Shown in pieces: positions 1 through 64,000 of a stretch of 64,000 nt of DNA. The notes under the pieces were generated by a model, which saw only the letters and a program-made list of their open reading frames with translations, searched no databases and was not told the DNA's origin. The position numbers and the translations under genes were made by a program. The stretch lies in NCBI GenBank assembly GCA_030062745.1, contig CP099854.1, forward strand, positions 9,140,014-9,204,013, written 5' to 3'. The stretch's first letter is position 1. Each line of letters opens with the position of its first letter. The DNA comes from Capitulum mitella (Eukaryota; Arthropoda; Thecostraca; Pollicipedomorpha; Pollicipedidae).

Positions 1-129
1 ATAGTTCCTGTCATGGGAAAGGTCGTCGAGGAAGGCCGTTCAGCGCCAGCTCTATCATCTCCTTTCATTTAACCGTCCTTTGACACATTCCCATCCGACC
101 TATTCATTCCACTGAGTCTGTCCTCCTCT

Positions 130-1041
130 CGGTCACTGACCAAATCCTGGTCGAGGGCGAAATCTCGCTGTTGTTTTTTATTGGCCTTTCGAAATGTTTC
201 GATGTGATAGACCACTCTCTTCTTTTGCCAAAATTGCAGCTCTATGGCATCGATACTTCTTGGTCACTTCGTACCTTTCATGGCACACTTAAAGTCAGCG
301 TTACTGACAAACGGGACAAACAGCTCTTTTCGGAATATTTTTCTAAATCACATTGGAGTCTTCCGGGGATCCTCCCTTGGGCCCCTTTTGCACAACAATT
401 TTTCTAACGATATCCGTCTTTTCTCAGCCGGTGCTGACGTCATTCAGTGTGCTGACGACGCCCAGGTGTTCGTCAGCGGCAAAAACGCAGCCCTTGCCAA
501 TCTTTTTCTCGCATGGAAAATTCTTTGGACCCACTTGGTTTTTGGTTTGACACAGATTTTCTCTAGATGAATCCTCAGAAAAAGCAGACCGTGCTTTTCG
601 GCAGTCATCGAAATCTTTGTCGTATCGTTTTCGACGAAACTGGAATAACATTCATGTAAAAAAGTCGCATCGCCCTCAGCGCTCACGCCAAAAACTTAAG
701 ACTTGACCAAACTAAGACAGCGACCAAAAACTTTGGTCGCTGTCTCACCTGGAACAAACATGTTTCGGCTTTCGCCCGTCGCTGCTTCTAAATGCTGGCC
801 TCCCCCACCCACCTCATACATTACTTTCCGCAGCCGATAGTAACATCTGTCATCTCGGCACTGATTCTTTCGCAGGTCAGATACTGTATTTCCGTTTACG
901 GTAATTGTGCAAAAACCAGCCTTAAAAGGAAAAAAGATACAAACTTTTCGACAAAAATAATCGACCGTTAAAACGAGTTCCATCATGTCTCTGGCCCGCT
1001 GGACAAACCTGAATGGCTTTCATCCAGCGACCTTGCCACTT

Positions 1042-1087
<46 letters not shown>

Positions 1088-1440
1088 CACAAACTTTCAG
1101 CGATCGGGGAGCCGGAGGACCTGGCTGTCAAGTTCGCACGAGGCAATCCTATGCAAAACCGTACAAAAAGACGGAACGAAAAGCTTTACGTTCCCTCTAC
1201 GCATGACTGCGACCAATGCAACCGGACATCGCCTGTTCGGATTTAGAGCTCCTAGACCATATAACACCTGGCCGGGAGCTATCATTGACTGACCAAAGGC
1301 GAGTTTTACGAGTGGTCTTAGGCGTCATCTTGCGTACAAGCGTTGGATGTTCTGAATGTGTCTGAATGTTATATGTCGTGATCTTTTACCCTTCGTTTTG
1401 CGACTCGACCTTTACCTTTCATCCGCACTCTTTCGACCTT
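130..1440 (+). mobile_element. Decayed non-LTR retrotransposon, reverse transcriptase part
   Basis: Broken reading frames across this stretch match the reverse transcriptase of jockey/CR1-type non-LTR elements in the correct order. A block like the conserved F.D region (GLSKCFDVIDHSLL) lies near 182-225, a GSSLGPLL block near 367-390, and a catalytic-loop-like CADDAQVF near 449-472 (first residue of YADD changed to C). Thumb and C-terminal pieces follow: a QILYFRL/VYGNCA-like stretch near 880-910 and a VHKLSAIGEPEDL stretch near 1086-1125. The frame shifts several times and contains stops, so it cannot make a protein. The 5' part is outside the window or lost. The family call is from recognised motifs; the exact clade is uncertain. 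Confidence 0.8.
1046..1084. repeat. (CT)n microsatellite
   Basis: About 19 uninterrupted CT units. It sits inside the reverse transcriptase relic, between two stretches that still read as element protein, so it expanded after the element was inserted. Confidence 0.95.
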
Positions 1441-3414
1441 GATGTGATACTTCGTTCTGTGTGTTTCGCGCCTCTACTGACATATGCACTATTGATTCCG
1501 GAATCGTTTTAGCCTTGTGTTTTTTACGTGGATGATCCCAAGGAAACGCATGATGGTGATAATGATGATGATGATGATGATGATAATGATAATGACAGTG
1601 ATCAAATGTACCGATGTTGGCTAGCTTCATTGGAAGTACGATAAATGATGTTTTTAGCGCCCTTATACTCAAACTACAACAGCATCCCGTGTTGCATGAA
1701 ATATGATTCATAAAGACAACAAATGGCGTCAAAGGTCGATGGCCTGCCGTGACCTCGACCCGAAAACCTTCACTCAAGACGTCACATGAATAGAAATTAT
1801 CATATTTCACGTTTTAACACTCCAAGACGAGCTTTTTCACGGTTCGTCCGTAAAGCGGTACGAAGGGGCATGTACGGGCCGAGAAAGTGTCCAAAGTTGA
1901 TCTTTTCGACCTCATTTGACCTTGGAGATATAGACCTAGGGTCATGAAAATTGTGCTTGTTATGGCTCTACCCTTTCCTTATTTTTTTTTGTACCTAATT
2001 TTTTCCTTTTCCAAGACCGGAGAGAGGCACAAAAATGACCCTTCAGTGCGCCTTAGCGTGAAATCCCCTTCCATTGCGCATGCCAGTGACAAATAATTTA
2101 GGGCAAGGAATAGCGCAAAAAAGAAAGAAAGATCTATGTAAAAACTGCTGGGTTTATTTTCTCGAATCGCAACTGAGACGAATGCTGGCGACCTGTGGCG
2201 TCATTTCATATTGGTAACGGTTTCCAACAAACGCCAGTTGCGACGCCCTGGACTTTTATCCTCTAGTTGCAAACACAACGAGTCCGTCACATTCATTGTT
2301 TTCATTTGCTCTGTTTGTTTTCTTTCTTTGGTTTTGGTTCCTTTGTTGCTTGTTTCACCTGGGTTTCAGTGACTGTCATTCAAGTTTCGAATATGAGGGA
2401 CGAGTGGGAACACATATTTGTGGTGTTAGTATTTTTAGACATTCCCCCCACCTAACTTTTGTTCCGCCAATCGAAATGGGATGCAGTTTGGCACACATCC
2501 CCATTGTTATCAAGCCGATTTCTCTGGAACATTGAAGACGGTGCTTAGAGAACGAAATTTGAATTATTGAGGTTAATTCTTCCAGCAGCTGACGTTCACG
2601 TCCAACACGCGTGATAGCAATGCGGCCCCTGACAGCGTTTCCCAGCACCGTGAGCCTAAAATGTCGGTTTATAAAAACAAAATTTTCTCCCAATGGCTTT
2701 GATTTTGCACCATCATACGTGCAATGAATCAATGGCTGCTCAGGCAAGATATTTTATCGTTTGATTCTTCACTTTTAGGGCGCAGCGACAAAAACTGTTC
2801 TGTTTCACCGTCAACGAAGGATGCATTCCCGCGTTGGTCTTGGACGCTCGCTTTTGACGAGGCTGTGGCAGGGAACGTTGCAACCTGCAGTTGGGTAACG
2901 CTGCCCCTTCGACGCTGATGACGGAGGAATCCACGACGATGCGGTCTCGCCATGAGGTCACTGCGTCCACTCGTCTGCGTCATGTCCACGCCTTCAGTTG
3001 TCACGGCATCTCATACCTTTAGTGTTAAGAAAAGAACCACGCTGCAGTGAAAACACAAAAATACTGAGTATTATATTTCACACGTTATCACATGGAATTC
3101 CATCAGGGAAATACGATGGTCAATGTCGCACTTACATGTACGACTCATGTTTGGAATCCTCCCCTTGCAGTGGGTATGCCTTTGCATCGCTCGCGAAACT
3201 ACGAAATACTTGATAGTCAAGACATTTGGGACATGCGAGAAAGCTCATGGTGACTGCACCGGAATCCGTGCCGAAAAATGTCTGCGAAAAACCACAAACA
3301 AAACCGCATTTAGCACACGGCCTACTTCAGAAACCAAACCAGTTTCCACAAAGTCCCATTACGTCGCTTCGAGTGAGACGTAACCCACCTTCTCATCTCT
3401 TCCCGGACTCGTTT
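1441..3414. other. No gene seen; short ATG/ATA repeat
   Basis: Moderately AT-rich non-coding sequence downstream of the lectin gene. A GAT/AAT trinucleotide tract lies at about 1550-1597. The open frames here are short and resemble no family known to me. No convincing splice-flanked exon was found. The lectin 3' untranslated region should lie just below 3415 on the minus strand, but I found no clear AATAAA close to its stop codon. Confidence 0.6.
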
Positions 3415-4113
3415 TCAATCGGACGATTTGCAGACGGATGGGTACGAACTGTGTCCGTATCTGTCGGACCATTTGTCATCGTCCGGGTCCAAGACGGTGC
3501 CCAGGACCTCATCCATATTTTCATCAGGTTCACCGTCATCCCAGTTGGTAAAGACCCGCTGCTTGTTGTCAGTCCAGAAAAATGATCCGTCGCTGCCTTC
3601 CGGCCCGTGCCTCAGGCCGATATACGCCTTGCTGCTGCCTTCGGCGATAAGCTGCGACACGAACTGGTTCTCCTCAGCGGACAGGATCGAGGCCAGGTGG
3701 GCGTTCATCTGCTGGCAGTTTTGTTCGGCGTCCTCGAAGGTGAGCTCTTCTGTCACGAGTCGGTAGTAGCTGCCGGAGAACTCACTCCAGCTTTCGTCCC
3801 TGCCTCCGTCCGCAGGCTTGGCTGCAGCCTCAGTCGTCGTAGTCCCAGTCGCAGTCCCAGTCGTAGTCCCAGTCGCAGTCTCGGCGTCCGCTAGCAGCTG
3901 GCAGGCGCTGGGCGGTGGCGAGCCGCCGTAGGCGATTCCGGTGCAGGTGGAGTTCCGAACGCATCTGAACCCGCACTGGACGACGCCGTTCGTCAGGACG
4001 GCGCCCAGGACGGGCCTGCCGTGCCCGTCCAGCGGCAGGACCTTCAGCTTCAGAGCGCCGGCCGTCACCAGCAGGACGACGAGCCGCAGGACGTTTACGA
4101 CGGGACGTGCCAT
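3415..4113 (-). CDS. Secreted C-type lectin with PAN-like N-terminus
   Basis: A single uninterrupted 232-residue frame from an ATG (4113) to TGA (3415). Residues 1-20 are a hydrophobic signal peptide. Residues 47-71 carry a compact four-cysteine pattern (C47, C51, C57, C71) like a short PAN/apple module. Residues 79-94 are a Thr/Gly-rich linker. Residues 115-232 are a C-type lectin domain with YYRLVTEELTFEDAEQNC, a YIGLRHG core (WIGL equivalent), EPD at 195-197 and WSD at 215-217. Such proteins bind sugars or other ligands outside the cell, often in immunity. Two of the four usual lectin-domain cysteines are absent: only C133 and C228 remain. EPD and WSD replace the usual EPN/QPD and WND, so calcium-dependent sugar binding is uncertain. 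No intron is needed. Confidence 0.85.
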   Translation of the reverse strand: MARPVVNVLRLVVLLVTAGALKLKVLPLDGHGRPVLGAVLTNGVVQCGFRCVRNSTCTGIAYGGSPPPSACQLLADAETATGTTTGTATGTTTTEAAAKPADGGRDESWSEFSGSYYRLVTEELTFEDAEQNCQQMNAHLASILSAEENQFVSQLIAEGSSKAYIGLRHGPEGSDGSFFWTDNKQRVFTNWDDGEPDENMDEVLGTVLDPDDDKWSDRYGHSSYPSVCKSSD

Positions 4114-4706
4114 GTCTGCTCGCTCCCGGGCTGCGCTGCAAACAAAGGACAGCCCCGGCCGGCCAAGGCAGAACAGCGGGCTGTGTACAAGCCAGCCATG
4201 GACACTGGAATGCTATTGGTGCATGCGCCCAATTGGTCCTGGACAACCATTGTTGTTTTCCACGTTGCCCTGTAGGCACAAAAGTTGCCACAGCTACATT
4301 GAACCAAACCGACGATTTTGTCCCCTCTGCCATGTCGGCAAGAAATCACAGAGCATCGTTGCTTAGGTTTTGTTATCGAATGCATTTTACACATTTGCCC
4401 ACCATGTTGATTTCAGCCAAGCCGGTAGAGGCGCTTCCACCCACCAGTTCACTTTTCAGCTCCTTAGCAGAAACGGCCGCGGTGCTTACACAACAACAGA
4501 ATAGGCTATCTTTTCGACGTCCATCTCTATCACGGCATCCAACGAAAAACCTCTGTGCACGTTACCAAGATAAATGGGCTTGTCTCGCACCTGACGCCGA
4601 CAGCAAAGCAGCGCCAGCGCCTGGCGAAATCACCATCAAGTTAGTTCAAAGTATGAGGGCTGAATAGCAAAGATCTTATGTCTTCTAACGGGCAAAAATC
4701 GTCTGA

Positions 4707-4820
4707 TCAGGTCATCGGGAGGTCATCGGGAGGCAGCAGGCGGCCATTACTGGCGTAGACAATGGTTTTGAGCGGGTCGCCGGTGACGGGGTCCGAATGG
4801 CACCACAACTGGTCTTCATC
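4707..4820 (-). CDS. Candidate orphan terminal exon, unknown product
   Basis: The minus strand reads about 38 codons of varied, protein-like composition (DEDQLWCHSDPVTGDPLKT... ending LLPPDDLPMT) before a TGA at 4707-4709. The segment is GC-rich against AT-rich neighbours. An 11-bp duplication lies at its 3' end (GGTCATCGGGA twice). I do not recognise the family and no strong acceptor is visible upstream, where a TAA closes the frame. It may be a terminal exon of an undetected gene or a pseudogene scrap. Confidence 0.2.
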   Translation of the reverse strand, partial: DEDQLWCHSDPVTGDPLKTIVYASNGRLLPPDDLPMT

Positions 4821-5351
4821 AAGTTACAACTTTAGCTGAACGGGAAAATCGTGCAGCAACATCTAAAAGACAAGTCCTGCTGCCGTCCGCGAGCCACCTG
4901 GCGGACCAGTGGAAAGTTGCAGGTGGCGCTGGTGTACCCAGACAGCGAGCGCTCGACGGCATTCACCCTCGTCGGCCTTCTCAATCTCATCCCGGTAACC
5001 ACGACCCTTACTTCAACAGCGACCCATTCTGACACCATCCAAGTTCCCATTGACTCATCTTTTTTTTAGTTTGAGGAATAACGTCATGGTTTTTAACCCG
5101 ACACTAACTGGGATATTTTACCACCTTTCACTGGCTGGAGGGGGGGGGGCGGGCGTTATCGTTATTGCCTGTCTGGAGAATCAATCGTCTGATTTGTATG
5201 ATTCAAACGGCAATCAATAGCATCAATTTCCGAATATATATATATATATATATATATACATGGATATATAATATATATTGATTTTGGGGTCACGGATGAC
5301 GTCACGGGTCAGGTCAAACACGAAAAGTTGTCATTTCTCCAGTCACCTAAT
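4821..5351. other. Intergenic, with poly-G and (AT)n tracts
   Basis: Contains a short GC-rich patch at 4850-5000 that is open in several frames but not identifiable, a G run near 5141-5150 and an (AT)n tract at about 5233-5259. No gene is supported. Confidence 0.5.
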
Positions 5352-5620
5352 GCAGGGACGTAGCCAGGAAGAGGCCATGGGGGCCATGCCCCCCACGAGT
5401 CAAGCGGCCTGCACTAAATATATAACGATTTCATGCGAATACGGAATAGCGAAAGCATATATATTGCAAAAACAAACATGATATGTATTCCTGTGGGCTA
5501 AAAATGAGACCATTTACGTTAAATTCTTGCTTTTTCTTCTGAACTCCGCCGTATGCCAGTGGCATACGACAAAATCTGACATTTGCCCCCCCTCCGAGGA
5601 AAATGCTGGCTACGTGTCCG
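5352..5620. mobile_element. Short inverted-repeat transposon (MITE), copy 1
   Basis: A 269-bp non-coding element flanked on both sides by ACCTAAT (5345-5351 and 5621-5627), which reads as a target-site duplication. The ends are inverted: the left reads ..GGACGTAGCCAGG and the right reads CTGGCTACGTGTCCG. No open frame for a transposase. A second copy lies at 7868-8128. Confidence 0.8.
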
Positions 5621-5627
5621 ACCTAAT

Positions 5628-6754
5628 AACAATGAAAAGCGGAACGAGACTGAAGTTTGACACGTAATATGTCATTGGCAGTTTAACTGCATGTCCTTAG
5701 CGTCACCTGACCCAAGGTTACGGGAGGTCAGGGTCACGGGTCGGGACAATTTCGGCTTCCGTTGTAATGCATCATGTGATAGGTGTTTCCTGGCCCATGT
5801 GACACGGAGATTCTAAGGAATGAAGTTTTCTTAGAGCCTTAGGCTAAAAAGAAGACCTGAAATGGCCCTAGTCATCCTGCACATGCAACACTGCAACATT
5901 TTATAATTTTGTGTTTGGAGTATGTACCATGAACACGCTAGGGACCTCCATCTGACATCTCTGGATTACCTTACAAGTTAGTTTGTCCATGTTGCACATT
6001 TCCACAGAATGTTGCACAGCATTGCAAAGGGTGATATTTAGACACCGACCATCCAGAACGTCAAACAGACGCCACCACTTTACTCTTTAAGCTGAAAGCT
6101 GTATAAAACCACCAAAGGCCAAGCTACGAAAAAAAATATTCCAATGTTGCAAGAAACTACCTTGTAATTTGCACGTGCAAATTGTTGCAGGAAAATTCCA
6201 TAATCTATCTGACCATCTTAAACACAGTTTATTCAACTGCTTTTCTAAAATGCATTTTCACGGGACCAGGAAAATGAAGAATACATGTTTGACCTAGAAT
6301 TACCTAAAATGAGATCACATGAGCTCTCAGATTACGCTGATATGAAATGTAAGCCACAGCCACTATAAACTGTGCAAGTCCCGACGTACCTACCGGCAGT
6401 ACGGCGGTAAAGTAAAATTGAACGTCAAATCGCGAAACATGGTCGTCTTTATGATGCTATTAAGGCCTGACCTAAGACGACGTCGTTTCCAATAAAATGC
6501 CGGTATGTGCCACATTGATGTAAAGAAACGTACCGAAAGCTTTACGACGCTCTGTTTGTTCGTTTGGGGAATATCTAAAAAGTACGCCAGGGGGTGTTAG
6601 ACGCCCGCCCCAAAGCCAATGGCGGGTTAACCTAGTCTTTGCAATGAGTAGTTTCGGAACTTCTTCCTGGGTACCAGTGTTGCTGATCAAGGGGAAACGA
6701 AGATCAAGGGTTAGCTGTGAATTGCCCACTTTTCTTAAGAGTGGAACCAGGCCA
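5628..6754. other. AT-rich intergenic DNA, no gene seen
   Basis: No family is recognisable on either strand. The longest frame (minus, 6472-6729) has an ordinary composition but no start or splice context that I trust. Confidence 0.5.
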
Positions 6755-7835
6755 CGTTTTTAGGATGTATCTCAGGCGTGTTTTGGTACTATTGAAGGTA
6801 AAAAAGTGTCTGTCAGGAATATCGTTTTCAAGTTAGAACTTAGCCCTTTTCCGCGTTGAGGGGGAGGGGGAAGATTCTGCTCCCTCCTTCGATCTTTCAC
6901 TCGACATTCCCGGGCTTTCCGGAACTGCTTCACAAAACTCGGCAACTTGGCAACATCCAGAGACACAGCTTCGCAACAACTATAACTTGGCAACAGAAAC
7001 GGACGTGGTAACATCCGGGGAATATATGACGCAGCACAGCGTCCTCTGTCTGCGTTTTACTTTTTTGTCAATGTCAGGTCGGGTCACGGAGTCGTACCCT
7101 AACATGCCCGTGCCTGTACCTCACATCAAGTGATGTAGGGTACATCACGTCACGCTATGGCCGTCTGTATCACGTCACGTTATGGCTGTTGTGCGAGGGC
7201 CATAAACATGGCTTCTAGGGCTATAGCCGATTGAGACAATTAGAATCGTTTTCAAATAGCACTGAGTGACCCAGTGACATCCCATGCGACTTTGAGGTCA
7301 CTGATGTCATCAAAGGTCAAAGTTTGTAAGCTGATTTGATGAACATGCGACCATGACGGTTTGTCCTTTTCCATGATCCTGGTGCCGCCAATGACAGCAT
7401 TATACAAACAGTGCAATATTATTTGCTCTTCTTAAACATAACATGACTGGAAGAAGATAAAAAATATATTTTTAACTTTCATTCTAACTCAGTTTTAAGA
7501 CAATATTCCTCCTATTTTGCAAGGGCTATGGACGCCCTTGAATTTTCTGAAAATGCAAAATGTATGAATCATAAGAAAAGACCCATCGATTAGCTCTAGA
7601 TTCATGCCAGTTTCATCGAAATCGGTCGTAAGGGAGCAGAGTATAGCAAATCAAAAGCTACCACACTTTCTGACGTTTTTTTGCTTCCTGTGTTCACCTC
7701 TTTCCGGGCGTTCGAAAAGTTTCTTCATAAAAACGCAGTTTACGTCAAGGCGATTCGATTTTCTTCTGTTACGACCAAATCGGACGAAAAGTTCTCGGGA
7801 TCAGGTGGGAGCGCAGAACACCCTCCCCTCTCATA
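6755..7835 (+). mobile_element. Diverged copy of the TTAA-flanked 1.2-kb element
   Basis: Follows the same order of segments as the better copy at 8147-9353: a CTCAGG..TTTTGG..TTGA(A/G)GGTAAA block, the GGTCGGGTCACGGAG block (about 7078-7092), the block GGTCA..CAAAGGTCA (about 7297-7321), GTGCCGCC, TTTCATCGAAATCGGTCG (7610-7627) and a TTTACGTCA..CGATTCG block. Many small indels separate it from the others and the terminal repeats are gone. A GGGGGAGGGGGAAGATTCTG segment near 6861-6880 matches a fragment near 50050. Confidence 0.65.
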
Positions 7836-7867
7836 CGGCCATGCGCCCTAGCGGTATGGGTGTTGGA

Positions 7868-8128
7868 CAGGCACGTAGCCAAAGGGAACCATGGGGGCAT
7901 GGCCCCTCCTGAGCCAAGTGGTCTGCACTAGATATTTGGCGATTTCGCAGAAATGCGGCATTGTGACCATGTATATGCTTTAAGAACAAACATTATGTGT
8001 TTTCATGTGTGTTGAGTACGAAACCAATTACATAAAATCGCTGCCCTTCCCTATAAATTTTGTCATATGTAAGTGGCATATGACATTTGACGTTTGCCTA
8101 CCCCAGGAAAATTTTGGCCACGTGACTG
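7868..8128. mobile_element. Short inverted-repeat transposon (MITE), copy 2
   Basis: Same family as 5352-5620: CACGTAGCCAAAGG at the left, a CCATGGGGGCATGGCCCC block, a CCAAGTGGTCTGCACTA block, an ATATGTAAGTGGCATATGAC block and GGCCACGTGACTG at the right. About 260 bp and non-coding. I could not find a matching target duplication here. Confidence 0.7.
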
Positions 8129-8146
8129 CTACGGAAATAGCATTAA

Positions 8147-9353
8147 CCCTATTCCCGGCAGGGGGGCTGAATCCGCCCCCTCGGGTTTTTTGCTTGCCAA
8201 TTCCAGGCTTTTTAACGCAGATCCACGAAACTTGGTGACTTTTCCTAGGTATTCTTTCTACGTGCCGTGACAAAATTTCAAAATTCTTTTTTGCTCAGGG
8301 GCGGAGCCAGGTGACGTTTTTGGGAGGCACCTCAGGCCATTTTTGGCCATGTTGAGGGTAAAAATGAAAATGTCTGCCAAAAACAGAGTTTTAAAAATAG
8401 AACTTAAAACTTTATATGGATGTATAGTTAAATAGTTGGGTAATGTGCGGACGTAATTTTGTTTATCTGAGGTCATTTTCCAAGGTCAGGTCAAGGTCAA
8501 AAGTCAAAATTTGTTTTTTCGCTATACTATCGGCGCCGTTTTTTCAAATGCCGAACCCGGAATATATATCACGTAGAAGGGAGCCTTCTACTTGTGTACC
8601 AAGTTTCAGCTTGATACCAGGTCGGGTCACGGAGCTATGACCCAAAATGTCAGTGCGCCTACCCTATATTGCAATAGCCATAAAATGAAATTTTTGAAAT
8701 AGAGTGACTTCAAATGATTGAAAACGTTTACATATAATATTAAATGCACACGAGATCATTCCAAGTGCCCCCAAGGTCACTTGAGGTCATTTAAGGTCAA
8801 AGGTCACAAGTTGATCTGAAAAACGTGTGACCAGGACAGTTCCCCCTTTTTCATGTCCCTGGCACCGCCTATGCTAATATTATACAAACATTGTAATGCA
8901 ATTTGTACTTCTTTAGTATAAGATGACTAGTAGAAGACAAAAAAGGGTGTTTGCCTCTGTTGTTTATTCATTTGTTAAAAAACTAATTCTACTATTTTTA
9001 AAACCCCATGAACGTCCATGAATTTTCTGAAAATTACAGATTTGCGGACCCATGGTAAAAGCCCGATACATAATCTCTCGATTCATGTCAGTTTCATCGA
9101 AATCGGTCGATAAACAACGGAGTTATAAGAAGTCCAAAAGTACCCCCCATTTTGACATATTTGTCCCCCTGTATCCACAAATTTCAAAATTTTGAAAATT
9201 TCTTTTTATAAAAATGTAGTTTACGTCACAGCAAATCGATTGCCGTTTGTTGCGATGAAATCGGACAAGTAGTTCTCGAGATCTCAGGGGGGGGGGCCGA
9301 ATCCACCCCCCTGCCGGGAATCGACCATACCGTCTAGACCTCCGGGAATAGGG
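8147..9353 (+). mobile_element. TTAA-flanked non-autonomous element, copy A
   Basis: A 1207-bp element between TTAA at 8143-8146 and TTAA at 9354-9357. The terminal inverted repeat is CCCTATTCCCGG at the left, with its complement CCGGGAATAGGG at the right. The next-inner sequences at both ends carry ATTC(C)GCCCCC-type blocks. There is no transposase frame. TTAA targets and CCC-starting termini are typical of the piggyBac superfamily; membership is an inference. It lies 1.3 kb upstream of the GST start codon. AGGTCA half-sites cluster at 8470-8506 and 8774-8806. Confidence 0.85.
8774..8806 (+). promoter_or_regulatory. Array of nuclear-receptor half-sites in element A
   Basis: Four perfect AGGTCA hexamers start at 8774, 8784, 8794 and 8801. 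The spacings are 4, 4 and 1 bases, so the array reads as two DR4 repeats followed by a DR1 (AGGTCAAAGGTCA). Such direct repeats are the known binding sites of nuclear receptor dimers containing RXR/USP or HNF4-type proteins. Whether this one is bound is unknown. Confidence 0.45.
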
Positions 9354-9357
9354 TTAA

Positions 9358-10029
9358 GGTGACTTGTTTCTAAGCAGCACCACAGTCTTTATGGTAATGT
9401 TCGTTAAGTTGGCGAGCTTTCCGCTCTACCATATAGGCCTGACTACCACACTTCAGTTATGGGCCGCAACAACCATACTGCTCTTATCAGAACGGAGGTA
9501 TCAGCGCTCCTGGAGGCCTTCTCACAGCAAAAAAAGTGAATGTGTAAGGCCTGAGTTGGTGTCCTGGCTGTACGCGATAAAACCAAGGTAATTTTATCGT
9601 ATGTTCGTAAAGTATAGGTTAAATATTTATGAAATGATGCGGGCTGGCATAGACGCTTTTCGAGATGCCTGCATCTCCAGATTTTATGTCTTGTACCACC
9701 AATGTTATGAACGAGTCAATCGCAACATAAAGAACTCATGCTGCTGGGAACAAGTGACAGTTTCAGATGTTTTATTTCCATGCATCTACATATTAAAAAA
9801 TGAATCCTGAGTTAGGGTGGGGACAGCCTGCTCCCGCTACTGACCTTCTGATGGTACCGCCACTGCATGAGCTACCAGCGCGATGCTGTGATTTTGTTAA
9901 CGTTGCGAACTTAAAACATTTCCGGAAGTAGCCGCTCAAAGTCACACCATCACATGACGTTACGTAACTACTTTTACTTGAAAACCTACACTTTTCCCAG
10001 CACTAATTCTCAGCAGACTGCTGAAAACG
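9358..10029. other. Intergenic between element A and GST promoter region
   Basis: AT-rich, no recognisable coding sequence. Two short plus-strand frames (9364-9591, 9601-9810) have no family resemblance. Confidence 0.5.
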
Positions 10030-10655
10030 TTACGGAAACAACGTTTCTTCCAAGAAAGACCACGAAGAAAGCTTAACTTCTTCTTCCTTCACGAGGCCTC
10101 TGCGCCACCTGTGGTCAGTGTTCCTCCCCAGAGCCCTTCCCTGACTGCGTCCCTGCGCGCGGTGAGCAACGCGCCTGCGCGATGCAACGGTCCCCGTCCC
10201 CTCCCCCTCCCCAAAGGTCAGTCTCTCGCCAGCGCGTGCCGGGCGGTGGCTGCGAGGCAGACACGTGAACGGGAGGGGACACGCAGACGCAGACAGTCTG
10301 TACGCAGACGGGTGAGTGCGCGGGATGCGTTCACCTGTTTTCGTGTCTGATTTTTGCTCGGTGCGCCTCGGCGTCAAGACGGTAGTGGCGTCAGTTTTCG
10401 AAAATCTCCACGGAGATGGCACAGACTTCAAGTTGACCTCCGTCCATTCGACACGACAGTGGGCTCACGTCCTAAATTACGAGGTTCCTCCTCGCTTTTC
10501 TCGCCCTGCCGACCAGTTTCCGCCTCGCTGGCCAACTTCTTGAGCGGAGCCGGCCACAGCGTCAGAGCTGCATTTTGTCACCGGTCACAGAGGTGCGCAC
10601 GGCGCTGTCCATGCCGGCAGCCGGCTGTTGACCGTGCGTGGCGGCAGTTGCAGGG
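10030..10655 (+). promoter_or_regulatory. GC-rich 5' region and likely non-coding first exon of GST
   Basis: The GC content rises sharply here. A strong donor-like GTGAGT follows 10311, and an acceptor-like TTGCAG ends at 10653, two bases before the GST ATG. This suggests a 5' untranslated exon ending at 10311 and a 341-bp first intron. This is inferred from splice signals only. No TATA box is evident. Confidence 0.35.
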
Positions 10656-10799
10656 ATGAGCTGTCTGGATCTGTACGTGATGGGCCTGAGCGCCCCCTGC
10701 CGGAGCGTGATGCTGCTGACCAAGTCCCTCGGGCTGGACGTGAACTTCAAGACGGTGGACCTGAGGAAGGAGGAGCAGATGAACCCGGACTACGTCAAG
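10656..10799 (+). CDS. GST exon 1 (residues 1-48)
   Basis: Begins at the ATG and ends at TACGTCAAG before GTCAGG. Carries the first beta strand and the Ser12 motif. Phase 0 at its end joins to ATGAACCCG in exon 2. Confidence 0.93.
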
Positions 10800-13700
10800 G
10801 TCAGGCCGGCCGTTTCATGTGGGCGGCTGCAGTTATATGGCCAGAGGGGCTCAGAGAGAATGACCCCCCTCAAAGTCAAAAGTTGACTTTAACCCTATTC
10901 CCGGCAGGGGGGACTGAATTCGCCCCCCCCCCTCGGGTTTTTCTCCTTGCCAATTCTAGGCTTTTTAACGCAGCTTTACGAAACTTGGTCACTTTTCCTA
11001 GCTATTCTTTCTACGTGCCGTGACAAAATTTCAAAATTCTTTTTTGCTCAGGGTCGGCAACGTGTTTGGGAGGCACCTCAGGTCATTTTTGGCCATGTTC
11101 AAGGTAAAAGGAAAATGTTTGCCAAAAACAGCCCTTTTAAGATAGAACTTAAAACTTTATATGGATGTTGGGCAATGTGCAGATACACTTTTATTCATCT
11201 AAGGTCACTTTACAAAGTCCGGTCAAGGTCAAAAGTCAAAATTTGTTTTATTGCAATAATTTCGGCGCGCTTTTTTCAAATCCCAAACCCGGAACATTTA
11301 CGACATGGGAAGGTGTCCTGTACTTGTGTATCAAGTTTCAACTTAATATCAGGTCGGGTCACGGAGCTATGACCGAAAATGTCAGTGCGCGTACCTATAT
11401 CGCAATAGCCATAAAATGAAATTTCTGAAATAGAGTGAATTTAAATGACCGAAAACGTTTACAGATAATATTGAATGCACACGAAGTCATTCCAAGTGAC
11501 CCCAAAGCCAATGGAGGTCATTTGGGGTCAAAGGTCACAAGGTGATCTGAAGAACGTGTGACCATGACAGTTCCCTTTTTTCATGTCCCTGGCACCGCCT
11601 ATGCTAACATTATACAAATACTGTAATGCGATTTGTACTTCTTTAAGATAACATCACTAGCAGAAGACAAAAAGTGTTTGCGTTTTTTGTTCATTCGGTT
11701 GTTGGAAAACTAATCCTCCTATTTTTGAAAGCCTGTGAACACCCATGTACTTCTCATAATTTCAGATGTGTTTACCAATGGTAAAAGTCCTATCCGTAAT
11801 CTCTCGATTCATGCCATTTTCATCGACATCGGTCCATAAACAATGGAGTAATAAGGAGGCCAAAAATACCCCTGATTTTGACATTTTCGCCCCCCTGTAT
11901 CCACACGTTTCAAAATTTTGAGAATTTCTTTTTATAAAAATGTAGTTCACGTCATGGCAAATTGATTGCCGTTTGTTGCGATGAAATTCGGATGTGTAGT
12001 TCTCGAGATCTTAGGGGGGGGGGCGAATCCGCCCCCTTGCCGGGAATCGACCATACCGTCTAGCCCTCTGGGAATACGGTTGAGCGATTGATAACAAACT
12101 AACTATTGTCGTGAATGATTTGCTGGAAAGACAGAAATCTTGAAAAATGATACGCTTTTGTTTTCAAAGGCTACAAGTGTGTTCATTGATAGGGGCAATT
12201 TGCCCATGTTTCCCACGCTCGTAAAGAAATGGAAAGAGGAATACCAAACAGTTTTATTTTGGCCTTACCCCGTTACGAACCGGGCAACTGGCATGTCAGC
12301 ATGTGATATGGGTGGCTGTGATGTTTACCAAGTGATGTTAGTGGTGTTTATCATGTTCCTGACTTGACCTCTGTGATATGGCGCCGATGAACGGTTCTTT
12401 AACAAAGGACCATCTTCCCTGTGTCGGATCTCGTGGGTTTGTTCAGTTTGTTTTGTTTGTTTTGACAAACAGACTGCGTTTGTTTCTTTGTTTTCGGGCC
12501 GCCTCCATCTTCCGCGAGCGGAAAATGACCTGGGCTGGACGTAGCGTTACTTCCGTTTGCTCTCTTCCTTTCTTTCTATTCACCACCCATATCTAAAGCG
12601 ACACGGAAGGTGACGTCCTATATCGGGGGGGGTGGTGAGGAGGGGGCGCGTTAACCGGAAAATTATCGCCGTTAGTCGGTCTCGAATCCGAGACCTCCAC
12701 TTCGGCGGATCCATACTCGGGCCGATCAGGGGTGCTCTGTTCCAGATGAACCCGCAGCACACGGTGCCGACCCTGGATGATAACGGCTTCCACCTGTGGG
12801 AGAGGTGAGGCAAGCCTCACAGGCCGAGGCAGAGACCAGGGGACACGGCCGATAAGGCCTTTTTGCTCTGGGGTGCTTGGCTATTGGCTGAGAAGCTTTA
12901 TGCTATTTTTCCAGATAAACATGGCATTTTTTGTCCTGCGTTTTGTTTTGCAAATACGAACATTGTAACATAATTTGCATGATAATTTACTGCATGTCAA
13001 CATAATTTATTGCACGGATCGGACGTATGATGCACTCCGCATGTCATGACGTCAAGATTTCTGGCCGTTCCGTCACCGATTTCGCCGTCCCTGCGACAAC
13101 CAGCGTGACAAGCCCCGACGCGAAAAGCTCCTTGCAGTCAGGGCGTCGATCAGTGTGGCCTAATTCAGCCAGTTGGGCGTCACGAATCTAGATATTTATT
13201 AATGCTAATGGATCCCTCTGTTGCTAGGTTTCCTTGCAGACGTGTTGCTCCTCCCCTTGTCTGATACTAACCAATCAGCATTGGGCAAAGGACGTTACTG
13301 GGCTGGTGTCTTACTGCCGCAGGCAATACAAATCGGACGGTCAGGTGTGGATGCGCAAAGGGTGCTAAGGTCAGTTTTAAGACAATCAGTAACCAGAGGC
13401 GGCGATTGAGAGCCATGGCAGGAACAAGCCTGACAACATGGATTTTCATCTACATCCTTGACACGTCACTAACTGAACTTGGCCACACTGGCGTCGATAA
13501 ACCTCCCACCAACCAACCAGCCAGCCGACCTGCCGTTACCGCCTCGCCTGCTTTTGTCGCCACATCGCCTCGCTCGCTCCGTTTCACCGCCCCTCCTGCA
13601 TGGCGCCGCTTCTCTTGCCGCGGCCCCGTCCACCGGCCGCCGCTCCCAAGGCCACGCAACATTGCAGAGTGCAGCGGCTCACCCAGCGGGGGGGGGGTGT

Positions 13701-16700
13701 TGACTCGCCGCCTGGCTGTCTGACCGGAGCGACGGCGAAACGCCGGAGCTCCCGGACGGAAGCCATTTCTGAGCGGTGTTGCCCCGCCGCGGACTCGTGC
13801 TGCAGCGCCGCCGGAGGGCTCCCCGTCGTTCGCGAGCCTGGGCGCGCCCCTGATCACCCCCGCCGGCTGGCGACGGTGCAGCCGCGGCCGACCGCGGCGC
13901 CGACCACGCCGCCGGTGCAGGCGGTCCTGCGGGCGATTGGAGCTGTCTCGCGGAGCTAATGGACTGGACGGGGACTGAACTGCGTGACTCACGCCTGACA
14001 CCGGGGCAGGCCCAGACCTGCGCCTGTGACCGCCGTCAAGGGGAAATGTTACAGGCTGGCACGGAAGAGGGTTGACCGTTTACGGCGGACAACGTCAGAA
14101 CGGGCAGGCAGGGTCGTTTGAAGTAGTTTCTTTGCGCGCCACATTTCAGGGCTGAATTGCTAAATTCGCGGGGGAAATTGCCTCGCTCTCTCTTCCCCCC
14201 CCCCACTCAATTCCCTTTTCGCTGGTCCTGCATCTGTTTCCGCGAACGATGGAATGGTATGACGAATTAACCCCTTTAGGCAGCTGCATGCCGACTCAAT
14301 GCAAACAGTTCAAAACAAAACGCTGTTCCTAGCATTCTTATGACGAGTAGTTGCTGCAGTAACCTGCGGCATGGACAACAATCAATTTACGCAGACTCTT
14401 AAAATTGCTCCGTGTTTTTCTGGGATTTAAGTTGCATGATACGACGTCATTTGAGGCGCGACGGACTTTTAACCATGCCTTAACTATTCCTTAACTTTTG
14501 TTGTCTTGTAAGAATGCGTCACTCGTGACTTTGTCTTATTCCAACGCATCCAACGCCGCCTGTGAACGCGGTCTTGTAAAGGACGCACCAGACATGTCGG
14601 GATCTCGATGAAATACAGGTTATCCTCGTGTTGTACTCAACCCCTCGTTGACCTGGACAGGTCACTGCGTCATCTCGTAAAGGTCCTGCCCCTCTGGAGC
14701 AAAGCGGTGCCCAGGTGACGCAACACTTACCCTGGCCAGCTCAGAATCCGAGTCAAAACGAGGGTAGCCTGCATTCCATTAGGATCCCGGCACATGTCTT
14801 GCACGCACGGTTTCTCCGGGTGAGCCGCAAGCAGCGCGAAGAAAAGCCTGGGCCGCCGGCCAGCACCGGGCAGCCTGACCTCGCCTCGGGACCTGTCCGG
14901 GTCAGCTCCGGGTCAGCGGCCGGCCGGGGCTGGACCTCCGCTGAGCTGGGCTGTGGCCGTTTCAGCCGGGCCATTCTGACGTACCTGGCCACCCAGTACG
15001 GCGGCGACCGCCAGCTGTGCCCCAGCGAACCGCGCGCCAGGGCCGTGGTCGACCAGAGGCTCTACTTCGACATGGGCACGCTGTACGAGAGGTTCGGCAA
15101 GTGTGTGGTGAGTGGCGGCACCCAGGAGGGGTGGAGGGCGTCTAGGATGGGTGCTACTCAGGCCGGAGGAAATGGATAGGGAATGGATGTTTGGATATGG
15201 ATGTGGATATATGGAAATTAATACACATACATTGGTGGATGTTTGGATATGGATATAGATATATGGAAATGGATACACATACATTACGCTGAGAACTCTG
15301 GATAATTGTGGTTGCCGTGTGCTCACTTCATAAGGCCTCATCTTGAATTCACAGATCTTTGGCCGCATCCAGTCAACACTGGGGTGTCAAACATCTCAAC
15401 TTTAATGCTTTTGAGCGCCCGAAAAGGGTACAAAGTTGTGCCCGTACGAACTTACTTTGATTGTAATTTTCCACCAGTCTCCCTTTTGTCCCATTGATTC
15501 CTGTCCTCTTACCTGTTGTCAGCCGTTTCGTGACATTACGAGTATGTAGAGACCAATGTGCGGTTTTATCAATTAGATTTTTTGTTGTTAATTAGATTTG
15601 CTGATGCATCGAGAAATTTGAAAAAAAACGAGCGCTGACAACGTCATCATTGGCGATTTCGAACCAAAAGGCTTTTCCGAAAAAGCCGAGGTGAGAGAAC
15701 ATTTCCTTTGAGATTTCTCGGTCTCATTTTCCTTCGTGTCGTCAAATTACGGCACATGTCTTCATGTCTTGTATATGTTTCCATTTGTGCGTAAGCGTTC
15801 TTATAAAGGCCGTGTAGTGCCCATTCGTAACGCCCCATTGTGGCATGAAACACTAATCCCGGTTTGGAAAATCGACTGATGAAATGACTGACGAGGAAAA
15901 TCATTTTCCGTGGAAGTTGGAGATTATTGACCTGGATATCACTAGATCGTCCTGAGCCTGAAATGCATGGTTGCATTGAAAAATTGCACCATTTTTGCAG
16001 AACCAAAAAAGGAGCGCGCCCGGGGACGGCCCTCCCTGGATCCGCTCTTGCAAAAACGCTGAGGTTGAAACTGTTGCCAGGTGACTTATATTGCTTGCAT
16101 CATCCAGTGACCTTAATGCCATCTGTCCGACGTAAACAGAACCTAAAGCACGGTACAGTCATCTAGCGGATATAAACACAACTTGTACTTCCGGCAGTAT
16201 CCGGTGATGTTCGGCGGCGCAGAGCGCACGGACCCGGAGGCGACAGAGAAACTGAAGGAGGCGCTCTCCTGGTTGGAGGGGTTCATCAGCGACTCGGGTC
16301 ACGTGGCTGGTGACCATCAGACTGTGGCAGACTTCGCCATAGTCGCCACCGTTTCCACCATAGAGGTCAGACTAACATAGCGAGGCAAGGGTGTTGATTT
16401 GTATTCTTTAATGTCTAATGTTGATTTTGGTTCCCAGTAATGGGTTCCCCCCCAACATCTTCTGCCGGTTTTAACAATGAAAATAGGCAATAGCAGGGAA
16501 AGAACACCGATAATAGATATGAGACCGGTTGAAAGCATATAAATGGCATAAGGTTATCTGCACCATTTGGAAAAGAAATAGGGGCAGATTTTGTGGAACG
16601 GGCACGCTGTTCAGGGGCGCCGCCTTCTGTAGGTCTGGTAGTGCTAGGGACTTACCAACACTGGTGTAAGTCCTACGAACGTTTCTTTGGGCCTTACGAA

Positions 16701-18396
16701 CGTTTATTGTTGGAAAACAAACCTTAAGTCACTATGGTATCTAAGAAAAATAAAAATAAAAATATGCTTATATAGTCGGCATATATGCGAGTGTATGTTT
16801 GATGAAGAAGCAAAAGTTCAAAAATTCCCCATTGGCCAAAATGAAGTTGGCTAAATCCACTGAAAGACCCACATTTCGGGGGAAGGTTAGCTTGTCGAGT
16901 CCTCAGCTCACCCCCCCTCCCCCAATCATTTGCACAAAAGTAAGCCCCTGTTGCCAAATTTGATGCACCACTGAGGACCAGTTTTGGAACACAGGACTAG
17001 CTGCCTCATATTCAGCTGCAAATTTTTCGTTCTTGCGCTCTCCAGCAAAAGCTTTTGGAACATAACAAATGCTTTTTGTAGCTGAAAATGTTTCATCAGG
17101 GTCATTGACTTCATATCATTAGTCATAGTACAGTGCTTTTAAATGCGTGATTGAAGTCTTCCACGGAGGTTTTGCAAACACTGTCTGATTATTTCGCGGG
17201 GAAAATCGTTCTCATTTGAGTGCATTACATCAAACGCCATTTTTGCCTGGACTGGTACACCAAATCCCTTTTGTTGGAGCACGTATGAACCGGTGGAGAT
17301 TGGGCCACAACAAAAGTAACAAAATAACGCCCTCGTCATGAACACCTGCCTACGAAGCTGCACAGACCAAAGGTCTTCCTACGAAGCTGTCGTTTGCAAG
17401 GGAATTTTCTGAGAGCGCAACGCGCGCTCCAGTGCAAGACACTTCTTCTTTGTAAAATCGATAACGTCCGCTGCGATACAGTTGAGCCGTCTTTCGCCTG
17501 TAACGCATCGTCCGCTCGCCACGCGACTGGGTATCTAGACTGAGCGGACTGTTCTGACAGTCTGCGCTCTGTTTAAAACGCAGCTTTCAGAACCATCTGA
17601 CAGTATCTGGAGGACTCGCGTCTCCATATGGCAAGGTCCGGAACTGGCCGACCTGTGACACTGGACCGGGGTTCTCGCGTCGCTGATTGGCGGACGGATC
17701 TGATGTCACGCATGCTCCCTGTATTTGGAGTAATGTCAACATCTCCGGAAAATGATCCAATAAGTGGGATGTTGCGCACGGAACGCTTGAAAAGACTGCT
17801 GGCAACCAAATGAATGGTTGATAACCAGGGGGGTTGGGGGGGGGCATGTCACCTCCAATTTTGGCAAAATGGGCTTTTGTCCTTTCCCAGTTTTGGTCGA
17901 AAAGTGAACATTTTTCATTATTTCTCGTTGAAAACAAGATTTTGTGTCAGGTTATCTTACCAAAACCTGATTTGTCCCCCCCCCCATTTCTGGGGTGTGG
18001 CTACACCCATGGCCAAACGTAACACCACAACAACACGCACCACACTGATGAACATCAACCCACTACCGTCATCATCAAGCCCCTTCGGTGGCGACGCTGG
18101 CAGCAGGCACAGCTAAAGCGACGGCGGGCGGCACCCTGGGACGGCGGCTCCAGTGGATCCTGTGGATGTGGCGTTTTCCCAGGTCATGAGGCATAGCCGG
18201 ACAGCCCGTGACGCCCCGGCTAACGACGGCTTTACCCTGGTTTCAGGCGACAGGCCTGGTCGACTTCGCGGCCTACCCGAAGGTCCAGTCGTGGCTGCAC
18301 GCGCAGAAGAAGCTGCCCGGTTATGCGGTGGCGAACGGCGAATGCGCCGTCGAGTTCGGCACGCTCTACAAGCAGGCCGTCGCCAAGGCGGCCTGA
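10656..18396 (+). CDS. Delta-class glutathione S-transferase, five coding exons
   Basis: Coding exons are 10656-10799, 12746-12804, 14966-15107, 16198-16365 and 18247-18396. All junctions have AG/GT borders and agreeing phases, giving 220 residues with a TGA stop, the usual length for the class. The enzyme conjugates glutathione to electrophiles in the cytosol. The thioredoxin-like N-domain has the delta signature SAPCRSV with catalytic Ser12, the cis-proline motif HTVP (Pro56) and the glutathione-binding WESRAI (Glu67, Ser68). The helical C-domain has the TVADFAIV helix-capping motif and PKVQSW. The start is the first ATG; upstream sequence is non-coding. Delta GSTs are an arthropod class. 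One TTAA element lies upstream and another sits in intron 1, both carrying AGGTCA repeats, which could affect regulation. Confidence 0.93.
10893..12079 (+). mobile_element. TTAA-flanked non-autonomous element, copy B, in GST intron 1
   Basis: About 1187 bp in the same orientation as copy A, closely similar along its whole length. The left junction TTAA is 10889-10892. The right end has decayed to GGAATACGGTTGA, so the right TTAA reads TTGA (12080-12083). Half-sites AGGTCA (11515), GGGTCA (11525) and AGGTCA (11532) keep the DR4-DR1 spacing of copy A. Non-coding. Confidence 0.85.
12746..12804 (+). CDS. GST exon 2 (MNPQHTVPTL part)
   Basis: Follows the acceptor TTCCAG and ends at TGGGAGAG before GTGAGG. 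The two leftover bases AG join the first C of exon 3 to give Ser68. Confidence 0.93.
13450..14001. other. GC-rich island inside GST intron 2
   Basis: Long open frames exist on both strands, as expected for GC-rich sequence, but none shows a domain or splice-consistent phase with the GST. A poly-G tract lies near 13688-13697. It could be an unmethylated island or unrelated DNA. Confidence 0.3.
14966..15107 (+). CDS. GST exon 3
   Basis: Starts after TTTCAG with CCGGGCCATT (RAILTYLATQYGG) and ends at TGTGTG before GTGAGT. It spans the domain linker and the start of the helical domain (RLYFDMGTLYERFG, a hallmark of insect-type GSTs). Confidence 0.93.
15185..15285. repeat. Two tandem copies of a 52-bp unit in GST intron 3
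   Basis: The segment GGATGTTTGGATATGGAT... recurs 52 bp later (15185 and 15237) with a few changes. It is AT-rich with GGATAT motifs. Confidence 0.8.
16198..16365 (+). CDS. GST exon 4
   Basis: Starts after CCGGCAG with TATCCGGTG and ends at ACCATAGAG before GTCAGA, phase 0 at both ends. It encodes helices 4-6, including HQTVADFAIVATVSTIE. Confidence 0.92.
18247..18396 (+). CDS. GST exon 5 (C-terminus)
   Basis: Starts after TTTCAG with GCGACAGGC and ends in TGA at 18394-18396. Encodes YPKVQSWLHAQKKLPGY and the variable tail. No clear polyadenylation signal was found close by. Confidence 0.92.
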   Translation, partial: ATGLVDFAAYPKVQSWLHAQKKLPGYAVANGECAVEFGTLYKQAVAKAA

Positions 18397-20711
18397 GGCG
18401 AAACGCAGTTTCGAATTCGGTCCACAGATGGCGGGCGCGTCGCGTGCCGTTATCCTTGCCGCGCTGAGGATGCGAAGGTTTTGCTGTTTCCTCGCCGAAG
18501 GTGCGAATGCCGTCACAACGCGTTCGCGCTCTGAACACGCGGAAAACGGCTCGGAACCCGTCACGGTGGAAACATTACCTCGTCAACGTCCCCATCGTAA
18601 TGCAAAAAGACTGGACATAATAACACAAAAAGACAGGACTTCGCAAGCTGAGTTTGCACCACCGAATCTTAGCACCGCCATGGTTACATCTGGATGCGGC
18701 TTTCCCAAACAGGCCTACTGTAGGCGTCCAGCCTGCTCTTCCCTCTGGGGCGACACTGTTGGGAGACACTGGGGCGCCGTCTCTGAGTTGCACTGTGCAG
18801 CGTGTCGTATGCCTTGGTGACGGGTAACATTCTTACGCAGTGCGGGTTCTGCCGTTCATCTTGCTTTCATCCGTTACACTGTCCGTGTTCGTTTCGGCTG
18901 GTGGTGACTCGATGATATTACGTCACGGCAGGCTTCGTTTCAAGGCTCCTCGCACGCTGTCGCCAGGGGGCGAATACAGGTATCAATGAACAAAGCGACA
19001 CTTTGAGAAAGATACGCCGCTAAGAGGCAGCCGACGCGGCGTGTTGAGGAACTTAACCAGAACTGACCGGCGGGAGGGCTTCATCACCACCTTCTACTTC
19101 ATCGTTTGAAAACACTGACGAGCGCTCGCAGCTGAACGCTTTGTTCCTAACCGAACGGCCCGTCCTGGCGTTCCAACGTTCACAGCGCTTCCTCACAGCC
19201 CTGGTTCACCATGTCGCCTGCACGCACACGTTTAGAGATGCCCACTTCACGACTGGCAGGCAGTCGCATGGTCTCGGGTGTAATGTTCAGTTGGAGGCTT
19301 GCAGTTGTCGAAGGAATCAGCTGCGAGACGCTGGAGTCGATGCCTTTGCCTACTCGCGGGCATCATCAGCGCTTTAGTAGTGTTCGAAGCTGGTATGGCA
19401 AGAGCCATTTTTAAAAGGTTTCTTTTGAAGCAGCAAACATAGAAGCATTGAGGCATTAACCCTTGGGTTAATATCATACATGATCCGAAAGTTGTTTGGC
19501 ACCGTATTATCTGGCCCAATGGGCTTCTGCATGCTTATTAATATGTTTTTTTGGGGGGCATTAACTGCTAAGGCACATTTGTCAAAGTATAGGTCGTAAA
19601 TTTAACATCTTTGCGTTCAAACAAGACATCTCTCAAACGAGCAAAGGCTTTGGGTGCAGACAATATCCATGGTACTGGCGGCTGAATCTTAAGAGCATTC
19701 AAAGCAGCGGTGCTTAGCAGAATTCGGAATCCTGTTCGGCTCATTCCAGTAGCGCTCTTAGCGCATTTTGTTTTCGTTTTCATCTCGGTAATCAGGAAAT
19801 CTGACAGCAAAAGTCGATAGTTACATGGCAGTGTATTCTAAAGCTACATCACATGTGGGCAGGGCACCATACTTAGACGAACTTGACGTACACTGATATG
19901 CATAAAGGAATGCCCGTAAAGTGTGTTTGGCCTTTAGGGCGGAAGGCTCGGTCATTTTCATCATCGCCTTCCTAGCGGAAGACGAAGTTTTACATTTTTG
20001 GTATTCCCGTCCCTGTAGCAGTCGTATCAAAACTAAACGCATTCTCGACACATGTCCAGATCAGTGCACATGGTGGCTGGACCTACGGCATGGTATGGTA
20101 TGGTATGGTATGGTACATTCCCAGACTGCTGAGAACCTTCCCGGCATTTTTCATTCCTTTTTCTGCACGGCTAGGCAAAAAACGGCGTTGAACTAATGCT
20201 AACAATACCACTTTTCCGAATTACGTGCGCTGTGAGATCATTCAGTTCTTGTACACAAACATTCCACTTATCAGAGATCATAGTACGGCGATGACAAAGG
20301 CAGCCGAAAAGCACCTATCACGGCCTTTTCAGCACACAACAATCGCGGCTTTCACTGCCTACAACACCCTCCGCTGGCAGCGCAGTCTTCCCTGCCTCGC
20401 ACAGCCCGCCCTCATGCCACGCGGTTCACATCTCCACGTCTGTTACCCCTATCACGAGCTCGCGGCCAACGGAGGGAGAGCTCCACCCGAGGCGATCGAG
20501 CCCGCATCACCCTTACCCCTCCTCAGAAGTCGCCTTAGGGCGCGAATCAGGCGAAGATGGAGAGCGTGCTGCTCCCCTGGGGTCTTCCGCAGCCACGGCT
20601 GAGCGCGAGTCACTGGCCTCACGTGAGATCGGCGCTGTCCGCTGTTCTCCCTTCGTCGATTATCCGGATCATCGTGAGAACGTGGAAGCCTCCATTGACC
20701 GAAGTGGCTAC
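18397..20711. other. Intergenic between convergent GST and protease genes
   Basis: No gene recognised. Minus-strand frames at 19568-20051 have protein-like composition but stops and no known motif. A (GGTAT)n tract lies at about 20091-20112. A GC-rich patch at 20380-20640 is open in several frames without identity. Confidence 0.5.
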
Positions 20712-20916
20712 TAGTGGTCGCCAGAGGTCGCCAGAGGTCACCAGGGGCCATCGGAGGTCACCAGGGGTCGCCAAAGGTCGCTACATGTCACTAGAGGCCA
20801 CCAGGGTTTACCAGGGGCCGCCAGAGGCCATGTCATAAAGGGTCGCCAGAGGTCGCCAAATGTCACTAGAGGTGACCAGTGGTCACCAGTGGTCACCCAG
20901 ACGTCACCAGAGGTGT
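20712..20916. repeat. About 10-bp minisatellite in the protease 3' untranslated region
   Basis: Some twenty imperfect units of GGTCACCAGA/GGTCGCCAGA on the plus strand. On the minus strand it begins four bases after the protease stop codon, so it should be part of that transcript. Confidence 0.85.
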
Positions 20917-20919
20917 CGT

Positions 20920-21041
20920 CTACTTCTTCATGCTGTTGACGATCCATTCGGCGTACATCGCCACCCGGGTGTAGATTCCGGGCTTGTTGGCCTCGGCGCA
21001 GAAGTCGCCCCACGAGACCACGCCCACCAGCTGGAACCGGC
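20920..21041 (-). CDS. Protease exon 13
   Basis: Encodes [22 protein letters not shown] and the stop TAG (20920-20922). SWG at the substrate-binding strand and PGIYTRV are conserved trypsin features. The first two bases complete a Gly codon from exon 12. Confidence 0.93.
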
Positions 21042-24000
21042 CTGCGGCGACCAATCAGCGACGTCAGTCGGTCGGCGAGCGCCAATCAGCGGACTGGGTT
21101 ACACGGACATCCGGAAAACAGGGAATGCGTAGGCTAATTGGTGAGGTCTTTTGATCATGGGCAGTCAGAAAAGTGCAGTGCTTGATGAAAGGTTTTTGGT
21201 TAAACAGCAATATCACGGAGGCTAACACAAACCATGAAAGGAGCCTTGCATTTAGATTCAACAATCGCAATCAACGAGATAAGGGTTTTCAATGAACTCC
21301 TCCTAACAAAAAGGCCTCTGTTACAGGCTTAAGTTCAACAAGGCAGCTGTCTTCTGCTTACCTAACTATTTTGTTGGAAGTTCGTATTGCCTGGGCTAAC
21401 GAAGCAAGCATTTCTAATTGCGTGCAATCACACACCGAACGTTGCTTGAACACACGCTACGCTGATGTCGAGAAGCCCCACCATGGAAACCAACTGCGCG
21501 AACGGGGGCCACCGGATGGCGGCAGCCGGGACTGGCGGGGAAATGGCGCCGTGCGGGCTGCGGGGAGGGGCACCTACCGTCCACCTTGCAGGCCAGCGGC
21601 CCACCGCTGTCTCCACCGCAGGCGTCCACGCCGCCGCGGAGGTAGCCGGCACACATCATGCCTGAAACGGCCGACATCCTTGTCACGCGTACCTGCGTGG
21701 AGTACCCGAACAGCGGCGCGGTGGACGGCTGACTGCGAGAACTTGGAAAATTATCCGGCGCAATAGTGACGACGGTTTTCGGGCTGGGAGTATTACAGCA
21801 ACGACGTTCGCAAAAAGGTGGCGAAAATCAATCGATGGCGAGCTGATTTTTTCCTTATTTTTTTCCATCCCTTTCTCACGGCGCCTACGTCATGCTCTCC
21901 CTCTTCCCCTCTCTCCCTCCCTTTCTCCTCCTCTCCCCCCCCCCTCGGAGCGCTCCGCCCGTCCTCTCACCGTCCGGGAAATAGTGTTTCTTGCCGCCGT
22001 ACACCTTGGGCGAGGCGCACTCCTTCTCGCTGATGATGGCCACGCGGACGGCCCGCAGGGACGAGGCCAGGCTGGCATCGTCGTTAGCTGTCGGCAGCGA
22101 CGGGGCGGGACTCAGCGGACACTGCGCCCCCGGGGGGGGGGGGGCGTGGCGTGCTCCAGCGTAACCAGTCGTGGGAAGATGGGGTTAATATGAGGCCTCG
22201 GTAAGCGTTGTGTGACAAGGCGATGATCTGCTATCGCTAACAAATCTCTCCGGTAGGCATCGCTTAGCTGAAAGGTTTCCTCTTCTATAATGTGACGTGA
22301 CCTGACCAGACCAGACCAGACCAGACTTGATCAGACCAGACCAGACCAGACCAAATTTGATCAGAACAGATTACACTAGACCAAACCAGCCCTGTCCTGA
22401 CCAGACCCTAGACTCCCGTCGCTCAAACCCTAACTTAGCCTGACCTGACCTGGCCTGACCCTAACCTGACCTGACCCCGTACTCACGGTTCGTGAGTCCC
22501 CAGCCCGAGACGACGCACTCCGTGCCGGCCTCGGGCTCCTTGAAGGGCGGCGGCAGGCAGACGGGACGCGTCCGGCCGTTGAACGGCGACTTGGTGCCGG
22601 GCCGCAGCCGCAGCTTCAGCACGGCGATGTCGTGCCGCTTGCTCGCTGCCGAGAGATGGCGCTGCCGTCAGGGCGGCCGCCCCACGGCGCCGGCGCGGTA
22701 CGAACTTGGGAAGGACCAACCAACCAGCGGGAGCCCAGCGTCATAATATTCAGCACTGGACAGCTGACACGGCTTCTGCCCCAGGACCAACGACGGTCAC
22801 TTACCCGCCACTTCTTGTAGTCTTTTGTTCTTTTTACATGCTGCTTAGTTATTTTAGCGTAAATGCACACAGTATCGTATAAACCATCTTTAATACATAC
22901 ATTTTTCTATGGGCATGGCCTCATTACGTGTATGGTGACTTCACCTATACAATAACACCTTTACATGGAGCTGTTTAACAGCTAAAATAGACTGAAGCTG
23001 AAGCCAAGCAGCTGGGTGACTCACATTTGGTGTAGCCGGGATGGACGATGATCTTGTCGACGGGGTAAGGCGTTCTCCATTTCGTCGACCTCCTCCAGGT
23101 CATGATCGCCGAGCACCACCACAAACTGGTCCTTCCTGAAATGGACGGCCGTGCGTTAACATGAGAATGACGCACATTGTCCGGCAAAAAACAAATGAAT
23201 AATAAATGAATAGATGAAAATAAAAAATAGAAAATGGAAACGCTGTTTTTGATGAACAACGAAACAAACTGCAAATTAGAAGCTTGGTGTCGCGTCCAGC
23301 TAATGTGACGATTGACTCGTGGACGCGGACCTCCATACAACCTTGTCGCAGTCTCAGCGATCAGGATATTCAGTTCTTAGGTGGGGGAAAAAAAACGGAG
23401 CCAATTGCCAGCATCCGGTCTACGCCTATACACTTCACGAATCAAGAGCCAAATGGTTGAGTCCAGGGACTGTAACGTTAATGCCTGCGTCATCGTGCGC
23501 GTTAACATCCTGCTAGACTCTGACAGGCCATTACTTGGGATCAGAGGCGTAATAAGACCCTTCCAAGCAAGGGCGCAGCCAGGTTTTTCTGTTAGAGTTT
23601 GTCTCTTCTGTTTTTCTGTTAGCCAGGTTTGTCAGGTTAGAGTGAACTGAAATCGTATGAAAACCGCCTGCCGGGAAGACGATGTGCAATGGTTTTCACA
23701 GAAACTGGGACTTAAGGGGACCAGGCCCCCCTCCCCCCTGGCTGCGCCTTTGCTTCCAGGGGGAGGGGAGGGATGGAGGAAGGACTTTCGTTCCCTTTGC
23801 TCCCTTCCTGTTCATGCCACACACACCGTCCTACGCTGGCCCCCCTCCCCCTTCCTCATCCCTCCGGCCGTCAGGCCCTGGCGACGTCCCTGCCCCGGCG
23901 GCCGGTACTTACTTGTGACCATTCAGACAGTGGGCTGCCGTGACCACGTGCTGCGACGAGACAACAGCGCCGCCGCAGTGGTGCACCTGGTGGCCGTCTT

Positions 24001-27000
24001 TTAGAAGCTTTATCTCCACCTGTTGACAATAGATGTCAGGGACGTCACGCCCGATTTCTTGGGCCAACATGTTTAACAGGGTGGAGGAACTTCTCTTAGA
24101 CCAAGAAAGGACCAAACTGCATAGAGCAGCAAGGCTCAAAACATGGATATTAAAATGCAGCTGTCTGGCCAAGATTATAGAAGCGCGTACCCAAACAGCC
24201 CCAGATCACAGTCTGTAGACAGTCGGCACATTAATGATTCCGTCAATCTCCACTATTTTTTCGCAGATAAATTAGACCTGAATCGATTTCTAGAGTGATG
24301 TCAGGGATCGGGACCGGCGCTAGGCAGAGCTTGCTGCGTGAAAGCGACCCGCACACCCAGCCACGTCACCCCCGGTAACGGCTGATTTCGGGATGAATGA
24401 CGAGTGAATTTGGGTGAATGAATTTGGCGCGCCGCCAGGGGTGCGACAAAGCCACTGTGGATTGGCATGCAGAGCCTATCGAGCTCGCTGCAACACAGCC
24501 GCCTCTGCATCGCAAAGATATCACGCTGGCTCAATCGCCAGCCGCAAAAACGCTCCCCCTCGCGCCAACTCGACGTCATATTGTATCATGCCCGTCACGT
24601 TATACCGTCTCGTTACACCGTCCATCACGTCACCACCGTCTTTCAACGGAGCCGTCGCCGCCGTGACGCCAGCGCCCGTGACGTTACGCGTCACGTTGCG
24701 CGCCACCCACCTGCCAGGGGAAAGCGCCGTAGGGCACCTCGCTGCCGCCCACGATGCGCGTGGTGGCCTGCTGCTTCTTCGGCGGCATGTAGAACACCGG
24801 CTGGCCGCCGCACTGCACGCTGCGCGCCGCCCGGGACAGCCAGCGCCCCTGGCGGCGAGGTCTGAAAACAGCCGGCGGCGTGACGGGTGATGGCCAGTGG
24901 CGACGCTGTGACGCGCACGGCCTGTCGCAACGTCACGTGGCGCTTTAGTCACGGCTTTCCGGATCGTGGCCATTTGTTGGGGCCTGGCCGGCAGGCCCTG
25001 CTTGCTGTGATTGTGGACCGTTTGGCCAACTTGAATATTCGGATCGAATTTATGAAAGGGGCGTCATTATGTCCACCGTTACAGGAACGTGGTAAACTTG
25101 GGCGCAACAAGCCCGTCCTGAATCAAAGCGCGACTTCACGGAACTGTACTGTCGTATTCCAATGTGATGTCGTATTCCATCCACTAAAAGGGGCTATTCT
25201 GTGGCCTTTGTCATAGAATAGAACTTCCTGAAAAAGTTATAAGGGTCCCACATATTTCGTGTCACATTTATTAGGTAGCATATTTTGATAACGGAAAGAC
25301 TGTTATAATTTGTTCCTCGTTTACGATAAGAGAAGCTTCCTATCAGGGCGAGAAAAGGCTCTGCTAGCAGCTCACAGATCAGGTCGGTGTAACGGCTCTA
25401 CTGACTTGGCAGCGGGCCCATTTACTCGAAATCATTTTAGTATTGGCTTGCATGGAAAGTCATTGTCTAAAAGCAGCTATGTGCCGACCAGCCTTGAAAA
25501 CACTTCCACAAAGCGAGCACGCTCGTCTCTGCTGACAATGACTGCGTATTCGATGCATTGCCCACCTTCGCAGCAGTTTGTCATCATCGCCGATAGATGT
25601 CTCTGCGGTAGCCTCTGGAAGGTCGAAAAGATACCGAGCGCCACGGGTGCTGACTGCGTCTGAAACACGGCGGAGTCAGGCGTTAGTCGAGACTGAGAAC
25701 AAACTCAGACGTCCAGGACGGGCTCCTCTCTTTGCTTTCTATGAACGGAAAGGAAAAACGCGAATCATTTTCGTCATGAGTTTTGCAAGACGTACATTTG
25801 TGGTCGGTCGTCAGAAAGTCGTCATACTTCACAAACTTCATACGCGCCCTCAGGCGATTCAGACGGCGATTTGGGGAACATGAAGCGAGTTTAAATAGTT
25901 GTCGTGGATCTTCCGGTGAATCACAATGAAGATCCGTCACAACCGAACGAAACGCTCATTGTGCCATTACCTTGATCAGGTCCGGGACGCCCTTAGCGGT
26001 CAAAACTGGACCAAGTTTCCCGCTGTTTTGTCGTCAACGCGTTAAAAGGACAGAAGTCAGCACCTGTGGGCCTGACGTTGGATGCTGAATTGCTGTTTGC
26101 CAGTGGAAGCCACGGTGGAGTAGTTTTGGCCGATTAAGTGACAGTCGGTAATCCGCGTGACTGTTCTCGAGACATGGACCCGTTTTGCTCTTTTGTCGGA
26201 GGAAATGGATGTCACGTAAACGGGTTACGTAAAAATATGCCATTAGGCCGTAAATTAACCGCAGGGATGGCGGCAATGAAATGGTCCCGACAACAGTAAC
26301 CTGCTGATGCGTTTTACTGGTGTTTAAATTCAATTTAACACTGCATTTTGGCGTATCTTCATTGGTAGGATGGTATCACTTGTGTAACTCATATCATTCT
26401 GTCGCTACAGTTTTGCGTCCTCCAGTGTCAGTAAATGATTAGGGTATGTCTTCCACAGAAAGAAACCGTCCGACTTCTGTTAAAGTTCCGCAAATTTCCA
26501 CCAAAAATACGGTATCCAAATGACATCCACACGCCTCCTGAGCTAACCGCAGTCACGTGCATGTTGGATGCAGTATTGCTGCGAGGGTAGGGTTATGTCT
26601 TACTTGACGTACGTCCTACGGTATTCACGATGTGCGGCGCACATATGCTTTGTTCTGTGACCTCACAATGACTGGTAATAAGGTAATTTCCTTACCTGCC
26701 GGTGACCTCCCGCTTTGAACTCGCTATCACAACGCATTGCACAACCACCCACGACGCGCAACACTGCAACACTGCAGGCGCGCTCCCCGCGCACCCGCCG
26801 TCGGCGCGTTGCAAGTCACGTGACCGACTGCAGCGCGCTCCCCCCGCCACGTCACGGCGGCGCCGGCCAGTCAGCGCCGCGCCGCCGAGCTCCGCGAATC
26901 TGCAACTTTGCAATTTCGACCGGGTCGGCAGTAGCTGCCCATAACGCGGCGGCACTGTTGCAGTGCAGCGCGGCCGCGGCGCCCGAAGGTCAGCTGAGCA

Positions 27001-30000
27001 GGCGCGCCGTCCGGGCTGGCCGGCCGCGGCGGAGGCGGCTGCCGGGGGTCGATAGTTTAAACTGGGTCACGGGCCGGGAGGCGGCCGCCAGAGACGCCGC
27101 GGGGCGGGGCGGGGGCCGGGAACGTGGCGAGGCTGCCTCAGAGGGCAGAAACGAGCCGCCTCGGGGCAGGACGGGTCAGCCTGAGGGGTGCCCGGGAGTT
27201 CCTCGGAGTCCGTTCGATTCTGGATGAAGAACGATTTGGACCACGACAAAAATGCAAGCACAGGGCAGAGGCGGATTCCGGACTCTCAGGAGAAGGGGAG
27301 GGAGCAAGTGATCATTGATGGCCCTTGAAAAATCGGTGGACTTTCAACGTTTGGAAAGCCTTTGTTTTCTTTTTTCAATTCCCTCACAAATTTAGCATCT
27401 CGAATTTTACTTTCGCAGTTTTCGGAGGTCCTTCAGGCTACCCAAAGTATGACAAAGGACCCCTCACCCTTCCCTCTAAATCCGCCTCTGATACAGCGTT
27501 ATACGTTGAGACCTCTGGTGCAGATCTCAGAGGCAGTCTTCATAAAGTGGTTATTGCTTAATAACTCTAGGATCTGATCCCATTATGTGTCCTGACCCAC
27601 TCGCCAACCGCTTCACCTACAGATACTACAGCCGAGACCTAACAGAGTCAAGCAAAAAATCGATATCGTTAGTGGAAAACGTGACGTTCTCTCCTGGCGG
27701 GCAAGTAGGTGACATTTTTCTTTCTGACGTCTGGAAAACTACATGTCACCTCTCAAAGTGTGACGGACAGCTCGCAAACCATGCCTTACATCTGGAGCTT
27801 CGACAGCTACAGTCAGCGTCCTCTCCGAATCCGTTCTCAGCGGGTGACATATTAAATTATTAGTGCAAACTTCCAACAGGCCAGTAGATGCACATAACCC
27901 AGGCGCTGGCACAGCCAGTTTGCACGGTCCGTGCAGCCCGTGCAAACTGCACGGTTGCATGCGCGCGCCCAGCAACGGCAGAGACGGGCGAGCTTGTTGA
28001 CATTCAGTAGCCGCCTGTAGGGACATTCGATGTTGAAATGAGGCTGATTCACAAAGTGTTACGACGGTAAAAGGTAAACGTGAAACCTGCAGGCACTTAG
28101 TAATTCTTACGACGCCAGAACGGTTTAAAGCCGCAAAAAACCGCAGCCGGACATGCCGCAATTCATCCAGTTGCATTGAACGCAAAAAAAAGGTTGAAAT
28201 ATCTCTTAATCTCGTCGTTTTTATCAGGGATTTTCCATCTGTTTGGAAATTGCTGGTCCTGTACCCGTCAGTTCGTGTGCCTGCATCTCTTTCTTGCCTT
28301 TTCTTTTATCCCCCCCCCCCGAAAAACGTCTTTATAGTGATTTTACGTGAAAGACCATTGACATAAACCATATCTGATGTAAGCGAAAAATTCCCACTTT
28401 GCGAGCACGTCTAACAGAAGTGTCGTGGCGATAATGCTTCACGTTTTGTTACAGTTGTGTGTGTGAAGCAGCCAAACCAAGCAAACGAATGGTACGGCGA
28501 CAGCCTTACCAGTTTGGAGGGGGTCCTATCAATTTCGGACGATTTTACCATTAATCCCATGGTGCTGCATGAAAAGAAATTCTCTTTAAGTGGCTCTGGC
28601 CTACCAACTGTGAAAACGATTCTTCCCTGGTAGCTACGAATGAGAAGGATTGAAAATAGTCCATGATGTCACAAATACTGCATTTCCTTGTCCTACTTTT
28701 CATGCACGCTGGTTATGTTTGAAGTGAATGTCGGCGAGTCTTTTTTACGGAGACAATGATGAAGTAAACGGGCAATTATGTGATCACAACTGCCACAGCT
28801 TCGTTAAAATAAACAGAATTAAAGAACTGCAAGTATTGCCGTAAACCAGACAGCGAAGCTGACGCCATTTAACGACAAACCGACGCCGACAGCTCACCGC
28901 GAATTTTAAGTCCGAACGCGCACGCACCACACAATGCGTGCAAACCCCCGCAAGCTGCCAGAAATTCACCGTGCAACACTGCACAAAGACGTCTCTTTGG
29001 TCCCTGCGTGCCTGTATTCGGAGCCCCTCATTGTGATTCACGGGGCGCACGTTCGGCCTATCCCACCTGTCTCCTGTCCCTTCCTCAATGGCCCGGCCAC
29101 GCCGGGGCAGGTGTCATGGAGGGGCCAATGTCGCGGGGACGTGTGCACGCGCTGCTGTTTGCCGAGCGTGTCAGTGTTGCAATAGTGCGGGGCAGAGGGG
29201 TGGCAGGAGAGGACAAAGGGCCACCGGTGGTGCGCTGCACACTGGCTTCGCAGGGCTTTGCATTGCTTCTTTGTGAAGACGTAAAGGGAAAGTTGCATTG
29301 TCGTATTTTCGGAGTGTACTCTTCAGTGACTGCTTTGTGAGCTAACGACTTGTGCGGGGAGAAATGTGGGCTCTGTTTGGACCCAAGCCGTGCTCATAAA
29401 ACGCGAAACATCACGCGGATCACAAGTATCGTGTAATTTGCAACCTCACAAGTTTCGTAACCTACCTCCGGCCTTCCCCAGCCCTTCCACAACCCCCAAA
29501 CATGGCCGCCCGTAGCCCCGGGGTATGTCTGTTGCGCTGCCTCTCCTCCCTCTGCAACAGCATAACTTCGCGCGCCGCCGCCGCCGCCGCCGCGTCAGCT
29601 GACGGCTGGTTGTTTTTGTGAGCGGATTCTTTGTTCGTCGGCGGCCGGGCGACGAGTTGGAAATGGGCCGTGACCTTGACCCACTGATCTTGGCCTTCGG
29701 TCAGCTGCAGCCTGGGCGATTCAACCGCGAACGGATTCAGTGGAGGGGGAGGGGAGGACGTAGCCAGGGCAGTCGGTTGGGGCTGGAAATTTAACGCTTC
29801 TTTACGCACGGGAAACACAAATAGTCGAAGTTTTCGGAAGTCGAAAAGACAGTTGCTCAAAATTTGGTTTAAAATGAGGTTACATTTGCCCTGGCCCCCT
29901 CCTTGGTGATCCTGGCTAGGCCTCTAGTGGGGTGTGTGGTGGGGGTGGGGGTGGGGGTACACTGCTAACGTGCTGCTTGGCTGGCCTATGGGTGAAGCAC

Positions 30001-33000
30001 AAGCAATTGGCCATGTTGCTGCTCGCAGAGTCGGTGGTTCCGCGTGGGCGGACCTGCAATGTAAAACGGGATTTCAATGCGCTTATGGCGTTCCATTGAA
30101 AGAACGGAATTCGTGATGTTCGCATCCTCATCAGCTTGGAAAAGCTCCGCAGTCGCTCCTCAGGTACGGCGAGGCCGGCGTCACGTGACTGTATCCCATC
30201 TATCGTGCAGACCGACATTAATACTATTTGTTTTTCTGTTGGTGGAGAAGTTATGGTCCTGCGACCGTGGAGGCCCAATGTGACGGTAAACAACCCAGAT
30301 TTCGCCGGTGGGACGGAGGAGCCAGAACTGATTCCGTCACGTGACAATTTGGCCAGCAAGTTGGCTTGCGAGAACGAAACGCTGCTTCTAGCACGCACGG
30401 CCGGCGAATAAGAGGCGACGTCTGCCCAGAGGCATGTCCAGACAGTCCAAAATCCTGTGTAGTCAGTGTCACAAGATTAATGTCAAATTTTAGTGTTTGG
30501 TTAGGGTTGGTGAGGTGGGGGACGGGGACAGCACTCCAGGGCTTCAGTGGTTCCGACGCTGGTGCCTGATGTTACTGGCGTTCCTTTAATCACGTGTAGC
30601 TTCGTTGTTATACTAGGGCTTCACCGTAAACATGTACTACAATGTACTCGTACCCACACTCACACCTCCCTAGTTCTTACACCTGTGGCAAACAGAAACA
30701 AGCACAGAGTGGCAGACAAAGAGGTCATAAAAACTGGGGCAGAAATCGGACGTCCAAATGCCACACCCCGCGGAGCGGGGCGCCCGGCGTAGTTCCGAGA
30801 CCGCTCACCAGATGTCCCTGCGGTGCGGCTGTACGAGGTCCAGTTGGCGTTGAGCTGGCGCAGCTCGCCGCTGGCGGTGTGCAGCTGGCAGCGGCCGTAC
30901 ACGCCGTGGAAGCTCATTCCGTCGCACCCCGGCGTGTTGTCGCACAGCTTGGCGCACTGGCGGGCACCGGACAGCGGCCGTCACAGACACCGTCACTCTT
31001 CGGCCGGCACTGTCAGGAAATGGCCGTGGGAACTGGGATGCAGCCGTCGGACCCGCACACGGGCCCGTCGCTACCGCAAGGACGCTTGGGGCACGATGGG
31101 CCTCCTCAGCAACCACTGTGCTCTTGGGGCGATTGCTTATCCCAGCTTATCCCAGATAGAGATGATGTATGTAACTGTTTTTGAAACAGTTTGACTCCCT
31201 GCTCCCTCAGCCTGGCAGATTTCGCCGAGGTACGCGCCTGCCCGTAGCACAGCCGAAAGTTCTAGCGGCCGGAAGAATGTCTGGAGCGCATCAGGTCTTT
31301 GTCGTGCCGCCACGGTTAGGATTCTGGACATCGATGAGTTCCTCACGCTGAGCAGAAACACCACGGCGCAATACAATGCGTGTAGACGGCGTTTTGCTCG
31401 AAATCAGTCCTGGAGGTCATTGATTTGCAGCGACCATTTCCACTTTCTATTTTCGGCTACGTTGCGTCACGACGTTACGATGTTACTTCACGACGTTATG
31501 TTGCGATGATGTTACTTCACGACGTCATGTTGCGATATGGCACGGTTTACGTTACGTCACGAGATTACGTTATGTTACGACGTTACGACGACGTTACTTT
31601 ACGTTAGGTTGGAGTCGAAAACTCACCCCGGGTTTTGACAGCGACATCCAGTAGACTTTGTTGGTCTTCATCATGCCGCTTGTCTTCTCATAGCCAGGGA
31701 GGGACTCATCTGAAACGGCAACGATCACGTTGCTGTCGGCTTGGAATGTAGCATTTAGTTGTCACTGTCGGCCATTAAAGGCACATTTTGTGCTGGGGCG
31801 GGGAACAGGAGAGGTAAGCTGGATCTGGGAAATTTACGGTTATCCATCTACATATGTAGCGGTATAAAATGTATCGCGACTATTGGAAAACGGAATGGAA
31901 AATATCGCATGACGGTGTTGGCTGTGCACTGTGCACGCCCCCCCCCCCCCTACCCCGCTCGATATGAACAGGTGGCGCGGTTGGCGTTTCCAAAATGGGG
32001 GCCGAGATGGATTCCGAGGCAGATAGCCGTAGAGGTAATGATCTTGGTTGTCGATGGTGTTCCATCTTTAAGACAGCGAAGATGGAGCTTCTTAGTCACA
32101 AGGCTAGGACCTTCTGTTGTTTCTAAGATGATGGGGCTTCATTCAACGACCCGTAGAAATCACTGCGATACGGATTGACTCGTGCACTTGACTGCAATCA
32201 AAGGCGAAATATGCAAACTTTGCTTGCGCCGCTAAAAGATCGGCAAAAAAGATCAGACCTCTTGACCGACCCGCCTGTTGCCGTTGTTAGGACGTTAAAT
32301 ATCCCCGTCAGCTTCAAGTCCCACGTCGTCCAAGCTAACTCTAGTTGAGAAACCGACACCGCTTCGCGCTCGTGTTTGCCGCCGAGAATCATTTTGAAAC
32401 GATTCATTTTATTGTCAGTCACGAGCGCTCGTGACCAGCAGCGTCATAACAACCGACGCTTTTCAAGGGCAGTGGCGCAGATCGATGCTGCTGCGCGCGC
32501 TGCGGACGGAAAAAGATACGCCAAGGTCAAACATCAACGGAAGGTGTGACCCACATCGCCGAGTTGAATGACCTTTCCATTAGTCGCCCATAACTCTCCC
32601 ATGGCTCGGGTGCACTGCGTCTGATAAGATCGCCATGGCAACGAGGCTCGGAAGTTCGTGACGTCAACGGTCAGAGTCCGAACGTGATTGGCCGCGTCTG
32701 GCCACCGCCTGCGGTTCTGGCGTGTGAGGACGGCCAGGGGTTTTGACGCGTGCTGCATTTTCGTCCAGTCAGCTTTACAGAACGGTGAGACGGGAGGAGG
32801 AGGAAACGCGAAGGCGAATACTCTGATGGTAAACAATCGCGTTGGTTAAAAACTGCGGCAGACTATCGCCAGTGAGGAACTTCAACGAAGAGCTTGCGAG
32901 AACCGTGAGACGCCGGCAGGAAGGTTCCCGAACACTACGCTTGCCATGATCTTCAAGACGCGTTGTCGTCATGTGCAATACAGCCCTATGTCGGTCCTCC

Positions 33001-36000
33001 TCGCGAAGGATGTTTACCATTCTGCAATGCAACGCAATGGACCTCTAAAGCAGGGGCGTGGCGTGGGGGGGGGCAAGGACACATGCACCTTGAGGCTGAA
33101 ATTTCACGTTTCCTTACTTACCGAAAATGGAAGTAAACAGAAATATCGGGAACCAAAAAATGCCGTGGTCGAAATATGAGGGGTTTTTCATTTTGAGGGG
33201 GATGGTTTGGTCTGACCCCCTCCTTGGCGGAATCCTGGCTACGCCGCTGTTCCGAAGCCGTCTAGACGTGGAGTTAACGGCGCCAATCGGAAATCGCCCG
33301 GGGGAACGCTGCAGTCTAAATCCCGTTGGCGGCCCCGCCCGCCGCGGCTGAGTCATGACTCCGTGACTCACCGCAGCCGGCCTCGTCCCAGCCGGAGTCG
33401 CAGTCGTCGACTCCGTCGCAGAAGGCAGCCGGCGCGACGCAGCTGCGGAAAACACTGGCGTCAACGGCGGTGACTTTAACAGCGGTGACGTCATCGACCG
33501 CCAGGCGTCGGCGAAACTGAGCAGATGTTTGTTGTTTGGCATCCAGCACGGGACGTAGCGTTAAGCTTTAGTGTGACGGGAAAAGTCATGTCATTCAAAG
33601 CTGTGCAGCGAATATGCTTTGCTTAGCTTCAAACTAGCGACGTCGCGGTTAGCTTCAGCGCCACGGGGAAATCGTGTGATGCTACGGAAAGCCTGAAGTG
33701 TTGCTACCTCGCTGGCGGCAATGACATGGGCGATTCACATTGAGTGGTGTATAATGAGCGTATAAAAAAAATGCGCTGCAGCTGACTGATGTCATACTAA
33801 GGACAATTGGATTCTGCACACCCTGTGAGACGTTACGTTATGCAGTCATTATTTGTACAGCCACCATAGTAAGAATCACTGGCTTGCGCTTCTGGAAATG
33901 ATGCTCACGCTGTGAAGAATTTGAGGAATTAAGGACTATGCTGTTGACATGGTCCACAACAGCTAACCTCTACACAGTTTTCATTGACACAGATATGAAG
34001 GCGACATCGTGACTCCATGGCCAGCAATGGCGACATCGCATCGCTTGGGCCGGGGTACCCCACAGCGTCCTGTCCCGCCCCTGTCGCACCTGAGCAACGG
34101 CAGATCCCCACCTGTCGTTGGAGGAGCGCTGGCAGAGGTAGGAGAGCGGGTCCCGGCACTGGGTGACGGCGCGGTCGTCCCTGGAGGCCACGAACTGGGG
34201 CAGCTGGCCGCTGGAGGTGGCCGCCACTGCTGCGGAGACGCCACCGCGGCGTTAAATTAAACTGGAGGATCCAGTTTTGATGATGAAGATCATGATGTTG
34301 ATGAAGACCTGAAGGAATGTCAGTGTTCGACTCTTCCCAAGGCATGCAACGAACCCTGGAAAAATATGCGGTAGCGCGTGCGCAGTTTGAAATGTGAGAT
34401 CGATCGTTCATAGTGTACGTTATGGATTATTTCGATGCTCTGTGTTATTTGTCGCAGTCTTGATTACACCGACATCGGATTTCTTTTCAACCGTTAAAAG
34501 ACGTGAAACTGCGTCTGAGCTGGAAAGACGTGAAAGTGATAATATGCCTGGTCTGATAACCAACAATGACCGGTTACCCCCATAGACCCACTGAAAAACG
34601 TTCCGGGAAGGTATCCGGGTATATATGGATATATCCGGATATATATGGGTATATATGGATATATATGGATATATATATTTGGACGGCTGTTGTTCACCGC
34701 AACGTCTAGGTTCATTAATCACTAAAAGGTACTATCTTTGATTGGCCGATTTCCCTGATCGCAAAAACGCCCCATTTTTGGGATTCATCTTGCTCATGTC
34801 CGGGAATGCGTTAACGATATTTGTTATCACAGTTTTAAGGCCTCTCACATAAGAACACATTCATCTCAGGGACTGTCTGTTTTGTCTCCGGCTATCGTTG
34901 GCTGTTCCGTTCTACCGGTGACGGAATTTCGCCTCGCGATAATAACACTATGTGGATCAGTAAGAAGTACATCCCAGCGCTGTGTCGTTTGCACCATACG
35001 TAACTAGACTGACGGAAAAACCTTCCATTACGGACTGGCCAAATCTGATTTACAAGCAAAGAAGAGGAAGCGCGATGGAAATGAAAACACCGAGTGTTGA
35101 CATGGCGAAACTCACATGATGCGCCGTCATTTGCTGTGAGTCGGTCAAAGGCAGAAGAACGTGGCGGTTTGCTGCGGGATTCCGCTGCGTGAAACGATTT
35201 ACTCGCGGCACCGCCGAGCTAGGAAACTGTGAGGCCATAGATATGACGGAGAAGGTTTTGTTTGCGTCGCAAGCACATTTTGTATGAATGTGGATAGATT
35301 TTTGATGGCTTTAACTTTCAGAAACAACAAAAACTGAATTGGGATTGCGGCACAAACTGAAACAAAAGGCAAACCCGGGGCTGTTTTGTTTGCAGGCTGA
35401 GCATATAACGCAAGCGTGAACGCAGAGACATTTCCGTCAAAAATGGTCGTGACCACTTACTGAGGAGGGCCACTTCCCCGATACCAGCAAGGTGGGTTGG
35501 AGTTCATTTCGAAACTCGATATATGGCCCGCGGGCCATTTGGCAGCTGGCAAACAAGTTTTCATTCTGATTCGGTGGGGGCCGGTCCCTGAGCCCTTCAT
35601 GACGTTCAGGAACGTCTGGCGAGCAATCTGAACGGTCAAGATCGGACGACTGCAGAAACACAGCCCTTCAGAACCGAAGGTTGCGTGTTCATCCCAAGTT
35701 CTGTGCATACCTGCAACCGTTCGACTGTCAGCTGGCGTGTGCGCGCTTCCCGTCCCATGGCAACATATGAACAGCAACATATGGAATAGCTTACACCTAG
35801 TCAGCCAGGCCAGCAGAACACCAATACCGTGGGGAAATCGGCATCCCTGCTGGGTACTCTACCCTGCTACCCTGCGTACTCGACCCGGAACTACATCAGG
35901 TCAGATTGGTCCAAAACGGAATCAGAGCGAGAGCGTCCGGAGCCATGGACGCCGAGGCCGAGTGCAGCCACACGACCGCATTCTCGAAACCCCCCGTTAG

Positions 36001-36565
36001 CCTGGTGGGGCCGTGCAAAGGGAACTGGGACGTGGTGCTCGTGGAGCATTCTTTTTTTTCTGCACTGGCGCCGCTCCAACACATTGCACTCGAATCGCAT
36101 GTGAATCGTATACCCTAGTTGTTTAATTTTTGTGCGGCATTATTAGGTGACCAGAATGCACGCTTGATCAAAACCGGTCAAACTTGGGATAATCAGGAGA
36201 TTGCCAATTGATTTCCGTAAATATGGTGCTTTTCAACCCGCGGTACGCCTCAGGCGTTCTAGAACTCCATAAATGTTCACAGGCGATCAATGGCCAAGAA
36301 CACACATATTTGCGTCCATTGGAACTAATACATCTCGACATCCAAAGGGGCAAGTTCGCGACGGGTTGGCTCCTGAGACACAAGATTTGACCCAAAATTG
36401 AACGTCTGAGCCCGAGAGACAGTGCGTCCTAACTCACTTGCAAACACGTCAGCGGGGCGCAATGTCGCGTTCATCCCACATTTTCCATGGAACAGTGCTC
36501 CCAGACGGGCACCCACCTCCGCTCAGCAGCAGTCCAACCACGACGGCAGCTCTCAGTGACGTCAT
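20920..36565 (-). CDS. Secreted mosaic serine protease: LDLa, PAN, trypsin; 13 exons
   Basis: Exons in transcript order: 36517-36565, 34112-34229, 33372-33442, 31627-31709, 30809-30956, 25566-25659, 24711-24861, 23913-24019, 23025-23135, 22487-22645, 21971-22087, 21578-21661, 20920-21041. All borders are AG/GT and all phases agree, giving about 470 residues if one extra base in exon 9 is discounted. Layout: signal peptide 1-20; LDL-receptor class A repeat with six cysteines (41, 49, 57, 64, 70, 79); PAN/apple-like domain about 80-157; basic linker; activation site R223/I224 in RIVGG; catalytic His268 (TAAHC), Asp316 (HDIAVL) and Ser421 (GDSGGP). Asp415 at the base of the pocket predicts cleavage after Arg/Lys. 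It should be an extracellular zymogen. The closest family I can name is the modular clotting/immune-type trypsins of arthropods; the substrate is unknown. Confidence 0.88.
21578..21661 (-). CDS. Protease exon 12 (catalytic serine)
   Basis: Encodes [20 protein letters not shown] and onward to VDG. Contains Asp415 (pocket) and Ser421 (nucleophile). Acceptor GTTTCAG, donor GTAGGT. 84 bases, phase 1 at both ends. Confidence 0.93.
21971..22087 (-). CDS. Protease exon 11
   Basis: Encodes [19 protein letters not shown], then EKEC and KKHYFPDG. Donor GTGAGA after GACG, acceptor GACAG. 117 bases, phase 1 at both ends. Confidence 0.9.
22286..22478. repeat. (CCAGA)n / (CCTGA)n pentamer tract in protease intron 10
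   Basis: A run of CCAGA units that grades into CCTGA units, interrupted by GATCAG-type changes. It ends about eight bases from the exon 10 donor. Confidence 0.9.
22487..22645 (-). CDS. Protease exon 10 (catalytic aspartate)
   Basis: Encodes [13 protein letters not shown], then RPVCLPPPF and [10 protein letters not shown]. Contains Asp316 and the cysteine (C122 equivalent) expected to tether the pro-segment to the catalytic chain. Donor GTGAGT. Confidence 0.93.
23025..23135 (-). CDS. Protease exon 9, with one extra base
   Basis: The first half reads [20 protein letters not shown] in one frame, and the second half reads [14 protein letters not shown] in the next frame. The switch lies at GCCTTACC (minus strand; plus 23066-23070). 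The exon is 111 bases where phase demands 110. Acceptor TTTCAG, donor GTGAGT. Confidence 0.85.
23568..23752. mobile_element. hAT-like MITE in protease intron 8
   Basis: 185 bp with inverted ends CAAGGGCGCAGCCAGG and CCTGGCTGCGCCTTTG. Flanking 8-mers CTTCCAAG (23560-23567) and CTTCCAGG (23753-23760) match at 7 of 8 positions, as expected for a hAT-type 8-bp target duplication. Non-coding. Confidence 0.75.
23913..24019 (-). CDS. Protease exon 8 (catalytic histidine)
   Basis: Encodes [17 protein letters not shown] and [11 protein letters not shown]. Contains His268. Acceptor CAACAG, donor GTAAGT. Phase 0 at its start. Confidence 0.93.
24711..24861 (-). CDS. Protease exon 7 (activation site)
   Basis: Encodes [18 protein letters not shown], then [15 protein letters not shown] and AFPWQ. 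Contains the zymogen cleavage site R223/I224 and the pro-segment cysteine. Acceptor TTTTCAG, donor GTGGGT. Confidence 0.92.
25566..25659 (-). CDS. Protease exon 6 (linker)
   Basis: 94 bases encoding [19 protein letters not shown] and DDDKLLR. There is no known domain. It is placed by exact phase fit: it starts with two bases, ends with two, and joins PAN exon 5 to exon 7. Acceptor GTTTCAG, donor GTGGGC. It is the least certain exon because no homology supports it. Confidence 0.65.
26700..27240. other. CpG-rich island in protease intron 5
   Basis: GC- and CpG-rich DNA, open in several frames with low-complexity Arg/Ala-rich translations, no family match. It could be an internal promoter island. 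Confidence 0.3.
27266..27490. mobile_element. Small inverted-repeat element in protease intron 5
   Basis: 225 bp bounded by CAGAGGCGGATT at the left and AATCCGCCTCTG at the right, a perfect 12-bp inverted repeat. The flanking 8-mers agree at 5 of 8 positions only. Non-coding; hAT-like by its CAG-type ends. Confidence 0.65.
29462..30398 (-). other. Unassigned minus-strand open frames in protease intron 5
   Basis: Two frames (29916-30398, 160 codons; 29462-29860, 132 codons) in an intron-sized gap. The second includes a (GCC)n-encoded alanine run near 29571-29593. No domain is recognised and no splice phase would add either to the protease. A block CCCCCTCCTTGG..ATCCTGGCTA near 29895-29920 matches the right end of the element at 33051-33249. 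Probably non-coding. Confidence 0.15.
30809..30956 (-). CDS. Protease exon 5 (PAN/apple core)
   Basis: Encodes [24 protein letters not shown] and [13 protein letters not shown]. The cysteines 108, 112, 118 and 130 follow the PAN/apple pattern, which typically binds proteins or sugars. Acceptor GCCAG, donor GTGAGC. Phase 0 start, phase 1 end. Confidence 0.88.
31440..31612. repeat. Degenerate ACGTTACG-type tandem tract in protease intron 4
   Basis: Irregular units of TCACGACGTTA/ACGTTATG repeat over about 170 bp, ending about 10 bp from the exon 4 donor. It is rich in ACGT palindromes. Confidence 0.8.
31627..31709 (-). CDS. Protease exon 4 (start of PAN region)
   Basis: Encodes [11 protein letters not shown] and [11 protein letters not shown]. 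Acceptor GTTTCAG, donor GTGAGT. Starts with two bases that complete Asp from exon 3 and ends in phase 0 next to Cys108. Confidence 0.85.
33051..33249. mobile_element. hAT-like MITE in protease intron 3
   Basis: About 199 bp with ends CAGGGGCGTGGC and (reverse) CAGCGGCGTAGCCAGG. Flanking 8-mers match at 5 of 8 positions. Non-coding. It ends 123 bp from the exon 3 donor. Confidence 0.6.
33372..33442 (-). CDS. Protease exon 3 (second half of LDLa)
   Basis: Encodes [20 protein letters not shown] and AGC. The acidic D..D..DE pattern is the calcium cage of LDL-receptor class A repeats. Acceptor TCCGCAG, donor GTGAGT. Confidence 0.93.
34112..34229 (-). CDS. Protease exon 2 (end of signal peptide, first half of LDLa)
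   Basis: Encodes [19 protein letters not shown] and [16 protein letters not shown]. Acceptor CTCCGCAG, donor GTGGGG. Begins with two bases that complete an Ala codon from exon 1, matching phase. Confidence 0.85.
34609..34680. repeat. (GGATATAT)n-like tract in protease intron 1
   Basis: Imperfect repeats of GGATATATNNGG over about 70 bp. Confidence 0.85.
36517..36565 (-). CDS. Protease exon 1 (signal peptide)
   Basis: ATG at 36565 followed by [16 protein letters not shown], a classic signal peptide, then donor GTGGGT. Phase 1 end fits exon 2. Confidence 0.85.
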
Positions 36566-36736
36566 TGCCCCGCTCGGCGAGCGTCTCACGGCCGGCAGCG
36601 AAGCAATTCCTTCAACTCGCAACGTAAATCCTTCACAGTCGCTGACGAACGCCGTTTGGCGCGGCGGCGGGTGCACCAGGACCAAGTCAACCCACAGACC
36701 CGACCTAGCACTGCCGCTGCAAGCCCTGCTGGCTAA

Positions 36737-36742
36737 TTTATA
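36737..36742 (-). promoter_or_regulatory. TATA box of the protease gene
   Basis: The minus strand reads GATATAAATTAG here, about 172 bases upstream of the start codon. This implies transcription starting near 36708-36712 and a 5' leader of about 145 bases. Confidence 0.6.
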
Positions 36743-36749
36743 TCGCGGC

Positions 36750-39700
36750 AGCGCAGGGCGGCCATGGCGCCCCGGGCTCTGGGGAGGTCACCCCTCTCTG
36801 GGTCATTACCGGCCCCAGCGGGTGAAAGCCCCCCGGAACCGGCCGGGCTCCGCAGCGTCCCTCTTTGACGGTGGCCTAGAGCGGAGCGGAGCCAAGGTCA
36901 CGTGCCGTGAACGTCCGCGTGTTTTGGGGGATCGGCGGCAACCGGCGGTGTGTTTAATCATCGCATCCGGTCCAGTGTGGCCGCCGCCCGCCGGTTTTCT
37001 GTCTGCGGAGTGACGCCAAACTGCAGTTTGGCGGAGTGACGTCGAACTGCTCTCAGCGCGTCAAAAGTGATGGTCTCGGGGTTGGAACGTGATGTGAAGG
37101 TTCGTGATGTGAACTGAGGGTTCGCCTGGCGCCTAAGCATTCGAGGATTCTCTGTCTGTGTTTCAGTACCTCGATAGGCCTTACTTCTCTTCCCTAAACG
37201 AACTTAGGTACTGAATTAAAAGCGATGTTGTTGCATCATTTTCTTGTTTGTTTCAGTGGGGAATTCCTTTTATTTCAATGCGCTTCGTAAAGCCCGAACG
37301 TCATCTTTCCTGCCTGACATCCCGGTGCGATATCACAGTCGAAAACATCCCCGCGTTCAGCACGTTCAGTCCGCGGCGAACCACCAAGAGACGCCGCCAA
37401 GATCGACCGAGCCTTCTCCGCGTGAGAGACCCGAGCCGGCGTCAGGATCTCCCCCCCCCCCTCCTCCCCCCGGAGTAGGCAGCGGGGCGGCAGCGTCATC
37501 CGCTTGTGTGTCACGACCTTCCTGCCCTCCCGCACGGAAGGACGTGAGGAAACGGTGTCCCGGGCGGCGACCTTGAGCGCCGACCTTGACCCTGTTACCG
37601 AGTGAACCTGACCCCAATCTCAGCGCCCGGTGCACGTGCACGTGAGGGGGCGTGGCTTTGGTGGCGGCGGTGTGCGAGGGCGTGAGTGCTGCAGAACTAA
37701 AGAAGCGGCATTCCCGAAGTTCCCACCGTGGCATTCCTTTGAATTTGAGACACAAGTGCTCTGTGTCATGTTCAGCACTTAAAAATACGTCTTGAAAAAC
37801 GGCAATGCGCGCTTCTTATGCCCGACTGGAAAAGGTATTCGTCTCATCAGTTGCCTGTCCAAATGGTCGGGCGCCTCACAAGATGGCTGTCTGATCTGGC
37901 CCTCTTAGCGTGCGACTGCAGCTTCCGTAGTCGGATCCAGGAGGCTTCCGAGGGAGGAATGGTTCGTCAGGGCACCTTCTCCAGAGAGCCGGGACTGTCT
38001 CGAAAGCCGAGACGGACCCTTGTTTTCTCTGCCCTTTCCTCGACCTGGTCCGAGTGCTCCTGTCTTGAATGTCCCGATTTTGTTTTCACGCGCGTCCGAC
38101 ATCCACCTGGGCAGGGAAGAATGAGGAGGGGGGGGGGGGTAATGGTCCCATGCTCTCCTTCAGATCCACCGTTGGCGATTTTAGAGGAACCTGTTGTCAT
38201 GCCCGTGGCAACCGGTGAGAACACCATGTCATGTACCGCTCAGTGAAGGTTGAGTAATGCTCGCTATTCACCCACGGACAGTTAGCGTCACACACAGTTC
38301 AGCCGTCCGCGGAAAAAACATGCCCCAACAACAGACAGGTCACAGTGTGACCCCCACAATTAGCGACACTTTAGAAGTGCCAGTGGTACGTTTAAAAAAA
38401 CACGCATACACATACACGGAGTGTATGTTATTCTACACAACTCTCATCGGATGATACTGTATCGTAACTCGTCAGAGGCCCGATTTCCCATTCTCAGTAT
38501 TCTAAAACTTCCGGTGGCCCCCCGTTCTCAAAACAAGTATTCGCTCCCATTTCAAAGTAGCGTTCTTTGAGCTATTATTCCTCTTTTTTGTCGCCTGGCG
38601 CCCTTGGGCAATGCTCGTTTCTTGCTTGTTTTCCGTCCTCTTTTGCCTTCTTCTCTGCACCTACGTTGCGGTGACGATGTTGATGTTTACAAAGTCTACA
38701 CTTACACATCACCTACATCCGCTATGTATGGTATGCTGTGTATTCGTGTTGCAAATATACCTTGTTCCAGATATGTACCATGAAAACAGCGGTTTCCCGT
38801 AATGTCTTCAAAATGGTCACTAAGGCATGTTGTCCCTGTTTCGGCTTTCCCATTTTCTTTTGCAAACCAGACATCCATGAGCCGGTCTTATGCGACTGTT
38901 ACCTGAACGACAATGAATTTAACGTAGCTTCTCCTCCGGACATTGACCATCATGGTCACCATGATGAAAGAAAAACTTTGCTCCTTTTATCAGTCCCTCG
39001 ATAGACGGCGCTAAGAACTCACTCTATAGGTGTCAGCAGAGTCGAAAAGCTCCAAAAATGACAATGTTGACAGGACTAAGTTGAATTTTAACCAAAGGCA
39101 AACCAACGCGTCACACGGCTGGTTTTGGGCAACAGTGGAAGCTTTGTTTCGCACGCAGACCTATGTAGCGCGAAATTTAGTGAGTAGATAGGCCATCACC
39201 AGCGCCATCCAACGGTGTCACATTGCAAATGGTCGGTGCACATGTTCGCGCGTCCCTGTGTTTCTTATGGGCCAATTTCCGGGACGGAAATGGTGCTGTT
39301 TGACGCTAAAATGGCTCCAAAAGGCGGACGGGCAGCTGGGCGATCAATTTAAACGGATTCAGGCCGGAGCGGCCGTGTAGCTTGCACGTGAAGCGCCAGG
39401 TGTCTAAACATATATATAAACACCCCTCCTTCATTGCCGCAAAACCGCTATCGCGAGGACGCAGTCGGTATGTGTGGCTGCTGTACATACCAATAGCTTC
39501 AGCCTGGTATGTGCGAACGCACGTGCTGAGATGAATGCCTTTGTCATTCATGCCTTTGGTTCAGGAGCCGTTGATGCCAGAGGCGCAAAATTTCGTGTAG
39601 GGCTGGGAAGTCACAAACACCATCCAGAAAAAACAAGATTTAGGGCATCAGTGGCCACATGCCATCCATGTTAGCGTGCAGTTTCTTGGAGCTGGGCATC

Positions 39701-40600
39701 CTCCGTTTGCGGGAAGGTGCACGATGCAGTTTTACTTGTATGACGAGGAAGTGGTCATGACGAACGGGAATCAGTTTTTATCGCTGCTGTCTCAGCAGTG
39801 TGACAGACAGCAGAAAAAAGATATGGAATTTTGATTTTCGCCCCAAATCATTTCCGAAGCGCAATGATTTTCATTTAGCTCAGAACCGAAAGAGATGAAG
39901 GCGTGCAAAGCGCGCTCTTAGCGAATGAGATTTCATACACGGCGGTCGCTCAGAAAAGATCGGACCTAGGCGTTTGTAAGTGTGTGAGTCCAAGCTTCCG
40001 GCGTCTAGCGCCAGACGCGCCGGCCGATCGCGACACAAGTGGCACCATCATCGGGTGCGCCGACTCGGCGGACGATTATGGTGTAGGTTTCGAGGCGATT
40101 CGTGGCGTGTGGCACGTGACGCGAGCAGGACCTCTGCTGAATTCAACTAATCATGGGTATAGGTCAAATGGCGGGTGCTGGAGACGCGAGACTTGGTGAC
40201 AATATGGGTCCCATTTGTGGGTGCGTGCTTTTGTGCCAGCCATCCACGTGCAATCCACGTGGTGGTCCACAGGCACGTGTTCCAATTTGGGCTCGGATGC
40301 CGCCGAGTGCCGGAAACAGACCTGAGCGGCCGAAATTTGGTAGGTAGATCTACCTACCTATCTACATTTCCAGAAAAAGTTTAAGTATTGTCGGTTATAA
40401 GTATGTTTCGGTATATAGCCGTCCTAAACCGGTGTCCTTGTCTATCAACAGTCAGGGCGAGAAAAGGGGTTACATTTCCAAAACTTAGTTCTTAATCGCT
40501 GACAGTGAATGTCCCCGACACTACAAGATCAGTTTATAAAGTCATTTCTTAGGCGTGAGTTCAAGCATTGTTCTGACTAGACCGGACTACATTCAGGATT
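36750..40600. other. Long intergenic stretch, no gene supported
   Basis: GC-rich up to about 38250, with open frames on both strands (e.g. 36438-37013, 37366-37755, 37818-38246) whose translations are Pro/Arg/Gly-rich and match nothing I know. It is AT-richer beyond. Poly-C near 37450-37460 and poly-G near 38128-38139. A (CTAC)n-like tract lies at 40338-40365. Confidence 0.5.
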
Positions 40601-40639
40601 GGTAGGAATCAGTGGGATCTCGGTGAACAATGTTTTTTT

Positions 40640-41177
40640 TCTTCAAATTGTGACGTCTAAGGCGAAATTCAAAGACATCTGACAAAGCACTCAGGCGATC
40701 AACGAAGGCAAGACAAACACAAAAGTTCAAGCGTGCTATCAAAATCAACTGACGAGAAAAAGACGCACAGGCTATATGGGAAATCATCTCTCGATTCGTA
40801 AAAGGCAGGAACGACCACAAAATAAACTTTGTCACTTACTATTGCAACGGAAAAATCTCTGCCTTTCTTATGAGAAACAGTGCTGACAAACCTGACCAAC
40901 TAAAGTGCATCAATGTAGTTTATCAATTCAAATATGATCTTGAAGACTTCCTTCGATGTACTGCATTTGTGTATCCACGATATTCTCACGGCGTCTGACA
41001 ACGCACTTATGCGACGGGACATCACTGGAGCACACGCGACACGAACATGACAGGTCATTAACACGACGGCAACTGGCGGACAAGAATGACGTCCTTCGGA
41101 CATGCCACGACGGAAGACTCCAAATCTGGGAAAGCATACTTATCAATGAATTCTCCCCAATCCTAAACAAACAATGA
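40640..41177 (+). mobile_element. Penelope-like retroelement relic (GIY-YIG endonuclease end)
   Basis: Frame-shifted pieces match the C-terminus of Penelope-like elements: KINFVTYYCNGKISAFLM and INVVYQFKYDLED near 40817-40948, then in another frame SRRLTTHLCDGTSLEHTRH and a tail RLQIWESILINEFSPILNKQ ending in a stop at 41177. The order and the SRRLT/ILNKQ motifs fit the GIY-YIG endonuclease of this group. The upstream reverse transcriptase is missing and the frames are broken, so it is dead. Confidence 0.7.
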
Positions 41178-41306
41178 AACCCTTGCACAACCCCAGAGGT
41201 ACTGGGTGTTGGGCCCTAATAACTATCCATGTGGTTTTATTTGTAATTGTTTTGTGTACATGTGTTTTATACGCATTCAAACGATATATATATATAATAC
41301 ATATAC

Positions 41307-41390
41307 GGTTCAGTTATGTCTCCGGTAATTCAGACCGGATTGCGTGTTTTCTGTCAATGACGTATCAATCGTCAATGACGTATGACGTAT

Positions 41391-41444
<54 letters not shown>

Positions 41445-41548
41445 AGACGTACCTTGCCAATGCTCACCTTTTCCACGTGGTGATAAAAATGACGTCATTG
41501 ACAGAAAACACGCAATCCGGTCTGAATTACCGGAGACATAACCGAACC
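41307..41548. repeat. Palindromic hairpin with (AT)n loop
   Basis: The left arm (41307-41361) and right arm (41491-41548) are near-perfect reverse complements (e.g. CCGGTAATTCAGACCGGATT against its complement) over about 55 bases. Between them lie TGACGTAT repeats and an (AT)n tract at 41392-41441. Confidence 0.9.
41445..41525 (-). repeat. Left copy of an 80-bp inverted arm
   Basis: CGTACCTTGCCAATGCTCAC through CGCAATCCGGTCTG. Its reverse complement recurs, diverged, at 48690-48766, bracketing the satellite region. Confidence 0.75.
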
Positions 41549-42478
41549 ATCGGGCAGGCGTCAACTCACCCTAATCACTCGTCGACAGCGACAGTAGCGC
41601 TCCCGACGGCGACTGGTAAAAATATGAAACGGTTTGCTCGCTAGTGCTTTCAACTTGCACCATTGGTCGGCAAAGAGGAGAATGCGGTGACCGTGCATTA
41701 TCTCGAGCGACCCAGGAAGAGTAACGGGACCAAGGTTCGTAAGTCAGGGGTTCATGTGCGGAGAGGCTCGTTAGCCAAAGGTTCCTAAGCATTAGGTTCG
41801 TATCGGGAAAGGCCCGTGTATGACAAGATTCGTGTCGGAAAAGGTTGGCTCCGGGTTTGAGCCAAAGGTGCAACCCTGCGCCGAAGGTACGGTGTAGGAC
41901 TTAAGAGGCCACAGGCCGATAAAGGGTGCGATCGGACTTGTCTCGGACCAACAAAGAGATTAGACTAGGTTAGATTAAGTTAGGCTAGGTTAGGTTCCTA
42001 TTTTAGGTCCGTTCTTTTCCGATGCCAACCTTTTCCGATAAGAACCTATGTTTACTAACGTTTCGTTAAAAACCTTTTCCTTACCGGCCTTTTCTCTAAT
42101 GAACCAAAGGTACAAACCTTTTTCAGCACGAAACTAGCCAAGTACACGGGCCTTTTGGAGATAAAACCTAACACAACGCTTCGCGCGACCTGATTTCTTC
42201 ATTGAACAGGGCGAAGCCTGACCACACCCTTTTATCGGCCTGCGGCCTCTAGTGTTCTGTGCCGCGCCTAGCATTGGCCTTACATTACCGCCTAGATTCG
42301 GCTCAACATCACGCCCAATGAACGCTTTCCGCAGTCGGTGAAAGTTGGCGGAATACCGCGTCCTTAGTGTGGGAAGCGAGTCTATGACTCCTTCACTCAC
42401 GGCCACCGTTCGTGGAGCCACTGCCTCGGGTGACGAGCTATTAGGGTGAGTTGACGCCTGCCCGACCATTAGGGTATC
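41549..42478. repeat. Foldback segment with inverted arms
   Basis: TCGGGCAGGCGTCAACTCAC at the left end recurs inverted at about 42442-42467. AGAGGCCACAGGCCGATAAA near 41905 recurs inverted near 42228-42250. The centre (41940-42170) holds repeated GGTTAGATTA and CCTTTTCCGATA motifs. No coding frame is recognised. Confidence 0.75.
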
Positions 42479-44349
42479 TCTAAGTGGCAATGCTGATGGC
42501 TCATGTGTTTTAACAGGTTCAAAAGCCATCTCCTATACAAGTGCACGCCAACCATTTCGGAGTGCTAGAGACGTCAAAAACTCAATAGTCACGTGCAATG
42601 TCAGTAATGGAACACACCAAGGTTCCTTCTGGTGTCACATCACCAACTGCATATCTCTAAGTGTGAATGCTAATTGGCTCGTGTGCTTAACAACAATCAA
42701 AACCCATCTCCTATACAAGTGCACGCCAACCAGTTCGAAGTCCCAGAGACGTCCAAAACTGATGTCACGTGTAATGCTCGCATAGGAGCATACCAAGAAA
42801 TCTTCTTGTGTCACACCATCAGTTGTATGTCTCAAAGTGTCATTACTTATTGGCCCGTGTGCTATAACACCGTGAAAAGCCATCTACTTTACAGGTGCAC
42901 GCCAACCAGTTTGGAGTGTCAGAGCGGGTTGACACTCATCAGACACGTGGGAGCCAAGTGAGGAAGCACACCAGGACACCTTCTGGTGTCACACAATCGG
43001 TTGAAGATCTGTAAGTGTCAATAACAATTGGACCGTGTGCTTTAATACGGTAAAAGGCATCTCCTATACAAGAACACGCCAACCAGTTTGGAGTGCCAGA
43101 GAGTTCCAGAACTCCTCAGGCACGCATGGAAACACGCCAAGACACCTTCCGGTGTCCCAAAATCGATTGCACATATCTAAGTGTCAATGCTATTGGTTCG
43201 TGTGCTATGATACGATCAAAAGCCATCTATACAAGTGCGTCCAAAACTCATCAATCACGTGCAATGTCAGTAACGGAACATGCCAAGGCGCCTTCTGGTG
43301 TCACATCATTAATGGCATGTCCCTAGGTGTGAATGCTAAATGGCTCGTGTGTTTAAAAACGATCAAAACCAATCTCCTATGCAAGTACACGTCAACCAGT
43401 TTGGATTCCCACAGACGTCCGAAACTGATCAGCCACTTGCAATGCTAGTATGGAGCATACCAAGACACTTTCTGGTGTCACACCGTCAATTGGATGTCTC
43501 AGAGTGTCAATACTAATTGGCCAGCGTGCTACAATGCCGTGAAAAGCCATCTGCAATACAAGTGCACGCCAACCAGTTCGGAGTGTCAGAGCGGTTTGAC
43601 ACTCATCAGGCACATGGAAGCCAGGTGAAGAAATACACCAGGCACCTTCTGGTTCTCTATGTGTCAATAGCAATTGGCCCGTGTGCTTTAGTAACGTGAT
43701 AAGCCATTTACTTTCCTACACAAGTGCACCCCAGCCAGTCTGGAATGTCAGAAAGATCTGACACTTATCAGGCACGTCGAATCCAAGCGAGAAAACAAGT
43801 CGAGACACCTTCCGGTGTTACACACACTGTCATAATCAACTGCATATCTTTCGGTGTCATGATGACCCGTGTGCCTCAGTACCGTGAAAAGCCATCTCCG
43901 ATACAAGAGTACGTCAACTAGTTCGGTGTGCCCGAGAGCTCCCAAACTGATCAGCAACTTGCAATGCTAGTATGGGAGCATACCAAGATACCGTTTCAGG
44001 CCACACCACCGACTGGATACCTCGACGTGTCAGTGCTAATTCGCATGTGTGCTTTAATACCGTGAAAAGCCATCCCGTATACTAGTGCACGCCAACCCAT
44101 TCGGAGTGTCAGAGAGTTATGACACTCATCAGACATGTGGAATCCAAGTGAGGGTCGCATCAACACACCTTCCGGTGTCACAAAATCGATTGCAGACCTC
44201 TAATTGTCAATGTCATTTGGCTTCTGCGCGTTAATACGGTTAAAAGCCATCCATTATACAGGTGGACGCCAACCAGTTTGGAGTTCCCGAGAGTTACAGG
44301 ACTCATCGGTTGTATATCTCTAAGTGTCAATGCTAATGGTCCGGGTGCT
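42479..44349 (+). repeat. Tandem array of about 177-bp units, forward orientation
   Basis: The marker GCCAACCAGTTNGGAGT recurs near 42545, 42724, 42900, 43078, 43391, 43568, 43733, 43915, 44088 and 44267, mostly 175-183 bp apart; one unit near 43222 has lost the marker. Each unit also holds CTTCTGGTGTCACA, CTCTAAGTGTCAATGCTAAT and GAAAAGCCATCTC. Units differ by some 10-25 per cent by eye. Open frames across it are by-products of the repeat. Confidence 0.92.
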
Positions 44350-44353
44350 TTAA

Positions 44354-45557
44354 CCCTATTCCTGGAGGGCTAGACGGTATGATCGATCCCCAGCAGGGGG
44401 GCGGATTCGGCCCCCTCCCGAGATCTCGAGAACTACACATCCGATTTCATTGCAACAAACGGCAATCGATTGACCATGACGTAAACTACATTTTTATGAA
44501 AAGAAATTTTTAAATTTTTAAAAACTGTAGATACAGGGGGGCAAAAATGTCAAAATGGGGGGTATTTTTGGACTTCTTATAACTCCGTTGTTTATTGACC
44601 GATTTCGATGAACCTGGCATGCATCCAGAGATTATGGATAGGACTTTTACTATTGGTACACAAATCCGAAATTTTGGGAAAACTCTTGGGCGTTCGCAGG
44701 GTTTCAAAAATACGAGGATTAGTTTTTTTAACAAATGAATGAACAAAAAAGGCAAAAACACTTTTTTGGCCTTTGCTAGTCATGTTATGCTAAGCAAGTA
44801 CAAATCGCATTACAATGTTTGTATAATGTTAGCATAAGCGGTGCCAGGGACATGAAAAATGAGGAATAGTCATGGTCACACGTTCTTCAGATCAGCTTGT
44901 GACCTTTGGCCTTAAATGACCTCCAGTTACCTTGGGGTCACTTGGAATGATCTCGTGTGCATTTAATATTATCTGTAAACGTTTTCAATTATTTGAATTA
45001 ACTCTATTTCAAAAATTTCATTTTATGGCTACTACGATATAGGGTACGCGCACTGACATTTTAGGTTATAGCTCCGTGACCCAACCTGATATCAAGCTGA
45101 AACTGATACACAAGTAGAGGGCACCTTTTTACGTCACATATATTCCGGGTTTGGCATTTGAAAAAAAACAGCGCAAAAAGTATTGCAAAAAACAAATTTT
45201 GATTTTGACCTTGGCCTGACCTTGTAAAGTGACCTCAGATAAACAAAATTATATCTGCACATTGTCCAACTATTTAGCTATTCATCCATATAAAGTTGTA
45301 AGTTGTATCTTAAGAACGATGTTTTTGGCAGACATTTTCCTTTTCCCCCTCAACATGGCCAAAATGGCCTGAGGTGCCTCCCAAAAACGTTGTCTGGCTC
45401 CGCCCCTGAGCAAAACAGAATTCTGAAATTTTGTGACGGCAAGAAGACAAAATAGCTAGGAAAAGTCACCAAGTTTCGTAAAGCTGCGCCAAAAAGCCTA
45501 GAATTGTCAAGCAAATAACCCGAGGGGGGCCAATTTAGTCTCCTGCCGGGAATAGGG
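44354..45557 (-). mobile_element. TTAA-flanked element, copy C, inside the satellite
   Basis: A 1204-bp copy in inverted orientation relative to copies A and B, between TTAA at 44350-44353 and 45558-45561. Internal order is the same as the others, including the AGGTCA-type cluster (as TGACCT) near 44899-44938 with spacing kept but two half-sites mutated. The 177-bp unit resumes directly after it, so insertion postdates the array. Confidence 0.88.
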
Positions 45558-45561
45558 TTAA

Positions 45562-45830
45562 TACGACCAAAATCCATCTCCCATACAAGTGCATGCCGAC
45601 CGGTTCGGAGAGCCAGAGACGTCCGAAACTCGTTAGTCACGTGCAATGCCAGTATGGGAGCATACCGGGACATCTTCTAGTGTCACACCGCCGAATGCAT
45701 GCCTCTTAGTGTCAATGTTAATTGGGCTTTGTGCGTCAATACCGTGAGAAAACATCTCCTATACATCTGCACGTCAACCAGTTCGGAGTGCCAGAGGGGT
45801 CTGACAATCATCGGGCACGTGTATTCACAC
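45562..45830 (+). repeat. 177-bp array, continuation after copy C
   Basis: Two further units with markers near 45595 and 45773, the same orientation and spacing as before. Array character fades near 45830. Confidence 0.88.
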
Positions 45831-47100
45831 ACACAGCGTATGTCAGTCCTGAAAAAGGTGCGAAGTGGGGTCTTACTCCGCTTAAAAAGGACCAGGCCCT
45901 GGTATTGGTGGGCCTCGTGCGTCCCCGTGCTGGGCAACGCCACCCCGCCCATCCACGGCCCATGATGATAGTTCTTTGTACGTTGATCAGGGTACCGGAA
46001 GTTTCACTGGGCGGCTCCGTGGCTAAAAGTCCCGCGTCCCTGACGATGACCGGTATATTACTCTGCGTACGACTGTTGCCCTGTCAGTTAATGCCCTGTC
46101 CACTAAGTCAATTGCCTGAGATTTTTGCAATGGCTTGCACTGAAAAGCTTTCAATTCACTCCACGCTGGTGCTTTTTGCGCCTGCCCAGTTTCTATGGCA
46201 TTTCTGGTCGCGTTCCATTAGACCTTTTTTTATTCCCTTCCCGTTAATGGGTAGGCAGGAGTATCCCTCCATGCCTGGTTGATCCAGTTACATGAAATAT
46301 CATGGTTTGTACACTGCCTGAAGAATTGCTTTTTGTTACACCATTCACCGCTATTCTCTTTTCCTAAATCTACTCCCGCCACCGCTGATGGTTACTGATG
46401 GGCCTCGCGAACCGGGCAGGCAGGCGGCAGGCAGGTAATGCCGCCCAGTTCGTGAGGAATCCCATGCTCGGACATGAACTGAGGTTAATAAAAAGAGAAA
46501 TGTAAATGAAAAAGAAGAGGAGAGGAACACAAACAAATCAAAATCGAAAAGAAGAACATGAACACAAACTCTTTTGAGAGCTGTTTTCCTCCTTGGGACA
46601 CGGAAATTGCAGGAAATATGTTACCAACTGTTTCATTCCACCTTTTCGGAGACACCATTGGTAGAGAGAAAAGCATACAATTTGTAGGAGAGACAGCCAT
46701 TTCAGGCTTTGTCAGATGCTGTACGACTAAGTCCGTGGTGTTTTTTTTCAACTGCAGCCGGCACTATGACCTGGATAGTGGTTCGCAGAAATAACCCTTA
46801 AAATACACCAATTGCCTGTGTCCGGGAATTGGCTATTGCTCCACATTCACATCTCGCGCCACAAACGGCCAATTTCCGGAGCGCGCGCTGCGTCACGTGA
46901 GACGGAAACCGACGCTCTGGGGCGTATGATCGGAAGGTCGGGCTCCGGGCACCGACCAGCCGTAGCGGCGTACCAGATCCTTCATCGTTGTTGGTCTGCT
47001 TTTCTCACGTCCTTTTGTTTACCTTTGCGACCCCGTTGCTGCCACCAAACGCCTTCCAACTGGTAATCACACATTTGACTACTTTAGATAACACCATCGT
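45831..47100. other. Central 1.2-kb segment between inverted arrays
   Basis: No repeat units. A plus-strand frame (45722-46282, entering from the array) and shorter ones (46558-46794) have no recognisable domain. A TTAATAAAAAGAGAAA A-rich patch lies near 46486. If the whole structure is a transposon, this is where a coding region would be expected; I cannot identify one. Confidence 0.4.
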
Positions 47101-48689
47101 TTGGCTCCCATGCTCTCATTGCACGTGACCGATGAAGTACAGACCTCTGACCCTCCGCGCTGCTTGGCGTTCGTGCATACACGCGAAGGAAATGACTTTT
47201 GACGGCAATAAGGTGCGCGGCCATTGACACTTCGCAGTATGCCATCTATGCTGCGACACCAGAAGGTGTCTTGGTATGTTCCCGTACTGACATCTCACAT
47301 GACAGGTGAGTTTCGAACGTCTCTGGCACTCCGAACTGATGTTGTGCACTTGCATAAAAGGTGGCTTTTGATCGTATGAAAGCACACGGGCCAATTAGCA
47401 TTGATACTTTAGAATATGCAATCGACTGTGTAATACCGGAAGGTGTCTTGGCGTATTCCCATGCGTCCCTGATGAGTTTTGTAACTCTCTGGCATTCCGA
47501 ACTGGTTGCTGTGTACTTGTACAGGAGATGGCTTTTGATCGTATTTAAAGCTCACGGACCATTAGTACTGACACCTAGAGATATGCAACCGATTGTGACA
47601 CTGCAAGTTGGGGTGTTCCCGTACGCGCTTGGAGAGGTTTGGAACTTTCTGCCAACCCCAACTGGTTGGCGAGCACTTGTATAGGAGATTGTTTTGCACC
47701 GTATTATAGCACACTGCCCAATTAGCACTGACACTTAGAAATATGCAGTCAATGGTTTGACACGGGAAGGTGCCTTGGTATGTTCCCATGCTGCCTTTGC
47801 ACGTGACTGATGATTTTCAGACATCTCTAGCACTCTGAACTGGTTGACGTGCATTTATTTGTAAAAGAGATGGTTTTGATCCTATTAAAGCATAGGGGCC
47901 GATTAGTAATGCCACGTAAGGATATGCAATCGATGGTGTGGAACCAGAAGGTGTCTTGGTATGTCCATCACTCGCATTCCACGCGACTGATGAGTATCGG
48001 ACGTCTAGTCTCTGGCACTCTGAACTGTTTGCGTGCACTTGTATAGGAGGCTTTTGATCGCACATGGGCCCTTAACATTAAAAGTCAGAGCTATGTAATC
48101 GATTGTGTGACACTAGACGGTGTTTTGGTGTGTTCTCATACGCGCCTGATGACTTTTGGAACTCTCTGGCATTCCGAAATGGTTGGCGCGCACTTGTGTA
48201 GGAGATACTTTTCACAGTTTTAAACACGAGTCAATTGGTATTGATACTTAGAGATCTGCAATCGATTGCGTGGCAACGGAAGGTGTGCTGGTGTGTTTCC
48301 TCACCTGGATTCCACGTACGTGATGAGTGTCAGACCTGCCTGACACTTCGAACTGGTTGGTGTGCACTTACAAAGGAGGTGGCTTTCCACGTTATTAAAG
48401 CATACGGGTCAATTAGCATTGACATAAAATACAAACAGTTGATATGACAACAGGTGTCTTGGAACGTTCCCATATTGCCCTTGCACAAGACTGATGAGTT
48501 TCGGGCATCTCTGGCATTCCGAACTGGTTGGCGTACTCTTGTATAGGAGATGGGTTTTGATCGTATTGAAGCACACGGGCCATTAGCACTGACACCTAGA
48601 GATATACTACCTATTGCGTGACACTGTAATGTGTTTTGGAACGTTATCGAATCGATATTGAACGCGACTGTTTAATTTCGGATGTCTTC
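47101..48689 (-). repeat. 177-bp array, reverse orientation
   Basis: The same unit on the opposite strand: CCGAACTGGTTGGCGTGCAC-type markers near 47332, 47497, 47661, 47838, 48015, 48173, 48349 and 48519, about 157-178 bp apart, with AGGTGTCTTGGTATGTTCCC and GAGATGGCTTTTGATCGTAT blocks. Units are as diverged as in the forward array. Confidence 0.9.
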
Positions 48690-48766
48690 GACAATTTAGA
48701 CCGGATTGCGTGTTTCCTGTCAATGACGCCATTTTGATCACCACTTAGAATAGGTGAGCATTAGCA
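48690..48766 (+). repeat. Right copy of the 80-bp inverted arm
   Basis: GACCGGATTGCGTGTTTCCT through GCATTAGCAAGGTACG, the diverged reverse complement of 41445-41525. It directly abuts the last array unit. Confidence 0.75.
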
Positions 48767-49328
48767 AGGTACGGCCTGGTTGATGTTTTTTTTTTCTACC
48801 CGAAATGTTTACCATGGAGTAACAGGAATTATTTCATGATTTATTATGGGAAACAGCTGCAGAATGCAGTGGTTAAAAGATGCGCTGGTAGTTATCTGTT
48901 ATAGCGACAAGAGATGAGTTAGTGGGCGCCGAATGACCTTGTAGTCGGTGCGCCCCTAAGCTCCAATAACCAACCAAGATGTGATTTAGGACGATGATGG
49001 TGCTCCAGTGCACAACATTTTTGTATTCTTGCAACAGCTGACGTTTGCTTTTGCCACGCGCGCCTCATATGCATCATCCTGTTTGTCTGAATAATGGCGT
49101 GCGCTTCTAAAGGACTACCCCAAATGTCTTCGATTTTTCGGTTCAAAACAAATGAAAACTGCCGTCGGCCGATACAAAATGCTTTAAATCACTTGAAAAA
49201 CTCAGGTTTGGTGAGAGGTTAGATAAGGAAGTTTCCTTGTGAAACATTCTGAATCTTATGGAGAATATGTGTGTTAAGAGAGCATTTCCATATGTGTCAC
49301 ATGCCATATCAAATACATTGCAAGTATT

Positions 49329-49770
49329 CATAGGCGGATCCAGGTGCCTAAAAAGAGGGGTCAGTAACTTCATAGTGATAAATGACTTTTATTTCGCCAA
49401 TCGCGTCATAATTTCTCAGGAAAAGGAAATAAAAAATCGTCTTTTGCATTGCCCTCGAGCCATCTCTGATTTCTATTTTTACTGAAATGGCATCTGATCG
49501 CAATATATGTGGAACTAGCAAAACCACTCGCAGAGATCCAGATGTCCGTTAGGCCCACTGAACAAGTCATTGGACGAAATATGCACTCAAAAACCGATGT
49601 CTGGAGACGCCCTTTGCAGCACATGTAGTGTAAATTACGATGTGCGTAAATTAGGATAAAGATGTATATATCATACATCAACTTTGTTTTGCTCACAATA
49701 ATGAGCCATAAATTCTTAGTAAGATGAAAATATAAATACCTCATTTCACATGCCCTTGGATCCGCCAATG
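49329..49770. mobile_element. Inverted-repeat element with GGCGGATCCA ends
   Basis: 442 bp bounded by CATAGGCGGATCCAGG and, inverted, CATTGGCGGATCCAAG. AT-rich interior, no coding frame. No target duplication seen. The termini resemble those of the CAGAGGCGGATT element at 27266. Confidence 0.6.
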
Positions 49771-49959
49771 CCCAACATTTGTCTTAAAAATACTTGAAAG
49801 TGTAAAGGTTACACATATGTCGACCCTATGGACTGTCCAAGACATTATAAAATACATCAAAATAGCACATGACCATGTCGAAGTGTGCGATCTCCATAAA
49901 ACGCGGTGTTCCTCAAACATGCACCCCCAAATGTCTTGTAACCGTCTGTGGAATAGGTA

Positions 49960-50088
49960 AATTTTTAAATTTCTTCTCAGGGAATTCCCCAAGTTTCGTG
50001 AAGCAGCTCCCAAAAGCCCGGGAATGGCGAGAAAAAACGGAAGGGGGCAGAATCTTCCACTCCTCCCCTAGCAGGGAATAGTACTAAC
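49960..50088 (-). repeat. End fragment of a TTAA-type element
   Basis: The minus strand from 50088 reads ACTATTCCCTGC, a run of purines, GATTCTGCCCCCTTC, TCGCCATTCCCGGGCTTTT and CACGAAACTTGG, the same succession as the left end of copy A but diverged. It stops after about 130 bp. Closest to the diverged copy at 6755. Confidence 0.6.
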
Positions 50089-50279
50089 GAAAAAACATGG
50101 TCCACAAAGCCCTAGTACCTATCCTGCCAACCTAGATGTGATATGATGGCAACTGATCCTCATGTGAATACATTTCAAATGAAGTACGTTTTATTCTTTA
50201 AGTTCTCTTCGCATACTGCAGATTTGTTCATTCACATAATACAAAAAAATACGTTTCATGACGTGTCGCACGGAGTGTC

Positions 50280-50600
50280 GGCTCCGAGCAGGTTCCTGTT
50301 CGATCGGCGCCGCCCGGTCAGCAGGCTGAGGGCGCTCTCCGACAACTGGACGGGCGCGGCCGGCCGCCGCCGGCCCTGACCACGGCGGACCAGGGCTCGC
50401 GTGACAACAGAGGCGGACCGCCGCCACCGCCGCCGCCCCGAGTCACGGGGTTATTTATTGCCTGCCACCCCGCGGCGACGCCCGAGGCAGTTCTGCTTAG
50501 TCGCGCGGCTATCCAGTACTGTCCGGCTCTGAAACGGTCTGCTACAAGGTGACAGCGCGTCCAGGAGCGGTCGGAAGCTGACAGTTGAAGTCACGAATAT
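50280..50600. other. GC-rich patch, possible exon or island
   Basis: A sudden GC-rich block in AT-rich surroundings, open in plus frames with Pro/Arg-rich translations (a CCGCCGCCAC tract near 50419-50432). No domain or paired splice sites. Nothing firm. Confidence 0.2.
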
Positions 50601-51016
50601 CCACGGAAAGTTTTCCTTTTAACGCTGCCACGTCTTTTTAGATGTTCAGCATTAGTGTTCGGGTATCCGTTTGTTTGGAAGCCACCGGAACAAGTGATTT
50701 TAGGAAGCTGCGCAAAACGCGAGCACGGCCTGCATGTATTTTTGTGTTGTTTCCCAGCATTGTGTTATCTGTACTGGGAGAAAATAGCGAAATTATCCGA
50801 CGGTAGTGGGAAACATGAAGTCCTTCCTTTGGGTATGTCTATGAACAGGTCCTCGCGCTCTTGTAATTGCCGGGTCTCTCACAGCTCGTCCACATTGAAA
50901 ACCACGTCATCATGACTAGATGACACGAAGTCACTTAAATGAGATAGAGATCACGTTTCACATTCTGTTTCGACCCTGCCAAGCGCGTCGTAAATGATGC
51001 GGACTTCGTCACGGGT

Positions 51017-51334
51017 TTACACCATGGCGCGCAGATCGAGCAGGATGGCGTCAGAGATGCCGGACGAATGCAGGCCTCCTGATCCACTGCTAGTCTCAGC
51101 GAGGCTGCCGAAGCCCGAGCCGGTCTGCTCGTCGGACGTCCACAGCCTGCCGTCTGCACGTGCGCTGGGCCGGCACCACAGCGACAGGCCGACCTCCGAG
51201 TACCGCACAGAGTCGGCTGGCGGCCCTGTGTCGCGGAATACGAAATCCCGCCTGTTGTTTACGCACCATACGCCAGTCAGTTCATTAGCCGTGATTTTCT
51301 CCTCGGTGAATGGTTTCCTGCGCCAACGCGACAC
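51017..51334 (-). other. Unassigned 105-codon open frame
   Basis: Composition is balanced and protein-like (ELTGVWCVNNRRDFVFRDTG, then SEVGLSLWCRP and SSGISDAILLDLRAM). A GCGCAG acceptor-like site at about 51317 would start it internally. I know no family for it. It could be an exon of an unseen gene or transposon-derived. Confidence 0.2.
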
Positions 51335-51898
51335 GTTGACACTCGCAGCGGTGATCGAGTTCTTTGTCCTTATCCATTACCTGAATTGCAGGTGCATGGT
51401 TTATAATGCCTGATTATTATTGGTATTAATCCATTACTCTTGCGGAATAGCAAGTGAAGGGCTCAACTGAGAAAAAGCGCGTGATTGTTGACGGGAAACA
51501 AGCGGAATACTCCCGCGGACGAAAAACCAATCGCATCATGAAGCACAGAACTCACCATATCAACTCATATCAACTCATCTGTACGGCATACAGGCGAACG
51601 GCGAGCGGACTCATCAGCCGGCGTCGTCGTACCGCGTCCCGAAACCTCTGCCCCGTGCGGTCACGTGACCCGGCGCGGCACGTGACGGAATCGATCACGC
51701 CCGCGGGGGCCGATCTGTAATTCCGGTCTGCCGGTGGATATGCGGGCGGCCGGCGGCGGCGGCGGCGGCGGCGACGACACGCCGGCACGGCGCCGTCGCG
51801 GCCGGCGGCAGGCCGGCGTCACGGCGAGGTGTCACGGCGAGGCGTCACGGGGCGTGACGTGCGGCGAGAGTGCCGTGACGGCTCAGCAGGCGGCCGGA

Positions 51899-52065
51899 CA
51901 GCGAGAGAGAGGGAGAGAAACAGAGGGGGAGAGGAGGGACAGACAGACAGAGAGAGAGGGAAAGGGAGGGAGGGGAGAGGGAGACAAAGACAGAGAGAGA
52001 GAGACAGACAGACAGATAGACAGAGGGAGAGAGAGACGGCCAGAGAGAGAGAGAGAGAAAAAGAG
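51899..52065. repeat. (GA)n-rich purine tract
   Basis: About 165 bp of GAGAGA, GGGA and GACAGACA units on the plus strand, next to a (CGG)n run at about 51746-51772. Confidence 0.95.
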
Positions 52066-52216
52066 GGGACGCGGAGGCTGCAATGTCTGCGAGGGAGTCG
52101 GTAGGCGGCGACAGCTCTGCCGGGAGGTCGGAGGACACGGCCAGAAGGCGCCAGGACAGGAGAGGGAGTCCGCCGACTGTCCGGACACGGCACCGGCTAG
52201 AGCTGAGAATTCGCAC

Positions 52217-52812
52217 GCGTCCTGGGATTCGAATCCTAGGGTGGGTGGATTCAGATTCAGGTCTGAACAGCTTCGAGTCTTTTGCATCGAAATCACGAAA
52301 TTTTTAACGTCCCCTTGTTCCCGTTTGCAATTTAGTTAAATGTAGTTTCCGTTTTTAAACTGATTTATGGCGGTTTAAACTGATTTGTGCGAAGATGGGA
52401 AGCGATCCTCCACCAACCAACTCTGTTTCAGTCGATACAAAGGACGTCTTACCTTCGTTCCCACAGCAAACCAGCGAAACACGTTGGTGGCCGACTGAAA
52501 CCAGTAGCCACAGCAGCCGAGTCAAGCAATAAACAATATAATGTAATGCAGCGCAGGACAGGGGGCTCGGTCCGATGCAGCAACGACAAATACATGTTAG
52601 ATTTAGCATACTCGAAGGAAATTTGAGCATAGGGCACGTTTCAATGCATTTGTTCTTATGTTTACGTAATGGTTTTCAGGATTCAGCTGGGTCTTTTTTA
52701 GGATTCGAATCTTGATTTTCAGTGTTCGATTCCTCGTTTTCAGGATTCTAGGGTTCGCAAGTTTCGAGTCTATTCGAATCTATTCAAACCGTGCGAATCC
52801 GAATCCTCGGCT
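52217..52812. repeat. AT-rich insert framed by GATTCGAATC motifs
   Basis: GGATTCGAATCCTAGG near 52225, then GATTCAGATTCAGG, and at the other end GATTCGAATCTTG (52702), TTCGAATCTATTC and CCGAATCCTCGG (52799). The ends lie in GC-rich DNA and the inside is AT-rich, suggesting an inserted element with GATTCGAAT-rich subterminal repeats. No target duplication is established. Confidence 0.45.
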
Positions 52813-53232
52813 CCAGCACCGGGACGCCGAAGACACCGCGCCGCCAATGATACGAACCAGCGGCGAAAAAGCGGCGAACGGAGGGCGGACGGTGGCCGGC
52901 CGCCCACAGTGGCCACACGGAGAACGCCCCACTCAGAGATGGTCAGGAGGTCAAGGCGACACGCTGACGGCGGCGCGGGCGGTCCGTGAGGGGGCGGTGG
53001 AGCTGCAACTTATGAGCCGTTTATGAGTTTATGCAGTTTATCAGGCCCACAGTCAGCGGGTTTTTGGAGCCCGCAGGGCTTTCTGCGTGCTTTGCCAGCT
53101 GGTCTGCGGGCTTCCGCGGGCTCTAACAGCCTTATGTGTTCAATTTTTAATTTTCAGCTGCAAGAGTTGAGAAAGCTTTTTTCTGCGGGTGCAAAGCTAA
53201 ACTATGGTAACAAGCACAGAATAACATGTCAG

Positions 53233-53278
<46 letters not shown>

Positions 53279-54559
53279 GTAATATATATAAAACCGTATC
53301 AACGTGAGGAAAAGTGATCTTATTTGGTTCTTTGAATACACATTTTGTAATAAATCGACATGTTACAAAGCAAATCTGGACCAGGTCACAAGCTGGTGAA
53401 CCTTAACATTTGATGACCTTGCCCCCCACTGACTCTGGATTTGTTCTTGGTATATCCATCACCCTCAGTTATCCCAGAGTGATGTCGGCTGATAACGTTC
53501 AAACGGTAATCTTACGTAGAACGCTTGTCCTCTCGCAAAGCTCCCATTAACCTGCGACCACCATTGTTTTCGTCATGTTTCTTTCACTTAAAATGCTTCA
53601 AAACTTCGGAAATTCCCGGTCAGTTTTCGACTTCTTTGCGTCAATCGACGAGTTATCCAACTGCCTTAAATGTCACAAAGCAGCAGTAGCCAGCTCCGAG
53701 CTGTTGTCGAGGTTTCCACGGAAAACAGGTGGGGGCACGAAAACGCCCGCTCCCTCCCAATGCGCGTCTTAATGTCAAATTGCCAGATAATTTTGAATTG
53801 AGCCCACTGCACTCCACACGCCACTTACTTTGAAAATGTACTTTGGCTGAAGAGTAATTATGAAATTCTGACAGCTGTTCGCATGTCTATTCGCCTGTCT
53901 ATTCTTTAATCTTGAGATGTTCTGCAGACTTAAGCACGTTTACACACATGAATACTTCACAAGTGTGGGAGTACACATATTTTTTTATTAATTGCAGTGT
54001 ATGAAACATTTGGTAAGAATCGATGTGATAAAACAGTCCTATTCCTGTATTAATGCACATTCCTGTTTGTTCAAGAAGTTCAAAGCGGCCTTAAAATAAC
54101 AGATAAAAGTGAAATTTTTTTATGTTTAAAATTCTCCTCGATTTAAAGAAAGTTTGGACTGCGGGCCCGTGCGGGCTTTTCTGGCTGCAAAATTTGCATG
54201 GGACAGATGCGGGTATTTAGATCTAGCTCGCATGACGGGCCGCGTTTTAAAGTTCCTAGGAGTGGCAGCACTAGGTGACGGCACGCCCGTCCGGTGCGGC
54301 AGAAACAGACCAAAACCGTCAGCAGTCGGCAACGAGCAAGCCGCCGCCATTTCGAATCTCATGCACCGTCAGCGCACGAACGTCGCCCCTAAACCTCCTA
54401 CAGAACCTAAACCTAAACCTCCTACGCCGGACGGCGGACTGCGCTGCGCAGCTGTGGCGAGATTTATCCGCCGGCACGTGAGCAGCCCCGCTGATGTCCT
54501 CCGGTTGATACATTATCTCTCCGGCTATCGGAAAATCGATGTTGAGTTTCGGTGAGGCG
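52813..54559. other. Intergenic, (AT)n tract, no gene supported
   Basis: An (AT)n tract lies at about 53236-53273. AGCCCGCAGGGC-type motifs occur near 53070-53130 and GCGGGCCCGTGCGGGC near 54160. A plus frame at 54154-54555 (133 codons) is not identifiable. Confidence 0.4.
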
Positions 54560-55354
54560 TGCGCCCGTTTCACTGCGGTCCTGAGACGGCAGTCGAGCGT
54601 CGGCGGTGTTGGCGGCCTGGCGGGCTGCGTACGTCCGGGCGAGGACGGAGGCGGAGCGAGACCCGGTGCTCGTGACTGCAGCGAGGCGCCCGCGAGCCGG
54701 ACTGGCGACAGGGCGCCTTCCGCACGTGATACTGCGCTGCGAGAAGCTGGAAGAGGTCGAGCTGCGCCACTGAAACGTGAGAGGCCACACCCTCGGCAGG
54801 CAACCGAACGTCCGACGCGGGCCGAGGACCACCCCAGCAGGCTGTTGTGGCCCGCGCGAACAGACCCGCCGACAGGCGTGCTGGCATCCGCCGTCAGCGG
54901 CGTCCGCCGGCGGTCGGACCTGACCGTCCCGCCGTTGACTCACCGCGACGGCCGGAAAAAACAACCGCGGAATTTTCCGGACGGTCACTCGCGCCGTGCC
55001 GACCGGTGACGTTCACAGAGGCGCCCGCTGGTCGGAGCGGGCTGGTGAGCAGCTGTGCGCGCACGGCCGGGGCTGCGGACGATCGCGCCGCTCGGCGGCA
55101 CGGCGGCGCCGGTCAGTCGGTGGGCGGCGGGCGCGCAGACGGAGCGGTCACGTCTGCGGGACGGAGCACCGAGTGGTCACGGCCCCCTGAACGCCATCCT
55201 GTGAGCCGGACCGTCCCGTCTGACGATTGACTGACGGTCTGACCGCGCCGGGTTCTGTCGAGGCAGGAACTGACCCCGCACCGGCCCGGCGAGCCACCGC
55301 CGCACGCCTGTCGAACCGCCGGCCGCGCGAGCCAGCCAGCCAGCCGGCGCCGCC
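54560..55354 (+). promoter_or_regulatory. GC-rich island upstream of villin-like gene
   Basis: Very GC- and CpG-rich, ending in CCGCC directly before the ATG. Probably holds the promoter and 5' leader. One plus frame near 54590-54775 reads protein-like (LPHVILRCEKLEEVELRH, then stop) but is unassigned. No TATA box seen. Confidence 0.35.
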
Positions 55355-57845
55355 ATGCCCGACAAGGACCCGGCGTTCGAGGCGGTGACGCCGAACACGC
55401 CCGACTTCCTCATCTGGCGCGTGGAGAGCATGCAGGTGGTGCCGCTGCCGCGCGACAGCTACGGCAGCTTCCACCGCGGCGACTCGTACATCCTTTACAG
55501 CGCGGCCGAGCCGGCCGGCGCTGGCGGCCGGCCCGGCCGCGGCGCACTCGAGGTGCACGTGCACTTCTGGCTGGGCTCGCAGACGTCGCAGGACGAGGCC
55601 GGCGTGGCCGCCTACAAGACGGTCGAGCTGGACGACCTGCTGGGCGGCGCGGCCGTGCAGCACCGCGAGGTAGAGGGCCGCGAGAGCCAGCGCTTCCGCT
55701 CCTACTTCCGGCAGGCGATCGTGTACCTGGAGGGCGGCGTGGCCAGCGGGCTGACGCACGTCGGCGACCAGTTTGAGCCGCGCCTCTACATGGTCAAGGG
55801 CAAGCGCTGCCCCGTGGTGCGCCAGCTGCCGACGGTCGAGTGGCGCCACTTCAACGACGGCGACGTGTTCGTCGTCGACGCGCGTGAGCTGGTCTTCGTG
55901 TGGACGGGCGCGACGGCCAACAGCATGGAGAAGATCCAGGCGGCGCGGCTGGCGCAGCGGCTCAAGGACGGGCACGGCGGCGGCAGCGTCGTGATCGTCG
56001 ACAGCGGCGCCGAGTCAAGCCTGCCCGACGACGAGCGGCGCCGGCTGGACGCGCTGCTGCCGCTGGCCGAGCGGCGCGTGGCCGCCGCCGAGCCAGACGC
56101 CGCCGACGAGCGCGCCGAGCGCCGCCTGGCCGAGCAGCTGCGCCTCTACCGCTGCTGCGACGCCGGCGGCGCGCTGCAGGTCACGGAGCTGAAGCGCGGC
56201 CCGTTGGCGCAGGCCGACCTCGACCCCGACGACAGCTTCATCGTCGACAACGGCGAGCAGGGCATCTGGGTGTGGGTGGGCCGGCGCGCCAGCCGCCAGG
56301 AGCGCGCCGAGGGCATGCGCAACGCGCAGGGCTTCGCCCAGAAGAAGGGCTACCCGAGCCACACGCCGGTGACGCGCGTCGTCGACGGCGCCGAGCCGGC
56401 CGAGTTCCGCAGCCTGTTCGGCGAGTGGCGCGAGCGCAACGCCTCGGTCGGCCTCGGCCGCCAGTTCTCGGCGGGCTCGGTCGCCAAGCCGGTGCAGGCG
56501 ACCTTCAACGCCGCCATGCTGCACGGCAACCGCGCGCTGGCGGCGCAGACGCAGATGGTGGACGACGGCAGTGGAGAGCGGCTCGTCTGGCGCGTGGAGA
56601 ACTTCGACCTGGCGCCGGTGCCCGAGGCGGCGCACGGCAAGTTCTACGGCGGCGACTGCTACGTGGTGCAGTACGCGTACCGCGTGTCCGGGCGGAGACC
56701 ACTGGATCATCTACTACTGGCTGGGCGCGCACAGCAGCCAGGACGAGCGCGGCACGGCCGCGCTCAAGGCCGTCGAGCTCGACGACAAGCTCGGCGGCCG
56801 GCCGGTGCAGGTGCGCGTCGTGCAGGGCAAGGAGCCGCCCCACTTCATGGCGATGTTCGGCGGCCGGATGGTCGTCTACGCCGGCGGCAAGGCGTCGGCG
56901 TTCGACGGCGCCGACGCGCGCGACGCGCCGCTCGGCGACACGTACCTGCTGCACGTGCGCGGCACGCAGCCGCTCAACACGCGCGCCGTGCAGGTCGAGT
57001 GCCGCGCGCGCTCGCTCAACTCGAACGACTGCTTCGTGCTGCGGCAGTCGGGCGGCGCGGCGACCGTCTGGTGCGGCCGCGGCGCCACGGACGACGAGCG
57101 GCGCACGGCCGAGCGCGTGGGCCGCGAGGTGGCCGCCGCCGAGCCGACGGTGGTCGCCGAGGGCGACGAGCCGGCCGACTTCTGGGCGGCGCTCGGCGGC
57201 CGCGCCGAGTACGCCAGCGCGCCGCGGCTCGCCGAGCGGCGCGCGCAGCCGGCGCGCCTCTTCCAGTGCTCGAACGCGTCAGGCCGCTTCGCCGTCGAGG
57301 AGGTGGCCGACTTCGACCAGTCGGACCTGTGCGAGGACGACGTCATGCTGCTGGACGCCTGGGACGCCGTGTTCGTGTGGGTCGGCGCTCGCTCCAACCG
57401 CGAGGAGCGCCGCCTCGCCGAGCAGGCCGCCATCGAGTACCTGCGCACGGACCCGGCCGGCCGCGGCACGGGCACACCCGTGCTGCGCGTGCAGCAGCAG
57501 AGCGAGCCGCCCAGCTTCACGGGCTTCTTCGGCGTGTGGGAGGACGACTTCTGGGCGCGCCAGCCCAGCTGGGGCGCCGTCAGGCAGCAGGTGAACGCCG
57601 CCAACCGCGCTACCGAGGCAGTGCGCGTGCCGACCGAGGCCCGGCCGGACGGGCCGCGCCACCCGCTGCACGTGCTGCGCGTGCGCGAGCTGGAGGGCCT
57701 GCCGGACGACGTGGACCCCACGCGCAAGGAGGACTACCTCTCGCCGGAGGACTTCCGGGCCGTGTTCGGCACCACGTGGGAGGAGTTCCACGCGATGCCG
57801 CAGTGGAAGAGGGTGCAGAAGAAGAAGGCCGTGGGCCTGTTCTAG
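55355..57845 (+). CDS. Villin-like actin-binding protein, intronless, one frameshift
   Basis: About 829 residues if one base near 56690 is discounted. Six gelsolin repeats lie at about residues 15-125, 142-218, 260-361, 408-511, 527-612 and 633-730, followed by a villin headpiece at about 768-829 ending KKKAVGLF. Markers are FLIWRVESMQVVPLP, HFWLGSQTSQDEAGVAAYKT, WIIYYWLGAHSSQDE and EDYLSPEDFRAVFGTTWEEF. Villins bundle, sever and cap actin filaments under calcium and phosphoinositide control; the headpiece adds a second filament-binding site. The start has a good context (GCCGCCATGC) and DPAF as in other villins. There is no intron, unlike the other large genes here, and third positions are almost all G or C. 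The reading frame moves by one at 56690-56692. All six repeats and the headpiece are otherwise intact. Confidence 0.9.
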
Positions 57846-60035
57846 CGAGCTCGAGCGGGAGCGGTTCGCTTTCCTGTCACGTGTCCGAACTCGTTGGCGT
57901 GATGAGTGATGCTTTTCCTTTTTCCGTTGACGTTTGGTGTGGTGCAAGGCCTCGCATTTTATGCTGCGCTAAGTGTATCGGCTGTAACCGACGCCGACAG
58001 GATTATTCTACCCGTGGTTATGATTCTATTCGTTAAGTTTGTTATTCTGTTTAGTATGGCGACGGTTACGACTTGGCGATTTCAATGGCGTTTGACTTAC
58101 CAGCATAATCGTGATAACTGGGGCAAAATAATAGTTGAGTTATCCGTGCCCCGAAATTGAACTGAGCCACTGAAGCACGACTTGCACGATTTATCGTTTT
58201 GGTGGGAGTGGTCAAAGTTTGTAATCGACCATAAACAAAGTTATCGAAGCCGCCAAGTTTTTGTTCTCGTTGATTATGCTCATTAATCAAGAAATCAGTC
58301 ATGTATTTCGGCGTTTCTGTAAGATATGGAGTTCCAGCGATCCACGCCAGTTGCACTTAATGCGAAAATTGCTGACCATAAACACGAGGTCTGAAAACAA
58401 ATCGAAAGACGTTCTTTTTTTAACCCTCGCCAGGCCAACCTCTGAATCCACTTGTGCCGGGCCAAGGGGGCTCATAACAACCCCAAGATCTCGAGAACCA
58501 TAAGTTCCACCGAGAAATAAAATAAGGCTCAATGTCGCAAGAGGTTATCTTAGGTCAAATACCGCCTTGACATGTTTGGTAGAAATCATTGATAACCAAG
58601 GCTTAGACGTGTTTTTAAAAAGGACTAGCCAACAAAGCAATGCCTGCTTTGCTTGTTCTGGGCAGGAAAAAGGGGCACCTAAGGGTCAAATTTGGCCATT
58701 TGAAGGATGGCTAAAAACGATGAAAACATCGTCTTTTCGGAAGGGAAGGAGTCGTTGTTTTCTGAATGTATAAGAAGATATATTAGCTGGAATACTGCGG
58801 GAATGTATTTGACATCCGAACAAAGTCTCCAACTGACATGTTAAAGTCAAAGAAGGTCAGCTTTGGCCCATAAGTAGGGCGTTTCAAGCGTCTGTAGCAT
58901 CATCTGTCTCATTTTCAATTCTTCAACATGACGTGGCACCAATTTATCTAACTTTGGTTCGTCTAATATCCCTTCTACGTCACGGAACCCGAGCCCCAAA
59001 GCATGCTTCACGTTAGTCACTGAGATGCCAGGCGGCGGACACGGCCACATGCAAAAACAGAAAATTTAACGGGAAATTTGTTTCGCGATTGCAAGGGTTT
59101 TTATTTTGGTGACCAAACATATGAGGATTGAGGCAATACAAACTGTGAAGAAAAAAGGTGTAAGTCCGCCGTACAGGTGTGTTCGCATCGAAAAGAAACA
59201 TACTTTTCCAAAAATGTCACATTGTGACAGCTTAGGTCAACATGGGACTCGGTCACCCTTGCAAAGTCAGCTCTTACCATACGTCAGTACTTCTGAAGCA
59301 AGTATGACTACCGATAAACATTCCAAGACTGTAAACCGATGAGTCACGCTCGGCTGCAGCCCTGAAAATTTGGCATAAAACGGGAGCTGATCCTGGCTCA
59401 CTGGTCAAGAGGTGCCAATTACGAGCTGCAAAGGAATGACATGCACCAGAGTGTGCATTTAAGCTTCAAAGCCATCGAACCTGGACCCACAATCTCAAAA
59501 ATAAACGTAAAAAGGCTAAAATCTGGCTGACCTAAGGTCAGTTACCCGAACACCCCCAAAACATCTGAGATAGCAGAATTGTTTCATTTGTCATGGTCTA
59601 TCAATACGGTAAGTTTCACATCAATCGATACGTTTCACAAATTTCATGTCACTTCCGATTTCTGGAGCGTGGTCCTACTTGACCAAAGTCAATGGTATGA
59701 GGTGACCCGGAGTTGCAAAACCGATACAATGTATAAAAATGGCGCATGCAGAGGTACACCGCATTTCACTTCTCTGCGCCTTGTCGTTTTTGTCTGTCCT
59801 GAGAAAACTGGAGGGAGGGGACTCTCATGATCTCTTCCCCGGCCCGGCGAAGGATAAGGGAATACCGACTGCACAGTCGCCGTGACAAGTCACAAAAAGC
59901 CACGTAATGCATCCGCGGTCACGTCCGCCACGACCTCGTCACTGGGATGCCCCATTGCACCAATGTCATACGCACGTTCGCTTACGTGTGTGTTGCGTAA
60001 TTCGGAAAAAAACCTCCTTGAACGCGTTTGAACTA
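57846..60035. other. Downstream region, possible diverged TTAA element, no gene
   Basis: A polyadenylation-like AATAAA lies at 58516. TTAACCCTCGCCAGGCC at about 58420 and AAGATCTCGAGAACCA near 58483 recall the ends of the TTAA elements, and CCCGGCCCGGCGAAGGATAA near 59840 could be the other end. This is weak. A minus frame at 58847-59050 (67 codons) looks protein-like but is unassigned. Confidence 0.3.
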
Positions 60036-60720
60036 ATCACGCCGTACTTCCGGTCGCTGTGTTGGTGCGCACTTCTGCGGTAGGGCTTTCAGGACTTATT
60101 ACAGAAGAGATGAGAATAATTGAATCGAAACGTGGGTGAAAATGACCATGGGATGAAGCCAAACACCCAAAAACGTATAAGCAGAGTGAAGATGGAAACA
60201 GCCGAAACCCAACGGAGACGAGATATTTAGAAACTGTTGCGCGCATCCTTCCGTCCTTTTTTTCCGTTCGTTTGTTCGTTTCGTTCGTTTCGTAGAACGC
60301 GGCGTCGATTGCGCGTCCATTCATCCAGCTGCCGACTGACTCCTGCCGGGGCACGGCGGCTCCGGCGGCCATCGCGCGGCTGCGAAGCCGTCGCCGCCGG
60401 CGCCGACGGCACAGCCTCTCGTCGTCGGGCACCGCGTCGTTACTGACCGGCGACGGAGGGGGGGGGGGACGGCCGGGCGACGGCAGTGTCATCACACAGG
60501 CGCACAAACTCTGTAGGCGAGATCGCCGCAGGCCTTATCGCCGCAGGCTCACGAGACGTGGCGCTCTGATTCACGTGCCGGAAGCGGCCGCCGGCTGTCA
60601 TCATCGCGGCTGCGCCACAGGCCGAAGGGGCACTAGCGGCCAGCCGGCTACTTCCTCCCGGCGTGTACACGTGTCCGCGCAGCTGCCTGAATGCGCCTGT
60701 CACGTAGCCAGGCACAAGCC
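60036..60720. other. GC-rich island with open frames, unassigned
   Basis: CpG-rich around 60300-60700. Minus frames (60037-60507, 60440-60715) are Arg/Pro/Ala-rich and show no domain. It may be a promoter island of a gene outside the recognisable sequence. A G run lies at 60459-60468. Confidence 0.25.
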
Positions 60721-60899
60721 AACATGTGTGACGACTTAATCCTGCATTGCCTCCAACGCGTAATACGTCTTCCCTAGAAACAGAGACGGATGCAAAAGAG
60801 GAGGGGGGATAGCGGGATAGCCTCCCCCTTGGGCTCCAAGGGGTGGCGAAATGTCTTTCGTGCCCCTTGACATTCTATAAAAAGTATGTACCAAATATG

Positions 60900-61640
60900 T
60901 GCCATATTTACATACCCCATATGTCAGCCCGCCGTTTAAAAGGGGTCCATGTGGCACCAAGGAGACGCCTCTGCGATGGAGCATTGGTATCTTGTCTTTA
61001 AAAGGCGCTCCTACCTGCAGGAGCATCAAGAGTGCGCCTGAGACGCAATGCGAGCATCCCATTATGTAAAAGGCTCCAAAATGCGCCCTTACGATGGTGT
61101 ACGGGATGATGATGTTTTTTTTTTTGTTGCTGGGATGTTGGTCTCGGTCAAAAGGCGGCCCTATGGCACCGAGGACGCGTCCCTACGTTGGTGGCAGGGT
61201 GCCCTGTAGGTACAACAGCGCCTCTGTTGCACTAAGGATGAGCTCTTGTGACAGAGTATGAGCGCTCTGTCGTTCTAAAGGCTCATGTGACCCCAAGAGA
61301 GCGCCCTGTGGTGGTTTATGGTCGACGTGTCGATCAAAGGGTGCCGTTGTAATACTAAGCAGCCGCCCCTGCGAGAGAGCATGGTTGCGCTGTCGTCCGA
61401 AAGACGGCCTCCGTGACGCCAAGGATAGAGTATGGGCGCCTTGGCGCTCAAAACACTCCTCTTAACACCAAACAGGCACCCATGAGAAGGCGTATGGGTG
61501 GCCTGTCGTTTAAAAGGGCGCTGTTGGGATACGGAGAAGGCACGCCCGTGACTGAGTACCCTGGCATTCAGAAGGTATCCCTAAGACACAAATGAGCCCC
61601 GGCGAAGAACCGCGACACGTTATTCTTCGGAATAACGTCC
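60900..61640. repeat. Degenerate tandem array of about 62-bp units
   Basis: Blocks of TNAAAAGGNGCTCC...CCAAGGANGCGCC..TGNGANGGNGTATGG recur at intervals of about 51-82, mostly 59-67 bp (AAAGG-type markers near 60939, 61001, 61067, 61149, 61276, 61335, 61398, 61449, 61512, 61572). About a dozen units, strongly diverged. No coding potential is supported. Confidence 0.75.
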
Positions 61641-61896
61641 TGACAACACCAAAGAGGCAGCAACGTTTTACTCACAGGCCTCTTTTGTTAGCATGGTTCC
61701 CTTGTGAGAAAGACGCACAGAGCGACACCTAACGTCCGGACAGATGCCGATTAGATTTTTCTCGAACGAAATTTGCCCGTTGATACAACGACGCCCCATC
61801 GTTAGAGCGCACATGTGACGTCGTGCCTTGTTGTGATAGGACACGGACATCCTCCTGCTAAAAACGCGCACTTATAACATCCAGGCAGGGGCAATA

Positions 61897-62475
61897 ATGA
61901 GGTACATATATAACATACGTGCTGCTAGCAGTATGTCCATATTTTATATGGCATTCCGCTTTATGGTGCGCCCTGGTCATAACGCCTTTGGGAATGGTTT
62001 CGACATCGCCCGTCACATGCAGTTGTGCCATCCGCGTTGTTTAAGCGTTATTATGATCAAATCTGATCTTTTCCTCTGCACTTTTGACGCCCCCACAGTA
62101 TCGCGAACAGTATCCCACAGTATCCTAAAATTTGAGAGAATTGTCATAAATCCATACCCCACAGAAAAATCCTGGGGTCGAAAAATCCTGAATCCTCGAG
62201 AAAAATCGAGGAGAGATATGTGTTTGTTCACATTCGACGCTTTCATAGTCGCTCGTATTTCCTGTTATTTCATCAAACCTTTGTCAAGCTATTTGATCTT
62301 ATATCATCTAGCTCAAGCTTTTATCGTTATGCCATGTATGCGTTACGTTTTGCTCTTCAATCCGAGCCCTTGTCTTGTGCGCAGAGAAGAAGCTGCTGTG
62401 AGCTGCCGTGAGCTGCTGTGGATCATCAGATTGTGTTCATCTCTACCTCCCATTCGGCAAATTCCTAACGCCTGA
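61897..62475 (+). other. Unassigned 192-codon open frame
   Basis: Long for an AT-rich region. The translation has two related segments (LFLCTFDAPTVSRTVSHSIL and MCLFTFDAFIVARISCYFIK about 50 codons apart), so the DNA carries an old internal duplication. No signal, domain or splice context supports a gene. Confidence 0.15.
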
Positions 62476-63445
62476 GGGCAACGCTCGTCAAGTAACAACG
62501 CCCAGACGGACGCCTGCTGTCATGTCCGTAATACCCTACAACCATAATGACAATCCTCCTCCGACCTCTTTCGTGTTCAGTACGCTAGCCTCTTTTTTAT
62601 ATGATTTATTGCATTATAAGCGGAATTTCCCCCCTGTGAAGAGTGCACAAGTGTATAATAGTACAATACAGTGGCGTCAAAGAATGGTCGGGAACCGCAG
62701 GCAGCGCGCTGGCTGCTGATGTTCGACGCCGAAAATATGCCGGTCACGAAATGGTCGTATTCCAAGGCTGCGTTGTGGGATGTACGCCCCTGTGGGCCGC
62801 CCGGTTCAACCTGGGAACAATGTAAAACACAAACAGGAACTAGAGGTAGCAAAAAAGGTTTAGCCAGTTCTTTGCCCTCGAGCAGCGACGCTTGAGTTTC
62901 ACCTGAAACGAAAACTGTTGTTAGAGAAAGCTCTGATCTCAACGAAGCCCACTAGACAGCCTTGTTGCACCTGTTTGAAAGTAATGCTCCTGTTCGGCGG
63001 CGAGACATGCCGCTTACGGTGTTTCAATGGGAAACGGTCCCATGCTGCGCCACAGCTTACCTCTCTCCAAACCGGAGCACTGTTCGTCGGGGAAGGCTGA
63101 GGGCGTTTTGCCAAGTGTGTAGTAGTCCCAAGTGTCCAAAGTCCAAAAGTCCAAGAATGCAGCCGCGGAGGGTTTTCCTCGATGCCGCCGCGCCGGCGCG
63201 CGCCCCTGAGAAGCCAACATGCTGAGCTCTCTCGCCTGCTGCCGTGCTGACGGCCAGAGCTGCCAGCTGTCGGCGGCTGCAGCTGCCGATCCCGGAGACG
63301 ACCGCCCGGGCCAAGCTGGCGACACCCGCTGCTGCCGTGGCCCATCCTCGTGACGTGCACCGCCCAGCGCGAGGGTGCACCCATGAAGAGGGTGCCTTCG
63401 CCGGCGCAAAGAGCCCCACCAAACTGGAACATATATAACAAACTG
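62476..63445. other. No gene supported
   Basis: Short frames on both strands, GC-rich at 63050-63420, without recognisable motifs. Confidence 0.4.
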
Positions 63446-63451
63446 AAAGAG

Positions 63452-63489
<38 letters not shown>

Positions 63490-63554
63490 ACAAACTGAAA
63501 GAGTGTATATATATCTAACAAACCGGAAAAGTAGACATGCAACAAACTGAAAGA

Positions 63555-63602
<48 letters not shown>

Positions 63603-63620
63603 GTATATATGTAAACAAAG
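63446..63620. repeat. Clustered (AT)n tracts with AACAAACTGAAAGA spacers
   Basis: Two long (AT)n runs (about 63451-63489 and 63556-63610) are separated by repeated AACAAACTGAAAGAG-type spacers, which recur near 63436, 63489, 63518 and 63541. Confidence 0.9.
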
Positions 63621-64000
63621 AATAACAAGATTGGAAGAGTAGTGCTCTCCGCAATCAAGCATGACCAGGCCGTGTTTGCAGTTCCCATCGATACAACACT
63701 CTGGCGCCGTTCCACGCAGTCACCCTCCCCCTCCCTCCGGGCACCTCATGACCCAGCCGGGCCGCAGGGGGTGGTGCCCGGCGGCTGTGAACAGTCTGAC
63801 AAGTGTTGGGTAATGGGCCGTGCCGACCCTCAGCTGCAGATGACCGGCGGCGGACCAGGCACGTCACATGTGTACTCCCCCTCCCCCTGCCCGACTGAGC
63901 CGGCCGACCCCCGCCAGGGTCAGGTGGCAGCTCGGGTGTTGCCTCGAGACACTTGGTGCTAAAATTGTCTCGGCATGTACCTTCTGCTCCAGAACGTCAG

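Follow-up and report, generated by a model that had tools for sequence, protein, structure and literature searches.

The locus analyzed here, which lies in a 64,000-nucleotide stretch of the Capitulum mitella genome (the window), is very probably an old, non-autonomous copy from a Merlin (IS1595/IS1016-related) family of cut-and-paste DNA transposons with a foldback body plan. The family was found to have 5'-GG terminal inverted repeats, 9-bp target duplications, and an IS1595-type DDE transposase, and we assign it to the Merlin superfamily because these features all fit; its long inverted ends, made of tandem repeats, are those of a foldback element. From these family features, the copy in the window is therefore read as a Merlin element with foldback architecture that is non-autonomous, truncated on the left, and interrupted twice.

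Structure of the copy in the window

When the window was compared to itself, a 92-bp inverted pair was detected at 41448-41539 and 48682-48773 (88% identity, E=4e-29), which bears out the 80-bp inverted arms described in the initial annotation. The opposed 177-bp arrays described there are also real: HMM searches with the ~177- to 178-bp unit gave 14 rows on the + strand (42521-45823) and 10 rows on the - strand (47050-48713), with no unit outside both arrays within the whole window at E<=1e-3. The arms are not, as had been supposed, the ends of the element. Alignment with related copies demonstrated that the 80-bp arm makes up no more than the inner portion of a terminal flank domain of ~375 bp, the terminal repeat extending ~285 bp beyond the arm to the tip GGTAATCC. 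The right-hand tip lies at ~49119 and reads GGTAGTCCTTTAGAAGCGC inward, and the left domain is cut at ~41443, its outer ~285 bp being gone. The left arm forms a hairpin with an inverted copy of its inner part (fold z-score of -15.6). No target duplication was found for the window copy in the spans searched, because its left end has been lost. The coordinates of all features are given in Table 1.

Table 1. Features of the foldback element and its insertions in the window
Feature	Position	Strand	Remarks
Inverted copy of inner left arm	41307..41362	-	Outside that arm; 98%, 56 bp
(AT)25 microsatellite	41393..41442		Occupies expected place of outer ~285 bp of left terminal domain
Left terminal flank remnant (80-bp left arm)	41444..41545	+	Outer side truncated
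ACCAT, 5-bp duplication, copy 1	41546..41550	+	Left flank of the 914-bp insertion
Nested foldback-like insertion, 914 bp	41551..42464		Terminal repeats CGGGCAGGCGTCAACTCACCCTAAT
ACCAT, 5-bp duplication, copy 2	42465..42469	+	Right flank of the 914-bp insertion
Left array, ~177- to 178-bp units	42470..45823	+	Interrupted at 44354-45557
Nested piggyBac-type MITE	44354..45557		TTAA at 44350-44353 and 45558-45561
True centre (inner domain)	45824..47039		
Right array, ~177-bp units	47040..48681	-	Orientation opposite to left array
Right terminal flank domain (80-bp right arm and outward continuation)	48682..49119	-	From comparison with related copies
55-bp repeat inside right terminal domain	48923..48977		Present too in stretches L051 and L062

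The inner 32 bp of each arm matched the unit in register (the best of 178 registers on both sides), a match that is only modest because the arm alone aligned with the unit no better than shuffled sequences did (14% and 5% of 1000 shuffles scored as high). This unit-like stretch lies ~345 to 375 bp from the element tip; a Galileo-like position, 60 to 90 bp from the tip, was considered and dropped, the true tip being ~285 bp further out. Mirrored unit order between the two arrays was not significant, with 22% of 400 permutations as high in one test and 7.5% in another; the five outer unit pairs alone, a subset picked post hoc, gave 0.5%. A tree of the units had 5 label changes between arms versus 6.2 in shuffles, that is, units were mixed between the arms (the tree was built without partial unit F5p, and the 400-permutation order test was run without F12).

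The true centre shared 85% identity over 976 bp with the inner region of the family copy at 14.15 Mb on contig C9. No Pfam family was matched in the 7 open frames overlapping it, and a transposase was not found in the window copy. Scanning the whole window against Rfam (gathering level) and for tRNAs gave no match. Exact DNA patterns likewise had no match in viral contigs or genome contigs, as expected for an animal genome. A transposase relic in the centre was considered by way of matches between exon 1 of the transposase described below and homologues of the centre, and was rejected as too weak (E=3e-4 for L045 and E~0.01 for L002 and L047).

Nested insertions

Two segments that had been taken for parts of the element proved to be other transposons. 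The "1.2-kb centre" of the initial annotation is an unrelated MITE inside the forward array, with the structure TTAA / CCCTATTCC...GGAATAGGG / TTAA; the TTAA duplication and the CCC... terminal repeats are those of a piggyBac-type MITE. Other near full-length copies are present in the window at 8142-9353 (87%) and 10889-12079 (84%), together with pieces at 6730-7802, and TTAA flanks are two-sided at the nested MITE and at 8142-9353 and one-sided at 10889-12079. Excising the nested MITE with one TTAA slightly raised the score of the left-adjoining unit piece, from 30.8 to 33.1 bits. The supposed foldback segment next to the left arm is a separate insertion with ACCAT on both sides. Since rejoining the sequence across it gave a negligible gain (13.4 to 13.8 bits), the case for this insertion is made by its terminal repeats and the ACCAT duplication. 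A 67% relative of it occurs in stretch L025.

Genome-wide family

The family was searched for in the animal's own 477-Mb genome, and 40 of 557 candidate terminal-domain matches were scored. Among these 40, 11 pairs of (+) and (-) tips were found, spaced 1.4 to 26.7 kb apart. Exact 9-bp target duplications flanked 6 of the 10 tip pairs that were fetched, compared to exact 9-mers in 0 of 90 control pairs of mismatched left and right ends. No target duplication was found at the other four fetched pairs, two of which are ~20-kb copies with transposase exons, or at stretches L046, L055, and L059 and the pair at 31.68 Mb on C4. Outside the window, 14 of 19 arm ends reached one common outer point, as did the right end in the window, and the remaining 5 fell short of it. 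In the alignment, ends at this point (the window's right end included) began with GG in 10 of 15 cases and with exact GGTAATCC in 5 of 15; the fetched tips of the 10 pairs, from a search that favours intact tips, began with GG in 19 of 20 cases and with exact GGTAATCC in 17.

Among the unit matches listed, (+) units lay on the side of the left tip and (-) units on that of the right tip in 6 of the 11 pairs. Of 14 further stretches that were fetched and contained the arm, 7 had opposed arrays and the others were cut short, one-way, or unit-free; several copies had no opposed arrays, such as that at 17.04 Mb on C12, with only - units among the matches listed. Nearly identical arrays (98.2 to 100% over 3.58 kb) were found on C5 (two), C14, C2, and C15, and their presence on four contigs suggests that the spread of the family was recent. 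The initial annotation had proposed a large foldback element as one of two readings and had held that arms never occurring together elsewhere, with units in simple one-way arrays, would indicate a local inversion. Opposed pairs that combine the arm with the 177-bp unit were found elsewhere in the genome, and these pairs and the 9-bp duplications uphold the first reading.

Transposase of the long copies

Three copies, on C5 (L060 and L063), C14 (L084), and C8 (L058, in which the right end was not seen), were found to contain exons of an IS1595-type DDE transposase, and some long copies (~20 kb) have a four-exon transposase. The exons were joined by us, with splice signals that fit at the five borders read, and the joined product scored above the cut-off for both PF12762 (E=2.2e-20) and NF033547 (E=4.3e-31); exon 2 alone gave E=0.0043, below the cut-off. 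No such exons were present in the whole 10.9-kb copy at 31.68 Mb on C4.

Another transposase may move the foldback ends, the IS1595-type gene being an insertion into the ancestor of the long copies. We consider this unlikely. It would agree with the finding of exons in only three copies, those on C5 and C14 being close to each other (96 to 97%), and with the 9-bp duplications known in other superfamilies, Tetris (8 to 10 bp) having been placed in Mutator. However, the GG tips, 9-bp duplications, and IS1595-type DDE transposase of Merlin are all present, and no second transposase was matched by Pfam in the frames tested, which covered part of the interior.

Alternative origins and proposed mechanism

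It is very improbable that a satellite array inverted at a breakpoint, or an inverted segmental duplication, at this single locus explains the structure with no mobile element involved. The opposed arrays, in which units of the two arms are intermingled, the lack of a target duplication in the window, and the left hairpin with (AT)25, as a local rearrangement, would accord with such an origin, but tips and arrays, along with 9-bp target duplications, occur together at many sites on different contigs, which refutes it for the family, and the copy in the window matches the family in its arms, right tip, units, and centre. Least credible of all is a head-to-head arrangement of two Helentron (HINE) elements, which would share with the window copy a satellite-like unit array, a nearby microsatellite, and no duplication (PMC7492417) but which, as far as that source describes them, have arrays and flanks always in one orientation and no duplications found, whereas the family here has long inverted-repeat ends, and its 9-bp duplications and the DDE transposase in some long copies refute this reading.

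In the Merlin element that we propose, each end has a ~375-bp terminal flank domain that starts with GGTAATCC and, on its inner side, an array of ~177-bp units, and the two ends are mutually inverted with an inner domain between them. The copy in the window no longer has the outer part of its left end and was invaded by two other transposons. The transposase of the long copies probably recognizes the tips and mobilized short copies like that in the window, and the arrays might add transposase-recognition sites, the unit having a modest similarity to the flank domain at its inner margin. In its fullest form, this is a Merlin element whose ends have turned into satellite arrays, with a transposase-recognition sequence in each 177-bp unit and at the inner margin of the terminal domain, with array length tuning mobility and the family seeding satellite DNA genome-wide, a tentative idea that we rate as rather doubtful. 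If arrays do act as recognition sites, foldback architecture would have arisen convergently in one more transposase superfamily, here one with transposase-bearing copies still present and a recently mobile family.

Array-ended foldbacks are hard to explain by test because for some families, Tetris being one, no copy with a transposase is known. Foldback ends, target duplications, transposase-bearing copies, and near-identical arrays occur here in one genome, and the question therefore becomes testable, through transposase binding to units and the effect of array length on mobility. The family is also a direct link between a DNA transposon and a dispersed satellite.

Comparison with known systems

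Oyster Helentron/HINE elements resemble the present family in being mobile and in carrying satellite-like arrays beside a microsatellite; they are unlike it, in the portions of the source available, in their one-way arrays, lack of duplications, and rolling-circle type (PMC7492417). Merlin elements have been described with 5'-GG tips, 8- or 9-bp duplications, a DDE_Tnp_IS1595 catalytic domain, and, in some families, internal tandem repeats (PMC8101967). Their terminal repeats are 24 to 462 bp long, whereas the inverted ends here (flank domain plus array) measure kilobases, and tip pairs up to ~20 to 27 kb apart are unlike the Merlin elements described in that paper, the main text of which contains the word "foldback" 0 times. 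Foldbacks with tandem-repeat ends (Tetris, Galileo) and tandem repeats in Merlin are already known; in the literature searched, partly represented by excerpts, we found no description of their union in a foldback Merlin.

Galileo, of the P superfamily, likewise has long inverted ends, which contain tandem repeats and reach ~1.26 kb, and it has a P-type transposase with a THAP domain, 7-bp duplications, transposase-binding sites within its tandem repeats, and chimeric copies without matching duplications (PMC3688188, PMC3573991). Its outermost binding site lies ~70 bp from the tip, compared to ~345 to 375 bp for the unit-like stretch here. Tetris of Drosophila virilis, a non-autonomous foldback with TIR-220 arrays that was assigned to Mutator by its 8- to 10-bp duplications, without a transposase, shares with the present family a flank domain at its termini, inverted ends that each hold a tandem array, and a middle that varies, as well as a stretch common to the flank domain and the unit, 37 bp in Tetris (PMC4079207). 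Tetris units are ~220 bp rather than the ~177 bp found here, and in place of its 8- to 10-bp duplications and lack of a transposase, the present family has a GG tip, 9-bp duplications, and an IS1595-type transposase in some long copies.

Layout of the window copy

The window occupies C16:9140014-9204013 (the C labels denote the 16 contigs of the 477-Mb assembly). Both the inverted arms of about 80 bp and the two opposed 177-bp arrays described in the initial annotation are real, with unit profile rows on the + strand to the left and on the - strand to the right; no other unit was found in the window outside both arrays (unit profile, E<=1e-3). The mean identity among 19 aligned units was 70-71%, both within and between arms, and the unit alignment shows three subtypes, each present in both arms. 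In a tree of 18 units, those of the two arms did not form separate groups (5 label changes versus a shuffle mean of 6.2; 128 of 500 shuffles were as low). A mirrored order of the units in the two arms is at most suggestive, with 22% of 400 permutations scoring equally high.

The 1.2-kb segment previously taken as the centre is bounded by TTAA and has copies elsewhere in the window, and the supposed foldback part of the element has matching ends and ACCAT flanks. Both are later insertions, which places the true centre between 45824 and 47039. The TTAA belongs to the unit consensus, and excising the first insertion lifts the score of the adjoining unit piece slightly, from 30.8 to 33.1 bits.

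The window DNA is part of an animal's genome: an open frame at 55.3-57.8 kb carries gelsolin repeats, with villin the best match among solved structures. The change of frame in this region could stem from a frameshift or a short intron, or from an error in the assembly.

Features of the window and of one fetched stretch
Feature	Position (strand)	Details
Inverted arms	41448-41539 / 48682-48773	92 bp, 88% identity
Left array	42521-45823 (+)	14 profile rows
Right array	47050-48713 (-)	10 profile rows
True centre	45824-47039	
Insertion	44354-45557	MITE flanked by TTAA; ends CCCTATTCC...GGAATAGGG
Insertion	41551-42464	25-bp matching ends, foldback-like inner repeats, ACCAT both sides
Hairpin	41307-41548	56 bp, near-perfect, around (AT)25; fold z -15.6; outer copy ends within the later ACCAT insertion site
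Dispersed repeat	48923-48977	55 bp, within right terminal domain; also in L051 and L062
Cluster of TTAA MITE copies	6730-12079	Two near full length, 8142-9353 (87%) and 10889-12079 (84%); one fragmented, pieces at 6730-7802
C-type lectin domain frame	3418-4212 (-)	PF00059, E=3e-17
Villin/gelsolin-type coding region	55274-58036 (+)	Long open frames, 72-74% GC; reading frame shifts at ~56.4-56.7 kb
Transposase N-terminal exon	L063 1830-2306 (-)	Cys-rich, zinc-ribbon-like in look; no Pfam match

Terminal domains and target duplications

The arms, earlier regarded as the termini, do not mark the element's true ends. Nineteen arm ends from elsewhere in the genome were aligned, and homology ran, in most ends ~285 bp outward of the arm, to one common outer point in 14 of them and in the window's right end; five end before reaching it (L047 left, L050 right, L051 inner right, L053 and L062; L numbers denote fetched genome stretches). 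Among the 15 ends reaching this point, 10 start with GG and 5 are exactly GGTAATCC. The window's right terminal domain extends to ~49119. On the left, terminal-domain homology ends at ~41443, and (AT)25 plus an inverted copy (98%) of the arm's inner part occupy the place of the missing outer end.

A 371-bp terminal-domain query gave at least 40 matches (40 of 557 candidates scored), and from these at least 11 (+)/(-) tip pairs, 1.4 to 26.7 kb apart. Tips of 90 bp were fetched for 10 of the 11 pairs, and an exact 9-mer was sought on both sides. It was present in six, one of them (C9) offset by a base, compared to 0 of 90 mismatched left/right pairings used as a control; no exact 9-bp duplication was found at the C6, C10, C5 and C14 pairs. 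No target duplication was found at L046, L055, L059 or the eleventh pair, the ends of some being damaged. Copies without matching duplications may be chimeric, as such Galileo copies are interpreted in PMC3573991.

The family in the genome

In the same genome, a 584-bp array query gave at least 269 matches (40 of 114 candidates scored) and a 98-bp arm query 25, 3 of them inside the window. Among the array matches listed, 6 of the 11 tip pairs had + units on the side of the left tip and - units on that of the right tip, the C12:17.04 Mb pair had - units only and C9:15.85 Mb + units only, the C1:34.08 Mb and C11:16.54 Mb pairs had one unit row each, and C6 had none. The genome-wide check for arm and unit proposed in the initial annotation found them together, with opposed + then - arrays in 7 of 14 arm-bearing stretches (L046, L047, L048, L050, L051, L059 and L062). 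Five (L053, L054, L057, L058 and L061) had a single orientation inside; since fetched stretches were limited to 8-10 kb, such one-way cases may be incomplete. L056 had + units inside and two - units outside its arm, and no units were found in the fetched stretch of arm-bearing L055.

Arrays on C5 (two), C14, C2 and C15 share 98.2-100% identity across 3.58 kb, and the C5 and C14 copies differ in flanking sequence; such near-identity on several contigs points to a recent spread of the family. Two left ends on C5 (~1984905 and ~2017051), with arrays 99.7% identical, lie 32 kb apart and are possibly a segmental duplication.

Predicted transposase

In a C5 copy with tips 19.6 kb apart, four same-strand frames encode predicted transposase exons, in the order Cys-rich N-terminal part, VQIDET segment, WSDQWAGY segment and HTNNIENLW segment. 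These were predicted from genomic sequence, with the end of exon 1 set by eye; splice signals were read at five borders (AG before exons 2, 3 and 4, GT after exons 2 and 3). Exon 2 alone matched PF12762 weakly (E=0.0043) and NF033547 at profile positions 58-138 (E=2e-4), and exon 3 carries the latter on at 139-164 (E=0.045). The joined exons matched PF12762 with E=2.2e-20 (73.6 bits, cut-off 27) and NF033547 with E=4.3e-31 (108.5 bits, cut-off 75). A count by eye gives spacings of 62 residues between the catalytic D and D and 36 between D and E. A C8 copy (L058; 83-89%), whose right end was not seen, likewise has exons 2-4, as does a C14 copy, in which the exon 4 match falls in two frames; the stretches examined there cover the exon 2-4 region, and exon 1 falls outside them. 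Exons 2-4 are absent from the other fetched loci, including the whole 10.9-kb C4:31.68-Mb copy, and transposase exons are absent from the window.

Proposed mechanism and comparison with known systems

Copies of the family share GG tips, several are flanked by 9-bp duplications, and some long ones carry a fitting transposase. In the account of PMC8101967, Merlin features are GG tips, 9-bp duplications and an IS1595-type transposase, all of which the family matches. Merlins described to date are there said to be without the IS1595 zinc-finger domain, whereas exon 1 here looks zinc-ribbon-like.

We infer that short copies, the window copy among them, would obtain their transposase from the long ones. 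We further conjecture that the arrays assist recognition by the transposase. In both arms, the inner 32 bp match the unit best when in register, out of 178 registers compared, and the 20 bp of the unit with the highest conservation, CAAGTGCACGCCAACCAGTT, overlap this unit-like part; together these lend indirect support. However, a recognition role is weakened because the arm alone, aligned to the unit, did not score above shuffles (14% and 5% of 1000 were as high) and because the unit-like stretch sits ~345-375 bp inward of the true tip; for Galileo, by contrast, PMC3688188 places the outermost transposase site at ~70 bp from the element's tip and others within the tandem repeats. On the simplest reading, the flank domain would merge gradually into a first repeat unit, much as it does in Tetris, whose flank domain and unit have 37 bp in common (PMC4079207).

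As described in PMC4079207, Tetris shares the plan of flank domain, arrays (~220-bp units there) and variable middle; unlike the family here, it is without transposase and is assigned to Mutator. For Merlin in combination with foldback, the literature search listed a single paper, a plant review of general scope. A Repbase or Dfam entry for the family may exist. Since this plan is known from Tetris, and internal tandem repeats are reported by PMC8101967 in Symbiodinium Merlin families and several Repbase entries, the family is a variant on known ground.
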